Both the position numbers and the translations under genes were made by a program. A stretch of 59,431 nucleotides of DNA, taken from contig JABFSU010000007.1 of the NCBI GenBank assembly GCA_013140455.1, positions 1 through 59,431 of the forward strand, in the 5' to 3' direction. The notes below the pieces were generated by a model, which worked only from the letters and a program-made list of their open reading frames with translations, had not been told where the DNA came from and did no database searches. This DNA comes from Nitrospira sp. (GTDB taxonomy: Bacteria; Nitrospirota; Nitrospiria; Nitrospirales; Nitrospiraceae). Of the stretch, positions 1-59,431 are shown piece after piece (within the stretch, counting starts at the first letter, position 1; each line of letters opens with the position of its first letter).

Positions 1-620
1 AAGAGAATGAGGGCGAACATCTCGCCGGTTGGAAGTATGCCTCCGCATCCGAGGACCGATTGCACTCCGAAGGGGATGACGAAGTCCTCTTGCCCAGGCA
101 CATAGGGACTGTTCAAGGCTTGGGGAACATAAAACGCGTTGAAGGTTGTGGCGTATTGATCCAGCAGCAGGGAGGAGCTGGCGTTTTCAAGAAACGGCAG
201 ATCAATGTGAAATTGTGCGAAGAGCTGCGAGAACATCGGCAGTGTGGCCAGGGCGTCCGGCCCGCTCAGGGGGATCGCGCGGAAGCGGCTGGATTGAGCG
301 GGGTTGTTCCAGCCGTCGACGGCCCCCGTGCTGGCAAGGAGGGTCAAGCACTTCATGCCGGGATTGGCAGGTTTGTCTCCAAGGCGGGCATCAACCAGCG
401 CTTGCAGTTCGGGGCTGAGCCGGCCGTACGGGTGAGTTTTGAACAACCGCACGAGGACGCAGGCAGGCTCATCATCCGGCCCGGTCGTGAGGTTGGCATA
501 GAGATATCGTGTAATCCGGCCGGCGGCGTCTTCAATGGAGGCGGCGCCCTCGCCGAGCCGGCGGACCGTCGTGCTGCAGAGTGCCATGTCCGGCAGACGG
601 AATGCGGATAAATCGAACAT
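1..620 (-). CDS. N-terminal part of an unidentified (possibly sensory) protein, runs off the window
   Basis: An open frame on the minus strand starts with ATG at 618-620, four bases after a GAGGAG ribosome site, and is still open at base 1, giving about 206 residues. It begins MFDLSAFRLPDMALCSTTV and contains a stretch like ALVRLFKTHPYGRLSPELQ. I do not recognise a catalytic motif in the visible part. The next genes upstream are a NarL-type response regulator and a kinase remnant in the same orientation, so an input domain of a sensor protein is a reasonable inference and no more. The C-terminus, which would decide the function, lies outside the window. The plus-strand ORFs here are shadows. 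Confidence 0.6.
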   Translation of the reverse strand, partial: MFDLSAFRLPDMALCSTTVRRLGEGAASIEDAAGRITRYLYANLTTGPDDEPACVLVRLFKTHPYGRLSPELQALVDARLGDKPANPGMKCLTLLASTGAVDGWNNPAQSSRFRAIPLSGPDALATLPMFSQLFAQFHIDLPFLENASSSLLLDQYATTFNAFYVPQALNSPYVPGQEDFVIPFGVQSVLGCGGILPTGEMFALIL

Positions 621-847
621 CAGCTCCTCACATGACACAGTGCCGTTACGATGCGGAGATCTACGTCTTTGTCGGATGTTGGAGGAGCGAACTTGATCCG
701 ACCGTACATATGCGGGGTAGTGGCTGGCGGAAATGAGAGAGCCCTCGGCTCTGTTGGAGCCTGACATGCCTGTATCGGTGTGCGACAGGGAATCTTGAGG
801 CCGATGAAGATAGACCCAATGTTTCGTGTCTTGGTTGAGTGGCCTTC

Positions 848-1540
848 TTACGAGGATTTGGAGGCCAACGGAGGCACGGAGCCCTTGAAGCTTCCGGCGT
901 ACATGGCGGCGACCTGAGAGCGCCGTCCGATCTGGAGCTTGGAGTAGATGTTGGCCAGGTAATTCTTCACGGTCTTCTCACTCAGATCCAGGCGTTGCGC
1001 GATTTCCTTGTTGGTAAGGCCTCCGGCGACATGGGGAAGGATGCGCTGCTCTTGGGGGGAGAGAAGGGATCGTTTGGCAGGGGACTGGCCGGCCGATAGC
1101 TGCTTCATCCATGAGAGCGTATGGGTGGCCAGACGCGGGTCGATCAAGGGTTGTCCGGCGGCGACGGTTTTGATGGCGCGGATCAGCGCGGCGGAGGCGA
1201 TGTCTTTCAGCACATAGCCCTGGGCGCCGGACAGGATCGCCTCAAGGACGGTGTGTTCATCGGCGAAGCTGGTCAGGAACAGGATGCGGATGTTGGGGTA
1301 TGCCGACAGAATCTCGCGGGCGGCCTCGATTCCGCTGCCGTCCGGCAGGCGGATGTCGAGCAACACGACGTCCACCTTCGTGCGGCGGCATTGTGTGATG
1401 GCATCGGCCTTACTCCGGGCTTGGCCGACGACTTTCATGCCCGGCGTCAGATCGAGCACGGCGCCGAGCCCGATTCGAACCACCTCGTGGTCGTCGACGA
1501 TCAGCACACGAATGGGCGAGGATTTCGTCTTAGCAGGCAT
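848..1540 (-). CDS. NarL/FixJ (LuxR)-family response regulator
   Basis: A 230-residue two-domain response regulator. The receiver domain (residues 10-128) has the acidic pair in IVDDHEV, the phosphoacceptor Asp62 in VVLLDIRLPDGSG and the conserved Lys in GYVLKDI. A LuxR-type helix-turn-helix follows at about 160-215, with LSPQEQRILPHVAGGLTNKE and LSEKTVKNYLANIYSKL. The frame stays open upstream, but the ATG at 1540 gives the normal family start; the longer frame reads through the upstream kinase. The start overlaps the end of a histidine-kinase fragment (1530-1775) by 11 bases, the usual coupling of such pairs. Because that kinase has lost everything but its ATPase end, the regulator is probably an orphan or is driven by another kinase. 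Confidence 0.93.
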   Translation of the reverse strand: MPAKTKSSPIRVLIVDDHEVVRIGLGAVLDLTPGMKVVGQARSKADAITQCRRTKVDVVLLDIRLPDGSGIEAAREILSAYPNIRILFLTSFADEHTVLEAILSGAQGYVLKDIASAALIRAIKTVAAGQPLIDPRLATHTLSWMKQLSAGQSPAKRSLLSPQEQRILPHVAGGLTNKEIAQRLDLSEKTVKNYLANIYSKLQIGRRSQVAAMYAGSFKGSVPPLASKSS

Positions 1541-1775
1541 GCGGATCTCCTGTGGGGATATCGATCGTGATTGAGGTGCCGCGGTCCGGCGCACTGTCGA
1601 GCGTGAACTGCGCGCCGATGGTTCTGGCCCGTGCGGCCATATTGGCCAGTCCGAGGCCGCGGCGGCGTGTGCGGCCGCGGTCAAAGCCGGCGCCATCGTC
1701 GATGATGCGCAGACGGATGTGCGCGGGGCCTGCGGTCAGAGTGACCGACCGGTGTGTCGCGACGGGAAGAGCGGG
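1530..1775 (-). pseudogene. C-terminal ATPase remnant of a NarX/DegS-type histidine kinase
   Basis: On the minus strand the frame encodes HIRLRIIDDGAGFD, then RRGLGLANMAARARTIGA and DRGTSITIDIPTG. These are the D-box (G1), G2 and end of a HATPase_c domain of the type paired with LuxR-family regulators. Similarity stops near base 1775; upstream the frame becomes arginine-rich and unlike any kinase, so sensor, dimerisation and N-box regions are missing. The break coincides with the start of IS and intron debris (1917-2780), which suggests that insertion and deletion of mobile DNA removed the 5' end. Confidence 0.75.
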
Positions 1776-1916
1776 CCACCGGGCGTCGCACCCTGTGCTC
1801 CGCCCTCTACCTCGGCTCCAGCGGGGTTGGCCGTCGCTGGCTTCCGGTACGGCGGAGCGGGAGGCGTCTGAAGCCATGCTGGCAGCGAAAGCGTCGGCAA
1901 CTCAACGCATCACCGT

Positions 1917-2299
1917 AGGCATGCTACGACGTCAAAGAACACGTCGAACGCTTGCGCGCGAAGAACATCACGCCGCATGTCGCGCAGAACGACACGAACC
2001 GGAGAAGCGCCATTGACGGAAGAACAACCAGGCACCCCGGTTACGCTAAGTCGCAAACCTGCCGCAAGATGATTGAATGCATTTTTGGTTGGGGGAAGCA
2101 GCACGGCACGATGCGCAAGACCAAGCTGAGGGGCACGGACAACGTCGCCGCACACTTCATGCTCGATCTCATCGGCTACAACCTCATCCGTATCCAGAAA
2201 TTGCTGCCGGGGAATAGTTGGGTCCGAACACACAAATACGCCACAATTAGGCGCTCAACAACAGGCACCCGTCCGCAATTCCACACTCAAATGTCTTGA
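1917..2299 (+). pseudogene. IS5-like DDE transposase, C-terminal remnant
   Basis: A stop at 1916 is followed by an open frame reading YDVKEHVERLRAKNITPHVAQ, RRSAIDGRTTRHPGYAKSQ, then RKMIECIFGWGKQHGTMRKT and DLIGYNLIRIQKLL. This matches the C-terminal third of IS5-family transposases: the HV-AQN segment, the RTTRHPGY segment, the final catalytic glutamate region IE-IFGW, and a YNL-R helix. The N-terminal two thirds with the first two acidic residues are absent, and no terminal inverted repeat is recognisable, so it is an immobile remnant. Confidence 0.75.
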
Positions 2300-2382
2300 A
2301 GAACAGAAATATCGCTGGAGAATAGGGTTTTTCAGCAGACTGCTAATGGGAGGAAGGCCCAAATCGTGAGGAGCAAGGAGGA

Positions 2383-2780
2383 GTGAAGACCGACTCGATG
2401 GGTATGGAGTGGCAGCAACGGGGGGCGAGACACCCCCACCCCGGTCCCCATGGCGAGGGCAGCACCCAACCTGGGGGATGCGAGGTGCGACAAGTACCTG
2501 CGGCGCAGGTCCCTTCACCAGCCGTGGCGACCCAGCACCTGATGAACCAGGTGTGTAGTCAGACAAACCTGGAGCACGCGTGTCAGCGCGTGCGAGCCAA
2601 TGGCGGCGCGCCGGGTATCGATGGGATGTCCGTTGACGCGCTGCCGGCTTGGTTGGCGGCCAATCAGGGGCCGCTGATCGAGAGGTTGCAACAGGGCACT
2701 TACCAGCCGACACCGGTACGCGGAGTCCTTATTCCTAAGCCGAGTGGAGGGAGCCGCCAATTAGGGATCCCCACGGTGTC
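2383..2780 (+). pseudogene. Group II intron reverse transcriptase, N-terminal remnant
   Basis: The frame contains NLEHACQRVRANGGAPGIDG, LIERLQQGTYQPTPVRGVLI and PKPSGGSRQLGIPTV, the RT-0/RT-1 region at the start of LtrA-type intron-encoded proteins. Similarity ends abruptly at about 2780, just before the stop codon of the convergent histidine kinase gene, so the finger/palm catalytic YADD motif, maturase and endonuclease parts are missing. I could not find the intron RNA domains around it. It is a fragment left by deletion. Confidence 0.8.
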
Positions 2781-2783
2781 CAG

Positions 2784-4196
2784 TCAAAAGTTAGGCGTTA
2801 CTCGGACAGGCTCTGCGCAGGCGGGCAGGGTGAGGGTAAACCGTGTGCCTTGTCCGGGCGTGCTTTCTACTGCGACCGTACCTCCGTGGGCTTCGGCGAT
2901 TTCTTTCACGATGGCCAGTCCGAGCCCTGTTCCACCCGACTCTCTGGCGCGCGCGGGATCGGCCCGGTAAAACCGTTCAAATAATCGCGGCAGATGCTCC
3001 GGAGCGATGCCGGCCCCCGTGTCCTCCACTTGCAGCACGACATGTGCGGGTATCGGCTTGAGTCGGATCGTAATGCGGCCCTCCGGCGGGGTGTGGGCCA
3101 GCGCGTTGTCGAGCAGGTTGATGAGCAATTGCGTCAGCCGCCCCGCGTCGCCTTGCACGAGGGGCACTGACTGCGCATCCATCGCCAGTCTGATTTTGCG
3201 GTCTTCTGCCAACGGGCTCAATTCTTTGATCAGGTCCTTCACCAGCGGTTCTAACGCGAGGGGCGTGAGTGTGACCGGAGGGCGGTCTCCGGAAAATTGC
3301 GCCAGGGTAAGGAGCGAACGGGTCAAGGTCCCGAGCCGTTCGACCTGCCCCAGGTTTGTGACCAGCGCGTCGCGGTAGTCCTCGGTCGTGCGGCTTTTCT
3401 GCAGGGCGACTTCGAGAGTACCTTTGATCACGGTCAAGGGAGTTTGAATCTCATGGGCCGCATCGGCGATGAATTGCCGTTGCCCCTCAAAGACGTGGTG
3501 CAATCGATCCAACATAGCGTTGAAGACGCGGGCGAGCCGGTCAAACTCCTCGTAGGGTGCCGCAAGTGGCATTCGTGTTCGCAGGGACGGCACGGAGACC
3601 CGTTCTGCCGTGGCGGTGAGCGCTTTGACCGGCGCCAACGCTTCCCGCGCGAGCCAGCGGCTGCCGATCCATCCGACGACGATCATTGCTCCGGCAAGAG
3701 CGGCCAGGAGGAGCATGAGCAGGCGGAGGGTATCGTCCACAAGCCGAAGCGATGCTTCCATCTGGAGGAGATATCGCACGGATCCGGCATAGGTGACGGG
3801 AAACGAGATTCGCCGGATCGAGCCATCGTGCGGCGGCGTAATGGTGTCAAACAGAGTGAGGCCGCGCTGCAGGTCGGCCAGTTGCGCGGGGGACAGCGGG
3901 GGCCGGGTCGTGCTCGCCGCTCCCTTCCAGAGCACCGTTCCAGATGGACTGAGCACGACCGCTGACCGGGCGGCCTCGCGCATTTCATCTTTCTCGTCGT
4001 CATCCAATGCCGTGAGCGTCCCGGTCGTCAACTCGACTCGTGCGGCTTCCTGCTCGGCGAGCGTGAGGAGTTCGCGGTCGACATGCTGTGCCAGGAGTGT
4101 CGCAAGTCCGGTATAGATCAAGATGGAAAAGGCGGTTAATAGGATGAGGACAAGGGCGATGGCCGAGCGGCGAATGTGCGTGCGGAATGCGACCAT
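2784..4196 (-). CDS. Membrane sensor histidine kinase (HAMP, HisKA, HATPase)
   Basis: A 470-residue sensor kinase. Transmembrane helices lie near residues 11-35 and 155-177 and flank a periplasmic sensor loop. A HAMP segment (about 178-235) follows, then the phosphorylated His248 in DAAHEIQTPLT, with Gln where most members have Arg. The N-box is at INLLDNALAH (Asn364), G1 at VEDTGAGI (391-397) and G2 at GGTGLGLAI. It starts three bases after the stop codon of the OmpR-type regulator gene, which makes the two a cognate pair. The operon also carries pepSY and DUF2231 genes. The architecture resembles heavy-metal or cationic-stress sensors, but no ligand can be read from the sequence. Its 3' end abuts the intron remnant without disruption. 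Confidence 0.93.
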   Translation of the reverse strand: MVAFRTHIRRSAIALVLILLTAFSILIYTGLATLLAQHVDRELLTLAEQEAARVELTTGTLTALDDDEKDEMREAARSAVVLSPSGTVLWKGAASTTRPPLSPAQLADLQRGLTLFDTITPPHDGSIRRISFPVTYAGSVRYLLQMEASLRLVDDTLRLLMLLLAALAGAMIVVGWIGSRWLAREALAPVKALTATAERVSVPSLRTRMPLAAPYEEFDRLARVFNAMLDRLHHVFEGQRQFIADAAHEIQTPLTVIKGTLEVALQKSRTTEDYRDALVTNLGQVERLGTLTRSLLTLAQFSGDRPPVTLTPLALEPLVKDLIKELSPLAEDRKIRLAMDAQSVPLVQGDAGRLTQLLINLLDNALAHTPPEGRITIRLKPIPAHVVLQVEDTGAGIAPEHLPRLFERFYRADPARARESGGTGLGLAIVKEIAEAHGGTVAVESTPGQGTRFTLTLPACAEPVRVTPNF

Positions 4197-4199
4197 GGC

Positions 4200-4877
4200 T
4201 TAGGCTCCCGGGGTCTTCAAGACGTACCCGACGCCACGGACGGTCTGGATGAGGGGTGGAGAAAACTCCCGATCCACTTTGGCGCGCAATGCGCGGATAT
4301 GCACATCGACGATATTCGTCATGCCGTCATAGTGGATATCCCACACATGTTCGATGATGGCGGTTCTGGTCAGCACCCGGTCAGGATTCCGCAGCAGATA
4401 TTCGAGCAACGCATATTCCTTGTTCGTGAGGATGAGTTCACGGCCCGCCCGCCAGACACGATGGGCGACCGGGTCGACCTCAAGGTCCGCGACGGCGAGG
4501 CGAGGCGATTGCTCGGTCCCGCTGCGGCGGATCAGCGCCTGAATCCGTGCCAGGAGTTCCGCAAAGGCGAAGGGTTTCGTGAGGTAATCATCGGCTCCGA
4601 TGTTGAGTCCGGTCACACGGTCTTCAACCGTTCCGCGGGCGGTGAGGAGGAGAATCGGTGTCTTGTTGCCGGCGGCACGGAGCCGGCGGCAGACGGTGAA
4701 TCCGTCGAGCGCGGGGAGCATGACGTCGAGGATGATGAGATCGTAGGGCGTGGTGCCAGCCATGAGGAGGCCTTCTTCCCCCTCATGGGCCCAATCGACG
4801 GCGTAGCGTTCTTCGCGGAGCCCTTTTTGAATGAATCCCGCGAGGTCCGGATCATCTTCCACAATCAGAATGCGCAT
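4200..4877 (-). CDS. OmpR/PhoB-family response regulator
   Basis: 225 residues. The receiver domain begins MRILIVEDDPDLAGF, with phosphoacceptor Asp51 in LIILDVMLPALDG, the conserved Thr/Ser region LLLTAR and Lys in DDYLTKPFAF. The winged helix occupies about 128-222, with LTNKEYALLEYLLRNPDRVL, the recognition-helix region and the C-terminal IQTVRGVGYVL. This is a full-length transcription factor phosphorylated by the kinase encoded just downstream. It lies 21 bases after the DUF2231 gene, so it is transcribed as the third gene of pepSY - DUF2231 - regulator - kinase. A direct repeat with 11-bp period upstream of pepSY (5848-5864) is a plausible site for its own binding. Confidence 0.95.
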   Translation of the reverse strand: MRILIVEDDPDLAGFIQKGLREERYAVDWAHEGEEGLLMAGTTPYDLIILDVMLPALDGFTVCRRLRAAGNKTPILLLTARGTVEDRVTGLNIGADDYLTKPFAFAELLARIQALIRRSGTEQSPRLAVADLEVDPVAHRVWRAGRELILTNKEYALLEYLLRNPDRVLTRTAIIEHVWDIHYDGMTNIVDVHIRALRAKVDREFSPPLIQTVRGVGYVLKTPGA

Positions 4878-4898
4878 GCTGATTCCTTTTTCAGGATT

Positions 4899-5369
4899 CT
4901 ACCCCCCGTGCAGACTCTGAGCAATCGGCTGTGCTGCCTGCGGCGCGGTCGTGACTCCAGCGCCATGCTTGTAGACAAGATTACCGCCGGTGTGGCCGGT
5001 GGCGATGAGTGTGAGCAGTCCTACGGTTGCTATTGCCAGATAGCCCGCGAATGTTCGTGTGCTGAAGCGATTGCGAAGCAGCAGGCGGGTCAGCAGTAGG
5101 ACTGCCATGATCACGAGCGTGATGTGTGCCCAGGTTTCGTGGGTCTCGATCAGGGACTCGGCGATCCCTGCTTTTTCTGCCGCATCCTCCGCTCTTCTGC
5201 CTGCAATGGCGGCTGCGATGCCACCGGTGAGGCCGAGCCCGAGTAGCCAGAGGGCCCCTTCGCGGAAACTCTCGCGCGACAGGCTGGTGCTCAGGAGATC
5301 AAAGAATACACTCACGAATAAGAGGGCGATCGGGAAATGAACGAGGATGGGATGCAGCGGAAAATCCAT
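4899..5369 (-). CDS. DUF2231 membrane protein
   Basis: 156 residues from the ATG at 5369, chosen because AAAGGAG lies just upstream; a longer frame to 5444 runs into the intergenic hairpin. It begins MDFPLHPILVHFPIALLF, the signature start of DUF2231 proteins, with four predicted membrane helices at roughly 8-28, 40-60, 85-105 and 115-135. A conserved histidine pair sits in the first helix. The family's biochemical role is unknown; members often lie next to heme, copper or redox genes. Here it sits between pepSY and a two-component system and probably takes part in the same envelope response. Confidence 0.85.
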   Translation of the reverse strand: MDFPLHPILVHFPIALLFVSVFFDLLSTSLSRESFREGALWLLGLGLTGGIAAAIAGRRAEDAAEKAGIAESLIETHETWAHITLVIMAVLLLTRLLLRNRFSTRTFAGYLAIATVGLLTLIATGHTGGNLVYKHGAGVTTAPQAAQPIAQSLHGG

Positions 5370-5403
5370 GGTCGAGACTCCTTTGTTCGGGTCCTGGTTC
5401 GAT

Positions 5404-5435
5404 GCGGTCCGGCCGGATGAGTCCGACCGGACCGC
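5404..5435 (-). other. GC-rich hairpin between pepSY and the DUF2231 gene
   Basis: A perfect 9-bp inverted repeat (5404-5412 pairs with 5427-5435) with a 14-base loop lies 22 bases after the pepSY stop codon and 34 bases before the DUF2231 start. No run of U follows, so a full intrinsic terminator is unlikely. It may instead stabilise the pepSY message or attenuate transcription into the downstream genes. Its role is inferred from position only. Confidence 0.45.
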
Positions 5436-5457
5436 GCCGTTCACTGAAGGATGATGC

Positions 5458-5772
5458 TTACTTCTTGCTGCCGGATTCGTGTTTGGCGTCTTTGGTGTCC
5501 TCTGACACCTGGCCTGATTGCGCGTCGACCATGAATTCCCGGCTTTCTCCGCTGTTGCTCACGACGGTGATTTCATACTCCGTTTTCCCGTCTTCGTCCT
5601 CCAGTTCGGCCTCGATGACGCGGCCCGGATACTTGTCGGTGACGGCCTTGATCGCCTGTTCCATTGAGACCGCTGTTTTGGCGATGGTCTTGTGGTCCTT
5701 GTCGGCGAGCGCCAGACCGGCAAACGCGGTGAGCGACACGGCTACACAGGCGGCGATGATGAGCTGTTTCAT
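5458..5772 (-). CDS. PepSY-domain secreted protein
   Basis: 104 residues. The ATG at 5772 is preceded by AGGAGG. An N-terminal signal peptide (MKQLIIAACVAVSLTAFAG, likely cleaved after ALA at about 23) precedes a single PepSY domain: SMEQAIKAVTDKYPGRVIEA, then the EYEITVVSNSGESREFMVDA strand-turn-strand and a lysine-rich tail. PepSY proteins are small periplasmic modules thought to bind or inhibit peptidases or to modulate sensor kinases. Here it is the first gene of the operon that ends in an OmpR-type regulator and a sensor kinase, so a role as accessory sensor or target is the natural inference. Confidence 0.88.
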   Translation of the reverse strand: MKQLIIAACVAVSLTAFAGLALADKDHKTIAKTAVSMEQAIKAVTDKYPGRVIEAELEDEDGKTEYEITVVSNSGESREFMVDAQSGQVSEDTKDAKHESGSKK

Positions 5773-5847
5773 GATGGAACCTCCTAAGGTGATTGGATAA
5801 CTGCACTGTGCCATGGGCTCAGACTACCCGTTCAGGATGAGATGCCT

Positions 5848-5864
5848 ATGAAGCGAAGATGAAG
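5848..5864 (-). promoter_or_regulatory. Candidate OmpR-type regulator box upstream of pepSY
   Basis: Read on the minus strand, CTTCAT occurs twice (5864-5859 and 5853-5848) with a start-to-start period of exactly 11 bp. That is the spacing typical of tandem half-sites bound by OmpR/PhoB-family dimers. It lies 76 bp upstream of the pepSY start, in front of an operon that encodes such a regulator. The same segment can also fold, since 5846-5853 is complementary to 5869-5876. Autoregulation is an inference; the -35/-10 elements are not clear. Confidence 0.4.
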
Positions 5865-5876
5865 AAATCTTCATAG

Positions 5877-6318
5877 GGAGTCCGTCCCTGACGCCGGCAA
5901 GGGGCTGTCGTGCGAATACTGCGGACGTACGCGAATGTGTGTCCCAGGGGTGTCCCGGCGGATTGTATGGCAGGGGCAGGTTCTTTTAGTGACCGGCTTT
6001 GGAAGGCGGGACGTGCTCAGCAGCCTGTCCGTTGTAAGCGGCGATGAGCGTCAGCTTGGCGGAGCGGTCGAGGTTAAAATTCAAGGAGCTGACATTAAGC
6101 AGAAGGAGTTACAGGTAGCAATTTCTGCCGACAAAGAAACCCAGATCGGTTCGGCCAAATATGAGATAAAAATCAATCGCTGGTCTCCAGAATTAGCGAG
6201 CATCTGCACGCGCGGGACTTTACAGCTTCGGTACAACCGCATCCAGCACACCCACGCACGCGACCGTAACCTCACCTCCATGACAAGACTCTGTGATGTG
6301 GTTCCTATCCTCCCCGGC
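5877..6318. other. Intergenic stretch with one weak ORF
   Basis: About 440 bp between divergent operons. A plus-strand frame (5935-6375) could encode 146 residues, including LGGAVEVKIQGADIKQKEL. It has no good ribosome site, an unusual composition and runs through the presumed promoter of the next gene. It may be a fragment of an older gene. I see no RNA gene or clear repeat here. Confidence 0.35.
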
Positions 6319-6349
6319 TTGGCACGACTTGTGCGCGAACTACTATTAT
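6319..6349 (+). promoter_or_regulatory. Possible sigma70-type promoter of the toxin-antitoxin/helicase operon
   Basis: TTGGCA at 6319-6324 and TATTAT at 6344-6349 resemble -35 and -10 boxes, with a rather long 19-bp spacer. They lie 28 bases upstream of the first start codon. The -10 region overlaps a short inverted repeat (CTAC at 6340-6343 with GTAG at 6352-6355) that could be an antitoxin operator. This is weak sequence-only evidence. Confidence 0.3.
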
Positions 6350-6376
6350 TGGTAGCATCTGTGTTAAAAGGTTGAG

Positions 6377-6739
6377 ATGGATACGTCTCAATTTGCTCCT
6401 GCGTACAAGGTCATCTTTTATCGGACGCCTCAGGGGGCTGAGCCAGTCAGAGAGTGGCTGCAGTCTTTGAATAGAAGCGAGCGGATCCAGCTTGGGCAGG
6501 CGATTCAAGTGCTGCAAATGAATGGCCCTGCGCTGCCTATGCCGTATGCCTGCCCACTGGGCCAGGGGCTCTTTGAGCTGCGAGAGAGGGTGGGCAAGGT
6601 GCGGTATCGGGTGTTCTTTACGTTTGACGGTGGGAGGGTCGTGGTCCTTCTCCATGCAGCGGTGAAGGATCAGCGAGTACTTGAAGCCGATATTGCGCTG
6701 GCTCGGCGAAGGTTGAAGGACTATGTAGGGAGGAGATAA
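6377..6739 (+). CDS. RelE/HigB-like toxin of the phage Gp49 family
   Basis: 120 residues with the Gp49/HigB2 pattern: YKVIFYRTPQGAEPVREWLQ at 10-29, LGQGLFELRERVGKVRYRVF (about 62-81) and a C-terminal LLHAAVKDQRV where the family has the FVKK segment. Proteins of this family are ribosome-dependent mRNA interferases controlled by a helix-turn-helix antitoxin encoded just downstream, and exactly that gene follows after five bases. The third gene is a primase-helicase, so this TA pair may serve as an abortive arm or a stabiliser of that system. The start is preceded by AAAAGG. Confidence 0.85.
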   Translation: MDTSQFAPAYKVIFYRTPQGAEPVREWLQSLNRSERIQLGQAIQVLQMNGPALPMPYACPLGQGLFELRERVGKVRYRVFFTFDGGRVVVLLHAAVKDQRVLEADIALARRRLKDYVGRR

Positions 6740-6744
6740 GCAAT

Positions 6745-7071
6745 ATGAAAACCAGAAAAGTATCCAAAGCGGGTGGAAGTTCATTTGATGGGTGGTTGAA
6801 TGAACAAGATGAGGCGTTCAAGGCGGAGGTGATTGCCGGGGCGATGAAACGTCAATTCGTGATGACGCTTCGAGCGATGATGAAGACGCAAGGTATCGGT
6901 GTGACCGCGCTGCAGAAGATGTTGGGCACAGGACCGTCTCAGGTGCAACGATTATTAGACCCTGAGGATATCGGCATTTCGTTGAAGTCGATTGCCAAGC
7001 TGCTCGCCGTTCTTGGTCTGGCAGGACACATTGCCGTTGAGCCCAAATCGTCGAAGAAGCAGGTGGCCTGA
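6745..7071 (+). CDS. HTH antitoxin of the upstream RelE-like toxin
   Basis: 108 residues. The central part has a phage-type helix-turn-helix: IGVTALQKMLGTGPSQVQRL followed by DPEDIGISLKSIAKLLAVLG. This matches XRE-type antitoxins of the HigA2/Gp49 pairs, which neutralise the toxin and repress the operon. An N-terminal extension with SSFDGWLNEQDEAFKAEVI probably contacts the toxin. It starts five bases after the toxin gene, and the primase-helicase gene begins three bases after its stop codon, so all three are translationally linked. Confidence 0.85.
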   Translation: MKTRKVSKAGGSSFDGWLNEQDEAFKAEVIAGAMKRQFVMTLRAMMKTQGIGVTALQKMLGTGPSQVQRLLDPEDIGISLKSIAKLLAVLGLAGHIAVEPKSSKKQVA

Positions 7072-7073
7072 GT

Positions 7074-9611
7074 GTGACTGCTCCAGGGTCGTCTCAATTC
7101 TCAGAGCCGCAGCTCCGGGCGCTCGAGCTACGGCTCAAGCAGCTGGATGTCGAAAGGGCTGAGGTTCTTCAGGCTATCAAGGAGCTCAAGAGTGTTGCTG
7201 ATCGGGAAACCGCGCCGACGCAGGGTATGGAGAAGGCTCTATTGGGTCGGTCGCTGCGAGATTCATCCCCGATCACTCCAGATGAACAGATCACCGTGTT
7301 TTTGCAGCTGTTTCGTTGCCGTGAAAGCGTCTATCCAAAGCGGTGGGAAAACGCCAAGTCGGGAAAGAGCGGCTACGCTCCGGCCTGCCGCAACGAATGG
7401 GTGCAGCCGCTGTGTCAGAAACCAACGATCAGATGTACCGATTGCGGCAATCAGGCGTTTCTCCCTCTTAACGAAGATGCGGCTCACGCACATCTTCAGG
7501 GGCAGTTGACGATTGGAACGTATGCGATTGATGCGGATGATTCGTGTGTGTTTCTCGCGTGCGATTTTGACGGCGCAGGCTGGAAGGAGGATGTCAGCGC
7601 GTACAGAGAGTGTGCCAAAAGGCTTGGACTCGACGTGGCAGTGGAGCGATCCTGTTCTGGACAAGGGGCGCATGCGTGGATTTTCTTTGACGGGAAAGTG
7701 CCAGCTCGACTCGCTCGCAATGTGGGCACGCTGATTCTCTCCCGTTGTCTTGAGGCTCGGCACCAGCTCAGCATGAAGTCATTTGACCGCTTGTTCCCCA
7801 GCCAGGATTATGTGCCCAAGGGTGGGTTCGGCAACCTGATTGCGCTGCCTTTACAGAAAACACCCCGAGAGTCCGGTAACAGTTGTTTCTTGGATGAACG
7901 GCTTTCCGTCATTCAAGACCAGTGGGAATACCTGGTGCACGTGAAACGGCCGCACTGTCAAGAAGTGCAACGGCTGCTCGACCGATTCCTTCCACGCTTC
8001 CCGAAAGCCTCGACGCGACACGATGCCTTTGACGATGTGGCATGGATAACGGACCGATCGCTCATGGATGCCGAAAGCGGGAGCAGCGATCACGCGGAGC
8101 CCATGATCGAAGGAGCCGTCGAACTCACCGTTGGCTCCATGATTCGAGTGCCTCTCACAGGGTTGCCGGGAAGGCTTCTTGGGAGACTCAGGAAAACGGC
8201 AAGCTTCCCCAATCCAACGTTTTACAAGTTGCAAAGAATGAGGATGCAGACCTATCCGCATCCGCGGTTTATCTTTTCTGGTGAGCTTCGTCCTGATGAA
8301 CTGCTGTTGCCTCGGGGTCTGCTTGACTGGGTAACCCACATCTTATCGGGAGAGGGCGCGCTCGTCGTCATGCGCGATGAGCGGCTGGCCAAGAGGCGTA
8401 TCAAGGTAGAATTCGTTGGAGAACTGACGCCATCTCAGAAGGAAGCGGTCAAGGCTCTCAAGAAAAGCGAGGTCGGCGTACTCGTTGCTCCTCCAGGGTT
8501 TGGCAAAACGGTGGTGGGCTGCGCGCTGATCGCCGAACGACACGTGTCCACGCTCGTCTTGGTGCATCGCCAACCACTTCTTGACCAGTGGAAGGAGGGC
8601 CTGATGAAGTTCCTTGGACTCAATCCGAAGGAGATCGGGATTCTTGGCGGCACCATAAAGAAGACAACCGGGAAGCTTGATCTGATGATGCTTCAGACGC
8701 TGACTCGAATGGGGGACCTCCACGAGATCGCACTGCGCTACTCGCACGTCATCATTGATGAGTGTCATCATATTCCGGCCGTGTCATTTGAAGGCGTTCT
8801 TAAGCAGCTCCCTGCACGGTACGTGCTTGGCCTGACCGCCACGCCGTATCGAAAGGATGGCCTTGAGGCCATTCTCTTTCAGCAGTGTGGTCCGGTGAGA
8901 CATGAAATTGTGTCTGCCGATGAAGGCAAACTCGAAAAAACCGTCACGATCTCTGAGACTGGGTATCGTCCACCCAGCGAAGTGGGAGAGAAACCGGCCT
9001 ATCATGTCTTGATGCATAGTCTTGTCAATGATACTGGAAGAAATAGTCGGATTGCGGCGGATATCGTGAAGGCGCTTTCAGCGAAGCAATTTCCGCTCGT
9101 GATTTCTGACCGGAAGGACCATCTTGATACGCTGACGAAGGGAATTGAAAGTCTGGCGACAGCAGAGGCATCTTTGGCGCAGCTCGTGGTGATTCGACTC
9201 GATGGCGATATGTCCATCAAAGAACGACGTCTTGCGCTTGAAAGAATCCGTGAGATCAGGACTCAAGGCGTGCCTCTGCTCGTGGTAGCCACGGCACCAT
9301 TGGTTGGTGAAGGAGTTGACTTGCCTGAACTGGATACGCTGGTCTTGGCGACGCCGCTGTCATTCGAAGGACGGATGGTTCAATATGCAGGCCGACTTCA
9401 TCGCTTGGTTGAAGGTAAAACCCATGTTCGAATCGTCGATTATGTCGATTCGAGTAACGCCATGCTTCTGAGCATGTATCGGAATCGAGTCAAGGCGTAC
9501 CGCAAGATGGGGTATGAGATTCGAGAACCCCATGACATGCTGGGCGGAAGTCCATCACGTGTGCGAGGGAAGAGTGCTGCCGCAGAACAGCAAGGGCTTG
9601 AGTTAGGATAA
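7074..9611 (+). CDS. Archaeo-eukaryotic-type primase fused to an SF2 helicase (TOTE-like conflict-system protein)
   Basis: 845 residues from a GTG start three bases after the antitoxin stop. Order: a coiled coil (about 10-42); a cysteine-containing segment (CRNEW, CTDCGNQAF); a primase-like domain with Asp164/Asp166 in LACDFDGAGW and His200 in SGQGAHAWIFF, as in archaeo-eukaryotic primases of TOTE conflict systems; then a superfamily 2 helicase with Walker A APPGFGKT (Lys478), a DECH box at 562-565 (IDECHH), motif III GLTATPYRKDG and motif VI QYAGRLHR. Such proteins are thought to act on invading or replicating DNA. Several partners expected in known TOTE loci are not visible; the partners here are a RelE-like toxin and its antitoxin. 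The assignment of the primase half is from motif recognition. Confidence 0.82.
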   Translation: MTAPGSSQFSEPQLRALELRLKQLDVERAEVLQAIKELKSVADRETAPTQGMEKALLGRSLRDSSPITPDEQITVFLQLFRCRESVYPKRWENAKSGKSGYAPACRNEWVQPLCQKPTIRCTDCGNQAFLPLNEDAAHAHLQGQLTIGTYAIDADDSCVFLACDFDGAGWKEDVSAYRECAKRLGLDVAVERSCSGQGAHAWIFFDGKVPARLARNVGTLILSRCLEARHQLSMKSFDRLFPSQDYVPKGGFGNLIALPLQKTPRESGNSCFLDERLSVIQDQWEYLVHVKRPHCQEVQRLLDRFLPRFPKASTRHDAFDDVAWITDRSLMDAESGSSDHAEPMIEGAVELTVGSMIRVPLTGLPGRLLGRLRKTASFPNPTFYKLQRMRMQTYPHPRFIFSGELRPDELLLPRGLLDWVTHILSGEGALVVMRDERLAKRRIKVEFVGELTPSQKEAVKALKKSEVGVLVAPPGFGKTVVGCALIAERHVSTLVLVHRQPLLDQWKEGLMKFLGLNPKEIGILGGTIKKTTGKLDLMMLQTLTRMGDLHEIALRYSHVIIDECHHIPAVSFEGVLKQLPARYVLGLTATPYRKDGLEAILFQQCGPVRHEIVSADEGKLEKTVTISETGYRPPSEVGEKPAYHVLMHSLVNDTGRNSRIAADIVKALSAKQFPLVISDRKDHLDTLTKGIESLATAEASLAQLVVIRLDGDMSIKERRLALERIREIRTQGVPLLVVATAPLVGEGVDLPELDTLVLATPLSFEGRMVQYAGRLHRLVEGKTHVRIVDYVDSSNAMLLSMYRNRVKAYRKMGYEIREPHDMLGGSPSRVRGKSAAAEQQGLELG

Positions 9612-9712
9612 GCGTGAATGACAGAGATCGAGGAACAAGAGGAACCTGTTGATCAAAGAGGCCGTTCCAATGAAGAGTTGGCTTGTGACGAGATCTCTTG
9701 GCAGCGGGGGGC

Positions 9713-9812
9713 TGTCCCTTGATCTCGATGATGCACATGGATGGCAGGCATGGAGTACGCGGATGTATCAGCGGCGTGAACGTTGACCAAGGATGCTGGT
9801 CGGCATAGGTCA
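9713..9812. repeat. Copy 1 of a 100-bp direct repeat flanking higBA
   Basis: This 100-bp segment recurs at 10860-10958 in the same orientation, with one substitution and one single-base indel. The two copies lie about 1.15 kb apart and enclose the higBA pair. No transposase or terminal inverted repeats are seen within them. The near identity implies recent duplication or homogenisation. Confidence 0.85.
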
Positions 9813-9907
9813 CCTGTTTCTCATGGTGCTGAAGCAGGACGAGCAAGGCTGTAGCAGGAAAGACCAGATTACCGCCGTTTTCGGTACGGCGTCATCTATG
9901 CCAATAG

Positions 9908-10216
9908 TCAAGACAGCGACGGCACCCCTCCCCGCTGTTCGGCAAGGCGGCGGATCGTCATTTTCCCCTGATCTTTCCGTGCTTGCGCGAGATCATAGGC
10001 CGACTGCATCCCCAGCCACATGGCCGCCCCACCGCCGAACGCCTTTTCTAACCGCAAGGCCATGTCCGGCGAGAGCCCGCTTCTCCCGCGTATGACGTTG
10101 TAGAGTTGTTGCCGCGTGACCTTCATGCCCTTGGCAGCTTCCGCAACGCTCACGCCCAATTCCTCAAGGTTGGCGGCAATCAGTTTCCCCGGATGGACAG
10201 GATTTTGCATCAGCAT
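9908..10216 (-). CDS. higA: HigA-family antitoxin
   Basis: 102 residues from the ATG at 10216, which follows AAGAGGTG; the frame extends further upstream only through the toxin gene. The protein reads NPVHPGKLIAANLEELGVSV, VTRQQLYNVIRGRSGLSPDM and AMWLGMQSAYDLAQAR, the standard HigA/VapI XRE-type antitoxin with its helix-turn-helix at about 28-50. It neutralises the HigB-like nuclease encoded 11 bases upstream and typically represses the pair. The gene order toxin-antitoxin is the usual one for hig loci. Confidence 0.92.
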   Translation of the reverse strand: MLMQNPVHPGKLIAANLEELGVSVAEAAKGMKVTRQQLYNVIRGRSGLSPDMALRLEKAFGGGAAMWLGMQSAYDLAQARKDQGKMTIRRLAEQRGGVPSLS

Positions 10217-10227
10217 GCTGTCACCTC

Positions 10228-10506
10228 TTAATGGTAGTCCTCTAAATCCACATCGTGCGCATGGCCTTGCGCAAAGCGAAACGTCACACGCCAGTTGGCC
10301 CGAACCGTCACGGCCCACCTCCCCTCGCGGTTGCCCTTCAGTGGGTGCAACCGAAAGGTGGGCTGGTTCATATCCTCGGCCCTTTCCGCCGCGTTCAGGG
10401 CCGACAGAATCAAGCGCAGCCGATCAAGCTGGTCGGCGTTCAGCTTACGGCCAACATCCTCCTCGAACAACAGGCGCAGGCCCTTGTGCCGGAAACTCGC
10501 AATCAT
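10228..10506 (-). CDS. higB: HigB-family mRNA interferase toxin
   Basis: 92 residues starting MIASFRHKGLRLLFEEDVGR and containing RLILSALNAAERAEDMNQP, FRLHPLKGNREGRWAVTVR and NWRVTFRFAQGHAHDVDLED. These are the full-length hallmarks of HigB (RelE superfamily), a ribosome-dependent endoribonuclease. The basic and aromatic residues of the last two segments form the active-site surface in the family. It is followed after 11 bases by its antitoxin gene. The pair is enclosed by the 100-bp direct repeats at 9713 and 10860, which suggests it moved or was duplicated as a unit. Confidence 0.92.
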   Translation of the reverse strand: MIASFRHKGLRLLFEEDVGRKLNADQLDRLRLILSALNAAERAEDMNQPTFRLHPLKGNREGRWAVTVRANWRVTFRFAQGHAHDVDLEDYH

Positions 10507-10559
10507 CGATTTGACTGTAAAACGTCAATTACCATTTGTCAACGGCAATGGTCGGTTGT

Positions 10560-10791
10560 CGCATTCCTCATGGCCCGTATCCCGTCAACGGTCTTGTCGC
10601 GCTCGCGGCGACGGGTCTGCCGCCCGGCATGCCCCCCGCTGCTGACCGGCGGGCAGAGCGCCACGCTCACGCTGAACAGCGGCACGGCCCCCACCGGCTT
10701 GGCGACCCTCACGATTTTCGCGACTGCGGTGATCGAGGGGCAGACGATGGTCCGGCAGAGTCCGTTGCAAGTGAATGTATTGGCAGCGTGA
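10560..10791 (+). pseudogene. Fragment of an Ig-like/adhesin-type repeat protein
   Basis: One frame gives VNGLVALAATGLPPGM and, after a frameshift near 10630, another gives GGQSATLTLNSGTAPTGLAT then RQSPLQVNV. This pattern (T-GLPPG, G-SATLTL-T--TP-G--TLT, then a final beta strand) is typical of bacterial Ig-like repeats in secreted proteins. Only about one repeat is left, with no start codon or ribosome site, and it sits between the higB promoter region and the second 100-bp repeat. It is a gene remnant. Confidence 0.45.
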
Positions 10792-10859
10792 ACGACGACG
10801 TTGGTGGGCCGTATTCTCGCGACCAAAGATGATGCGCCGATTGCCGGCGCGGGGGGATC

Positions 10860-10958
10860 TGTCCCTTGATCTCGATGATGCACATGGATGGCAGGCATGG
10901 AGTACGCGGATGTATCAGCGGCGTGAACGTTGACCGAGGATGCTGGCGGCATAGGTCA
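10860..10958. repeat. Copy 2 of the 100-bp direct repeat flanking higBA
   Basis: This is the second copy of the segment at 9713-9812, in the same orientation and about 98% identical. It ends some 17 bases before the inverted repeat that precedes the abiE-like operon, so the duplication also marks the left edge of that operon. Confidence 0.85.
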
Positions 10959-10974
10959 GTGGGTGGATACAAAC

Positions 10975-11000
10975 GTTTGCATTTAGTGATAAGTGCAAGC
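10975..11000. promoter_or_regulatory. Candidate AbiEi operator (imperfect inverted repeat)
   Basis: Arms 10975-10984 and 10991-11000 are complementary at 8 of 10 positions around a six-base centre, and lie just upstream of the AbiEi-like start codon at 11017. AbiEi antitoxins are known to repress their own operon by binding inverted repeats in this position. The arms overlap the alternative GTG start at 10993, which favours the ATG at 11017. Confidence 0.4.
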
Positions 11001-11016
11001 ATATGTATCCATTCAT

Positions 11017-11625
11017 ATGAAGCGCGTTGAACTGGAACGCCGAGCTGAAGCTGCTTTCCGCCGCCATCGGGGCGTGCTTCGGACTTCTCATGCGCTGAAG
11101 CTGGGGATCCATCCACGCATTCTCTACCGCCTTCGTGACGCCGGGCGGCTTGTCGCTGTGACCCGGGGAGTGTACCGGCTGGCCGACCTGCCGGAGCCGA
11201 GCCATCCGGATCTTCTTGTCGTGGCGCGTCGTGTCCCGCAGGCCGTGATCTGTCTCATCTCGGCGCTTTCCTTCCATGGTCTCACCACCCAAATCCCGCA
11301 CGAGGTCCACATTGCGTTGCCTCGCCGGACCCGGTATCCACGGCTCGACCATCCTCCGCTTCGCGTGTTTCTGATGACGGGTGCCGCGTACTCCGAAGGA
11401 ATCGAAACGCATTTGATCGAGGGTGTCCCAATTCGTATATATGGACCAGAAAAGACAGTGGTGGACTGTTTCAAGTTTCGAAACAAAATCGGCATCGATG
11501 TGGCCATTGAGGCGCTACGACTGGCCCGTGAGCGGAAGCGCGTGACGCCCCGTGCACTGCTTCAGTATGCTCGACTCTGCCGAGTTGAACGTGTCATGCG
11601 TCCGTATCTGGAGGCGCTGACATAA
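11017..11625 (+). CDS. AbiEi-type antitoxin / transcriptional regulator
   Basis: About 202 residues from ATG 11017 (the frame opens at GTG 10993). The N-terminal winged helix reads RHRGVLRTSHALKLGIHPRI then LYRLRDAGRLVAVTRGVYRL, the AbiEi_4-type domain. The rest has ALSFHGLTTQIPHEVHIALP and a C-terminal IYGPEKTVVDCFKFRNKIG, the AbiEi_1-type domain. In type IV toxin-antitoxin systems this protein represses the operon and counters the AbiEii nucleotidyltransferase toxin. Its stop codon overlaps the start of the next gene (TAATG), so the pair is translationally coupled. Confidence 0.88.
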   Translation: MKRVELERRAEAAFRRHRGVLRTSHALKLGIHPRILYRLRDAGRLVAVTRGVYRLADLPEPSHPDLLVVARRVPQAVICLISALSFHGLTTQIPHEVHIALPRRTRYPRLDHPPLRVFLMTGAAYSEGIETHLIEGVPIRIYGPEKTVVDCFKFRNKIGIDVAIEALRLARERKRVTPRALLQYARLCRVERVMRPYLEALT

Positions 11626-12546
11626 TGGCCGATCATCTGTCCAATCTGCCGGCATCGATTCATCAGCGGCTGCTCAATCAAGCCAAGCAGCAGGGCCGGC
11701 CTCTACAAGAGTTGCTTCAGTATTTTGCCATTGAACGATTCCTGTTCCGCCTCAGTCAATCGCCGCATGCCACAAGGTTTTATCTCAAGGGGGCCCTCAT
11801 GCTTCGGCTCTGGGATGCGCCCCTTTCGCGCCCGACGATCGATGTGGATCTGATGGGGCGGCAGGTGCTGTCCCAGGAGGAGTTGGAGCAGGTCATCAAG
11901 GACGTCTGTGTGCAACAGGTGTCGGATGACGGATGCCTCTTCGATGCCGCAACCGTGCGAGTCCAGCCCATTCGCCTTGAGGATCAGTACGGGGGCATCC
12001 GTGTTGCGTTCATTTCCCATATTGGAACGATGCGGCTCAACATGCAGGTGGATGTCGGATTTGGTGACGTCATCGTTCCAGGGCCGATTCCGATCGATTT
12101 CCCGGCGCTCCTTGATTATCCGTCCCCCCCATCTTCTGGCGTACTCTCCTGAGAGCGCGATCGCGGAGAAATTTCAGGCGATGGTGATGCTGGATGCAGT
12201 GAATAGCCGAATGAAGGAGTGTTACGATATTTGGCTGCTTGCCAAGGGGCATCCCTTTGATGGCTCTGTCTTGAGCCAAGCAATTCAGGCCACGTTTACG
12301 CGGCGACAGACTGCATTCCCGGTGGAAATCTCCACCGCGCTGACGGATCGCTTTGTGACGGATCGCATCAAGCAGACGCAGTGGAAGGCCTTTGTCAGGA
12401 AAGGCCATCTCGCGGCTGAGCAGGTGTCACTCAGTGAGGTCGTGGAATTACTTCGAAGCTTCCTCATCCCACCAATGCGAGCTGCTGCCAATAGGGAGAT
12501 GTTGCAACGTCATTGGCCAGCCGGTGGGCCTTGGATGTCGACCTGA
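11625..12546 (+). pseudogene. AbiEii-type nucleotidyltransferase toxin, frameshifted at a C7 tract
   Basis: The first frame (11625-12152) begins MADHLSNLPASIHQRLLNQA and carries the nucleotidyltransferase signature FYLKGALMLRLWDAPLSRPT followed by IDVDLMG. It then runs out of frame after a run of seven C at 12124-12130 and stops at 12152. The +1 frame continues without a gap: HLLAYSPESAIAEKFQAMV, then MKECYDIWLLAKGHPFDGSV, to 12546. Removing one C restores a continuous protein of about 306 residues, the normal AbiEii length with its conserved AEKF and KD/YDIW segments. As read, the gene is broken. The cause may be mutation, slippage-based on/off variation or a base-call error. Confidence 0.85.
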
Positions 12547-12599
12547 TGCGAGGGCGTCGAATTGAGATCATAATTAAGGTAGACCTCTCTCCGAGATAT

Positions 12600-12740
12600 A
12601 GAGAAATTGTTCTGGCGGACATCTTCAAAGCCCTCGCCGGAGACGAATAATGGACTATGTGTCGAAACAATAACCTGTGAGTTGGCGTTACTGAGGTCCT
12701 GGAGGACGGTGGCTAGATGTCTGGTGGCTGGATTCCTGCT
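12600..12740 (-). pseudogene. C-terminal fragment of an OLD/RecF-like AAA ATPase
   Basis: The minus strand encodes LATVLQDLSNANSQVIVSTH then SPLFVSGEGFEDVR, the D-loop to switch-histidine region (VIVSTHSP) of ABC-type AAA_21/OLD ATPases. There is no Walker A or start, and similarity fades on both sides. The fragment overlaps in another frame with the 3' end of the lipoprotein gene, so one end of that gene was probably created by recombination with this remnant. Confidence 0.5.
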
Positions 12741-13959
12741 GGAAACCATCTGGCGAATTGTGTCCACGACCAATGATGGCCCCAAGGACGTCGTCGAGCC
12801 TCGCGAGCGCCACATCTTTGGCTAGCCCCAGTCCATTTGGGCCGGCAGGTGTTGCAATATGAGCTAGCAATTCTCCTGTGTGAATATTGTGGCATTGAAG
12901 TGACAGCACGGAGCCTGTTGTTGTCTCCTCGGCTCGCACGGTGAGTAATACGGTGGGAGCGAGCCAGTGGCCGGGAGAAACGGCGGTTTGATCTTCGGTG
13001 CCCCCGCTCATGATGTGTTCGAGTTCCTGGCGGAGCAGCGGTCGAATCTCTTCCGATGTGATAAGCGGCACGTGGTGTCTCAGCGCTATTCGGCTCAGGT
13101 AATCTTCAATGCCAAGAACTTTGGATGCGTTGCCCTGGAAACGCACCGTCATCACCAGCGGACGTGGCCAACGTTCTGTTCCCGCGGTAGCCGGAACCTG
13201 ATGGCGGCCGACCGCCTGAATGGCTGTTGCAGTGATTTCAAGGGGGCGATTCGACTGAAGCTGGTTCTTATGCCAAACCGAGAGACTGACCGTAACTGCC
13301 GGAATATTCGGCATGTCGTAGCCCGCATTCTGGATGGCGGTGGCCAAATGGGTGAGCCGTATGACAGCCCGGCCATCTTCATCGATTGGGTATGACAGGT
13401 CGACCTGCTTGGGGCCGTTCCATCGCACTGTTATGTGTCCTTCGCGTGCAGTGATGGTATCTGGCTCCAACCGTTTCGACAGGACTGTGCTCTCGACCGT
13501 GCTTTGCCGGTCCGAGCGGGCAATCATGAGGGCGAGGAGGCACGCCTCCACGGTGTAATGCATGAGGTTCCGACGCATTTCTGGCGAAGCGGTGGGAGTG
13601 AGAAGATTCCAGGCCCATGCCCACGCCGACGTTGGGCACGCAAAGAGCCCAGCTGGTAACGCCAGCGGCTGGAAATAATAATATCGGCGGACCGCCGTGA
13701 TGTGCCGGATTTCCTCGATCTCGCGCAGAATCGGCTGTGAAAAACTGACCGTCCATCCCTGGCTATCCGGATGTGGGAGCACCTGCACCTGAAGGCTCCC
13801 GTGTTCAAGGATTGTCTCCTCCTGTTTGAAGGCTGGCCCCTCCGTCAGCCTCTCAGTGATCGGGATGCAACCGTTCAGCAGCAAATAGGTACTCAGTGCT
13901 GTAAGTGGGAGGGCACGAACAAAGAGTTGTGTACGTCTGGTCATGAACGTTGGCGTCAT
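12688..13959 (-). CDS. Putative lipoprotein, unknown function
   Basis: About 423 residues. The ATG at 13959 follows GTGGGAG; the frame is open further upstream but lacks such a site. The N-terminus has a positively charged stretch, a hydrophobic segment (LFVRALPLTALSTYLLLNG) and Cys in LNGC, a lipobox, so it is probably anchored in the outer or inner membrane. The middle is rich in beta strands, and the region VLGIEDYLSRIALRHHVPLI to SLQCHNIHTGELLAHIAT is reminiscent of CsgG/FlgO-type lipoproteins, but weakly. The last 30 residues are low complexity and overlap the AAA ATPase remnant, so the true C-terminus may have been lost. It lies 23 bases downstream of the SSB-like gene. Confidence 0.6.
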   Translation of the reverse strand: MTPTFMTRRTQLFVRALPLTALSTYLLLNGCIPITERLTEGPAFKQEETILEHGSLQVQVLPHPDSQGWTVSFSQPILREIEEIRHITAVRRYYYFQPLALPAGLFACPTSAWAWAWNLLTPTASPEMRRNLMHYTVEACLLALMIARSDRQSTVESTVLSKRLEPDTITAREGHITVRWNGPKQVDLSYPIDEDGRAVIRLTHLATAIQNAGYDMPNIPAVTVSLSVWHKNQLQSNRPLEITATAIQAVGRHQVPATAGTERWPRPLVMTVRFQGNASKVLGIEDYLSRIALRHHVPLITSEEIRPLLRQELEHIMSGGTEDQTAVSPGHWLAPTVLLTVRAEETTTGSVLSLQCHNIHTGELLAHIATPAGPNGLGLAKDVALARLDDVLGAIIGRGHNSPDGFQQESSHQTSSHRPPGPQ

Positions 13960-13982
13960 CGTTTCTCCCACCGGATTGTGTG

Positions 13983-14375
13983 CTAGTCCTTCCAGTGCGG
14001 ACCTGGCAGTTGCAGGATTTCTATGGTTTCGGCACGTACCGCTTCCTTCCATCGGGTCTCTGCAGACTTCGCTGATGGGTCATAGGCGTAGTCGAGAGAC
14101 CCATAGACGGCAATCACGGTCCCCCGCTGCATCGTGGCGAGCTTTTCCCCCGCTGCTCCGAGCGCGATGACCGTAAAGAGGTAGCACTGTTGTCCATAGG
14201 TACCCCACATCGCCATCTGGGATTGACTGCGGCTACTGATTAGGACCGAGGCGATTAACGAACCAGAGGGGTCCGTAAACAATTCTGGAGGCATGATAAT
14301 CACGCCAGTGAGCTCAACTCGGTTAATGTCACAGGGGGTACTGTGTTCCTCTGTCATCGGAATGTGCATGTCCAT
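13983..14375 (-). CDS. SSB-like OB-fold protein
   Basis: 130 residues with an ideal AAAGGAGG site before the ATG at 14375. The pattern NRVELTGVIIMPPELFTDPS, then YLFTVIALGAAGEKLATMQR and GTVIAVYGSLDYAYD, matches the single-stranded DNA-binding (SSB/PriB) OB fold: a first beta strand with N-V-L-G, the F-V-A strand and the K--GD-V-V-G segment. It lacks the acidic C-terminal tip of housekeeping SSB. Mobile elements often carry such proteins to protect single strands during transfer or recombination, which fits its place beside an integrase. Confidence 0.7.
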   Translation of the reverse strand: MDMHIPMTEEHSTPCDINRVELTGVIIMPPELFTDPSGSLIASVLISSRSQSQMAMWGTYGQQCYLFTVIALGAAGEKLATMQRGTVIAVYGSLDYAYDPSAKSAETRWKEAVRAETIEILQLPGPHWKD

Positions 14376-14408
14376 TTAAAGACCTCCTTTGGAAGGATGA
14401 TTGAATGA

Positions 14409-14879
14409 TTACTGCTGTTGGCTCGATGTTGCTGGTTCTTGAGAAGTGAGCGGAGCACAATATTGAGGAGCCATTAGCGTGTTGCTGAGCATCTGCTCTA
14501 GCAGAAACGAAAGTCGCTCTCTCACCTGTCCGCACATTGGTAACAGCGCTGTCTGAGAAGGTTCGGTTTCACCCCTGAGGTGCCGATCTATCCTGATTTG
14601 AGAACAGTCCAACATGTGGACAATGAAGAATTGAACGCCGGCTTCTTCAAGATGAAGTTCGGCATATGCTGGACGGTGGTCTAGGTCCATATTGACGGAG
14701 GCAGGGACGCCCTCTTGGCAGAGTACGCTCGCCAGATGTTTCAGCATCGGACTTACCTCAGTGAGCACGAGGGCTTCGAATTGCTTCCGTGCGGCCTCAG
14801 TAGAGGGAACCAGATCTCCCTTTCCCTTCGCCTCGCGTATCTGTTGACGCAAAAATGTGAACGGTGCAAAGCGCGTCAT
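14409..14879 (-). CDS. Family X small protein (unknown), paralogue 1
   Basis: 156 residues, preceded by GGAGG. I do not recognise a named family. The layout is an N-terminal helix FTFLRQQIREAKGKGDLV, a second long helix FEALVLTEVSPMLKHLASVL, a beta strand after CQEGVPASVNMDLD, a strand AELHLEEAGVQFFIVHM and a C-terminal helix VRERLSFLLEQML. The same layout, with recognisable similarity in the first 55 residues, is found in the products of 44831-45262, 45326-45748, 45829-46278 and 48745-49179. It is encoded between an integrase and an SSB-like gene, so a role tied to mobile-element maintenance is inferred. Confidence 0.7.
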   Translation of the reverse strand: MTRFAPFTFLRQQIREAKGKGDLVPSTEAARKQFEALVLTEVSPMLKHLASVLCQEGVPASVNMDLDHRPAYAELHLEEAGVQFFIVHMLDCSQIRIDRHLRGETEPSQTALLPMCGQVRERLSFLLEQMLSNTLMAPQYCAPLTSQEPATSSQQQ

Positions 14880-15041
14880 TGTGAACCTCCGTTTCTGTGG
14901 ATCGGTGAGACCGACATCGTCTGCCTCTTCTCTACAAGGTCAGCTGTGATGGCCCGCTGAACGACTATGAGCGCGCGTGTTCATGCCGAGATGGCTCAGT
15001 CAGAGCCCCCTATCTGACTGAAGAAAATAAATAACCGTTTC

Positions 15042-16139
15042 TTACTCTTCTTGGGAGTGTTGCGTTGGATCAGAGAGGCGTCGCCATGCGGCATCCAGCA
15101 CATCGACGGCATGTCGAAGGTCAGGACGGTAGGAGTCGAACGTTTTATAGATATCGGATACCGCTTGAGACTTGTGGCCGAGGGTCAGCGACGTCACACC
15201 AGGGTGGACGCGAGCTTCCTGCAGGGCAGCTCCGGCATTTCGCCGAAGGTCATGGAAATGTAAATTATCGATGGATGGCTCGGCTTTCTTGCAGACACGC
15301 CGCCAGGATTTGCGGAACTTATCCGATTTCCATTCGCCGAAAACGAGAGGAGACTCCGGGGGCAAGGCCGCAAAGATGGCGGCGGCTGTCGCATTGAGGG
15401 GCAACTCCAGGGGACGTCCTTTGATGACCGTCGGCGCTTTCGGTGGGCGATACCACAGGCCGTCCGCTCGCCGATACACATGCTCGCGAGACATCACCAA
15501 GATCAGCTCTTGCCTGAGGGGAACATTGAATGCCAACGCGATGGCCGTCTGCATTCGGAGGGAGCCAGTCGACAACAACTGCTGCACTTCCTCGCGGCTG
15601 GCGATACGATCTCGGGCGATGTATTGGCCGAGCGGCAAGTCGACAAGAGGATTGGATGTGTTGGGAGGCAATAAGCGATGACGGCTGGCGAGGGTGACAT
15701 ACCGACGAGCGACGTTGATGATTCTCCGAATCCCTTGCTCTTGGTATCCCTCTTTTCGCAGATCGAGCAGAAGGTCGACTCCATGCTTGCGAGCAAGCTC
15801 ACTGAATGGAATATGTCCCCAGCGTGGGATAAGAATTCGATCGAGAATCCCGAGTGGGCGGGCAACATCTGATAACTGTTCTGCTTCAAGTTCTTTTGCA
15901 TACATTTTCCGAAAGGCTCCGAACGTGCCGGCGGCATACACTCTCGCACCTTTCTCACGAAAAGCGAGGCGACCAGCCACGACACCATCGCGGATTTGCT
16001 CGGCCTTTTGTACGGCCTCCTGGTAGTCGGTCGCATCGGTAATGGTGAAGCGGATGCGCTTTTTGTTGTGGCGAAAATACACGTCATGTACCGTGCCGTG
16101 CTTGGTCTTTCTCGGAGTCACAGAAAGTGCGCCGCTCAT
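15042..16139 (-). CDS. Tyrosine-type site-specific integrase
   Basis: 365 residues from the ATG at 16139, whose first bases overlap the stop of the upstream HTH gene (ATGA). An N-terminal Arm-type region (about 1-60, YFRHNKKRIRFTITDATDY) and a SAM-like core-binding domain (about 70-165) precede the catalytic domain. Conserved residues are visible: Arg in AFNVPLRQELI, HDLRR in LHFHDLRRNAG (second basic box), Gly-His in LTLGHKSQAVS and the nucleophile Tyr in DIYKTF. All catalytic positions are present, so it should cut and rejoin attachment sites. The upstream gene looks like its excisionase. Confidence 0.92.
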   Translation of the reverse strand: MSGALSVTPRKTKHGTVHDVYFRHNKKRIRFTITDATDYQEAVQKAEQIRDGVVAGRLAFREKGARVYAAGTFGAFRKMYAKELEAEQLSDVARPLGILDRILIPRWGHIPFSELARKHGVDLLLDLRKEGYQEQGIRRIINVARRYVTLASRHRLLPPNTSNPLVDLPLGQYIARDRIASREEVQQLLSTGSLRMQTAIALAFNVPLRQELILVMSREHVYRRADGLWYRPPKAPTVIKGRPLELPLNATAAAIFAALPPESPLVFGEWKSDKFRKSWRRVCKKAEPSIDNLHFHDLRRNAGAALQEARVHPGVTSLTLGHKSQAVSDIYKTFDSYRPDLRHAVDVLDAAWRRLSDPTQHSQEE

Positions 16140-16342
16140 GGCTGCACCTTCTCGAACGCAGGGTGGGGAGAAGATGCGGCCTTCTCGAGGTCCTGGAGCA
16201 CCTGTGCCCAGTCGTAGCGGGTCACGTGGCCGACAGAAAGCGCGGGAACGAGCTTCCCCGCTAGGGTCCAATTTCTGATCGTTTGTCGATGGACCCTCAA
16301 CCGTGCGGCGAGTTCGTTGGGAGTGAGCAGCTCGTGTGTCAT
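16136..16342 (-). CDS. Excisionase-like helix-turn-helix protein
   Basis: 68 residues; the ATG at 16342 follows AGGAGG. MTHELLTPNELAARLRVHRQ, TIRNWTLAGKLVPALSVG and YDWAQVLQDL form the MerR-like winged helix of excisionase/helix_turn_helix 17-type proteins. Such proteins bend att DNA and set integrase direction, and in many islands they also repress. It overlaps the integrase start by four bases, so the two are co-translated. Confidence 0.85.
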   Translation of the reverse strand: MTHELLTPNELAARLRVHRQTIRNWTLAGKLVPALSVGHVTRYDWAQVLQDLEKAASSPHPAFEKVQP

Positions 16343-16574
16343 TCGTTCCTCCTTGCATGTTGGTTCGGCAAGACGTCTTTGCTGAGACCGCCTATGCATG
16401 GAGGGAAAACGATGGCTCGACCGGTATCTGAGCCTTTGTAGAATGAACGGCATAAGGCCGTGAATCACACGACAGGGTCATGCGCCCGATGTGTTAAGGG
16501 GAAGTATAAACGTGAGAGATCGGAGCGCGTGGGGGGCGAAAAATGAAAGAGGGGGACGATCGGTGAAAGTTCGG

Positions 16575-18995
16575 TCACTCAATAAGACGCGAGCGCGGAT
16601 GGACTGTATCGCATAGCCGAAGTGTTACCATTTGTTCGATCATAACCTCGTCGAGCGTGCGAGGGACAGGCTGACGTTTCTTTCTTCGGGCATAGAGGCT
16701 TGCGGGAGTGAGGAGAAGGAGGGGCGCCACTTGTTGAAAGGTTAGCGTAGAAGGAAAATCGAGGTGTCGACCTTGAGGAGAGCCAGAACGAAGCAGATGT
16801 AGATAGTAGATCCAGTCCAGTGAATGGGCGTAGACAGACAGAGTTATTTCTGGGCAGGCGTGCCCGATGAGTGTTTGCAGCGCAAATAATGGACGTGTCA
16901 CTGCGGTTGCGCCCTTCCGGCTGCCAGGGCACGATGGGCGTAGAAATAGCTGGCGGAATGGTTTCAGGGCATGTTGTGAAAATATGTGGGGCAGAAAGGC
17001 CTTGGGAAGCTTGGCGTTGGGGATCGGGTGAAAGGTGAGATACCACCGCACCAAGAACCAGGTGGCAAAGGAGTGGCGCAGATCATGCGCTGATCCGGCT
17101 CCCAGATATCGCTTCATCAACGTGCTCGCCCACTCCCCAAACAAGTCTGGTCGGCAAAAAGTGCCTTCGTCCGAAGGCAAGAGTGGAATCTCGGAGGTGG
17201 CTCGGCCCGATGCCAGGGCGCGTGCGGTCCTGTACTGGCGGTGCAGGATCGCCCGCTCTTTCTCTGGGACTAGCAGGCTGAGGGGGATGACGCGGATTCC
17301 AGCCTTCGTTTTGGAATGGCGAACCCATAGCAAGGTCTCCGGTCCCTCCTCAAAGTCGGCCACCGTTAGCAGGGTGGCTTCTTCACGTCTGAGACCGGCG
17401 TAAAAGCATAAGATGAAGAAGGATTGCAGTCGTGTGGCGTGGACCTCAGAGTAATCGCCTGAGGTTGCTTCCGACATGATGTGAGTCAGGAGGTAATCAA
17501 TGTCTCGATAGGTGAAGACAGGCCGGTCCTCGGCATCGCGATACACCCAGAGCTCCTGATCGTTCCAGCAGATAGGAGGGAGTACACCCTGGAGCGTGGC
17601 ATGCTGAAAAAACGATTGGAACGACTTCTTTACATTCCGCTGGGACTCAGGGTTGTCATAGTACTGCATGCACTCGGCGACAATGTGAACAAGTGTCGCC
17701 GGCGTCTTTACTTCAGACAGGGGTGTCCGGCCAAACTTCTCATAAATAAAGAGAAGCAGATTGAAGAAATACAGTCGGACGGTGTTAAGCGAGCGCGGGC
17801 TTGCGATCAGTGACTGCAGCCACAGGAACAGCAGTCGTGCATTGTCGTACAGCGGCCAGTCATCGAGTGGAATAGAGGGATCGGCCGCAATGACCTGGGG
17901 GGACAACGTCGCAAGGATCGCGTTCACTTCCTTGAGGAGTGTGCTTTTTGTGGCTCGAAGAGGTTCGCGAGTCGTGGCGTTTAAAAGGCGATTGACCTCC
18001 GTGTAGGCCACCTTGAGCCGATCGGGTAGCCGACTAGGTGTCGGTCGTGCGGGTCGAGCGGATAGTGGTGCGGACATGCCTTCCAGAGGCGCTGGGTCTT
18101 TATCGTCGGCTGGAATGCTGACAGAGGGGTGATATTTGTCCAACAGCACTCGCTCGATGTCCCAGATGGTGCTAGGCCGAGACATCCACCGCCGAGACAG
18201 TCCTGCCACAACCCAGGGCGGTAACGTACTGAGGAGATTCGCCTGACAGGCATTCTTAATTTCCTTCCACGATGGTGGCCAGTGTTCCGGTGCGGGAGAA
18301 CAATTCCCCATGCCGTGATGGAACGACAACGACGGGTCACGTGTTTCGTGAAACTCGACGAATCTGTGTGTGAGCCAGTCATGAAAGAAATTCTTTTTCT
18401 TGCGGATCCGGACAGAGAATAACGGTTGGTCCGGCAAGAACTCGAATTTGTGAGACGGAATGAAGTCGTCGGGGTCCTGCGTGCCGACGCGGAGTTTGGA
18501 GAACATTGCCACCCGATAGAGGAGGCAGCGGGTTGGGACTGGCAGGGGAAAGCGTATCTGTAAATTGCGGCGCTTGGGTCGCCTCGTATTCTTTGGGGAG
18601 ACGGCACAAGGCTTGTTGGGTTTGAATGCGTCGATCTGAAACCACCTGCCTTGCAAGATCACGTTATCCGTGGTCAGGTTGAGCAGGTCATGATTGATGG
18701 AGGTTCGATAGAGGGCACCTGCCATCAGAAGAGAGAATAAAAAGGTGCCGACGATATCCTCTTCGTCGTCATCGTGGCGGTAACTCGGCGTGTGGGGGGA
18801 AGGCGCGTGCGGCTGCCGCCCATTGTAATCATGGAGCGTTCGTTTGGTGAGAAAACGAGAAAATGCAAGCAGCTGTGGCCAGAGCCGCATCGCTTCAGGG
18901 GACAAATTGCCCGCCAAGTCGCGTAATTTCGGAGTCTTAACCTCATCGGTAGGTTCTTGTGGTTTTGCGGTGGAAGGGCTCGGCATCGTCACCAC
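16575..18995 (-). CDS. Very large tyrosine recombinase (806 aa)
   Basis: The C-terminal 300 residues form a complete tyrosine recombinase catalytic domain: Arg536 in FYAGLRREEATLL, a lysine in the SKTK beta hairpin (561-564), HDLRH at 637-641, Gly-His712 in LIGHACPEITL and Tyr722 in VYAHS. Residues about 335-470 look like a SAM-like core-binding domain. The first 330 residues have no recognisable domain and make it twice the usual integrase length. It starts by overlapping the stop of the 882-aa gene (18989-18995), so the two are made together and may act as a heteromeric recombinase. Large multi-recombinase sets are known from genomic islands, but I cannot name this one. Confidence 0.85.
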   Translation of the reverse strand: MVTMPSPSTAKPQEPTDEVKTPKLRDLAGNLSPEAMRLWPQLLAFSRFLTKRTLHDYNGRQPHAPSPHTPSYRHDDDEEDIVGTFLFSLLMAGALYRTSINHDLLNLTTDNVILQGRWFQIDAFKPNKPCAVSPKNTRRPKRRNLQIRFPLPVPTRCLLYRVAMFSKLRVGTQDPDDFIPSHKFEFLPDQPLFSVRIRKKKNFFHDWLTHRFVEFHETRDPSLSFHHGMGNCSPAPEHWPPSWKEIKNACQANLLSTLPPWVVAGLSRRWMSRPSTIWDIERVLLDKYHPSVSIPADDKDPAPLEGMSAPLSARPARPTPSRLPDRLKVAYTEVNRLLNATTREPLRATKSTLLKEVNAILATLSPQVIAADPSIPLDDWPLYDNARLLFLWLQSLIASPRSLNTVRLYFFNLLLFIYEKFGRTPLSEVKTPATLVHIVAECMQYYDNPESQRNVKKSFQSFFQHATLQGVLPPICWNDQELWVYRDAEDRPVFTYRDIDYLLTHIMSEATSGDYSEVHATRLQSFFILCFYAGLRREEATLLTVADFEEGPETLLWVRHSKTKAGIRVIPLSLLVPEKERAILHRQYRTARALASGRATSEIPLLPSDEGTFCRPDLFGEWASTLMKRYLGAGSAHDLRHSFATWFLVRWYLTFHPIPNAKLPKAFLPHIFSQHALKPFRQLFLRPSCPGSRKGATAVTRPLFALQTLIGHACPEITLSVYAHSLDWIYYLHLLRSGSPQGRHLDFPSTLTFQQVAPLLLLTPASLYARRKKRQPVPRTLDEVMIEQMVTLRLCDTVHPRSRLIE

Positions 18996-21637
18996 GCAAC
19001 TGGTTGGATTCCAATATTCTTAAGGCACTGCTCAAGCCATACGTTCAAGCCCTTGTGCAGGACCGAGGTATCGGTCGCGGCATACACGTTGTAGGGTTCA
19101 AATCCGAAGTGCTTGTGCGACATCACGTAGTTAATGGCTTCGAAATCGCTCTGAATGGTATTAAATAAAAAAGACCGTACGTAATGACGGTGTACATTGG
19201 GTGGGTACTGGATCTCGCGCGAGTCGCGGGGATACCGACCCTTCATAAGCACCCATTGAATGCTTGCGGGGCTTAAAGAGCGAAAGGCGAGAGCTCCTTT
19301 TTTGCTTACCTCAACGAAAAAGCCGAAGGGGTTGGCAAGCTCACTCAGGTTGGGAATCCGCCAGCGGCCATAGTGCTCTGTGAGAAGTGCGAGCGTCTCC
19401 GGATTGACCTTCTGCAGTAAGGTCTTGAACAACCTTGATACGGTTTGAGGGATCACCATGAGCCGTTCCTCGTGATACCGCGATTCCTTGTCCGCAATGA
19501 GACAGCGGCGCCCCTGGAGATCTACGCGGTCCCAATTGATGTGCGGAATCACCCTGGGTCTGCTAACGGTTCCATATTCCCACGCGTGATACGCGAGGAG
19601 AGTGAAATAGTTGTGTCGCCAGACACGAAGTTCCAGTGCTTCGTATTCTTTAAGGCACTCGATCGCTTTCTTTAGCCACTGAAAGTAGCGCTGTAAGTTC
19701 TCCTGTTCGGGAACGCACCGAGACCCATACCAGACTGTCCCACCCTCACGACCTGACGAGTGTTTTTCCATGGCGTGGCCTCCGTGAAATAGTCCCTCCC
19801 AGCGGCACGCCGGTCGGGAGGTCGCCTGCGCATGGGCCTCAAGCTCCGTGAGAAACTGTCGCGCGATGGCTCGGTAGTCAGTGTGCAGCCGATCCGCAGG
19901 GAACGCGGTGTATTGCAGGGGGGAGCGGACATGCCACCAGAATTGTCCGCTTACATAGGCGGCATGGACAGGGTCTAATCCATAGCGTTGCGTCGCTTGA
20001 ACGCAAAAGGCCTTCGACAATCGTTGCAGACTCACGCGGCCCTGCCGACTTGAGCCGCGCGTATTCAGCCAGCGGTCAACCGCGCGTTCTTGTTCGCTGA
20101 CCGATTGGCCATCTGACGGCATGTTGAAGAAACGTCTCCCGACGATGCGTTGGGAATCGGCTGCGTGGGGTGATCGACGATGGCATTCGGCAAAGAGGCG
20201 ATCAAGAGGAGGGGGTAAGGGAATTCTGATGTCCCGTGTCGTGTGTTGGCATGCGTTCAGAAAGGGCAGATCCTTTTTGCCTGCGTAACCGAGCCAACGT
20301 TCGGGCCAGAAGTACTGGAGTTCGTGGGAGTCAGGCAAATAGGTGAGGTGGATTGGCCGTGACTGCTGCTCAATTGGTGCCTCGGAAGGGGAATTTCCCG
20401 AAGACACTGACATGGTGAGGACACTAGCGGGTGACTGGCCTGTGAGCAGGACGGTCAGCGTGATGGTCGATTGAATCAAATTGATATCTGATGTCGACTC
20501 CAGGGAGGCGGACAAGGGGAGTTGTCCTATCAGGTCAGCCAACGTGGAGAGTTGGAGCACACGCATGTCATAGAGGTAGGGCACCGCGGTGCGGCAGCGG
20601 GCGATTTCCCTGCTCCGATTCAGAATGGCGCGAGCCGTGTGGACACGCTCCATATCAGGGTGCAGTGGGATCACGTTGATGGTTAACTCCTGACGTTCGG
20701 CGTCTGGGATGGCTGATGAAGCAACCTCATTGTCTCGAGGATGGAGACCGGACTTGATCACGGGCCGGTGGACTGAATCAGAAATGTCATCAGCAAGAAA
20801 AGACGATTGCACCTCGGTTGAGGAGAGCGTCTTCCACGCAATATCCTGGTGGCCCCGTGCACGACTGATCTGGCGGCGCTCAAAGAATAGCCTGAGGAGT
20901 CGTCTGACTACGGGTAGGCCCTGTAACCGTAGATCATCGCTTGTAGGGAGTGGGAGGGATCCCGCGTTAGCTGGCACCAAGGCAACAGGGAACTGCTCGA
21001 TCAATGTGCGTGCCTGCCGAACATACCAGGCGAACCGTTTAGGTTGGAGGCCGGCTACACTGCGTCCCGTTCGTTCGACAATGCGGGCGTAGTTACGATT
21101 CTGAAGCTGCCTCCGGATGTGGAGTTTTGTCATCAGGTGGGGCGACAGATACTCGTAGGAAGGAGGGAAATGGCCTGAGCTATCTTGGTCGTAACTGGCA
21201 TGAAAGCGCCACGCTGGATATCGTTCAAATGTAAACGAACGGCGCTCCTGTGTTGAGGGTGGGGTCGTCTGCGAATCCAGTGTAGTGAGCCTCTCCTGAA
21301 AGCGGATGAGACTAGATAGTATGAGTATGTGAGTAGAACGTGGTGTGCCTGTCGCGATCAGCCCATGACGAAGACACAGTCGAAGTTGCTTCATCGTGGC
21401 TAGGACACAGCGTGGAAATGGCGGAGGGGCGAACAGGGAGAGAAAGAATCGAAAGAGGATGGGGTCGGCGTCATGATCCACGTCCAAAGGGTTAGCGGTT
21501 AGATGAACCGACAGAAGATCCTCCCAAAGCTGCGAAAGTTCTTGGGACAAGGGGACGACAAGCGGTATGGTTTCGTCATAGAGGCTCAGGAATTGTTGAA
21601 GCTGAGTTTGGTTTGATACGCCTGTTTTCCTGGCCAT
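18989..21637 (-). CDS. Very large divergent tyrosine recombinase-like protein (882 aa)
   Basis: The last 70 residues read VHRHYVRSFLFN then INYVMSHKHFGFEPYNVYAA, which fits the H-x-x-R box (His818, Arg821), the His-rich box (His841/His843) and a tyrosine at 852 of the tyrosine recombinase fold. An earlier segment, HAWEYGTVSRPRVIPHINWD, may hold the first catalytic Arg. The remaining 650 residues are unrecognised. The gene overlaps the 806-aa recombinase gene by seven bases. Catalytic competence is uncertain because the spacing around the boxes differs from classical integrases. The alternative is a structural subunit of the same recombination complex. Confidence 0.65.
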   Translation of the reverse strand: MARKTGVSNQTQLQQFLSLYDETIPLVVPLSQELSQLWEDLLSVHLTANPLDVDHDADPILFRFFLSLFAPPPFPRCVLATMKQLRLCLRHGLIATGTPRSTHILILSSLIRFQERLTTLDSQTTPPSTQERRSFTFERYPAWRFHASYDQDSSGHFPPSYEYLSPHLMTKLHIRRQLQNRNYARIVERTGRSVAGLQPKRFAWYVRQARTLIEQFPVALVPANAGSLPLPTSDDLRLQGLPVVRRLLRLFFERRQISRARGHQDIAWKTLSSTEVQSSFLADDISDSVHRPVIKSGLHPRDNEVASSAIPDAERQELTINVIPLHPDMERVHTARAILNRSREIARCRTAVPYLYDMRVLQLSTLADLIGQLPLSASLESTSDINLIQSTITLTVLLTGQSPASVLTMSVSSGNSPSEAPIEQQSRPIHLTYLPDSHELQYFWPERWLGYAGKKDLPFLNACQHTTRDIRIPLPPPLDRLFAECHRRSPHAADSQRIVGRRFFNMPSDGQSVSEQERAVDRWLNTRGSSRQGRVSLQRLSKAFCVQATQRYGLDPVHAAYVSGQFWWHVRSPLQYTAFPADRLHTDYRAIARQFLTELEAHAQATSRPACRWEGLFHGGHAMEKHSSGREGGTVWYGSRCVPEQENLQRYFQWLKKAIECLKEYEALELRVWRHNYFTLLAYHAWEYGTVSRPRVIPHINWDRVDLQGRRCLIADKESRYHEERLMVIPQTVSRLFKTLLQKVNPETLALLTEHYGRWRIPNLSELANPFGFFVEVSKKGALAFRSLSPASIQWVLMKGRYPRDSREIQYPPNVHRHYVRSFLFNTIQSDFEAINYVMSHKHFGFEPYNVYAATDTSVLHKGLNVWLEQCLKNIGIQPVAW

Positions 21638-21933
21638 GGTTTCTTGTGACGTATGCCGTCTGGTGAGTTAGATTACTATCGGCTTAATGCATGGAAAACC
21701 TAAGGACTGATGAAGAGTTCATGAAGAAGAGGGTGGAGGCGGGTTGGGGTACAGGACACTCGGGTGCGTATTGAAAAGGGATACGGACGAGGGTGGCTCC
21801 AGAGTGCTTCAATTTGCCAAAAGAGGGGCAATGAAATGCAGGGTATACAGGGGCGGGAGGAGATGCAGGGCCATCAGTGGCGGCAACGGGAGTTGCCGCT
21901 CACCGATGGGCACCTGGCAGGATTCGAACAATG

Positions 21934-22851
21934 TTATTCTTTCGGTTCACCAGCCAACTTGTTAACTGCCGGTTTCTCACTGAGAAACGTCTGGATCTCC
22001 ATATCGCAAATTCCCCGGTAGAACTCCAGTTCATATTTTTCGAAAAGTTTTTTATGCAAGAGGGAATCGTTCAAAGCCTGTGTGGAATCCTCGTCATCGC
22101 ACTGGCCTTTCTTTTCATCGTGTCTCTCACTTGATGCCTCAGGGGTTGGGCTCTTCTCCTCAGCTGGCTTGGCCAATACGGGCTGAGGCGCGTCCGTGTG
22201 TGGGGTGTGTGCACGGAAGGGTTCGTCGGCAGGGGTGAGGGCCTCGGCATTTTGTGAGCTGAGTGTCGTTTCTTTTGGCTTGATCGTGCGTTTCGGCTTT
22301 GGCTCCGGATTCGAGTGGATTTTATACGCATTCTTGGTGCCCATGACCGACAGGAGGGCCTCGAGCACCGATGTGTCGTCTATGAAAAGTCGGTGTCGTG
22401 TGCGTTTAACCAGTTCAACGATCACTTTGTAAATGGTTGTCGCCCTCCGATCTGGTGCATGAGGCAAGCTCGGGCTAATCATCAGCAGTAATTCTAGAAA
22501 CTTCATATCAAAGGATGTATTCGGTGTAACGATGATGACGAGCACGGAGGGGAGTTTCAGCCGTTGTGCCAGCCCGGCATATTCAAGTCCAGCCACAATG
22601 CAGGGCCCCTGGTTGGTCGCGATCGCGAAGACGAACGGGTAGCAAGCAAGATAGGGTTTCAGTGTGTCAGGGATAATGCAGTTGGTTTTCGTGGAGGTCT
22701 TCGTACTCGAGGTCAGCGATCTCGGGAGAGCGAAAACGTCGTCAGGTTTGTACCACGTCAATCCAATTGGCCAAGCGTTTGGTGGTGTAGGTAACGGCTC
22801 TGGTGGCGCGCCATGTGAGACACGCCCTGCGGGCTTCTTATCACGAGACAT
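21934..22851 (-). CDS. Hypothetical protein, possible ParB/Srx-like N-terminal fold
   Basis: 305 residues. The ATG at 22851 is preceded by GGAGGA. Residues about 65-150 form an alternating beta-alpha region, YPFVFAIATNQGPCIVAGLE then LAQRLKLPSVLVIIVTPN. Its strand-G-helix pattern is faintly like ParB-type domains (the AG...A..L.LPSVLVIIV segment). The middle (about 180-250) is proline/glutamate/lysine-rich and likely disordered, and the last 45 residues are predicted helical. It is the gene before the two giant recombinases in the same orientation, so it is probably their accessory protein. I cannot assign a function. Confidence 0.6.
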   Translation of the reverse strand: MSRDKKPAGRVSHGAPPEPLPTPPNAWPIGLTWYKPDDVFALPRSLTSSTKTSTKTNCIIPDTLKPYLACYPFVFAIATNQGPCIVAGLEYAGLAQRLKLPSVLVIIVTPNTSFDMKFLELLLMISPSLPHAPDRRATTIYKVIVELVKRTRHRLFIDDTSVLEALLSVMGTKNAYKIHSNPEPKPKRTIKPKETTLSSQNAEALTPADEPFRAHTPHTDAPQPVLAKPAEEKSPTPEASSERHDEKKGQCDDEDSTQALNDSLLHKKLFEKYELEFYRGICDMEIQTFLSEKPAVNKLAGEPKE

Positions 22852-22901
22852 AGCAATTCCTCCGGATGAAATTGTAAAGCGTGCTGAGTCAGGAAATTGG
22901 G

Positions 22902-23375
22902 CTATGCCGTAACGGGAGGGGGACGAAATGCGTGTGCAGGAGCAATCAAGAACTGCTTTTTCGCGGGGGTATTATCAAGACACCGATGGAATTCGTGATT
23001 CCCTCTCAGGCTGGGATGGTGTTGATAACCAAATAGGAGCCGGGTCTCAGCCAGCCATGCCAGTGTATCTCGGATGTAATTTCTGCGGAGTCTGCACCGA
23101 AGTCCTCGGCGAAAGTCCCCGAGAAATTTCAACCTGTCTGAAATCTGGGTATGCGCTGATTCGTCAAGATTGCTGAGGGCGAAGGGTAGGCCCGCAAGAA
23201 AAACCAGCCACCCCGCAATTACGTCACCTTCAAGGACAGGCGCCAATCCAAAGCCACCGAGGATCATAACCAGAAAAATCCAGGGTAGCTTCTGAAGAGG
23301 TGGTAGATCGTGTAGGTAACGGTACCCTCTGGCAGGACCGGTTAGTGTGTGGGCTAAAGTCTGACGTACTTTCAT
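22902..23375 (-). CDS. Small membrane protein, unknown
   Basis: 157 residues. A hydrophobic hairpin, LPWIFLVMILGGFGLAPVL then IAGWLVFLAGLPFALSNL, gives two membrane helices at about 30-50 and 53-71. A basic C-terminal part with RRGLRCRLRRNYIRDTLAWL follows. I recognise no family. It is the first gene of the leftward island, 50 bases from the 305-aa gene. The start codon is immediately preceded by a perfect 12-bp palindrome (23377-23388), and the usual ribosome site is lacking. Confidence 0.55.
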   Translation of the reverse strand: MKVRQTLAHTLTGPARGYRYLHDLPPLQKLPWIFLVMILGGFGLAPVLEGDVIAGWLVFLAGLPFALSNLDESAHTQISDRLKFLGDFRRGLRCRLRRNYIRDTLAWLAETRLLFGYQHHPSLRGNHEFHRCLDNTPAKKQFLIAPAHAFRPPPVTA

Positions 23376-23376
23376 G

Positions 23377-23388
23377 TCGGATATCCGA
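23377..23388. promoter_or_regulatory. Perfect 12-bp palindrome just upstream of the leftward island genes
   Basis: TCGGATATCCGA at 23377-23388 is fully self-complementary and ends one base before the start codon at 23373-23375. Its place suggests an operator overlapping the translation start region of the first gene. No protein can be named as its binder; chance occurrence cannot be excluded. Confidence 0.3.
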
Positions 23389-23557
23389 TGAGGTGAACTC
23401 AGGAGGATTTGATAGAGGGCTGGCTAGAAAACTACTATATACAGTAAACTTCACTGACAGTGATTATGTCAACTCTGAATTGCGTGAACGGAGATCGTTG
23501 CCTACCCGCATCAGGCACTGACCGTTTGCAGAAAAGTAGGTTTGAAACGGACGGTCC

Positions 23558-23609
23558 TTCTATTTGTAGAATTTTCGTATTCAAATTGGTTTTCTACAAA
23601 TAGACATTT
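23558..23609. repeat. AT-rich inverted-repeat unit, copy 1
   Basis: This unit contains a perfect 12-bp inverted repeat (CTATTTGTAGAA at 23560-23571 and its complement at 23592-23603) around a 20-base spacer. A second unit of the same design starts 67 bp later at 23625. The region is much more AT-rich than its surroundings, carries no gene, and lies between the recombinase island and a tRNA fragment, where recombinase binding sites would be expected. Confidence 0.8.
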
Positions 23610-23624
23610 CTCAGATGAACCGCG

Positions 23625-23677
23625 TTCTATTTATAGAATTTTTACATTCAAATTTGCTTTCTATAAGTAGACATTTT
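23625..23677. repeat. AT-rich inverted-repeat unit, copy 2
   Basis: This is the second unit of the pair, offset by 67 bp from copy 1. Its arms (23627-23638 and 23659-23670) match at 11 of 12 positions around the same 20-base spacing. Sequence between the arms is also partly conserved with copy 1, so they derive from duplication. They may be core or arm-type sites for the tyrosine recombinases encoded to the left. Confidence 0.8.
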
Positions 23678-23739
23678 TGTAATTATATTGCAATTTTTTC
23701 TGTCCAATGAATCGTTGTGTCTTGCTAAAATAATTCATT

Positions 23740-23756
23740 AAATCAAAGCGTTACGA
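23740..23756. repeat. 17-bp direct repeat left of the tRNA fragment
   Basis: AAATCAAAGCGTTACGA matches the segment at 23818-23834 at 15 of 17 positions. The two copies flank the tRNA-Lys 3' fragment, as expected if the sequence next to the tRNA was also duplicated by site-specific integration. Confidence 0.6.
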
Positions 23757-23763
23757 GCTTTAC

Positions 23764-23816
23764 GCATCGCTCTTTTAAGGCGAGGGCCCTGGGTTCGAGT
23801 CCCAGCCGGCTCACCA
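23764..23816 (+). tRNA. tRNA-Lys(TTT) 3' fragment, likely attachment site
   Basis: The segment contains a complete anticodon arm (stem 23767-23771/23779-23783, loop CTTTTAA with anticodon TTT at 23774-23776), a five-base variable loop, a T arm with the GGTTCGAGTCC core (stem 23789-23793/23801-23805), the 3' acceptor strand and CCA ending at 23816. The acceptor 5' strand and the D arm are absent upstream, so it cannot be a working tRNA. Such 3' fragments are left where integrases use the tRNA end as attB. Its orientation implies that the integrated DNA lies to its left, with an intact copy farther left and outside the window. Confidence 0.85.
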
Positions 23817-23817
23817 T

Positions 23818-23834
23818 AAATCAAGGGGTTACGA
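23818..23834. repeat. 17-bp direct repeat right of the tRNA fragment
   Basis: This is the partner of 23740-23756 (15 of 17 identical). It follows directly after the CCA end, so the att core may extend from the tRNA into this sequence. Confidence 0.6.
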
Positions 23835-24042
23835 AAACCTCTCCCCCCGTGCGTAGCCGCCAGCGGCCAGCTGGCGGCCAAATTTCCCATTTTATCGCCT
23901 CACAAGCTTCGCTAGGTTCCCATGAAAAGTGGGACGGAATAAGGCCATTTTAGGTTTCCTTCTCACTCCCAAGGGCAGATGATTTCCCATCGCGAAAAGC
24001 GTATTCTGCTCCGCTAATTGTCCCCTATTGCTTCTGTCCTGA

Positions 24043-26505
24043 ATGACCAAGCTCACTCTCAGTCAACTCTCCAGTCTCCTGTTCCGCGCGTGCGACGATT
24101 TGCGCGGGAACATGGATGCGTCCGAGTACAAAGAATACATTTTCGGCATGCTCTTCCTGAAGCGGATGAGCGATCTGTTCGATCAGGAGCGAGAGCAGCT
24201 GGCCAAGGATCTCAAGTCTCGAGGGATGTCTGAGAAGCAAATTGCTGCTCAACTCGCCAATCCAGACAAGTACACGTTCTTCGTCCCAGAGAAATCTCAT
24301 TGGTCGAAAATTCGTCACCTCAAGACCAATGTCGGAAGCGGCCTCAACAAAGCCCTCGAAGCGCTGGAAGACGCCAACGTCGAGGCCCTCCAGGATGTCC
24401 TCAAGCACATCAACTTCAACCGTAAGATCGGCCAGCGTACGCTTGACGACGACACGCTGGCCAACTTCGTGCAGAACTTCGAGAAGATTCCGCTGCGCGA
24501 TGAGAACTTCGAGTTTCCTGATCTGCTGGGAGCGGCCTACGAATACCTCATCAAGTTCTTTGCCGATTCGGCGGGCAAGAAGGCCGGTGAGTTCTATACG
24601 CCGGCTGATGTCGTGCGCACCCTTGTCGAGATCGTCGAGCCCCAGCCGCATATGAGCATCTACGATCCCACGTGTGGCTCAGGCGGCATGCTGATCCAGG
24701 CGCGCGATTATATCCGTGAGTGCGGTGGGAACCCGAAGGACGTGTCGTTCTTTGGCCAGGAGAGTATCGGCACGACCTGGTCCATCTGCAAAATGAATAT
24801 GCTCCTCCATGGGATCTCCGATGCCGATATTCGCCAGGAAGATACGATCCGTCGTCCGCAACATAAGGCCGAGAACAACGAACTCCGGCGGTACGATCGC
24901 GTACTAGCCAATCCGCCCTTCAGTCAGAACTACATCAAGAAGGACATCGAATATCCTGGCCGCTTCGCCGTCTGGATGCCGGAGAAAGGCAAGAAGGCCG
25001 ACATCATGTTCGTTCAGCACATGCTGGCCGTGCTCAAGGCCGACGGTAAGATGGCCACCATCATGCCGCACGGTGTGTTGTTCCGGGGCGGCGAGGAAAA
25101 GGAAGCGCGCAAACATTTCATCGAGCGCGGCTGGCTGGACGCCGTCATCGGCCTGCCCGCCGGGCTCTTCTACGGTACGGGCATTCCGGCCTGCGTGTTG
25201 GTGATGAACAAAAAAGACGCGGCTTCCCGCAAGCAGGTCTTCTTCATCAACGCCGACCGCGAATACCGCGAGGGCAAGGCGCAAAACTTTCTACGTCCTG
25301 AAGACATCTCCAAAATCGTGCATGTGTATCGCGAGCGAAAGAACGTCGAAGGCTACGCCAGGCTTGTGCCGGTCAAAGAGATCGAAGTGGAGGAGTACAA
25401 CTGCAACATCCGCCGCTATGTGGACAATGCGCCGCCGCTTGAGCCGCACGACGTGCGTGCCCATCTGCAGGGTGGTGTGCCGGTTGTGGAAATCGATGCG
25501 CTCGAACGGTTTTGGAAGAATTATGTGGGATTGCGCGAACGAGTGTTCGTCCCACGCCCAAAGGATACCAGCTACTCAGATTTCGCACCAGTTGTGACTG
25601 AGCGCCGAGCCCTCCCAGAATTGGTCAAGAGTGACACTGGAGTCGCGAAGGCGCATGGCCGCTTCGTAGAGAAATTGGAGTTGTGGTGGAAAGAGCATCT
25701 GCCGTTCATTGAAGCCCTCGCGCCGAAGAACGGTAAGCGGGGCAATGCGTATGAATTGCGGCGCCAATTGCTGGCGAGCATCGCAGCCACCTTTGCTAAG
25801 CAGGATCTTCTGACTGATCACCAGATTCGCGGCGCGCTGGCCAGCTACTTCGAGTTCTTCAAACCGGAATTCAAATCCATCGCCTTCAGCGGCTGGGGAC
25901 CTGAACTGATTCTCGACGAGGACATTCTTCAGAGCCAGTTCCCTGAAATTCTTGCTCAGGTGGAGCAAAAACGCCTCCGTCTCGTCGAACTATCTGCTCT
26001 CTTTGCCGCAGCGGATGAAGAGGACTATGAGGACAGCGACGATACCGGCGTCTTGCCCGACAGCGAAGTGAAGGTCATAAAGGCAGAGCTGAAGGAAGCC
26101 AAGGCCCAAGCCAAGCTGGCAAAGAAAGAACAGCGGGCCCAAGCCAAGTTCATTGCTCACGCCGAAGCGGCCGAAAATCAGTTGGCCCGCCACAAGGCGC
26201 TGGAGGACGAGGCTAAGCAGTTGAAGGCCGACCTCCGCGCGACGGAAAAGAAGAAGGAAGAACTGGTTGCCGCAGCTCGCGAGAAGATCGACCGGGACGA
26301 AGCCCGCCGCGTGATCCTCGAACGCCTCCATCGAATACTCATCCAGACCTATGAAGGGTATCTCCGCGCCGACCAACGAGCCTGCCTTGCAGCCATGGAG
26401 GACCTGTACGACAAATATGCTGTCACAGCCAAGGTCATCGAGGCCAAACGGGATGCCGAGGCGGTGAAGCTGAAACAGTTTCTGGCGGAGTTGGGGTATG
26501 AGTGA
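24043..26505 (+). CDS. hsdM: Type I restriction-modification DNA methyltransferase subunit
   Basis: 820 residues. An HsdM N-terminal helical domain ([25 protein letters not shown]) is followed by the N6-adenine methyltransferase domain: motif I DPTCGSGG at 208-215 and motif IV NPPF at 290-293. The target-linked C-terminal half is unusually long and holds a coiled coil rich in Lys/Glu/Ala (about 660-760) that may contact HsdS or HsdR. HsdM methylates adenine in the sequence chosen by HsdS using S-adenosylmethionine. The gene opens a five-gene operon and overlaps hsdS by eight bases. Confidence 0.95.
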
Positions 26506-27760
26506 GGTCTACCTAGTTCGTAAGCCATTTGGCAGTTTTCTTAGGCGACGCCAGGAGCGCGGAATCAATGGCGATCCGCTATTGTCAGTTAGCCAGGAGA
26601 GGGGAGTGATTCCGCAGGAAGAAGCTGGCCGACGTAATATTGCTAGCGCTGACAAAAGCACATATTGGCGTGTTTATCCAGGCGATATCGTCTACAACAC
26701 CATGCGAATGTGGCAAGGGGCGTCATCGTCTTCTGACTTTTTCGGAATCGTTAGCCCGGCATACACTGTTTGTCAGCCTGCTGATGGTGTATCGCCCAAG
26801 TACTTGGCCTATCTTCTTAAGCATCCAGATTGCGTGCGTCGCTTTGAGGCACGTAGTCAGGGAATAACCAGTGATGTCTGGAACCTTCGGTATTCAGAGT
26901 TTGCGAAAATTCAAACAGATTTCGTTGCACAGGAAAAACATCGGAATCGCATCGTCGAAATCCTTTCAACTGTAGATGAGGCGATTGAGCAGACGGAGTC
27001 GTTGATTGCAAAGTATCAGCAGATCAAGGCGGGGCTGATGCACGATCTCTTTACTCGTGGTACCACATCCGACGGTCACCTCCGTCCTACCCGCGCCCAA
27101 GCCCCGCATCTCTACAAAGATTCCCCCCTCGGCTGGATTCCCAAAGAGTGGTCTTTTGGTTTTTTGTCAGAGTTCCTTTTGGGAGGGCCCAAGAACGGCT
27201 ATAGCCCTCAAGAGGTGGATGAGTGGAGTGGGCTTTACGCACTCGGGTTGGGTTGCTTAACAAGTGAGGGCTTCAAGCCTCGTCATTTGAAAGCTATAGG
27301 GCTGGGCGGTTCTCAATGCCGAGAAGCTTTACTGCATGACGGCGATCTTTTATTCAGTCGCTCAAATACTCCTGAACTAGTTGGTCTTTGTGGGATTTAC
27401 CGAGATGTGGGAAGCCCTTGCATCTACCCCGATTTGATGATGCGTATTTGCCCGAATGCAAGAACTGGCGCAGAGTTCTTGGAGGCGTTGCTCCTGAGTC
27501 CATTAATGCGAAGGAGAATATCAGGTGCTGCAGTTGGCACATCAGGGAGCATGGTGAAACTGAACTCTCGTGCAGTGCTGAGGCTTGAATTGGCGATGCC
27601 GGAGAAGGACGAACAGGCATACATGCTGAAATTCATCCGTACTTCGCGCGAGGTTTTGGCATCACTTGAATGTGACCTAAGCAAACTCCGCCAACAAAAG
27701 TATGGCCTCATGCACGACCTCTTGACCGGCCGTGTACGCGTGAAGGTGGGTGTTAACTAG
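26498..27760 (+). CDS. hsdS: Type I restriction-modification specificity subunit
   Basis: 420 residues with the two-fold architecture of HsdS. A first target-recognition domain (about 1-130) is followed by a conserved helix with [20 protein letters not shown] and [10 protein letters not shown] second recognition domain (about 200-360, starting [11 protein letters not shown]) ends with the matching helix [19 protein letters not shown]. The two helices set the spacing of the bipartite DNA site; the site itself cannot be predicted here. The start overlaps hsdM. No inverted-repeat shuffling partner is present in the window. Confidence 0.92.
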
Positions 27761-27774
27761 GACTAGACTCTTAC

Positions 27775-29613
27775 ATGGCGAAAATAGAAAACCACAAGTA
27801 CAGCATTGAGGAAGCCTTCCGGGAGTGTTTCTACATCGTCCCTGATTACCAACGGGAGTATGTCTGGACCGATAAAGAGGTGCAGCAACTCCTGGATGAC
27901 ATCAATGAGCAGATTGATGTTGGGATAAGTCGAGAATACTTCATCGGGACGGTGTTGGTATCCCCAACCGCGCAGAAGAATCACTATGAGGTGATTGACG
28001 GGCAGCAGAGGTTGACCACATTCTTCCTGTTATTGTGCGCGTTGAAGCATCTCTTTCGCGGCGAGCCCCAATGCCAGACCATCAGTGGTTTGATTTCGAC
28101 CAGCTATACGTCGAGCGAGGGAGAGGCATGCACTAGCCTGAAGCTTGAGCCGCGTTACGAAAATGCTGGTGAGGTGATGGTCAAGATTGTTGCATTGGAC
28201 GCTGACCCACAGGTTACGCGTAATGGCATTCAGGCCGCAGGTATTGGGAGTTTCGGCTCACTGGAAAATCTGGTCAACGCATACGGCACTCTTTACCGCC
28301 ATCTGAAGGACAACTATGACGACAAGGCGAAGCTGAAAAAGTATTGGGGGTATCTGGCAAACAACGTGGTGTTCATCCAGATTTCAACAGATGTCAGTAG
28401 CGCACTGAAAATATTCGAGACCATCAACGAGCGTGGAGTTGGGCTTAACTCAATGGACTTGTTGAAAAACTTGCTTTTTACCCACGTTAAGGCTGACGAG
28501 TTCACTCGCCTAAAGGACGAATGGAAGAAGATTACGAAGCCTTTGGAGAAGGAAAAGGAGAAGCCCCTTCGGTTCTTGCGCTATTTCCTGATGGCTAATT
28601 ACAAGATCGAGAATGATCGTAGTGATGCTGTTGTGCGAGAGGACGAAATCTACGATTGGCTTACCAGGAAAGACAATTCCAAGCTTTGCAATTATGAAGA
28701 ACAGCCCTTCGAATTCGTGCGGAAAATCATTCGAAATGTAGATCACTATCTACATTTTGCGGCAGGGCGAGGGAACGATGGGAAGCCAAGTGTTGAGATG
28801 GACAGCTTAGCCCGTCTTACCGGAGGTGCTTTTAGCCTGCATTACATGCTTTTGCTGGCCGCAAGCACTTTTCCCAAGGCCCTCTTTGATCATTTTGTCC
28901 GACAGCTCGAAAGCTTTCTTTTTTACTACATTTTTACCAAGACCCCGACTAAGGAATTGGAGCGGAACTTTTCTATCTGGGCTGACGAATTAAGGGGTAT
29001 TGGGGCAGAAGCGGATCTGAATAAGCAGAAGTTGGCACTGAATGTCTTTGTTGGTGAACATTTCCAGAAGAATATGACAAGCAAAGATGCCGAGCTTACT
29101 GATGCCCTGATCCGATACTCGTTACATACTATGCAGCGATATCGCACGCACTACTTTCTGTCCAAACTGACACAGTTTGTCGATATGTCTTATAAGGGGT
29201 TAAAGGTTTCCGGCCCATTGTCTGACTATCAAGGGGTCGAGATGGAACACATTCTGCCCGATAATCCAAAAGAGGAATTAAAAGCCGACTTTGTCGCCAC
29301 TAGTCCTCTGGCGAACTATGATGATTATAAGAACAGGCTGGGCAATCTCACATTACTTGAGAAGCCTATCAATATCGTCGCGAGTAATGATTTCTTTGTC
29401 AAAAAGAAATTGGAGTATGCCAAGAGTTCCTACTACCTCACGAGAAGCATTGCGGGTCTCAACACCGTTGGCAATGACAGCTCCATAAACCGTATTAATA
29501 GCAAGCTAGCCGCATTTGAGAATTGGACCGCAAGATCTATAGATCGGCGCCAAGGGATCTTGATTACACTCTCGAAAGAAATCTGGAAAACCTCAGAGGT
29601 CGAGGTGGGCTAG
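27775..29613 (+). CDS. DUF262/DUF1524 protein (GmrSD-like) inside the hsd operon
   Basis: 612 residues. The N-terminal DUF262 domain has VPDYQREYVW at 22-31 and IDGQQRLTTFF, with the DGQQR motif at 75-79, the ParB-like nucleotide-binding signature of GmrS. The C-terminal DUF1524 domain has EMEHILPDN (His492, Pro495) and NRLGNLTLLEK, the H...N...N signature of the HNH-type nuclease in GmrD. GmrSD proteins are modification-dependent restriction enzymes. This gene lies 14 bases after hsdS and three before hsdR, so it is made with the type I system and may add a second restriction activity or regulate it. Confidence 0.88.
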   Translation: MAKIENHKYSIEEAFRECFYIVPDYQREYVWTDKEVQQLLDDINEQIDVGISREYFIGTVLVSPTAQKNHYEVIDGQQRLTTFFLLLCALKHLFRGEPQCQTISGLISTSYTSSEGEACTSLKLEPRYENAGEVMVKIVALDADPQVTRNGIQAAGIGSFGSLENLVNAYGTLYRHLKDNYDDKAKLKKYWGYLANNVVFIQISTDVSSALKIFETINERGVGLNSMDLLKNLLFTHVKADEFTRLKDEWKKITKPLEKEKEKPLRFLRYFLMANYKIENDRSDAVVREDEIYDWLTRKDNSKLCNYEEQPFEFVRKIIRNVDHYLHFAAGRGNDGKPSVEMDSLARLTGGAFSLHYMLLLAASTFPKALFDHFVRQLESFLFYYIFTKTPTKELERNFSIWADELRGIGAEADLNKQKLALNVFVGEHFQKNMTSKDAELTDALIRYSLHTMQRYRTHYFLSKLTQFVDMSYKGLKVSGPLSDYQGVEMEHILPDNPKEELKADFVATSPLANYDDYKNRLGNLTLLEKPINIVASNDFFVKKKLEYAKSSYYLTRSIAGLNTVGNDSSINRINSKLAAFENWTARSIDRRQGILITLSKEIWKTSEVEVG

Positions 29614-29616
29614 CTC

Positions 29617-32600
29617 TTGTCTGAATACTTCCATGTTGAAAAGCCCTTTTTGGATCAGCTCGCAACCTTGGGCTGGACAGTCATCGACCAGGGACATGGG
29701 CTGATTCCCTCTGACCCTGCGACCAGCTTACGTGGGAATTTCCGCGAGTGGTTGCTGCCGGAGACCTTTCGCACGTCGGTTCGCTTACTCAATCTTACTT
29801 TGGATGGACGAGTTTGGCTAACTGATCGTCAGCTCGATGATCTTCGTGATCAGATCCTTCGCCAACCAAGCCGTACGTTGCTCGAAGCGAACGAGGCGGT
29901 GCAGGCGCTCTTCCTCAAAGCCCAAGTGGATATGAACGAACTCACCGGGGAGCCCGACCCGGTGGTGCAGTTGATCGATTTCACCCATCCAGAGCGAAAC
30001 GTCTTCCATGCGATCAACCAGTTCCGTATCGATACGCCAGGTTGCGTGAAAGCCTGCATCATCCCGGATATTATTCTGTTTGTGAATGGCATTCCTCTCG
30101 TGGTGGTCGAGGCGAAGATCGGCGATCCGAACACGGCCAACCCGCTGCACGCCGCATTTGAACAATTGCTTCGCTATAGGAATGGACGTCTTGAGACGGC
30201 TGCCGCCGGGTTGCGCGAAGGTGAGCCGCGCCTGTTCTACTCAAATCTCCTGCTCATTCGTACCTGCGGCGAGAAGGCAGAGTTCGGCACGATCACGTCC
30301 GGTCACGAGCATTTCTCAGCCTGGAAAGATATCTGGCCAGAGTACCGTCGTTCCTACCCGTCGCCGCTTGGGGTCGAGCGTGAACAGGAAAAGATGATTC
30401 AGGGAATGCTTGCTCCTGACACGTTGCTAGATGTGCTGCGTACCTGCACTGTCTTTATGGATACGGATGCAGGGAAACGTGTGAAAGTGGTCTGCCGCTA
30501 TCAGCAGTACCGCGCTGCCCGCCGCATTGTGGAGCGGTTACGCAGAGGGAAAACAGCCGAAGAGCGATCCGGTGTCGTTTGGCACACGCAGGGATCCGGT
30601 AAATCGCTCACGATGGTCTTCGTCGCCCGGATGCTGCGAGCCTCTGGCGATCTGGCTGACTTCAAGATCGTGATGGTGAACGACCGAATCGATCTGGAAG
30701 ACCAGTTGTCTGCGACCGCTCGGTTGATCGGTGGAAAGGTGAATGTCATCGAGAGTACAGCCCAACTCCGTGAACACCTCGGCACCGATGCCTCCGATGT
30801 GAATATGGTGATGGTCCATAAGTTCATGGAACGGGCGGAAGATGTGCCGCTGATGGTGGCCGAGACGTTGGCTCGCTATGGCAAACCGCCCAAAGTGGAG
30901 ACGTTCGGCATTGTGAACCGGTCGGAACGCATTCTCTTAATGATCGACGAGGCCCACCGTACGCAAAGCTCTGATCTGGGAGACAATCTGTTCGAGGCAT
31001 TCCCAGACGCGACCAGAATCGCTTTTACCGGGACCCCGCTCATTTCCGAACAGCACGGTGCTAAGCGCACGGTGAAACGGTTTGGGGAATATATCGATAC
31101 CTACAAGCTGATGGACGCAGTGCATGACGGTGCAACCCTCCAAATCCTCTACGAAGGCCGCACAGCGGATACCGCGCTGAAGGACAAGCATGGGTTCGAC
31201 ACGAAGTTTGAAGATCTGTTCAAGGAGCGCACTGAGGAAGAGTTGCAGGCGATCAAGAAGAAATATGGCGCGAGCGGGGACATCCTTGAAGCGGAAAAGC
31301 GTATTGAAGCCATCGCACGCGATTTAGTGGGCCATTACATCGACAATATTCTGCTGGACGGTTTCAAGGCACAGGTCGTGTGCCACTCCAAGCTCGCGGC
31401 GATTCGATATCAGAAAGCCATACGGGTGGCCCTTGTCGAACGGTTGGATCGTGAACAATGCCAACCGACGCCCAATGCAGATTTGATCCGGCGCATTGCC
31501 TTCCTGAAAGCAGTGGTGGTCGTGTCATCCGATGCGACGAATGAACTCGCGGTCATCACGGAGGCCCGCAAGGAGGCCAAGCGCTGGAATGCAGTGGAGA
31601 ACTTCTGCAAACCGTTTGATCTCAATGACCCAGACAAGGACCTCACAGGTATCGCCTTCCTGATTGTCTGCGACATGCTCCTGACCGGCTTCGATGCGCC
31701 GGTCGAGCAAGTCATGTATATCGACAAGCGGTTGCGAGAGCATAACCTGCTGCAAGCCATCGCCCGTGTGAATCGTGTATCCAAAGGTAAGGGGCGGGGT
31801 TTCATTGTGGACTACATCGGCCTGGCGAATCACCTGGCCCATGCTCTGTCGATCTATGCCAAGGAAGATGCTCTGGATATTCAGCAGGGGCTGAAGAATC
31901 TCCTCACGGAAGTGCCGGTTCTGGAAGAACGGTACCAGCGACTCCTGCAACACTTCCTCTCAGCTGGGATTTCGAAGATTGAGGCATTTGTCACAGGGGC
32001 ATTGAACGGGCCGGAAGCGGAGGTGGCTGTCGTGCATGCGGCGGTCGGCGCGATGCAGGATCTCAAGCGGCGGGCCGATTTTGAGGTTTATCTGAAGGCG
32101 TTTCTCCAGAGCTTGAATCTAATTCTGCCGCACGAGACGGGGCATCCCTATCGAGGGCCTGCCAGGCGGTTCGGCTATCTGCTACGCATGGTCAAAGAAC
32201 GGTATAAGGATGATTCGCTCGATCTTGCCGACGCTGGAGCGAAGGTGAAGGCTCTTATCAATGAGCACCTCATTGATCTCGGCATCAATCCAAAGATTCC
32301 GCCCATTGAACTGCTCTCGGCCGAATTCTTGGATCAGGTGCGGAAGCACGCGGCCGGTGATCCTGAGGCCAAGGCTAGCGAGATGGAGCATGCCCTTCGT
32401 AAGCACTGTACGGTGCACTTTGACGAAGATCCCGCTTTCTATAAGCGGCTGAGCGATAAATTAGAGAAGCTCATCCAGGAACATAAGAATAACTGGGAAG
32501 CATTGGCGGAGGGGTATGAACAGCTCCGAGCGGAAGCGTTAGCGGGGCGCACGGAAGCCGTTGAAGGGCTGACCAAGGAAGCCACGACGTTCTATGATCA

Positions 32601-32871
32601 CGTGGCACAGCTGGCATTCAGTCACGGTGATGTGCCATCCCAGGACCAGCCACGATTGAAGCAATTAATGCTGCGCATTGTGGAGACACTCCAGGAGACG
32701 ATCGGGATCATCGACTTTTGGAAGAAACCGATTGAAGTGAAGCGGCTGCGAGGCGACATTGACACGGAGATTCTTCTCGCCAATATTACGCAGCTCACCG
32801 AGCAGCATGAGCGCATCGCCGTTGAAATCGTCAAGCTGGCAGAGAAGCGTCATGAGGAACTGACGACATGA
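29617..32871 (+). CDS. hsdR: Type I restriction endonuclease subunit
   Basis: 1084 residues from a TTG start. The N-terminal PD-(D/E)XK nuclease has Asp in CIIPDIILFVNG and the E-x-K pair Glu165/Lys167 in LVVVEAKIG. The SF2 translocase follows: Walker A QGSGKS (Lys329), DEAH at 444-447, motif III FTGTPL, and later RVNRVSKGKGRGFIVDYIG. A helical C-terminal region binds the methylase core. With HsdM and HsdS it forms the ATP-dependent complex that pumps DNA and cuts far from the unmethylated site. The gene is intact and overlaps the next by four bases. Confidence 0.95.
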   Translation: MSEYFHVEKPFLDQLATLGWTVIDQGHGLIPSDPATSLRGNFREWLLPETFRTSVRLLNLTLDGRVWLTDRQLDDLRDQILRQPSRTLLEANEAVQALFLKAQVDMNELTGEPDPVVQLIDFTHPERNVFHAINQFRIDTPGCVKACIIPDIILFVNGIPLVVVEAKIGDPNTANPLHAAFEQLLRYRNGRLETAAAGLREGEPRLFYSNLLLIRTCGEKAEFGTITSGHEHFSAWKDIWPEYRRSYPSPLGVEREQEKMIQGMLAPDTLLDVLRTCTVFMDTDAGKRVKVVCRYQQYRAARRIVERLRRGKTAEERSGVVWHTQGSGKSLTMVFVARMLRASGDLADFKIVMVNDRIDLEDQLSATARLIGGKVNVIESTAQLREHLGTDASDVNMVMVHKFMERAEDVPLMVAETLARYGKPPKVETFGIVNRSERILLMIDEAHRTQSSDLGDNLFEAFPDATRIAFTGTPLISEQHGAKRTVKRFGEYIDTYKLMDAVHDGATLQILYEGRTADTALKDKHGFDTKFEDLFKERTEEELQAIKKKYGASGDILEAEKRIEAIARDLVGHYIDNILLDGFKAQVVCHSKLAAIRYQKAIRVALVERLDREQCQPTPNADLIRRIAFLKAVVVVSSDATNELAVITEARKEAKRWNAVENFCKPFDLNDPDKDLTGIAFLIVCDMLLTGFDAPVEQVMYIDKRLREHNLLQAIARVNRVSKGKGRGFIVDYIGLANHLAHALSIYAKEDALDIQQGLKNLLTEVPVLEERYQRLLQHFLSAGISKIEAFVTGALNGPEAEVAVVHAAVGAMQDLKRRADFEVYLKAFLQSLNLILPHETGHPYRGPARRFGYLLRMVKERYKDDSLDLADAGAKVKALINEHLIDLGINPKIPPIELLSAEFLDQVRKHAAGDPEAKASEMEHALRKHCTVHFDEDPAFYKRLSDKLEKLIQEHKNNWEALAEGYEQLRAEALAGRTEAVEGLTKEATTFYDHVAQLAFSHGDVPSQDQPRLKQLMLRIVETLQETIGIIDFWKKPIEVKRLRGDIDTEILLANITQLTEQHERIAVEIVKLAEKRHEELTT

Positions 32872-33572
32872 AGGCCTTGCGCAACCCTGATATCTCGTAT
32901 GGCATCGTACGCAGCCGTCGCACGACCGCAGATATTGTGGTTGAGCGGGACGGGCGTGTGATCGTGCGCGCACCGGCTGAGTTTCCGGATGAGCGCATTG
33001 AGGATATCGTTCAGTCGAAGCGGTACTGGATCTATAAGGCACTTGCGGAATGGCGAGACCTCAACGCCACGCGAGTCTTGCGTGAGTATCGTAACGGCGA
33101 GGGGTTTCTCTATCTCGGCCGCTCCTACCGGCTTTCTCTTGTTGCGGATCAGGATGTGCCCCTGTTGCTACGAAATGGACGTTTCTGCTTGCGTCGTGAC
33201 TTGGTGGACCGGGGAGAGGTGGTCGCCGCGAAGGCCGCCTTTCGTGAGTATTTCATTGCCCATGGTCAGGAGCGTCTGGTCCAGCGAGTACGGTATTACG
33301 CGCCTAAAGTCGGGGTGACGCCTCGCGACATCGATGTGCGAGAGCTTGGGAATCGGTGGGCGTCTTGTTCACCCAGTGGCAATCTGGCGTTCCATTGGAA
33401 GTGCATGATGGCTCCGCCGACCATCATTGACTACATCGTGGTGCATGAACTCTGTCACTTCCATTCGTTCGATCACACGGAGGCCTTCTGGAACGAAGTG
33501 GACAAGGTTTTGCCAGATTATCGAGAGCGAAAAGAATGGCTCAAGAAGAATGGCGCAGCGATGGATGTGTGA
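32868..33572 (+). CDS. SprT/YgjP-type zinc metallopeptidase
   Basis: 234 residues with the YgjP (DUF45) metallopeptidase domain: an N-terminal beta domain, then GNRWASCSPSGNLAFHWKCM and the zinc motif HELCH at 193-197 in VVHELCHFHSFDHTEAFW, with a further His as likely third ligand. Members are often the last gene of type I restriction operons. They are suggested to process or recycle protein-DNA complexes, but the substrate is unknown. The start overlaps the hsdR stop by four bases (ATGA), which supports co-expression. Confidence 0.88.
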   Translation: MKALRNPDISYGIVRSRRTTADIVVERDGRVIVRAPAEFPDERIEDIVQSKRYWIYKALAEWRDLNATRVLREYRNGEGFLYLGRSYRLSLVADQDVPLLLRNGRFCLRRDLVDRGEVVAAKAAFREYFIAHGQERLVQRVRYYAPKVGVTPRDIDVRELGNRWASCSPSGNLAFHWKCMMAPPTIIDYIVVHELCHFHSFDHTEAFWNEVDKVLPDYRERKEWLKKNGAAMDV

Positions 33573-33720
33573 ACCGTTGAGCAGTCCCTAGCCTTACTAA
33601 TCGCTGTCACGTTCGCAAATGCTTTCGTGGGATCCTCTAGTGCGGGAGCAATAAATTCTATTTCAGAATAAGTTGCAGACATTAGTGCGTTACATGATTG
33701 GTTGCAAAGCCCGGTATCGT

Positions 33721-34821
33721 TTAACTTTGTTCGACCCAGTCAAAACGAATTTTGAGCGAGTTCAGTTGGTTGTACCCGATGATTTTATCGTGTTGAAGTC
33801 GTCCCACGACAATTCCAGGTGCGATTCCAATCGATTGAGCAAACTGCTTTAGAGTTTGGGGGCTCTTCAGCTTCGGAAGTTCTCCAGCATATTTCAGTGG
33901 GATCAGAATGTTGGAAGCAAAGCGGTCCGCTTTTTCCTCCGATTCACCCTCTCCATGGTTAACATCTATGAATTTCTCTTTCTTGCCATCATTTAGTATG
34001 TGCCCCGCCTCGTGGAAGAATGAAAACCAAAAGTGATCGTTCGTTTTGTGACGCAGGCTAAGTTGAATCATTGCTTTCTCAGGCGTTAGCCACTGGGCTG
34101 CACCGCTGGCGGGAGCGCCTTTAATTTCTGGCACCAAGACGACCGCAACCCCAGCCTCTGCACACAGTTTCTTCATTTGCGGTTCAAACACTTCTGCGCG
34201 CTCGGTGGTTAATGATCTGATGGCCTCTAGTGTAGACCTAAACTTTGCTTTGTCGAATGGCTGGCAGGATATGCCATGGGCTTCCACCTCGCCAAGTCGC
34301 AGCCATGTCGCCATGGCTGCAGGCTTACTATTGAAAGCCTTTGACTTTCTGAAGGCAAAACTTGGACTCATCCAAACTCTTTTCCACGCATCCACATTTG
34401 CCACTCCAAAGAATCCTAAGACAGACTTTAGGTACAGAGATTGATCAGAATGCCGAATGAGTTTCTTGCGTTTAACCAGTTCCGCAGTTGGAATCTCAGA
34501 TAGCCAGGCCAGATCCTTAATTAGTCTTTTTTGCTCCTCAATGCGTGACAACTGCTCACGGTAATTCATCTCAAGATTATTCCAGAGCCTGGCGGGGACA
34601 CCAGTCACAATCTCTAGTAGTAGGGCCGTCTCCTGTGTAATCGGTGCGATCCCTTGAATGATTTGATTAATATGCTTTGTTGACAGTCCTGTCCGTGTGG
34701 CCAAATCCCGTTGGTCCATGCCTAAAGTATCAATTGTCTCTTGAAGCGTACGGCCAGGAGGTACGGCGTAATCCGGTTCAAAGGCATGTCGCTTCTTGCG
34801 TGAGAATGTCCCTGGGGTCAT
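33721..34821 (-). CDS. HTH antitoxin fused to an ImmA/IrrE-type metallopeptidase domain
   Basis: 366 residues. A HigA-like helix-turn-helix (about 27-85: GRTLQETIDTLGMDQRDLAT, LSTKHINQIIQGIAP, GVPARLWNNLEMNY) is followed by a COG2856 ImmA/IrrE domain with the zinc-peptidase motif HEAGH at 270-274 (FSFFHEAGHILNDG) and ADRFASNILIP. HigA-ImmA fusions act as antitoxins for HigB-like toxins, and the toxin-like gene lies 18 bases upstream. The peptidase domain could cleave partner proteins upon a stress signal. The operon is convergent with the hsd operon. Confidence 0.88.
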   Translation of the reverse strand: MTPGTFSRKKRHAFEPDYAVPPGRTLQETIDTLGMDQRDLATRTGLSTKHINQIIQGIAPITQETALLLEIVTGVPARLWNNLEMNYREQLSRIEEQKRLIKDLAWLSEIPTAELVKRKKLIRHSDQSLYLKSVLGFFGVANVDAWKRVWMSPSFAFRKSKAFNSKPAAMATWLRLGEVEAHGISCQPFDKAKFRSTLEAIRSLTTERAEVFEPQMKKLCAEAGVAVVLVPEIKGAPASGAAQWLTPEKAMIQLSLRHKTNDHFWFSFFHEAGHILNDGKKEKFIDVNHGEGESEEKADRFASNILIPLKYAGELPKLKSPQTLKQFAQSIGIAPGIVVGRLQHDKIIGYNQLNSLKIRFDWVEQS

Positions 34822-34839
34822 CAGTGCTCCTCCCGATGG

Positions 34840-35175
34840 TCAGTGGTAATCCACTATTTCCACGACCTCGATGCTTGTAACCTTCGTCCAATCCAAGCCA
34901 CCGTCTGGTTTCGTCGGTGTAGGGTTATGATCGGGCTTGAAGATAAGTCGTTTCGGCTGATGGAGGTCCACCGCCAACTGACCTTGGCGGTTGTGCCCCA
35001 ACTCATGGCAGTTGGCCGCCGGTATCTTGCGCATATCCTCGAGGCTATCTGCGGACTTGAGTTCGAATAGACGTTGCTTTAGCTTTTCACTCATCGAAAT
35101 ACCCAATGTCGTCCGCATTTGTTTTTCCGAATCGCAGACTTTCTTGAGCTTGTTTGAGCAAAAGGTAAGATTCAT
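34840..35175 (-). CDS. HigB/RelE-like killer protein
   Basis: 111 residues from the ATG at 35175. MNLTFCSNKLKKVCDSEKQM, RLFELKSADSLEDMRKIPAA, NCHELGHNRQGQLAVDLHQP, KRLIFKPDHN and a C-terminal VTSIEVVEIVDYH are typical of the HigB/plasmid-killer group of RelE nucleases. It precedes its HTH-ImmA antitoxin gene by 18 bases, in toxin-antitoxin order. The pair is inserted between the hsd operon and the second recombinase cluster. Confidence 0.85.
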   Translation of the reverse strand: MNLTFCSNKLKKVCDSEKQMRTTLGISMSEKLKQRLFELKSADSLEDMRKIPAANCHELGHNRQGQLAVDLHQPKRLIFKPDHNPTPTKPDGGLDWTKVTSIEVVEIVDYH

Positions 35176-35330
35176 GCTGGTTCCTGTGCCAGCAAAAGAG
35201 TTTACCAAATAGGTAAATAATATTCAACCCAATTTAGCATGGCGCTGGGTGTGGGAAGACGGAGCCTGCAACGGCAGAGGTTTTTGAGATCAGCCTTGCT
35301 CAAGTTCTGCTGCAATTGCCAGTTCAGATC

Positions 35331-36419
35331 TTATGGTGAGAGAGCATATAGGGGCCGCTTGCGGTGGTTTAGTTGATGCCACGCTGGCAGAAACTTCTCT
35401 AAGGCCGTCACTGCCCGTCGAAGCGTGCGGTTCCATTTCTGACCTCCATGACTATAGTCCCCGGTTTTCCCCGGCATCTTGTGGCCCATCAGCCATTGGC
35501 GGACTTCATAGACCACGTCATGATTCTGAAGCGCCGTTGAAAAGGTATGGCGCAGGTCATGGAAGCGGAGGTCCGTGACGTTCGCACGTTTGCACAGGCG
35601 AGTCCACGCTTTCTTAAAGGACCGGTTCTTCCACCGGGCGAAGAGTCGGGTCCGGAGCTGTGGCACAGTGGACGTGAGGGCCCACGTGGCCAGCGCGTTC
35701 AGCGGAATCTCTTTCGGCGTCCCCTTGAGTCTCGAGAGGGCAGGCGGGAGGACGAGCCAGTTTCCGTCTGATCGCCGCACGATCCACTCCGGTTGAATCA
35801 TGAGCAGCTTGCTTTGCCGGAGACCGGTCATGACGGCGGCCACGATGGCTCGCCACATGTCCGGATCAGCAGCGTCGTGAAGCGCCTTGAGTTCCTGCAG
35901 GGTGGCGACTCGATCACGCTTGTTGCCCTCCGGCAGCTGGACGGCTTTTGATGGATTGCCTCTGATGACATCGTGGGCGGCGGCCAAATTGAGGATTCGG
36001 TTCAAGACGCCATACTCCCGGCGAATCGTCCAGTCGTTGGCCCCTTCTTTCTGACGTTTCTCGACATACGCGAGACACGTTTCTGCGGAGATCTCCGCCA
36101 TGGGCATGGTGAAGTGTGGCGCGAGGTGCTTCTTCACAATGCCTTTGGGACGGGTAAGGTCAATCCGCTTTTTGGTACGCAGCGTCCGGTAATAGATCCG
36201 TTCCGCAAACGCCGCCAGTGTTTCTCCTGCGGCCGTCGTCGCCGTGGTGACGAAGGGTGGATTCTGAATCCGTTCCACCATCGCGATCGCCAGCCTGTCC
36301 TTTTCTTCCTTCAAAAGGTCATAGCCAAGCAGGGGGCGATGGCGGGCTCCCTTCCAGCGGAAATCCAGATAGGTGGCGAGACCGGAGGCGTTCTTCCGGT
36401 CGTACGTGGGGATCTTCAC
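35331..36419 (-). CDS. Tyrosine recombinase (362 aa)
   Basis: A full-length phage-type integrase. The Arm region (KIPTYDRKNASGLATYLDFR) and core-binding domain (about 75-165) precede a catalytic domain with Arg in MTGLRQSKLL, HDLRHTF in LRFHDLRHTFS, Gly-His in MGHKMPGKT and Tyr in DYSHGG. All catalytic residues are present. Upstream lies an 84-aa excisionase-like HTH gene (six-base gap), the same pairing seen in the first island (15042-16342), so this is the probable main integrase of the second cluster. Confidence 0.92.
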   Translation of the reverse strand: MKIPTYDRKNASGLATYLDFRWKGARHRPLLGYDLLKEEKDRLAIAMVERIQNPPFVTTATTAAGETLAAFAERIYYRTLRTKKRIDLTRPKGIVKKHLAPHFTMPMAEISAETCLAYVEKRQKEGANDWTIRREYGVLNRILNLAAAHDVIRGNPSKAVQLPEGNKRDRVATLQELKALHDAADPDMWRAIVAAVMTGLRQSKLLMIQPEWIVRRSDGNWLVLPPALSRLKGTPKEIPLNALATWALTSTVPQLRTRLFARWKNRSFKKAWTRLCKRANVTDLRFHDLRHTFSTALQNHDVVYEVRQWLMGHKMPGKTGDYSHGGQKWNRTLRRAVTALEKFLPAWHQLNHRKRPLYALSP

Positions 36420-36425
36420 GGCGCG

Positions 36426-36680
36426 TCACTTCTCCAATTGATAAAGCGGATTGCGATGCTTGGTCCGAGAGGTGGCTCGGCCAACCGGTTTTGGTTGGGG
36501 TGGCTCGACCGTCCGCCCGCTTTCAATCCAGGCGATCAGCTCCTCAGAGGGATAGAGCCAGACGCGAGACTTGGGCGCGCGAAACCGGGGTGGCCCGTCT
36601 TTCATCTGCCGTAATTTGCTCTTCGAGGAGCGCATCAGCCGGGCGGCTTCCGGCAACGTGAGATAGCGTGGTGTGTCCAT
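36426..36680 (-). CDS. Excisionase-like HTH protein
   Basis: 84 residues; the ATG at 36680 follows GGAGG. MDTPRYLTLPEAARLMRSSK, SKLRQMKDGPPRF and VWLYPSEELIAWIESGRTVE form a MerR/excisionase-type winged helix, with a basic C-terminal tail. It lies directly upstream of the 362-aa recombinase. It probably controls the direction of that enzyme or binds the att site. Confidence 0.82.
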   Translation of the reverse strand: MDTPRYLTLPEAARLMRSSKSKLRQMKDGPPRFRAPKSRVWLYPSEELIAWIESGRTVEPPQPKPVGRATSRTKHRNPLYQLEK

Positions 36681-36786
36681 AATGTCCTCCATAGGAAAGG
36701 AAGATAGGGGGAGCAGGGCAGTGATGTAGGCTGAGCGGCTGCCAGCACGGGTGAGGTGCTGGCAGCTCTGCTCAGAGAGCCTGAGG

Positions 36787-37611
36787 TCAGGCTGCGCGCT
36801 TCTTGCGGAGGGGAGGCTCCGGGGAGATGAAGAGTGAAACCAGGAACGGGGGGTAGGCGTCCGGGTGTTCAACGATCAGTCGGCTGAGTTCGGCAAATTG
36901 GTTGGCGGGCAAAGTTGTCGTGAGACCGCTTCGTTGTTCGAGGGCGACGAGGTATTGGGCCAACCCGGGGGCGGTCATGCGCCGGACTCCCAGCATGGCG
37001 GCGATGAGCGTCACCGGGAGCCGGGCCGGCATGGCCCAGGCCGCGAACGTGTGTCGGAGGTCCTGGAACCGCAGGTCAGCCAGACCGGCCTTGTGGCAGG
37101 TCTCACGGAAGGCGTGGTGCAGGATGGCTTGGCTGAGGGGCTGTCCGAGTCCATCCACGAACAGGGAACGGGAGGCCGGCGTCGTGTGCTGGCACATCCA
37201 GCAGAGCATCGCCAGAGGCTTCGGGAGGGGAAACTCCCGAGTCTGTCCGGACCGCTGCTCTGCTACGCGGAGCTGTTCCCGGTCAAAGTCCATGTCGTCG
37301 CACCGCAGGGCGACAATCTCGGAGGCGCGGAGCCCTGCAAACAAGCTCATCAGGATCGGACCGACGAGCCAGACCTGGGCCTGTGAGAGCAGCGTGGCGG
37401 CTTCTTGCACGGTGAGCAGGCGAGGGGTCACCCAGGACAACTGCTTGGAGTCGACGCGCTGGGCTAAGCGGCGCTGACCGGCAAGCGCCTCTTCTTTCGT
37501 TCGAAACCCTGTCGCCACCCAGCAGGTTCCGTCGCGATAGACGCGGGCCGTCCAGTCGATCCGACCGTCCTGGTGCTGGCGTGAGTAAATTCCGAAGACG
37601 CGATTCTGCAT
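36787..37611 (-). CDS. Tyrosine recombinase-like protein with altered catalytic residues
   Basis: 274 residues from the ATG at 37611 (AGGAGG upstream). The fold signature is clear: Arg95 in FAGLRASEIVAL, QDLRHTFAAW at 183-192 and Tyr220 in LAQYLVAL. However, the conserved His before D-L-R is Gln183, and the Gly-His of the next box is Gly-Val209. The core-binding domain is nearly absent; only about 60 residues precede the catalytic fold. It is therefore either a weakly active recombinase or a regulatory partner of its neighbours. The 245-bp gap upstream contains a 7-bp inverted repeat around GTTAAT (37651-37670). Confidence 0.82.
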   Translation of the reverse strand: MQNRVFGIYSRQHQDGRIDWTARVYRDGTCWVATGFRTKEEALAGQRRLAQRVDSKQLSWVTPRLLTVQEAATLLSQAQVWLVGPILMSLFAGLRASEIVALRCDDMDFDREQLRVAEQRSGQTREFPLPKPLAMLCWMCQHTTPASRSLFVDGLGQPLSQAILHHAFRETCHKAGLADLRFQDLRHTFAAWAMPARLPVTLIAAMLGVRRMTAPGLAQYLVALEQRSGLTTTLPANQFAELSRLIVEHPDAYPPFLVSLFISPEPPLRKKRAA

Positions 37612-37856
37612 AAAACCTCCTGATCGTGATGTTGCGTTTTTCCGAAGGGCACCGCCAGTTAATTGGCGGTCCCCCCTTCCAAACGGTGCATGGCAGCCCG
37701 CTATCCCCTGGATGGCTCCATCCTGAGGACCCCCAAATTGCTGCATATTGTGGAAGCGGAACGTCTGGGGAACGGTGGTCTTCCCGAAGGCTCGAGAACC
37801 GTATGGTGTCATCGAGTAGTGACTCGACCTACTGTGGCTAGTCGTTTTTCAATTGG

Positions 37857-39137
37857 TTACGCAGCGGCCTGGTCTTGTGTGGCAGTAGCGCTGGCGGTGC
37901 CGTTTAACGGCTGGTGACAGGCCTTGCAGCGGCCACTGGAGGCTGGCAGCTCATCCAGCAGATCTACCGCCCATCGCAGCTGTCCCGGGATCAGGTGGGT
38001 ATAGGTGTCAGCGGTGATCGCGATGGATTTGTGCCCCAGCATGGTGCTGACATACTTGAGGGTCACCCCCCGGCTGTCACCTTGCAGCAGTAAGCGCGTT
38101 GCAAAGGTGTGTCGTAGGTCATGAATGCGAAAGCTCCGGAGCCCTGCTTCTTTCAGGATCGGATGGAAGATGTTGCGACGAACATGCTGCTGGGTATATG
38201 GCAGGGTCTGAAGTCCCTGGAATAGCCACGTTGGGGTCGGTTGCCAATGGAGTTCCGCCTCCCGGTTGAGCCGGTCGATATAGGCACGAAGGACCTCGGC
38301 GAGCTTCCACGACATATCCACCATTCGCTGATTGTTGGATTTGGTGCTCTCCTGGAGGCCGCCTTTGGACCACATTCGATGAACCCAGATTTGACGTTTG
38401 TCAAAGAGGATATCATTCACTTGCAGCGCCAATGCCTCTCCAATCCGAAGTCCGGCCCGGAGGAGAAGAAAGAAGAAGGGATACCATTGAGGTTCGTAGG
38501 CCTGAACGGCCTGCAAGAAGCGCTGTTCCTCCTCCGTGGTGAGTGGGACCACGAGATAGTCCGTGGGTGAACTCATCAGGTCCTTGAGATCCAAGGCATA
38601 GTTTTGGGGGATGTGCCCGTCGAGGTGGGCCGCATTCAGCATGCGCGAAAGCACTTTGAGAGTGTTTTTGACCGTCTTGAGACTGATGTCCTTTCCCGCG
38701 GCTGTCTTCCGATCGAGTTCGTCGAGCAAGAACTCTTTGACGCGTTCACGATTCAAAGAAGACACACGGAGGTGCCCCAGTGCGGGAATAATCTTGTACT
38801 TGAGAATAGACCGGTAGGATTCACGCGTCGTCGGCTTGTACTTCCGACGACGTTCCTGAATCCACTGTTCTGCGTATTCCTTCACTGTGGTTGTCCCCTG
38901 CGTTCCCAGTCGCGGACCTCCCCGGCGCTGATACTTGCGGGGATCAAAGCTTCCCTTGTCCTGCTCTACTTTGGCGAGCCGATACATTTTGCGTGCGAGT
39001 CCTTTACTCCGAAAGCCGCCGATCATGACCGGCTTTCCGCCGTGCCAGACTCGGACATCGAAGACGCTCTCTCCGGTCTTCAGTTTTCGCTCGATGATGC
39101 CCCGATCGTTGCCATTTTTGCGTTGTTTCGTTTCCAT
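37857..39137 (-). CDS. Tyrosine recombinase (426 aa)
   Basis: Complete integrase with an Arm region (ERKLKTGESVFDVRVWHGGK), an N-terminal SAM-like domain (about 85-175, VKEYAEQWIQERRRKYKPTT) and a catalytic domain with Arg in LRAGLRIGEALAL, HDLRHTFATRL, Gly-His in MLGHKSIAITADTY and Tyr in DTYTHL. A C-terminal CKACHQ pair could bind zinc. All catalytic positions are present. It is encoded 19 bases after the 250-aa core-binding protein on the same strand. Confidence 0.92.
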   Translation of the reverse strand: METKQRKNGNDRGIIERKLKTGESVFDVRVWHGGKPVMIGGFRSKGLARKMYRLAKVEQDKGSFDPRKYQRRGGPRLGTQGTTTVKEYAEQWIQERRRKYKPTTRESYRSILKYKIIPALGHLRVSSLNRERVKEFLLDELDRKTAAGKDISLKTVKNTLKVLSRMLNAAHLDGHIPQNYALDLKDLMSSPTDYLVVPLTTEEEQRFLQAVQAYEPQWYPFFFLLLRAGLRIGEALALQVNDILFDKRQIWVHRMWSKGGLQESTKSNNQRMVDMSWKLAEVLRAYIDRLNREAELHWQPTPTWLFQGLQTLPYTQQHVRRNIFHPILKEAGLRSFRIHDLRHTFATRLLLQGDSRGVTLKYVSTMLGHKSIAITADTYTHLIPGQLRWAVDLLDELPASSGRCKACHQPLNGTASATATQDQAAA

Positions 39138-39156
39138 GATGTCGTCTCTCCTTCTG

Positions 39157-39891
39157 TTAAATAGAGGATGTTAATCGTTGCCGTGTCGTGTGGGTGGGCA
39201 ACATGCACCGGGGATCTGTGACTGGGTTCGCGGTCACGAGACCGTCCGCTTTTGCCGCATAAAAGATGCTCGCCAGGGTTTTCCGCATGTTCTGGCAGAG
39301 GGAGAGCGAATACGTCTTGAGCTGTTTCTGTAGCCATCGCTCCACCCGCTCTACCGTGATGTCGCGCAGGCGGTGAGTGCCAAATGCTGGATTGAGGTGC
39401 TGAGTGCAGAGGGAGCGAGTGGCATCTTGGGTGCTTTGGCTCCACCCTGTCTTGCTGGTCTCAAACCACCGTCGCGCATAGGCATGGAAGAGGATGTCAG
39501 ACTCGACCTGGCTCCCTGTTCCCTTCTGGCCCTGATTGGCCGGAAGCCCCTGTTGATGGCTCGCTGGCTTGGTGGGGCGAGGAAGGTCCCCTGTTGGCTC
39601 GTGCGCAGCCAAGGCCGCCTGAAGCATAGGCTCCAGGACGGGAAGCAAGACCGCATATTTGTGTTGAACAGCGAGGAGTGCGCGTTGCTCTGGCGCAGTG
39701 AATGGCGGCCACGGCAGGAAGGCCTGCCGCAGCTTTTCCAGCCGATACCGGCTGACGGCCTCCTCGAGGCTGTTATGACGTAGGGTCTGCCGACGGCCTT
39801 TGAATTGGATCGTCAGGACCCAGACAGGTGATCCATCGGAGCGGACAAGTTTGGTGAGTCCTGGGATGTTGGCTGTGGTGAATGTGATCAT
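39157..39891 (-). CDS. Recombinase core-binding protein without a catalytic domain
   Basis: About 244 residues from the ATG at 39891 (AAGGAGA upstream). The N-terminal 60 residues resemble an Arm-type beta domain (WVLTIQFKGRRQTLRHNSLE). Residues about 140-225 have the SAM-like core-binding pattern FETSKTGWSQSTQDATRSLC, LRDITVERVERWLQKQLK and MRKTLASIFYAAKADGLV. The protein ends there, with no Arg/His/Tyr catalytic domain. It may bind the same DNA as the neighbouring recombinases as an accessory factor, or it may be the front part of a split gene. No frameshift joining it to the downstream frame is apparent, since the 426-aa protein has its own complete N-terminus. Confidence 0.7.
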   Translation of the reverse strand: MITFTTANIPGLTKLVRSDGSPVWVLTIQFKGRRQTLRHNSLEEAVSRYRLEKLRQAFLPWPPFTAPEQRALLAVQHKYAVLLPVLEPMLQAALAAHEPTGDLPRPTKPASHQQGLPANQGQKGTGSQVESDILFHAYARRWFETSKTGWSQSTQDATRSLCTQHLNPAFGTHRLRDITVERVERWLQKQLKTYSLSLCQNMRKTLASIFYAAKADGLVTANPVTDPRCMLPTHTTRQRLTSSI

Positions 39892-39905
39892 GAGATGTTC
39901 TCCTT

Positions 39906-40241
39906 TCACTTTGCGTAGCTCTTGTTGGCCCGCTTCTCCTTGAATTGAATTGGTTGCCAGGCTTTGGTGAGGCGTCCGAGAAAGGGTGCAAGTACCGGGT
40001 ATTCTCGTGCAGCCGTTCGCAGATGCTGGTTTTGTTCTGAGGTGAGCGGGTCGAAGAGTTGGAGGACCCGGCTGAGGAGAAAGTCCTGATACGCCGCGAT
40101 GGCCTCGGGCTCAGTCGGATATTTGCCGATGTGGTATTCCACGCCCTTGTGGCTGACCAGCACGAGCCAGCTGCTGGTGCCGTTCTTGAGAGGGATCTGG
40201 CAAAAGGGACCTTTTCGAATGGGTTTGAGGGAACTGGACAT
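39906..40241 (-). CDS. Small Arm-domain-like protein
   Basis: 111 residues. FCQIPLKNGTSSWLVLVSHK then GVEYHIGKYPTEPEAIAAY is a three-strand-plus-helix pattern like the Arm/AP2-type N-terminus of integrases. The second half, LTSEQNQHLRTAAREYPVLA, is similar in style to the linker of the 250-aa protein encoded next (TAPEQRALLAVQHKYAVLLP). It is therefore probably a truncated paralogue that binds arm-type sites. It is the first gene of the leftward cluster. Confidence 0.55.
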   Translation of the reverse strand: MSSSLKPIRKGPFCQIPLKNGTSSWLVLVSHKGVEYHIGKYPTEPEAIAAYQDFLLSRVLQLFDPLTSEQNQHLRTAAREYPVLAPFLGRLTKAWQPIQFKEKRANKSYAK

Positions 40242-40491
40242 CGTCTGCCTCCGTGAAGGGGTGAATCATGGAGGCAGAGCCGAGGATGGCTCGTCTTAAG
40301 ACTGAAGAATAAAGAGCTAGAAGAGAGATAGGGTATTAGGCATAACGTGTTGAATGTAAGTATCTGATAACTAAGCTAACAGACTGCGCTTCTAGGATAG
40401 GACGGAACTGGATTTAATTTCTGAGACTGTGGAACCGAGATAGCTTATGCGCCGGGTCGATCTTCTCAATTCAAAAGTACGGTAGCAGAGC

Positions 40492-43400
40492 ATGGCCGGA
40501 AAGCCTCGCCCTCGGAAAGACATTAATCTCTTGTATACAGGTCAACTGGACCTGGCGGGAATTCAGGTATTCGATCGACATCCCCCGCTTGGAAACAACC
40601 TGCTATTCGATGCCGTAACTGTCGACAACGTACCAACGACATGCCTTGCCTGTGGAGCATCAACCGGCTTTCGGAAGTATGGAAGCAGAGAGCAGGAATT
40701 TGTAGATCTCCCCGTAAGAGGAAGCAGAGTTGGAATCCGACTACTCAGGAGTCGCTATTGGTGCGCGAGCTGTAAAAAGGTTCGGTTTGAGGCGCTTCCT
40801 CAGATGGTTGAGGACCATCGTGTCACGAGGCGTTTGTACGTGTATGTCGCCTCCGCTTCTCTGACGGAGACCTATTCGAGCCTCAGTCGCGAGACTGGGA
40901 TTTCTGAAGGGACCATTCGACGAATCGCGGCGGAATTTCTGAACGAGCTCGAGACAAAACACGTTTTGCAAACCCCAATCCATTTGGGGCTGGACGAACT
41001 ATGCTTTGGCAGTAAGGGCGCTCAGCGACAGCAGGGATTTCTCCATAAGGCTTCGGCCACTCATTCACGGAGGACACGTCCCCCCAGAGCAATTCTGTCT
41101 GATTTGAAACGTAGGACCATCTTTGCCTTGTTGCCCAATAACAAGGCCGCTACGCTCCGCCAATTCTTCCAGCGCCTGCGAGACTGCGATCGCATTGTCG
41201 TCGTCTGCATTGACTTTTGCCACGCGTACCGTCGCGTGATTCGCGAGGCCCTTCCACATGCCGACGTCGTCATCGATAAATTCCATATTTTGCAACGTGT
41301 GAATGAAGCGCTTGATGAGGTGCGCCAGGACGTCAAGAGTCGACTGTTCCTATCGGGTCGCAAGCGGCTTAAGTATGACAGCCGACTTTTGAGGAAGCGG
41401 CGCGCCTGTCTTTCGAGTGAGCAGCAGGATGTGCTCGACGAATGGACAACGCGATTCCCCGAGTTACAGCAGGCCTACGAAGCGAAAGAGGCCTTCTATG
41501 AGATCTGGGGCGCCAAGGACGCTGAGGAAGGACGAACACGGTACCGCGCATGGTGTGACAACCTTCCTGCGAGTCTCCACAGGCAGTTTCGTTTCGTAAT
41601 TACAACGGTCAATCAATGGGAACAAGAAGTATTCGCCTATTTTCGATGGAGACAGGTGTTTCCGCAAGGAGGGGGAATCACTAATTCAACCACGGAGGCG
41701 TTGAACGGGATTGTCCGAGACCTCCTTCGAGCCGGCCGAGGGTATTCCTTCACAACAGCGAGAGGGAAAGCTTTGTATTCACGTGCTTACGCGAAATACA
41801 AGAGCAAGAAGGGCACGCTATTTTCTCACTACGAATGGGAACCGAGCGACTCCCGCTCAGAAGGGCATGATCCGGAAACGGAGTACGATGGGCCTATGCC
41901 AAACGAACCCGTAGAAACTCCGGTCGAACAAGCAGTGAGGGCCTACTTATATTGCAAGGCCGAAGCTGAAAAAATGCCGCCTCGAACGAGCGTGAGTAAG
42001 AACGTATGGGATGGAATCCAGTTTAGAGAGGTTTCAAGTCTGGATATACGACGACATGATGTTGGCCAAACAGTATCCGTGGAAAGGCGCGATTCTATGA
42101 GCTCTTCAGACAACGCAGGAATTCAACACGAAACGGCGAATGGGCGGCTGTCGGTACCCTCTGAGTCGAGGTCAGAGTTGTCAGGTGATGCGATAAACAC
42201 ATCGCGAGAAGCAGACAGACGGCTATCAAAATCGAAGTATGTCTCGGGGCTACAATGCTTGAAGCGCCTTTATCTAGAAGTCCACCATCCTCATTTGGCC
42301 CAACAGGATGTCCATCGAGCGAACATCATGAGTCAGGGCACGGAGGTCGGGAAACTCGCAAGAGATCGCTACCCGGGTGGGCAAGTGGTGGCTTCTGATC
42401 ACACCAAGCTCAACGAGGCTTTGGCTGAGACGGCGCAGCTGATGGAGAAGCCGGATGTCCCTGCCATTTTTGAGGCAACGTTTGCTGCCGATGGTGTGCT
42501 TGTACGAGTGGACGTGCTTGAGCGGGTAGGTTCCTCGGCCTGGCGACTTATTGAATGTAAAGCGGCGAACAAGAAGAAAGATGAACACGAAGACGATCTT
42601 GCCATTCAGGCTCACGTCTTACAGCGGTCTGGGGTGGTCTTGGAGGGCTTATCCTTGCTCTATCTGAATAGGGAGTATGTTCGAAAAGGGAAGGCACTTG
42701 ATCCCGATAAATTGTATCGAATTGAAGATGTCACAGCCGCTGTTACACCACTGCTGTCTCAGGTGCCTGGTCGCATTCGAGAGATGAAACAGGCACTCGG
42801 GGCCAGCGGCCCTCCTGTACGGGATCCGAGTGAACACTGCCAATCTCCCTATGCGTGCCCATTTTGGAGTCATTGTACCGAAAATAAATCAAACCGCTGG
42901 CTCTACCGCGTGCCCGATCGCGGTTTAATGTATCCAACTCTCCTTGCTAAGGGGATTCAGACTTTTGATGATATCCCCAATGATATCCCGTTGCCGCCGC
43001 CTCTGAGCCATATCAAGAAGAACGTCGAGTGGATCAGTGATGGGCTCCGCCGCACCTTCTCCTGGCGCAATAAGAGCCCGATGCATCATCTTCATGTTGG
43101 AGCTGCGATGTTGGCGGTTCCTCCCTTTTCAGGCACACAGCCGTGGGGGAAGCTCCCGTTCATGCTTGCCCATGTGCAAGAGACGGCAACGGGTGAGGTG
43201 GAAGAGCGGTGTTGGACTTCAGAGCAGAAGCGCGACCCACGACGAGCCTTTATTCGTATGCTTCTCGAAGCCGTTGGACGCGATGGGACGATCTATGTGT
43301 ATTCGCAATTCATTCTGCGAGTCATAAATGATTTAGCCTACTGGTCGACAACCTATCGGGCGGACCTCAAGGCGATACACGCGCGGATCGTTGACCTCCG

Positions 43401-43746
43401 TGCCCTTGTCCAGGAGGAATACTTTCATCCGGAGTTGCTTCATATCTATGCGGATCTGCCATACGGCAGTGCGGTGGCCATCCGGGAATCCCTGCCGATC
43501 CTTCCCCCTGAGCTTCAGCTGGAAGACGTCATGCGATGGGATGAAGGATGGCCGTCGCGGCAATACCAACAACTGATGGGGCAAGAAACGAGTGGTGAGG
43601 AGCGCGCTAAAATACTCTCGGAGGTTCAATCTTTTGGTTTCTGGGGCATGCGTGCTGTGCGAGCGTTTCGACAAACTCTAATGGCGAAGGCACGCTATAC
43701 TCCCCCAGCCCAACATGGGTGGAGCCTGAAGGTGCAAAACTGGTAG
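40492..43746 (+). CDS. ISL3-type transposase fused to a Cas4-like DUF2779 nuclease
   Basis: One open frame of 1084 residues. Residues 1-440 are an ISL3-family transposase: zinc ribbon Cys51/Cys54 and Cys91/Cys94, then the DDE residues Asp168 (GLDELCF), Asp241 (VCIDFCHAY) and Glu402 (NSTTEALN), and VIDKFHILQRVN. Residues 440-580 are a polar linker. Residues 581-1084 match DUF2779: SKSKYVSGLQCLKRLYL, a PD-(D/E)XK site with Asp674, Glu688 and Lys690 (RVDVLE, LIECKA), and cysteines 589, 783, 789 and 795 spaced as in Cas4-type iron-sulfur nucleases. A C-terminal DEDD-exonuclease-like region (860-1084) seems to lack its acidic motifs. No terminal inverted repeats were found, so it may be domesticated. 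The fusion is seen directly; its function is unknown. Confidence 0.85.
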   Translation: MAGKPRPRKDINLLYTGQLDLAGIQVFDRHPPLGNNLLFDAVTVDNVPTTCLACGASTGFRKYGSREQEFVDLPVRGSRVGIRLLRSRYWCASCKKVRFEALPQMVEDHRVTRRLYVYVASASLTETYSSLSRETGISEGTIRRIAAEFLNELETKHVLQTPIHLGLDELCFGSKGAQRQQGFLHKASATHSRRTRPPRAILSDLKRRTIFALLPNNKAATLRQFFQRLRDCDRIVVVCIDFCHAYRRVIREALPHADVVIDKFHILQRVNEALDEVRQDVKSRLFLSGRKRLKYDSRLLRKRRACLSSEQQDVLDEWTTRFPELQQAYEAKEAFYEIWGAKDAEEGRTRYRAWCDNLPASLHRQFRFVITTVNQWEQEVFAYFRWRQVFPQGGGITNSTTEALNGIVRDLLRAGRGYSFTTARGKALYSRAYAKYKSKKGTLFSHYEWEPSDSRSEGHDPETEYDGPMPNEPVETPVEQAVRAYLYCKAEAEKMPPRTSVSKNVWDGIQFREVSSLDIRRHDVGQTVSVERRDSMSSSDNAGIQHETANGRLSVPSESRSELSGDAINTSREADRRLSKSKYVSGLQCLKRLYLEVHHPHLAQQDVHRANIMSQGTEVGKLARDRYPGGQVVASDHTKLNEALAETAQLMEKPDVPAIFEATFAADGVLVRVDVLERVGSSAWRLIECKAANKKKDEHEDDLAIQAHVLQRSGVVLEGLSLLYLNREYVRKGKALDPDKLYRIEDVTAAVTPLLSQVPGRIREMKQALGASGPPVRDPSEHCQSPYACPFWSHCTENKSNRWLYRVPDRGLMYPTLLAKGIQTFDDIPNDIPLPPPLSHIKKNVEWISDGLRRTFSWRNKSPMHHLHVGAAMLAVPPFSGTQPWGKLPFMLAHVQETATGEVEERCWTSEQKRDPRRAFIRMLLEAVGRDGTIYVYSQFILRVINDLAYWSTTYRADLKAIHARIVDLRALVQEEYFHPELLHIYADLPYGSAVAIRESLPILPPELQLEDVMRWDEGWPSRQYQQLMGQETSGEERAKILSEVQSFGFWGMRAVRAFRQTLMAKARYTPPAQHGWSLKVQNW

Positions 43747-43833
43747 AGACGTCATTCGCTGCACGGATGTGGGTAAAGAGTGCCGGATTGAACCGTTGTC
43801 GCAGTGATGGCGGGGGCGCCGCGCGCGATTGGG

Positions 43834-44259
43834 TTATGCGGCCTTGTGCTTCCCAGAGTTAATTCTGTCTCGGGCGGCAGCAATAAACCAGGAGTCCACC
43901 TCTTTCTTGATTTTATGGACCCGGCCATTAGTCATAACGACAGTGCCACGAAACGTTTTAGAATTGCGCAGGGTTAGCTTGGAGTTCTTGACCCCGGACG
44001 TCCCCATAAATGCCTCGTGATATTGTTGGAAAAGACCGTTTAGATCTCCTTCAGCGAGTGACGGCTGTCCTTCTATTTCCAAGGAAACGTGGTAGAAATC
44101 GTTCTCGAAATTATCAAATGCCCAATAGGATACTGATCCTGTAAAGGAAATTGTGGCCAAGCCCGCAAACAAATCCTCACAGACGGCTTCCCCATAGTAG
44201 GAAATACTGTGTTGCCGGAAATATACGAGATCGAAAGCAATTGAGGCGCTCTGTGTCAT
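43834..44259 (-). CDS. Hypothetical protein (141 aa)
   Basis: This frame has a normal composition and starts MTQSASIAFDLVYFRQHSIS. Segments such as VSYWAFDNFENDFYHVSLEI and LTLRNSKTFRGTVVMTNGRV suggest a beta-rich fold. No motif, signal peptide or membrane helix is evident, and I recognise no family. It is convergent with the transposase-nuclease gene. Confidence 0.5.
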   Translation of the reverse strand: MTQSASIAFDLVYFRQHSISYYGEAVCEDLFAGLATISFTGSVSYWAFDNFENDFYHVSLEIEGQPSLAEGDLNGLFQQYHEAFMGTSGVKNSKLTLRNSKTFRGTVVMTNGRVHKIKKEVDSWFIAAARDRINSGKHKAA

Positions 44260-44381
44260 GTTGCTCCTTTGCTTTGTTAAGTCTGCCTCGGTTTAACAAG
44301 CGTTCCAAGTCAAATGTAGTGCTTGGCCTGCATATCGGTCGGTGCGGGAACATTGTTGAGGCCTATACGGCACTTCCTCCT

Positions 44382-44801
44382 TCATCGACATTCTTTTGCC
44401 ATCAAGGCTTTTAATTCTATTGGATCCACTCGCACCGCGTTGCCGCTACGGTAAGCAGGCCACTGCCGGAGTGCGATACGTTCTCGAATAGTGCGCTCAC
44501 TTAACGACAGATATTGCGCGGCCGCCTTAATACTCATGAGCTGGCCGCTCGTTCTATCTTGTTTGAGGCGTTCCAAGATGTCGTCAAGTTTGTCCAAGAT
44601 GGCCTCCATTGTGGTAGCGAGCTGTCCAGAGACGGCTCGCCCACTGAGCCACGACCCCAGAACTTGAACCGTGTGCAGCAGATCATTGTGGTCATCGTCT
44701 TTTGCGGACTTGGCCGTTGGTTCAGGAACGACAGTGGGGGGCAGAGGTTGCAGTAAATTGAGAGCATCGTGTTGTAAGGATTGAGAGGGGTTGTGTTTCA
44801 T
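44382..44801 (-). CDS. Helix-turn-helix protein, excisionase type, with N-terminal helical part
   Basis: About 139 residues from the ATG at 44801. The C-terminal 50 residues read SIKAAAQYLSLSERTIRERI then ALRQWPAYRSGNAVRVDPIE, a helix_turn_helix 17/excisionase-type DNA-binding domain. A heptad-like helix (MEAILDKLDDILERLKQDR) before it may mediate dimerisation, and the first 60 residues are proline-rich. It heads or follows the row of family X genes on the minus strand (next gene 30 bases upstream), so it could be their regulator. Confidence 0.75.
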   Translation of the reverse strand: MKHNPSQSLQHDALNLLQPLPPTVVPEPTAKSAKDDDHNDLLHTVQVLGSWLSGRAVSGQLATTMEAILDKLDDILERLKQDRTSGQLMSIKAAAQYLSLSERTIRERIALRQWPAYRSGNAVRVDPIELKALMAKECR

Positions 44802-44830
44802 ATGACGCACCTGTGTTTTTCAGAAAGGGG

Positions 44831-45262
44831 TTAGGCTGCTGCTTGATAATGGCTGAGAAGCCGCAGCATGACGGCTTGGAGTTCTTGCTCTAGGCCGCCG
44901 CGCTGGACCTGATGATAGGGAATGAACCATTCCAGATCATCGTTCGGCCGCCGGCCTCCAGCGATGACTGCTCGAATGCAGGTTGGGCGATCTGACGGTA
45001 ATAAGCGGAGTACCGCATGAAAGGGATCCACTCGGATCCCGACTCCGACATGATCGTCATCACCCGTGAAAATCTCACAGTTCACACCGCCTTCCTTCAG
45101 GATATTCGCGAGTTTTCTTAGTTCTGGAAGCAGCGTCTCTTGTGCGATGAGCAGAAAGTGCTCCTGCGAAGAGTCGTCGGCACGATCTGCGGAGGACGTG
45201 TTCTTCCACGTTGCGAGGCGATCCTTTAAGTGGGCGTAAGAATTCTGTGTGGCAGTCTTCAT
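44831..45262 (-). CDS. Family X small protein (unknown), paralogue 2
   Basis: 143 residues; CAAGGAGA precedes the ATG. It has the family layout: an N-terminal helix AHLKDRLATWKN, a helix TLLPELRKLANILKEGGVNC, strands HVGVGIRVDPFHAVLRLL and a C-terminal helix LEQELQAVMLRLL. It is the most diverged of the set in this row. It has no cysteine or histidine cluster, membrane helix or signal peptide. It is one of three consecutive family members on the same strand. Confidence 0.65.
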   Translation of the reverse strand: MKTATQNSYAHLKDRLATWKNTSSADRADDSSQEHFLLIAQETLLPELRKLANILKEGGVNCEIFTGDDDHVGVGIRVDPFHAVLRLLPSDRPTCIRAVIAGGRRPNDDLEWFIPYHQVQRGGLEQELQAVMLRLLSHYQAAA

Positions 45263-45325
45263 GATGACTCTCCTTGTAATGAAGTTGAGGAATTGAGGCC
45301 GAGTGATGAGAAGGTGATTCCAATG

Positions 45326-45748
45326 CTACAGCGGTGGCCTGATCACCAGACGGTCGATGCAGCGTTCAAGAGCCGATGCGAAAAGCGCACGCGTGCACCG
45401 GTGATAACGCAATACATGCGGCTCTTCGACAGGGGGATCCCAGCCGAACCGGACGGTCAACTGCATGGATGTGGCATCGTGTGGTTGAAGAAGTAGGCCT
45501 CGAGTCCGAGCCTCATCCAAGAACAGCCCAAACCACATGTTGTCCTCCTCAAGTTGGACCACAACATGGGCTGCCATGCCGGCTTGCTGCAGGATTGCGG
45601 CTAGGCGTCTGGTCAGCGGAATGAGATCGATCTCTGCAAAGGCCAAAAAACGTGACAGTTGGGCATCGGGGCTCGGGGTCATCCATCCGTTCTCTTCATA
45701 CTGCTGCAGTCTTCCTTGTAGCTTGGTGTACGCGTCTAGTAGTTCCAT
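45326..45748 (-). CDS. Family X small protein (unknown), paralogue 3
   Basis: 140 residues from the ATG at 45748 (AAAGGAG upstream; a longer frame reaches the next gene). Shared features are the N-terminal helix YTKLQGRLQQYEENGWMTPS, the helix EIDLIPLTRRLAAILQQAGM, the strand AHVVVQLEEDNMWFGLFLDE and the C-terminal helix LFASALERCIDRLVI. Similarity to the other members is mainly in the LIPLTRRLA--LQQAG--AHV segment, equivalent to LAPIVTEL--ALEAEGL--TV of paralogue 4. Confidence 0.65.
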   Translation of the reverse strand: MELLDAYTKLQGRLQQYEENGWMTPSPDAQLSRFLAFAEIDLIPLTRRLAAILQQAGMAAHVVVQLEEDNMWFGLFLDEARTRGLLLQPHDATSMQLTVRFGWDPPVEEPHVLRYHRCTRALFASALERCIDRLVIRPPL

Positions 45749-45828
45749 CGTTCTAACTCCTTTATCAAGTGATGAGGGCCCATTCCGAACGCTCTTCCGG
45801 ATACCAGAGCGAGGGCGGGGGGGGGAGC

Positions 45829-46278
45829 TCATTGATCCCCAGGTTCTTTGCTGGCCCGTCTTGGCCCAAGCGCATGGAGTGCGACACCCTCGATGATTTC
45901 GATGACACGGCCGAGGTTGAGTTCCAAATCGCGATAGGCGATGAGCTGGGCACAATCACCCTCCCGGTTGGCTCGGCGATATGTGAACACCTGAAAGGCA
46001 TGAGGATTCTCGTCGGAATCGAATGTGATCTCGATGTCAAAGTCTTCGACTGTGAGGCTGAGATGGCGCGTCTCCTCGGACATGCCTCGCACCGTTGTCC
46101 GAAGCCCCTCTGCTTCGAGGGCGATCTGGAGTTCCGTGACGATAGGGGCGAGCCGTAACAGTACCAGCTGTCGGAATTGCTCCCAGCTTTGATTCCCAGG
46201 TCGAAGCAGATCGCCGGATTTCCACTCTCGAATCTTCCTTCGTAAGTAACTGAACGGGGGCTGTAATGGCGATGTCAT
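45829..46278 (-). CDS. Family X small protein (unknown), paralogue 4
   Basis: 149 residues; AAAGGAG precedes the ATG. PFSYLRRKIREWKSGDLLRP, FRQLVLLRLAPIVTELQIAL and AEGLRTTVRGMS are followed by strands HLSLTVEDFDIEITFDSDE and the segment LIAYRDLELNLGRVIEIIEG. It is about two-thirds identical to paralogue 5 (48745-49179) and shares its N-terminal helix with paralogue 1 in the other island (14409-14879). The role is unknown. Confidence 0.75.
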   Translation of the reverse strand: MTSPLQPPFSYLRRKIREWKSGDLLRPGNQSWEQFRQLVLLRLAPIVTELQIALEAEGLRTTVRGMSEETRHLSLTVEDFDIEITFDSDENPHAFQVFTYRRANREGDCAQLIAYRDLELNLGRVIEIIEGVALHALGPRRASKEPGDQ

Positions 46279-46281
46279 GGC

Positions 46282-46854
46282 AAGCTCCTTTGTTAGATGG
46301 ATGGGCTACTGTCTGAAACCGCTGAACCAGTGCATGGCAGTAGCAGTTAAACGCTTTGCACGGGCTGGCCCGTTCCATTCCCAAAGGGTGAGAGTCAGAT
46401 CGAAAATGGGAAAAGGCAAGGAACTGGGAAGCTAGAGAGATACAAGAAGAAGAGATGGACTGCGCCAATCACCGATTGGGGCTCAACGTACATAAGTACA
46501 AAACCCCTCCGGTCATTGCACAGTCCTTATACGCAGCAAGGCAGTTGTGAAGCTAAGACGAATGGGTATGGGACGGCGGCTTACAGCAAAGCTGCGCGAT
46601 GGGGCAGAGGCCAGATTGTTGCGACTGGGGAGAATCAGAAAAAATATCGAAAGGGCTGGGATTATCTGCCTACGACCACGAACCATGGCAAGGAACTAAA
46701 GCGTGTGTGTCGAAAAGGAGGTGTCGGTAATCGGGCGGTCGTCGTCTGTCCGCCAATATCTAACACAAGAGATGTTGGCGTATCGCTTTTACAGCATCTT
46801 CTTATATGGGACCGGAGAGTTGCTTTGTGCGGGAAGAGAGGTAAGTCCAAGCTG
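46282..46854. other. Gene-poor stretch
   Basis: About 570 bp. A plus-strand frame at 46516-46863 could encode 115 residues, but it has no ribosome site and an odd composition (many Lys/Gly/Arg, no hydrophobic core), so I do not call it. No clear repeat, RNA gene or IS end was seen. Confidence 0.4.
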
Positions 46855-47499
46855 TCAGAATAATTTACTAAGCAGCATGCTGACAGCAACTAGGACGGCA
46901 ACAATAGTGCCTAGCCATATAAGAAAAAGAAATACTTTTAGAATGATGGACGAGAGCAAGCCGAGAAAAGCACCACCAACGACGGATATAGCGACAAATC
47001 CATAGGACATACCATGGTAGGCTGCGATGGTTCCGACTATGACCCCACACGTTAAGACCAACGGCACTTCATGGCGTTCAAGAAAGGAATCGTACCAACA
47101 CCACCCTATGCCCACAAAAAGTCCAGGACCTAAATCCCCCCAACTCCATTTGTTGGCGTTAACGCGGGCTGCTTCTACTTGAGATTGATACTTACGCCAG
47201 TTCTCGTCGTGAACTCTGGCTACTTCTTTGTTTTCAGATTGAATCTGAGATAGATGCCTAATAATTTGTTCACAGGAAGAGAGGAAAGCGGCGCTATCTG
47301 GCTCTAGATTGTATCCCTGCTTGTATACCAACTTATTACGGAGTGTCGCCACGTGGCGTATTTTTCTAACGATTTCTGGATCAAGCAAACGCTCCACACT
47401 AGTGCATTTGTGATGCAAGTTTTGTCCAATTGCACCTAAAGCTGTTTCAAGTAACCCTTCTATTTGCTTGGTATACCTAATCGCAAGCTCTACGCTCAT
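46855..47499 (-). CDS. Membrane protein with a HEPN/DUF4145-like soluble part
   Basis: About 214 residues. The start is one of two adjacent ATGs (47502 or 47499) after GGAGG; the second gives better spacing. Residues 1-100 are helical, with IVRKIRHVATLRNKLVYKQG resembling the R-x-x-RN-x(4)-H helix of HEPN or DUF4145 proteins (the His position is Tyr here). Four hydrophobic segments follow (about 120-136, 143-160, 165-185, 190-214). Soluble HEPN-like plus membrane helices is an architecture seen in some defence effectors, but the active motif is not intact, so this remains a guess. Confidence 0.6.
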   Translation of the reverse strand: MSVELAIRYTKQIEGLLETALGAIGQNLHHKCTSVERLLDPEIVRKIRHVATLRNKLVYKQGYNLEPDSAAFLSSCEQIIRHLSQIQSENKEVARVHDENWRKYQSQVEAARVNANKWSWGDLGPGLFVGIGWCWYDSFLERHEVPLVLTCGVIVGTIAAYHGMSYGFVAISVVGGAFLGLLSSIILKVFLFLIWLGTIVAVLVAVSMLLSKLF

Positions 47500-47502
47500 C
47501 AT

Positions 47503-48081
47503 TCCTCCAGCGCTCCTAGGGGTCTGTACTCATCACTTTTCGGAGAATATTTGATGTTTCTTGACGTCGTATACGTGTCACTTTTCTCAATGTCTGTTAT
47601 CCACAAAGGGGGATCTGACGTCGGAGTCATTTCTGTGCCTATTGCTTGAGGGGTCTCGATTCCAAAGTGGTTGGCCAGCAATATCGGTTGTCATGAAGAA
47701 TCGCGAGATGTGGCCGCTTAGGGCTCTGAAACAGAGCTAGGTTGTGAAAGTTGCCCGGTTAGGACTTTGTATCGTGAGTGGCGCAAACGTAAGCTTGACC
47801 TCCAACTTGCTCGAGAAACGCATACTTCTATCAGGACAGGCGAACAGCCCAAGCTGAGGCATTTCACTTATTTCGACGAAAATCATGCTTTCTACGGGTT
47901 TCGCCCAATGGACGAGCGAGTGTTTCCGCAGCCTGTTAGGGACAAGGTGGGCATGGGAACCGAAAACCGTGCCAGAAAACCTTCTGGTTATCGTCTCCAG
48001 CCGTAAAACCGAGCATCCAAATCGCGCGTCTCACGATCGTTAAGCGATCCATCTCTTGAGTCCACAAGTTGTTATGAGACG
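47503..48081. other. Gene-poor stretch
   Basis: About 580 bp without a convincing gene. A plus-strand frame at 47767-48006 (79 residues, LRHFTYFDENHAFYGFRPMD) lacks a ribosome site and could be a remnant. Composition changes within the stretch suggest several joined pieces. Confidence 0.35.
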
Positions 48082-48468
48082 TTATTTGGCGTAGGGTTCA
48101 CGTGCCTGCAGATAGTGGAAAAAGGCGGAGAAAAAATCTCGATAAAAGTGTCGGATGTTCTGTGGCGGCAGATTCGTCGGCAACATGCCTTCCCGTTGAG
48201 ACCGGGTCACGCAATGCTCCAGAAGTCCGTCGAGATTCCGGGCGTCAATGAAGGCGCTGCATTGGCTGCACGCCAGCCACAATGGATGTGCCATGGTGCC
48301 GAACCCGCGAATTGGATGGATATCATCGGTCGCCACATGGTCGAGGCCCCCAATGTTATAAACCGGCGTGTCAGGGAAGACCTGTTCAGACGAGGTGATT
48401 CCGAATTCCTTTGCCCGGTAGCAGGCGACCGGATCGGGCGCCGAGCAGAAGTCGCATTGGACCGGCAT
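48082..48468 (-). CDS. Cysteine-rich hypothetical protein (128 aa)
   Basis: It starts MPVQCDFCSAPDPVACYRAK with a C-x-x-C pair, and has a second pair in LACSQCSAFIDARNLDGLLE, so it probably binds one zinc ion. The pattern C-FC, the YRAKEF aromatic-charged segment, W-AC--C--FID and L--HCV recurs in small proteins of unknown function found in many bacteria. I do not know a name. It stands alone between gene-poor stretches. Confidence 0.65.
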   Translation of the reverse strand: MPVQCDFCSAPDPVACYRAKEFGITSSEQVFPDTPVYNIGGLDHVATDDIHPIRGFGTMAHPLWLACSQCSAFIDARNLDGLLEHCVTRSQREGMLPTNLPPQNIRHFYRDFFSAFFHYLQAREPYAK

Positions 48469-48744
48469 CTCTCATCCCTCCATTAGACTTGGGTAACGTA
48501 GTTCTGCTCCCCGTCAATGAGGCGCAGTACTTCTTCCACACAGATCCTTCTCCATCAAGGCTGCGGATGCGTCTTCCCATGTCTTTTGCTCCGCAGTACG
48601 TTCTCTCATATTGCGCTTCTCCGATTGGCAATACTCGTAAAACCTATCGGAGAAGGCACTGATAAACTTGAGATCGGGGAGAAGTGTTTGCCAAGGAAAA
48701 AGTTAGAGGCCCGCTAGGATACTACCGGCTGATATCTTAAGCGA

Positions 48745-49179
48745 CTAGCAGCTGGCCCGTCTGGGTCCTAGGATTCGGAGGACGACATCCTCGATGATTT
48801 CCATGACGTGACCGAGATCGAGTTCTAGATCCTGATACGAGATGAGTGCCTTGCATTCATTTTCTGGGTTGGCTCGGCGACAGGCGGACATCTGAAAGCA
48901 GTGGGGGGTCTCGTCAGGGCCGAACGTGATCGCGATATCAAACGGCTCGATCAGGAGGCTCAGATGGCGCCGTTCGTCGGACATGTCGTGGATCGTCGCT
49001 CGAAGCCCCTCTGCCTGGAGCACTTCCTGGAGTGCCGTCACAATGGGAGCTAGGTGCAGGGGGGCGACTTGTCGGAACCGTTGGCAGCTCTGCTCTCCGG
49101 TCTGGAGAAGATCACCGGCGTTCCACTCTTGGATCTTGCTTCGTAAGTGACGGAATGGGGGTTGTGATGGGGATGACAT
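48745..49179 (-). CDS. Family X small protein (unknown), paralogue 5
   Basis: 144 residues from the ATG at 49179 (AAAGGAG upstream). PFRHLRSKIQEWNAGDLLQT, HLAPIVTALQEVLQAEGLRA and HLSLLIEPFDIAITFGPDE run almost parallel to paralogue 4, as does ISYQDLELDLGHVMEIIEDV. It is separated from paralogue 4 by the HEPN-like and cysteine-rich genes, which suggests duplication followed by insertion of those genes. Confidence 0.75.
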   Translation of the reverse strand: MSSPSQPPFRHLRSKIQEWNAGDLLQTGEQSCQRFRQVAPLHLAPIVTALQEVLQAEGLRATIHDMSDERRHLSLLIEPFDIAITFGPDETPHCFQMSACRRANPENECKALISYQDLELDLGHVMEIIEDVVLRILGPRRASC

Positions 49180-49411
49180 GGGACACTCCTTTGTTCGATG
49201 ACTGTACGTCGGTTGGCTACGAGCATCGGCAGTGCTGGCTCTTCCCGACCATTCAGGCAATCCGATGCTGCTGGCTCGGGCTAAGAGGTGTTAGTACGTT
49301 TCTAGGTCCGACGTGCAACCCCACGAGGAGAGTGGTGTGCGATGAAGACGGTGGAGCGCTGAAGGTGTGAGATATGATTAGCCGTTCAAGGGTGCATGAC
49401 GCACCTCGTCC

Positions 49412-49450
49412 GGTGAATCAAGTCGGCGTGATGTGTAGAGTTGATTCACC
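49412..49450. repeat. Perfect 10-bp inverted repeat in a gene-free region
   Basis: GGTGAATCAA (49412-49421) is exactly complementary to TTGATTCACC (49441-49450), with a 19-base spacer. It lies in the non-coding stretch between paralogue 5 and the IS4 element. It could be an IS end pair, an operator or a recombination site. There is no U-run to make it a terminator. Confidence 0.45.
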
Positions 49451-49618
49451 AGGGCTTGGATCGTGAGAGGTATTCCCTTGGCACGATTGTTATCACTGTA
49501 AGATCGAGCAAATTACCCGGCTGACGCCCGCAGCCTGCTAGGGGAGTAAAGGGGAGAATGCTGTGTTGTGTCCAGTTTGTGAGGAAGATGTGGTGCCGAG
49601 GTGACCTTCCCCGGTTTG

Positions 49619-49729
49619 TTACACCACGGCCAACGAAGTTGGCTCCTGCGCTGCCTGGGGCTGGTTGTGATGGTGGTTGATGAACTCCATGGGTGTCACA
49701 TCCCCGATGGCAGTGAGCGTGGATAACCA
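49619..49729 (-). pseudogene. C-terminal tail of an IS3/IS481-type transposase
   Basis: The minus strand reads LTAIGDVTPMEFINHHHNQP followed by a short tail and a stop, resembling the last residues of rve-type transposases (LG--TPMEF/Y). Only about 37 codons are left. It is debris close to the IS4 insertion. Confidence 0.45.
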
Positions 49730-49841
49730 TATGGACAACCGATCATTTCCGGTTGACCGCTGTGTATTCTCTGCCTAATCTGAGTTAACCTTATCTGTTC
49801 ATGCAAATAGTTTTCTTCTCTGCACTGATATATTCCTCCCC

Positions 49842-51237
49842 ACTCTTGTCCAAAATAAGTTCTTAAAATGCCGCTGGCCTGTGAGTAGGATGAGCCGTCC
49901 GCAACATCCCTCCACGGCGTATTTGCGCCGTGGCACTCACATATCGGAGGTGCCCTATGGTCGCCGTTGCGAGTTGCTTTGCGCAGATCTTAGCCCTGAT
50001 TGATCGTGCGGCCTTTGCTCGTGCCATCCAGCAGCATGCCGCGGAACGAGCGGCCAAGGGGTTCGGCTGCTGGGATCACTTTGTCGCCATGTTGTTTTGT
50101 CAGATGGGCAGCGCGCATTCGCTCCGCGAGATCTGTGGCGGCTTGGCGACGGCCCTGGGCAAGCTCGTCCACCTCGGTGTGCGACGGACACCGACACGAT
50201 CGACGTTGGCTTATGCCAATGCTCATCGCCCGTGGCGACTGTACGAGACGCTCTTCTATCACGTCCTCGGCCAGTGTCAATCGGTGGCCGCCTCCAAACG
50301 ACGGCGGTTCCGCTTCAAGCATCCCTTGCGGACCCTGGATAGTACGATCATCGAGTTGTGTGCGACCGTGTTCGATTGGGCTCGATTTCAACGGACCAAG
50401 GGCGCGATTAAGCTGCATCTGCAACTCGACCACCAGGGTTGTTTGCCCTGCTGGGCACTCGTGACTGACGGCGACACCAACGATGTGCGCGTCGCCCAGC
50501 AACTCACGTTTCCACCGGGGACCATCGTGGCGATTGATCGGGGGTATCTCGACTATGCCCTCTATCATCGCTGGACGCGCACCGAGGTGGGGTTTGTGAC
50601 GCGTCCGCGCACCAACATGCTCTACGATGTCTTGGAGCGGCGGCCAGTCCCCACACGGGGCTCGGTGTTGGCCGATGAGGTGATTCGCCTCACCGGCCTG
50701 CATGCCGCTGACCGATGCCCCGTCCCTCTGCGGCAAGTGGTCATCTGGGATGAGCGGCAGCAGCGCCAGCTCACCTTCCTGACGAACCTCATGCATCTGG
50801 CCGCCAGTACCATTGCGGCCATCTATAAGGAGCGCTGGCAGATCGAACTCTTCTTCAAAGCCTTGAAGCAACACCTCAAGATCAAGACGTTTGTGGGGAC
50901 CAGTGAGAATGCCGTGCAGGTGCAGATCTGGATTGCGTTGATTGCCATGGTGCTCCTGAAATATCTCCAGCTCAAGTCCACGTGGCCCTGGAGTCTGTCG
51001 AACCTCGCGGCCTTGCTCCGCTTCAATCTGTTGACCTATCGAGACCTGTGGACATGGCTCGATGGGCCCTTCGAACGACGGTCGATTGCCTCGGGGCCCA
51101 TGCAAGGGACGCTCTTTGCGACATGATCTTGGACAGCACCCGTGGCAACCTCATCCATGAACCGGAGCCGAGGCCGTCTCAAACGCAGCATTCATGCAGG
51201 GGGGATACGGAGGGACAGATTATTTTGGACAGCAGTG
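49842..51237 (+). mobile_element. Complete IS4-family insertion sequence
   Basis: A 1396-bp element bounded by the 10-bp direct repeat ATTCCTCCCC (49832-49841 and 51238-51247), the target duplication. Near the ends, a perfect 12-bp inverted repeat TGTCCAAAATAA (49847-49858 and 51220-51231) lies 5-6 bases inside each border. It contains one intact transposase gene and no passenger. The clean target duplication and intact ORF indicate a recent insertion. Confidence 0.9.
49957..51126 (+). CDS. IS4-family transposase
   Basis: 389 residues from the ATG at 49957, which follows GGAGGT; an upstream GTG frame (49930) would include the ribosome site. An N-terminal DUF4372-like part (FAQILALIDRAAFARAIQQH) precedes the DDE domain: TLDSTIIELC (first Asp), VAIDRGYLDYALY (second Asp) and the Y-(2)-R-(3)-E-(6)-K motif in YKERWQIELFFKALKQHLKI. 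All catalytic residues are visible. It moves the surrounding element by cut and paste. Confidence 0.93.
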   Translation: MVAVASCFAQILALIDRAAFARAIQQHAAERAAKGFGCWDHFVAMLFCQMGSAHSLREICGGLATALGKLVHLGVRRTPTRSTLAYANAHRPWRLYETLFYHVLGQCQSVAASKRRRFRFKHPLRTLDSTIIELCATVFDWARFQRTKGAIKLHLQLDHQGCLPCWALVTDGDTNDVRVAQQLTFPPGTIVAIDRGYLDYALYHRWTRTEVGFVTRPRTNMLYDVLERRPVPTRGSVLADEVIRLTGLHAADRCPVPLRQVVIWDERQQRQLTFLTNLMHLAASTIAAIYKERWQIELFFKALKQHLKIKTFVGTSENAVQVQIWIALIAMVLLKYLQLKSTWPWSLSNLAALLRFNLLTYRDLWTWLDGPFERRSIASGPMQGTLFAT

Positions 51238-51347
51238 ATTCCTCCCCCTCCTATTCTTGATGAGCCTGAATTTCCAGATCAGAAGTCTGAGGCCATTCTC
51301 AGCGATTCAAGCACATTCTAGAAGAAGGGATCTGAGTATTGGATGGG

Positions 51348-52742
51348 TTAGAACTGAACGCGGAAGGTGACTCCGCCGGAATGGTTCGTTGTGCGGTAGG
51401 TGCCGTTCACGGTAGGGTTGGGGCTGCCGATGACGGTGCGAGTGTCGAACAGGAAGGCTTGGTACGACAGATCCATGCCCATCGACCGCTTGGCGAAGAA
51501 TCCCTTTTCCGCATCGGCGCAGGAAATCAGGCCGAGGAATTTCCCTCCGGCGTGGCAGAGAACCCCGACGCCAGCTGAGATGACATGGACATCACTGTCA
51601 GCATAGGCCGGATCAAAATTGAGATCCGACACCGGTGTGGGGGAGTGGATGTAACCGGTGCGAAGCGCCACATCCCAAGCGTGGGTGCCGGTCAAACCAA
51701 GCCATTTGTATTCGGTGCCGATGTTGACCGTCGTCGCGTTCTTCCACTGTTGAGGGCTCGGCAAGGTCGCGCCGTTTGAGAGCTGCACGTCCGCGTTGCG
51801 AATGGATTGCCAGCGGACATAGTCGACATCCACTTCCAGTTTCCATTCGCGTTCGTGATTGCGTACCGGCCAGAATGCGACGCCGCCCGTCCACACTTCC
51901 GGAAGACGAATGGCGGTAGAGGCATTGGCGATCAGCGCGCCGTTCGCTCGGAACTCTCCATTTAACGGCAACACCGCCTGGCTGCGCCAAATCCCCGCGA
52001 TGGACAGGCGTGGCTTTCCATCCTCCGTCCGCCAGGGAGTATAGAGGAAGCTGGCGTTCAGTCCTGCCGTCGTTCCTTTCCCGTTGAGTTCCAGTGCGGT
52101 CCCGGCGGGAAATCCTGATCCAGGTGCTGCCTGAAACCGACGTTCAGCCTGGCCCTCTCCGAGAAAACCCGCGAAGGTCAAAATGTCTGCACCGAGACCG
52201 ACCGACAACGACTCCGTCACTTTGTACGCCAGCGTTGGCTTGATCGCCATAAGCGGCAGCTGGGCGAAGGTAACGGCAGTGTTGAACGGACCATTCGTCG
52301 GATACTTCGCCGCAAAGCCATAGAGATTCTGAATGCCGAGTCCGGCGCTCAGATCGCCCAGCGCCGAAATCCCCAGGTCTTTCAAATTTGCAGTCAGGAA
52401 CAATTGTCCCGGCGGCGGCAGGCCGATTGGAAACGCCTTCTCGTTCTTCGTCGTGACACCGGTCGGACTCGTGAAATTCGTATTGACACTCACGAACTGC
52501 GCTCCGCCGGCGAACTCAATGCCGTGCAGCTGCGTCATCCCGGCAGGGTTATAGAAAATCGCCGAGGCGTTGTCGGCCTGCGCGGCAAAGGCATTGCCTT
52601 GCGCAATGGCAGCCGAATCATGAAAAGGATTACGGAACCCGTCGGCCCACGTAGGTGTTGAGGACAGAAAGCTGCATACGATCAATAGGATACAAAGTGT
52701 TCCGGGCCGGCTGATAAAGCGGGTGACTCGACAAGGACGCAC
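51348..52742 (-). CDS. FadL/OMPP1-family outer membrane transport protein
   Basis: 464 residues from GTG 52742 (GCGAGGA upstream). A signal peptide (TLCILLIVCSFLSSTPTWA) is followed by DGFRNPFHDSAAIAQGNAFA and ADNASAIFYNPAGMTQLHG, the N-terminal hatch signature with the NPAGM motif typical of FadL/TodX/OMPP1. The remainder is a beta barrel of alternating strands ending in GGVTFRVQF with C-terminal Phe. Such porins let long-chain fatty acids or other hydrophobic compounds cross the outer membrane. It is a stand-alone gene on the chromosomal-type side. Confidence 0.9.
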   Translation of the reverse strand: MRPCRVTRFISRPGTLCILLIVCSFLSSTPTWADGFRNPFHDSAAIAQGNAFAAQADNASAIFYNPAGMTQLHGIEFAGGAQFVSVNTNFTSPTGVTTKNEKAFPIGLPPPGQLFLTANLKDLGISALGDLSAGLGIQNLYGFAAKYPTNGPFNTAVTFAQLPLMAIKPTLAYKVTESLSVGLGADILTFAGFLGEGQAERRFQAAPGSGFPAGTALELNGKGTTAGLNASFLYTPWRTEDGKPRLSIAGIWRSQAVLPLNGEFRANGALIANASTAIRLPEVWTGGVAFWPVRNHEREWKLEVDVDYVRWQSIRNADVQLSNGATLPSPQQWKNATTVNIGTEYKWLGLTGTHAWDVALRTGYIHSPTPVSDLNFDPAYADSDVHVISAGVGVLCHAGGKFLGLISCADAEKGFFAKRSMGMDLSYQAFLFDTRTVIGSPNPTVNGTYRTTNHSGGVTFRVQF

Positions 52743-52799
52743 GCAAATCCTCGCTTCCTAAGGAATTAAGCGTTGCTCCGTAGCATGCCGGCCTGTAGA

Positions 52800-52815
52800 G
52801 AGTCAACGATTCCTC
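52800..52815. repeat. 16-bp direct repeat, copy 1
   Basis: GAGTCAACGATTCCTC occurs here, upstream of the FadL-like gene, and again at 54561-54576 upstream of the MalT-like gene, in the same orientation. Adjacent bases (GGCCT a few positions before) are also shared. It could be duplicated promoter-region DNA or a shared binding site. Confidence 0.5.
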
Positions 52816-52949
52816 GCCTGTCCCTAATCCGGACGTAAGCCATCCGGAAGAGTCTGCCGAGCCAGTCATGTAATGACTTGTCAAGAAGTGACCCCCAGGG
52901 TTTAGGTCGTAGTTGTGAGAAAAAACGGGGCGCACACTTGGCTCAGGAC

Positions 52950-53236
52950 AAGCGATCGGCGGTCGGTCCATGGTCGAGGTCGGGGAGGGAGCTGGACTCG
53001 GAGGGACCGTGAGTGACGGAGGCGGTGACGACGCGGCCGTGAACGTGGCGAGTTTTTCCGCCCGGGGGAGTGCGGCCGTTGAGGGCCATGGAGAAGCGTT
53101 CGTGATTGTAGCGCCGTTCCCAGGCGAGCAAGGTCTCGGCCGCCGCGGCGAAGCTCTCGAAGGTGATGCGGCTCCAGAATTCTTCCTCATCAACCCGATG
53201 ACTGCTTTCGACTTTGCCGTTCTGCTCGGGACACCG
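52950..53236 (-). pseudogene. IS3/IS481-type transposase (integrase core) C-terminal remnant
   Basis: The minus strand encodes CPEQNGKVESSHRVDEEEFW followed by FAAAAETLLAWERRYNHERF and SMALNGRTPP. This is the last catalytic segment of an rve-type transposase, with the E of NGKVE and the YN--RPH/ERF-AL-G-TP ending. The earlier DD residues are missing. It joins, at about 53233, the remnant of a BTAD regulator on the opposite strand, so the insertion or a later deletion destroyed that gene. Confidence 0.8.
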
Positions 53237-53522
53237 CAACAACTACGCGAACGTTTCGTGTCGCTGATGTTGGAACAGACCAAGCCGGCCCCTGATCGGC
53301 CTGACGCGAGTGGCTTGATCGTGTCCGCTCGAACAGGCCGTGACGAACGACCCGCTGACCGAGCCGCTCTATCGCCGCCTCATCGAGCTGCTCGTCGCGC
53401 AGGACCGACAGGCAGACGCACGCCGTTGGTACCAACGCTGCGTCCGCGCCCTGCGCGATTGGGAAGGCCGCGACCTGTCACCCGACACCCTCCGCCTCGG
53501 CCAACGCCTCGCCGGTCGATAG
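53233..53522 (+). pseudogene. C-terminal BTAD remnant of a MalT-like regulator
   Basis: Two overlapping frames give QLRERFVSLMLEQTK and, after a frameshift near 53335, NDPLTEPLYRRLIELLVAQD then RRWYQRCVRALRDWEGRDLS and PDTLRLGQRL. These align with the end of the 1073-aa regulator encoded downstream (EELRRRFVRLI, DPLAETLYQRLIPLLAANG, SWYHRCKSAL). The rest of the gene is missing, cut by the IS remnant at about 53233. It shows there was once a second copy of this regulator type. Confidence 0.8.
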
Positions 53523-53607
53523 CGCTCCGTTCTCCTTCCCTTTGCCGTTCGTGCCTCGTCGTCTCGACCTTCTCCCTGACGATCCTTGTCCCCGTCTTCG
53601 CGCACAG

Positions 53608-53997
53608 TTAGAGCAGCCGAACCAGGCCCTCGATCTGCTTGAGAATGGCGGCTAAGTCTTGGGGGGAGGAGGCCACAATCCGGGCTTCTTCCCCCTCATG
53701 TTTGTGATGAGGGTACGTCGGGAGGTGCCGATCTCGCTGGTGCCGGGTATTGTCATAGCGGAACACCAGCTTCCCGGTCCGATCCATATACTGGAACACG
53801 TATGTCAGCCGTTCAACGGAAGTCTCGACGTCCAGGAACTCTCGAAGGTGGAGGACGGACCCGTCGCGAAAGTACAGGTTGCCGCGAAGAAATCCCTCGT
53901 GGCTGCTTCGCTGGTCGAAGGTCAGTTCGGAGGATTGGATGAACGGACAGGCGTCGAGAATCTCGCGGATGCGTTGGAAGTAGGATTCAATTCGCAA
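53608..53997 (-). CDS. TumE-family toxin (DUF6516)
   Basis: 129 residues: YFQRIREILDACPFIQSSEL, TFDQRSSHEGFLRGNLYFRD, GSVLHLREFLDVETSVERL, FRYDNTRHQRD and LPTYPHHKHEGEEARIVAS. The order of these blocks fits the DUF6516/TumE family of small toxins, with the F-DQRS, G-I-G-L-F-DGS-L-FREF and PHHKH segments. The biochemical target is not known to me. Its start overlaps the preceding gene by 11 bases, and that gene encodes the likely antitoxin. Confidence 0.82.
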   Translation of the reverse strand: MRIESYFQRIREILDACPFIQSSELTFDQRSSHEGFLRGNLYFRDGSVLHLREFLDVETSVERLTYVFQYMDRTGKLVFRYDNTRHQRDRHLPTYPHHKHEGEEARIVASSPQDLAAILKQIEGLVRLL

Positions 53998-54277
53998 TGT
54001 GCAAGTTCTGCAAGGTGGTCGCTTTCTCCCGGAGCCGCTCGATCAGGCGCCATTCTCCTTCCCACTCGGTGAAGTCGAGGGATTCTTGCACGTCGCCGGT
54101 TTCGGCACGCCGCAGAAAGTCTTGCGTCGACATCCCGTATCGGGCCTCGAAGTCGCGCAGCCGTTGCTCGGTGCGCTGAATGCCGGCCTCCACCATCCGC
54201 AATTCGTTCTGGATGGCCGATTCGACCAACGGCTTCAGCGGATGCGAGCCGGAGGAGGTCAAGGTCAATTGTGTCAT
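53987..54277 (-). CDS. Antitoxin partner of the TumE-like toxin
   Basis: About 96 residues from the ATG at 54277 (a longer frame to 54313 exists). The long helix AIQNELRMVEAGIQRTEQRL then RDFEARYGMSTQDFLRRAET, and a C-terminal FTEWEGEWRLIERLREK, are typical of the short helical proteins that precede TumE genes. There is no DNA-binding domain in view. The 11-base overlap with the toxin gene argues for translational coupling. Confidence 0.75.
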   Translation of the reverse strand: MTQLTLTSSGSHPLKPLVESAIQNELRMVEAGIQRTEQRLRDFEARYGMSTQDFLRRAETGDVQESLDFTEWEGEWRLIERLREKATTLQNLHIAN

Positions 54278-54313
54278 TGCGAACTCTTTTCCCTCATACC
54301 GAAACCGCGCCAA

Positions 54314-54650
54314 GTATGGCAGGCTTGGGCAACATGGTCAATCACACCGTTCGGTTCTGTATCACCCCGACGGGTCTCCTGTTTTGAACGTCCAGTCGGC
54401 TAGCTATCGGGCGGCGGCGACGAGTGCCCTCCACTCGACCAAGACACATGAGGCGATCTGCTGGCACCCAGCAGGGGCCCGCCTGTGGTTCTCAACGAGT
54501 CGTAGACCCGCCGAGGGAGTGTTCTTCCTGGTAGGATGTGTCCGCCCGGCCTCACACTCTGAGTCAACGATTCCTCTTGCGATTTCGGCCTGCGCCAAAG
54601 GATAATTCGTTCCCGCCCATTGGCATTATGACGGTTCAGGAGACGGTTGC
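54314..54650. other. Upstream region of the MalT-like gene, with the second 16-bp repeat
   Basis: About 340 bp between divergent genes. It carries the second copy of GAGTCAACGATTCCTC at 54561-54576, about 75 bases before the MalT-like start codon. No gene or strong hairpin was seen. It is the likely promoter region for both flanking operons. Confidence 0.5.
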
Positions 54651-57600
54651 ATGCCGCGTGATTCCCGGTCGCGCCCACATCGTCTGCGCCTCGCGAAGCT
54701 CACGCCGCCGACCTTGCCGGTCGTGCTCAAACGGCCACGCCTGTTTCGTCTCCTCGACAAATCCCGTGCACGCCAACTGACCTGGATCACCGCCCCGGCC
54801 GGATCAGGAAAAACGACCCTCGTCGCGAGCTATCTGAACGCGCGGCATCTGCCGGTTTGTTGGTATCGGCTGGATGAGAGCGATGCGGACCCTTCCTCCT
54901 TCTTTCACTTTCTCAGCGCAGGCGCCAAATCCCTTGCGCCGCGATTCCGGAAGCCGCTGCCGGTCCTGACGCCGGAATATGCCTTCGGGTTGCCGACTTT
55001 TACGCGACGGTTCTTCCAGGAGCTGTGCGCGCGCTTGCCGCGTCGTTGTGTCCTGGTGCTGGACAACTATCAGGACGTGCCCTCTACTTCAGTCCTGCAT
55101 CAGTTGTTGCCCTATGCGATTCAGGAACTCCCGAAACATGTCTCCGTCATCGTGATGAGCCGCCAGGACCCGCCGCCCCCGATGGCGCATGTGCAGGCCG
55201 AGCGAGCGATGATTCATGTCGGTCCTGAGCCCCTTCGTCTTTCAAAAGCCGAAGCCACAGCGATCATCCATCTCCATCTGCGACGAAGAGCAGGCCGCAC
55301 GATGAAGACGTTTGTCGATGAGGTCTATAGTCGAGTGGGAGGCTGGGCGGCCGGACTGATGCTCACGCTGGAACATGTCAAGAGTCGTAACACGATATTA
55401 CCTGATCGGGCGGGCGAGACGCCGGAAGCGGTGTTCCAGTATCTGGCCGGTGAGGTGATGGAACACCTCGCGCCGGACGTGCAGGAGTTACTGCTCAAGA
55501 CCTCCGTCTTGTCCGATATCAGCGTGCCGCTGGCGGAACGCCTGTCGAATCTGCCCCAGGCCGGCGAGATCCTCTCGTCTCTTCATGCCTCGCGGTATTT
55601 TACTGAACGGAGGGAGGGGCCGGAATTGTGGTACCGGTACCATCCGCTCTTTCGGGACTTCCTACTGTATCGGGCACGCCAGATCCTTGGTCCCACAGAG
55701 TTTCGGACACTTCAAAGGACAGCGGCATCGTTGCTCATGAGCGTGGGCCGGATAGAGGACGGCGTGCTGTTGCTCCAGGCGGCGGAAGATTGGGAAGGCC
55801 TCGCTCCGGTCATTCTTGGCCAGGCCGAGGCACTTGTCTCAGCGGGACGCATCCAGACGTTGGAGGGCTGGATACGAAGTATTCCCGAATCGATACGCCA
55901 CCAGATCCCCTGGCTGAATTTCTGGCTGGCGACGACCAGGGTGTCCTTCAGCCCGGATGAAGCCTATGAACTCTTCGACGATACGCTGGCACAATTTCGC
56001 GTGCAGGGAGAACGAACCGGCGCATTATTGTCCTGGTGTGGAGCGGTCCGAGCGGTCTTGATACGGTGGACCGGCCTTGGTCGGATAACGAAATTGTTGG
56101 AATTGTTCCCGACCATCCATCCGGAGGGAGCGCCCTATCCGTCTGTTGAGGTCGAAGCTCACGTTGCAGACTGTATGGCCGGCGCCATCATGCAGGCGCA
56201 GCCGTACCGACATGATGCGAGAACCTGGTTAGACCGGGCTGTCAGTCTGAGCGATCATCTCCCTCCGGCCGTGCAGACCGGGTCTCGGTACATGACGGAA
56301 ATCTACTATCTCTGGTTCGGGGATTTTGCCCCGGCCAGGGCAGGTCTCGAACAATTCTCCGGCTTACTTCAGTCGCGCCAGTGGAATCCGATCACTACCA
56401 TATTCTTCCATGCTACAAGTGCAGCCTTTGCGTGGTTCGACAGCGAGTTTGATCTCTGCCGTATGCATGTGGGAAAGGCAAGAGATCTCGTCAACCGATC
56501 GGGTCTTCATATATGGGATGGTCTCATCATAAGCCAGGGGGTTGCTGGAGAATTGCTGGCCGGGAACCTGCCTGCCGCAGAAGCGCTCTTGCGAGAAGAA
56601 GATGCCGTCACGCAACATCTCGGCGGAATCCATCGGGCGCATTTTTTACACCTCTTTGCCTGGTTCAAGCTCTTGCGGGGCGATTTCCACGAAGCTTTAG
56701 AACATATCCAACATTCAATCGATCTGATTGCCGCGGAAGGTGGGCACATGTTCGGCGAGGGGATCAATATGCTGCTGGGAGCTCATTCCCTCCGTCAGTT
56801 AGGCCGGCAAGCTGAGGCAGGTCAATGGGTCGAACGGACCATGCAGATTGGTGATCAGATGCAGAGCGACCTCCTGCGGTTCGGAGCATGGGTGATGACC
56901 GCGCAACTGGCTTTCGATCGCGGTGATGAGACGTTGGGTCTCAATGCGCTTCGGAAGGGCCTGATGATCGGAGAAACGCGCGGGTTGATGCAGTATCCAG
57001 GGCGCCAGCCGGATGTGATGGCGGCGCTCTGCGCCAAGGCTCTGAACGCCGGGATCCAAGTGCCCTTCGTGCAGCGCATGATTCAGAAACATCGGTTTCC
57101 TGCTCCGCAGGGTGCCTGGGGGATCGATGCCTGGCCCTGGCGCGTCAGGATTCGGCTGTTAGGCAAGCTGGCGGTCGAGATCGACGGACAGCCCATGGAA
57201 CAACACCGCAAGGCGCCGCATCGACTACTCGAATTGCTCGCAGCCATCATCGCCTTCGGCGGACAAGACGTGCCGGTGACGCGGCTGACGGACGCGCTCT
57301 GGCCGGAAGCTGATGGCGATGCCGCGCAGGAGACGTTTAAGAAATCCTTGGCGCGGCTCCGGCACTTGCTCGGCATCGACGAAGTCATTCAACTTCATAA
57401 AGGGTGTGTCTCGCTGAACCGCGAGATCTGCTGGGTCGATGCCCAGGCGTTCGAGGCCGGAGTGAAAGAGGCGGAACGACGAACGCGGTTTGACGATGGC
57501 GCTGTGGACGGAGATCAGGTCCAGGCACTCTACAAGGGGCCATTTCTTGCCTTGGAAACCATCCCTGTCTGGGCCAATCCCTACCGAGAAGAACTGCGCC

Positions 57601-57872
57601 GGCGATTCGTGCGCCTCATCCTGCGCCGGGTTGAACAGGCTCTGGCGAAGCGCCAAACCGAAGCGGCCGCGCGCGGCCTGGAACAGGCGCTCGAAGTGGA
57701 TCCGCTCGCCGAGACGCTCTATCAACGACTCATCCCGCTCCTCGCGGCCAACGGGCGGCAGACCGACGCCGCATCCTGGTACCACCGGTGCAAGTCCGCC
57801 CTGGCCCGTTGGGACGCTCGCCAGCCCTCCCCCGAGACCCAACAACTGCTGAAGACGCTGCAACGGTCGTAG
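54651..57872 (+). CDS. MalT-like STAND ATPase regulator with C-terminal BTAD domain
   Basis: 1073 residues. An N-terminal P-loop ATPase has Walker A APAGSGKT (Lys54) and Walker B RCVLVLDNYQDVP, followed by the arginine-containing SVIVMSRQDPPPP and the helical LVGGWAAGL-type segment. Residues about 380-800 are TPR-like helices. The C-terminal part from about 831 starts VRIRLLGKLAVEIDGQP, then APHRLLELLAAIIAFGG and ALWPEADGDAAQETFKKSL, a winged-helix plus BTAD region as in AfsR/SARP proteins. It probably activates transcription in response to a bound ligand and ATP. It is followed by a small membrane gene, a BTAD-only regulator and a LEPR-XLL protein, which are plausible targets. Confidence 0.9.
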   Translation: MPRDSRSRPHRLRLAKLTPPTLPVVLKRPRLFRLLDKSRARQLTWITAPAGSGKTTLVASYLNARHLPVCWYRLDESDADPSSFFHFLSAGAKSLAPRFRKPLPVLTPEYAFGLPTFTRRFFQELCARLPRRCVLVLDNYQDVPSTSVLHQLLPYAIQELPKHVSVIVMSRQDPPPPMAHVQAERAMIHVGPEPLRLSKAEATAIIHLHLRRRAGRTMKTFVDEVYSRVGGWAAGLMLTLEHVKSRNTILPDRAGETPEAVFQYLAGEVMEHLAPDVQELLLKTSVLSDISVPLAERLSNLPQAGEILSSLHASRYFTERREGPELWYRYHPLFRDFLLYRARQILGPTEFRTLQRTAASLLMSVGRIEDGVLLLQAAEDWEGLAPVILGQAEALVSAGRIQTLEGWIRSIPESIRHQIPWLNFWLATTRVSFSPDEAYELFDDTLAQFRVQGERTGALLSWCGAVRAVLIRWTGLGRITKLLELFPTIHPEGAPYPSVEVEAHVADCMAGAIMQAQPYRHDARTWLDRAVSLSDHLPPAVQTGSRYMTEIYYLWFGDFAPARAGLEQFSGLLQSRQWNPITTIFFHATSAAFAWFDSEFDLCRMHVGKARDLVNRSGLHIWDGLIISQGVAGELLAGNLPAAEALLREEDAVTQHLGGIHRAHFLHLFAWFKLLRGDFHEALEHIQHSIDLIAAEGGHMFGEGINMLLGAHSLRQLGRQAEAGQWVERTMQIGDQMQSDLLRFGAWVMTAQLAFDRGDETLGLNALRKGLMIGETRGLMQYPGRQPDVMAALCAKALNAGIQVPFVQRMIQKHRFPAPQGAWGIDAWPWRVRIRLLGKLAVEIDGQPMEQHRKAPHRLLELLAAIIAFGGQDVPVTRLTDALWPEADGDAAQETFKKSLARLRHLLGIDEVIQLHKGCVSLNREICWVDAQAFEAGVKEAERRTRFDDGAVDGDQVQALYKGPFLALETIPVWANPYREELRRRFVRLILRRVEQALAKRQTEAAARGLEQALEVDPLAETLYQRLIPLLAANGRQTDAASWYHRCKSALARWDARQPSPETQQLLKTLQRS

Positions 57873-57997
57873 CCCCGCGCCTTTTTGTTCTTCTGTCCCA
57901 TCCCTTCTTTACCCCCTCGACCTCTTTGTTGAATCTGTCCCCCTATCTGTCCCCCGACGTGATGGTTCAATACGCGCCGTGTAAGGAGGAATTCTGT

Positions 57998-58210
57998 GTG
58001 GGCACGATGACCCCATGGCTCTTCAGGCGGTGGATCGGGATGACGCTCGCCACAGGCGCGATCGTCGTCGTGCCCCTGCTCCTGTCGGCAGATCAGCTCC
58101 ATGAGCCGCGCTGGTTCACCGCCGACGTAAAGAGACCTCACGAGCTGGAACAGATCCTTCTTATTTTGAAGGAGGAAGAGAGTGTCCTGGCTGAGGCAAG
58201 GGGGAAATGA
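57998..58210 (+). CDS. Small membrane/secreted protein (70 aa)
   Basis: The frame starts at GTG 57998, eight bases after AAGGAGG; an in-frame ATG follows at 58007. One hydrophobic segment (MTLATGAIVVVPLLLS, about 17-32) and an acidic helix at the end (ELEQILLILKEEESVLAEA) are visible. The last codon and stop overlap the next gene's ATG (ATGA at 58207), so the two are coupled. I recognise no family; the position between two BTAD regulators suggests a signal or helper. Confidence 0.55.
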   Translation: MGTMTPWLFRRWIGMTLATGAIVVVPLLLSADQLHEPRWFTADVKRPHELEQILLILKEEESVLAEARGK

Positions 58211-59097
58211 GCATCGTGATTCACAATCGGAACGGGATTCATATCTCAGAACGCGTCACAGCAAGCCGGCTCTCCGGCATGAATACCGATGTCACAGCCT
58301 CTTCTGCCGTGGGCGCCAACGACCGCGCACGCATAAAGACGCAAACCGCACAGCGCCTGCCGGTTCACATTTATACGCTCGGCCGGTTCGACCTGCGCGT
58401 CGGCGGCGCGCCGCTTCCCAGGACACGTAAAGCCCCGCATCGATTGTTGGAACTCCTGCAAGCCATCGTGGCGTGGGGAGGCAGCGCGGTGCCCGTGTCA
58501 CGGCTCATCGACCAACTTTGGCCGCACAGTGAAGGAGATCGGGCCTGTGCAACCTTTGAGAAATCCCTCAAGCGTCTTCGGAACTACCTCGCCGTAGACC
58601 GGCTCGTAGTCTTGGAGCACGGGACGGTCACGTTGAATCCGGAGCGATGTTGGACGGACGTCTGGGCGTTTGAGCAACTGTGCTCACGAGCAGAGCTTGG
58701 TAGCCGTCACAAAACCAGTTCGCGTCGGCAGTCCAGTTATGAGGATGCGCTCGCGTTGTATCACGGCCCTTTTCTGCCGGCGCAAGGGGAGAGGTCCTGG
58801 GTGACACCCACGCGGGAGCGATTGCGGGAGATGTTTGTCCGCGCGGTGGCCCGACTGAGCGATCACAGCCTGCAGGAGGATCGAATCGAGCAAGCCATCG
58901 CATGGCTGGATAGAGGCCTGCGGCTCGATCCACAGGCAGAGCCTCTCTATGTGCCACTGATAACGATTCTACTCGGGGCAGGGCGGAAGACAGAAGCTCG
59001 CGCGGTCTACCATCAATGCGTACGGGTATATGTCCGTGACTTAGGACAGCGGCTCCCGCCGGCGGTGAGGCGTCTGTATAAGAAAGAACTTCAATGA
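58207..59097 (+). CDS. BTAD-domain transcriptional regulator (SARP-like, no ATPase)
   Basis: 296 residues. A short variable N-terminus (1-55) is followed by VHIYTLGRFDLRVGGAPLPR, APHRLLELLQAIVAWGGSAV, LIDQLWPHSEGDRACATFEK and SLKRLRNYLAV, the OmpR-like winged helix. The BTAD domain (about 150-295) has YEDALALYHGPFLPAQGERS, AIAWLDRGLRLDPQAEPLYV and AVYHQCVRVYVRDLG. It is clearly homologous to the C-terminus of the MalT-like protein upstream but lacks the STAND and TPR parts. It probably binds promoter DNA as a dimer; the LEPR-XLL gene starts 109 bases downstream. Confidence 0.88.
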   Translation: MSIVIHNRNGIHISERVTASRLSGMNTDVTASSAVGANDRARIKTQTAQRLPVHIYTLGRFDLRVGGAPLPRTRKAPHRLLELLQAIVAWGGSAVPVSRLIDQLWPHSEGDRACATFEKSLKRLRNYLAVDRLVVLEHGTVTLNPERCWTDVWAFEQLCSRAELGSRHKTSSRRQSSYEDALALYHGPFLPAQGERSWVTPTRERLREMFVRAVARLSDHSLQEDRIEQAIAWLDRGLRLDPQAEPLYVPLITILLGAGRKTEARAVYHQCVRVYVRDLGQRLPPAVRRLYKKELQ

Positions 59098-59205
59098 ACG
59101 ACATTACGTGTATTCAGGTGAATTTGTCCCCTTGGTTGTCCCCTGCGGCGTGATACAGGTAGTGGCCATTCACAGTCCCTTCGATTCATAAGGCAAGGAG
59201 GCTCC

Positions 59206-59431
59206 ATGCGTGACGCGCTCTTTTTCAGCAAGCTACGCGTGCTGCTGTGTGGATGGAGATGGAAGCATCACCGCCGGGCCTCGTGGTTGAAGGCGCGACT
59301 GCGCCGGGCACGTCATCGCATCAAGCGGCTTACGCAAGTCGTACGAGAATCAGCTTCTCGTCTCACTCAGCACTCAGCACCCAGGACTCAGCACTTTCTT
59401 CTCGAGCCGTTGGAATCCCGGCTCCTCCTCG
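59206..59431 (+). CDS. Start of a LEPR-XLL-type large surface protein, runs off the window
   Basis: ATG 59206 follows a strong AAGGAGG. The visible 75 residues are very basic at first (LCGWRWKHHRRASWLKARLR) and end LLEPLESRLLL, the LEPR-XLL motif that opens very large repeat-rich adhesin-like proteins. The body of the protein is outside the window. Before the motif the sequence contains the low-complexity SRLTQHSAPRTQHF, encoded by repeated CTCAGCAC-like bases. Placed after two BTAD regulators, it may be their target. Confidence 0.75.
   Translation, partial: MRDALFFSKLRVLLCGWRWKHHRRASWLKARLRRARHRIKRLTQVVRESASRLTQHSAPRTQHFLLEPLESRLLL

Follow-up and report, generated by a model that had tools for sequence, protein, structure and literature searches.

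A single reading frame joining an ISL3-family transposase to a DUF2779 nuclease in Nitrospira, and its two-gene counterpart within the genus

Analysis of the window, i.e., the whole 59,431-nucleotide stretch of Nitrospira DNA studied here (contig 30 of a draft assembly of 143 contigs), showed the presence of one reading frame in which an ISL3-family DDE transposase is followed by a DUF2779 protein (residues ~577–1068), the latter consisting of a Cas4/RecB-like PD-(D/E)XK nuclease with four cysteines and then an RNase H-like exonuclease domain (Table 1). In the genome G097 of the same genus, the transposase and DUF2779 genes are separate, with a 4 bp overlap (ATGA). The domains, the motifs, the adjacency in two genomes and the loss of exonuclease acids are read directly from the sequences. 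The most likely reading, held with slightly less than even confidence, is that the two parts form a cooperating transposase–nuclease pair, an old module carried on tyrosine-recombinase mobile islands.

Table 1. Features of the fused frame and of its surroundings, in nucleotide positions of the window.
Feature	Position	Strand	Basis
Fused reading frame, 1084 aa	40492–43746	+	ORF list; no internal stop
ISL3-family DDE transposase, residues 1–437	40492–41802	+	Pfam, NCBIfam, active-site residues
Linker, residues 438–576	41803–42219	+	Structure prediction, codon composition, shuffling
In-frame ATG (ATGAGC, residue 536) after SD-like GGAAAGG	42097–42099	+	Sequence and inference
Cas4/RecB-like PD-(D/E)XK nuclease, residues 577–807	42220–42912	+	Weak Cas4 profile matches, alignment
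RNase H-like DUF2779 domain, residues 863–1060, exonuclease acids lost	43078–43671	+	Pfam, alignment
Left inverted-repeat arm of ISL3-type element (ATTAGGCATAACGTGTTGAAT)	40335–40355	+	Likeness to left arm of G097
Candidate right inverted-repeat arm, read through by the fused frame	42121–42141	-	Repeat search; not significant alone
Tyrosine recombinase genes or fragments of the island, upstream of the module	35331–39909	-	Pfam
Excisionase-like HTH protein of the mobile island	44382–44810	-	Profile searches
Small genes A (44831–45262), B (45326–45955) and C (45829–46278)	44831–46278	-	Comparison with G097

The uninterrupted frame of 1084 residues had been proposed in an earlier, sequence-only reading of this DNA, together with its two-part architecture; the frame was confirmed, and the architecture was borne out by Pfam and NCBIfam matches. 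All residues named in that reading, namely D168, D241, E402, D674, E688, K690, C589, C783, C789 and C795, occupy the places given for them. Since DUF2779 proteins combine RNase H-like and PD-(D/E)XK-like domains, the fused chain contains three nuclease-type domains, not two. Both catalytic cores had been described as intact, which holds for the DDE and PD-(D/E)XK sites, but in the third domain, the RNase H-like one, all four acids are replaced. No description of a transposase–DUF2779 fusion or pair was found in the literature searched, mostly papers open without subscription, and the sequence-only reading likewise knew of none.

The transposase half is represented by Pfam matches to DDE_Tnp_ISL3 (PF01610; residues 201–418, E 5.3e-48, 164.3 bits against a cut-off of 23) and HTH_Tnp_ISL3 (residues 100–147), as well as by the NCBIfam ISL3 transposase equivalog NF033550 (241.4 bits, cut-off 180). 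The zinc ribbon noted earlier is present as the cysteines C51, C54, C91 and C94, though the Pfam model Zn_ribbon_ISL3 (residues 48–94) scores 19.5 bits, below its cut-off of 25.5. These cysteines and the DDE triad D168, D241 and E402 are invariant in all six transposase proteins aligned, and the triad is kept in both the window and G097. Structure prediction, suggested as a check of the fusion, gave a full-length model usable for the transposase core alone: residues 51–390 were modelled with pLDDT mostly of 75–94, with dips at residues 171–200 (32–52) and at 71–80 and 151–160 (~60–64), while the linker up to residue 570 has pLDDT of ~21–45. The nuclease half modelled alone gave no usable structure (pLDDT 32.6), and a sequence search of solved structures gave nothing convincing.

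In the passages of PMC3985635 that treat DUF2779 proteins, an RNase H-like domain, presumed to be a 3'-5' exonuclease, is accompanied by a DUF83 domain resembling PD-(D/E)XK nucleases. In the fused protein, Pfam DUF2779 (PF11074) matches residues 871–982 (E 6.1e-18, 65.7 bits against a cut-off of 23.3), and the nuclease domain contains E661, D674, E688, K690, D702 and Q706 with cysteines 589, 783, 789 and 795. An alignment of 61 distinct DUF2779 proteins was compiled (69 collected, eight duplicates dropped), comprising the window and G097 copies, the best genus and order matches and seven plasmid proteins; D674, E688, K690 and the four cysteines are identical in 61/61. A role of the nuclease in CRISPR adaptation, raised earlier, is not supported: Cas4 profiles (PADLOC) match this half only weakly, and the TM0106-family RecB-like nuclease model TIGR03491 scores 27.3 bits, far below its cut-off of 97.45.

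The four exonuclease acids are kept in 59/59, 59/59, 59/59 and 57/57 of the other aligned proteins, two rows being gapped at the last site. The window has H868, G870, I941 and G1052 at these positions (0/4 kept), and G097 has H, E, V and A (one kept, three lost). The exonuclease site is lost in both copies, and in both the two parts are joined or touching, a combination suggestive of a functioning pair and not of chance. Seven further DUF2779 copies (second or partial matches; two full-length, and five partial without the nuclease motif) retain all four acids, with no ISL3 neighbor in the stretches fetched. Divergent second copies of DUF2779 with intact exonuclease acids occur in two other genomes (G042:C58, L143; G038:C156, L144), and no adjoining transposase was seen in the fetched stretches.

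The best transposase match in the genus outside the window, G097:C121, is 39 or 35% identical, depending on the comparison. There, at positions 5830–5833 of L064, the TGA that ends the transposase gene shares bases with the ATG that starts the nuclease gene, which is the second DUF2779 gene of that genome. Because the same adjacency occurs in G097 near the same cluster of small genes, it is no assembly chimera, and since the pair is adjacent in two genomes, the join is a shared arrangement, its single-frame form being confined to the window. The sequence-only reading had held that separate genes in all close homologues, together with a stop or frameshift in the linker, would mark the fusion as an assembly or local accident; the genes are indeed separate in the nearest relative, but they lie side by side with an overlap, in favor of a functioning pair.

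Conserved neighbors were also found. Downstream of the module, the small genes A, B and C are common to the window and G097, with the same order and orientation and identities of 41, 57 and 41%, respectively; two extra small ORFs lie between the module and gene A in the window. The upstream tyrosine recombinase of G097 is 34% identical to the product of window positions 35331–36419 and 60% identical to that of 15042–16358. In the genome G093, genes A and C are followed by tyrosine-recombinase-like ORFs, the B gene contains an internal stop, and the module is absent; with A and C present and the module missing, the latter has the appearance of an optional cargo of the island. Pfam matches, one just below the cut-off, mark six tyrosine-recombinase genes or gene fragments in the 59-kb contig, at 15042–18995 and 35331–39909. 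A family of small proteins of ~150 aa with no Pfam match is encoded at 14409–14879, 44831–46278 and 48745–49260, and such proteins also occur near tyrosine-recombinase-like ORFs in G093 and G097.

Within the genus, matches to the transposase half were detected in 29/79 genomes (own included; E 0.001) and matches to DUF2779 in 68/79 (E 1e-15), the latter usually as one gene; in G000 (the genome of the window), G097 and G025, the usual DUF2779 gene has neighbors other than the module. By transposase similarity, the module is present in two of the 79 genomes, with the transposase in a single copy in each, and is fused in the window alone. The G097 locus is the only one with an ISL3-like ORF among 71 DUF2779 loci (that of the window left out; some genes counted twice, flanks of 1.5 kb in most) and the only one with a DUF2779-like ORF among 50 fetched transposase loci (repeats included). 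That only two module loci are known counts against the reading of an old module. No second fusion was found in 79 genus (E 0.001), 235 order (1e-30), 269 class (1e-40) and 395 phylum genomes (1e-20), sets that overlap and differ in threshold, and no place covering 80% of the query was found in 2934 matching plasmid records or 37 phage records. Full-length matches over both halves had been proposed as a check; at these thresholds none was found outside the window, and G097 has the two genes side by side. A contig scan with short peptides, which is insensitive, detected only ISL3 transposases, in Paenibacillus; viral scans yielded ISL3 sequences on six contigs, of which two have nearly the same transposase, and DUF2779 on one contig, but no contig with both.

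One origin of the window and G097 pairs appears favored, though not proven, by phylogeny. The two copies were joined in the full-length DUF2779 tree with support of 97/99 (100/99 with two more divergent copies added) and in the full-length transposase tree with 99/98. Rival DUF2779 groupings were not rejected (p-AU 0.109 and 0.11), omission of either module row shifts the other, and the branches are long; each transposase row without its partner is unresolved, as are the two copies in a tree of the nuclease half alone. Among 115 columns at least 90% conserved in other DUF2779 proteins, both module copies are changed at 24, to the same residue at six, including V689C (inside the nuclease motif), D868H and T871A; 14 are changed in the window alone and 16 in G097 alone. 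This overlap is greater than expected from a hypergeometric distribution (p 1.1e-5), though parallel relaxation of a dead domain could be another cause.

The position of the inverted repeats bears on a first alternative, namely that an ordinary ISL3 element inserted just upstream of a DUF2779 gene, either a single time in an ancestor or on two occasions, that in the window its transposase frame happens to run through the right end into that gene, and that the halves do not cooperate; this is unlikely, although it deserves serious weight. In G097, an 18-nt inverted repeat (17/18) brackets the transposase, with 0/300 shuffles as good; the left arm starts 120 bp before the transposase start, and the right arm follows after seven bases beyond the stop. 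The 15-nt core of this repeat recurs in the window at 40336 (13/15; 2/2000 dinucleotide shuffles as good), and the whole 18-nt motif matches the left arm at 13/18 (35/2000). The own repeat pair of the window lacks significance (76/300 shuffles as good), as does its right arm when compared with the G097 motif (528 and 1814 of 2000). The earlier statement that no terminal inverted repeats are visible was therefore too strong: G097 has a clear pair, and in the window the left arm is supported and the right arm is not. A third repeat copy beyond the nuclease, which would make the nuclease internal cargo, was sought in the window and in the fetched contig of G097 and not found. Across whole genomes, a pattern derived from the arms (one mismatch allowed) gave one site in the genome of the window, the left arm (reversed control 1), and in G097 the two arms with three sites on other contigs (reversed control 2).

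The inverted repeats thus enclose the transposase alone and leave the nuclease outside the visible ends, which is the strongest point for a plain insertion; the ends may now act as binding sites, or the true outer end may have escaped recognition. One copy per genome would also be expected of a stray insertion, and the sister relation of the DUF2779 copies is not decisive. The linker is in accord with an insertion as well: its likeness to the tail of the G097 transposase, suggestive by eye, was rejected (1738/2000 shuffles as good), and its GC3 of 0.50, against 0.56 in either half, is of no help to the view that the linker has long been in use. Against an accident, order, orientation and neighbors are common to both loci and both frames are intact at only ~35% identity, and the loss of exonuclease acids common to the two nucleases occurs in 0/59 of the others examined. 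ISL3 insertion sequences produce an 8-bp target duplication; none was seen by eye in the flanks of the arms in the window or G097, which also argues against insertion, although the ends may be misplaced.

The in-frame ATG at 42097 is a possible counterpart of the ATGA overlap of G097, judging from its context. It lies 24 bp before the candidate right arm and in frame with the transposase, and one frame over, the TGA within ATGAGC would end the transposase right at this ATG, which matches the arrangement in G097. From a G097-like overlap, a fusion would result through a net shift of one base, and a sequencing error would mimic the same. Accordingly, the gene pair may be real and the single frame a base-calling or assembly error (a small indel), with two overlapping genes as the true state; this is distinctly improbable. 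The draft state of the assembly, the lower GC3 of the linker and the lack of a second fusion in the genome, plasmid and phage sets searched are consistent with such an error, but the frame remains open over 139 linker codons with no stop between transposase and nuclease.

Highly doubtful is a role as defense or competition cargo of the island, in which the Cas4-like nuclease would attack incoming DNA with the transposase part as a DNA-recognition arm: restriction–modification genes are present in the window, and plasmid DUF2779 genes are accompanied by ATP-binding, WYL, phospholipase D or PD-(D/E)XK proteins in 4/5 annotated regions viewed, but no such partner was recognized in the ORFs scanned beside the module, and the PADLOC matches to Cas4 are weak. 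The plasmid neighborhoods concerned (L119, L120, L121 and L122, from three phyla; not the fifth region, L117) look like a defense operon. Window positions 24043–33572 contain Type I restriction genes, namely HsdM, a weak specificity-subunit match and HsdR, interspersed with a GmrSD-type gene and followed by one for a YgjP-like metallopeptidase, and positions 7074–9611 encode a TOTE-type archaeo-eukaryotic primase fused to a helicase.

For the cooperating pair, the joint action, the DNA substrates and the expression as one chain are what we infer. An ISL3-type DDE transposase with a specialized DUF2779 nuclease immediately behind it would be carried by a family of tyrosine-recombinase islands, the parts being coupled by the stop/start overlap in G097 and united in one chain in the window, presumably by a small frame change; the nuclease half could have a separate start and may additionally be made from the internal ATG. 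The zinc ribbon and HTH of the transposase would recognize the inverted-repeat ends, the DDE site would make 3' cuts or joins, and the tethered Cas4-like PD-(D/E)XK site would cut or trim the same DNA, as TnsA complements TnsB; the former exonuclease domain would now serve as a non-catalytic scaffold. An unusual recombination enzyme, as the sequence-only reading supposed, is plausible.

Similar to ISL3-family insertion sequences, the module encodes a DDE transposase with zinc ribbon, HTH and intact triad, and in G097 it shows clear inverted repeats. In contrast to them, the transposase is followed by or joined to a DUF2779 nuclease, occurs in a single copy per genome, has ~90–100 aa between its conserved core and the start of the nuclease, and in the window lacks a confidently recognizable right repeat. 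Some casposons carry a Cas4-like nuclease with their integrase, whereas the window contains a DDE transposase and no Cas1 match among the proteins scanned. In TnsAB, the domain order is the reverse of that in the window fusion. The latter also differs in the family of its transposase and has no visible ends around both genes; no Pfam match to TnsA or TnsB domains was detected in the fused protein at E 0.01. The likeness, in the parts of PMC8188705 on TnsA–TnsB and natural TnsAB fusions, is the union of an endonuclease with a DDE integrase in a single chain, and the same parts report that the tnsA and tnsB genes overlap and that an engineered TnsAB was made by a two-base insertion at the overlap. 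A TnsAB-like joint transposase is possible. Rather improbable is the fuller proposal of a two-nuclease transposase, in which an ISL3 DDE enzyme would have recruited a Cas4-like nuclease whose exonuclease domain is silenced, the two being encoded initially by coupled genes and later in a single chain, and would have arrived independently at the division of labor of TnsA and TnsB.

With DUF2779/DUF83-type proteins, as family F.17 is described in the relevant passages of PMC3985635, the module copies share the PD-(D/E)XK nuclease, the four cysteines and the RNase H-like domain, and they differ in the loss of exonuclease acids and the link to a transposase. Should the two parts indeed work together, a function would be assigned to one branch of DUF2779, whose activity as a family those passages give as a prediction, and nature would have a second solution, with no relation to Tn7, for adding a second-strand nuclease to a DDE transposase. 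The fused form of the window and the unfused form of G097 provide a ready natural comparison.
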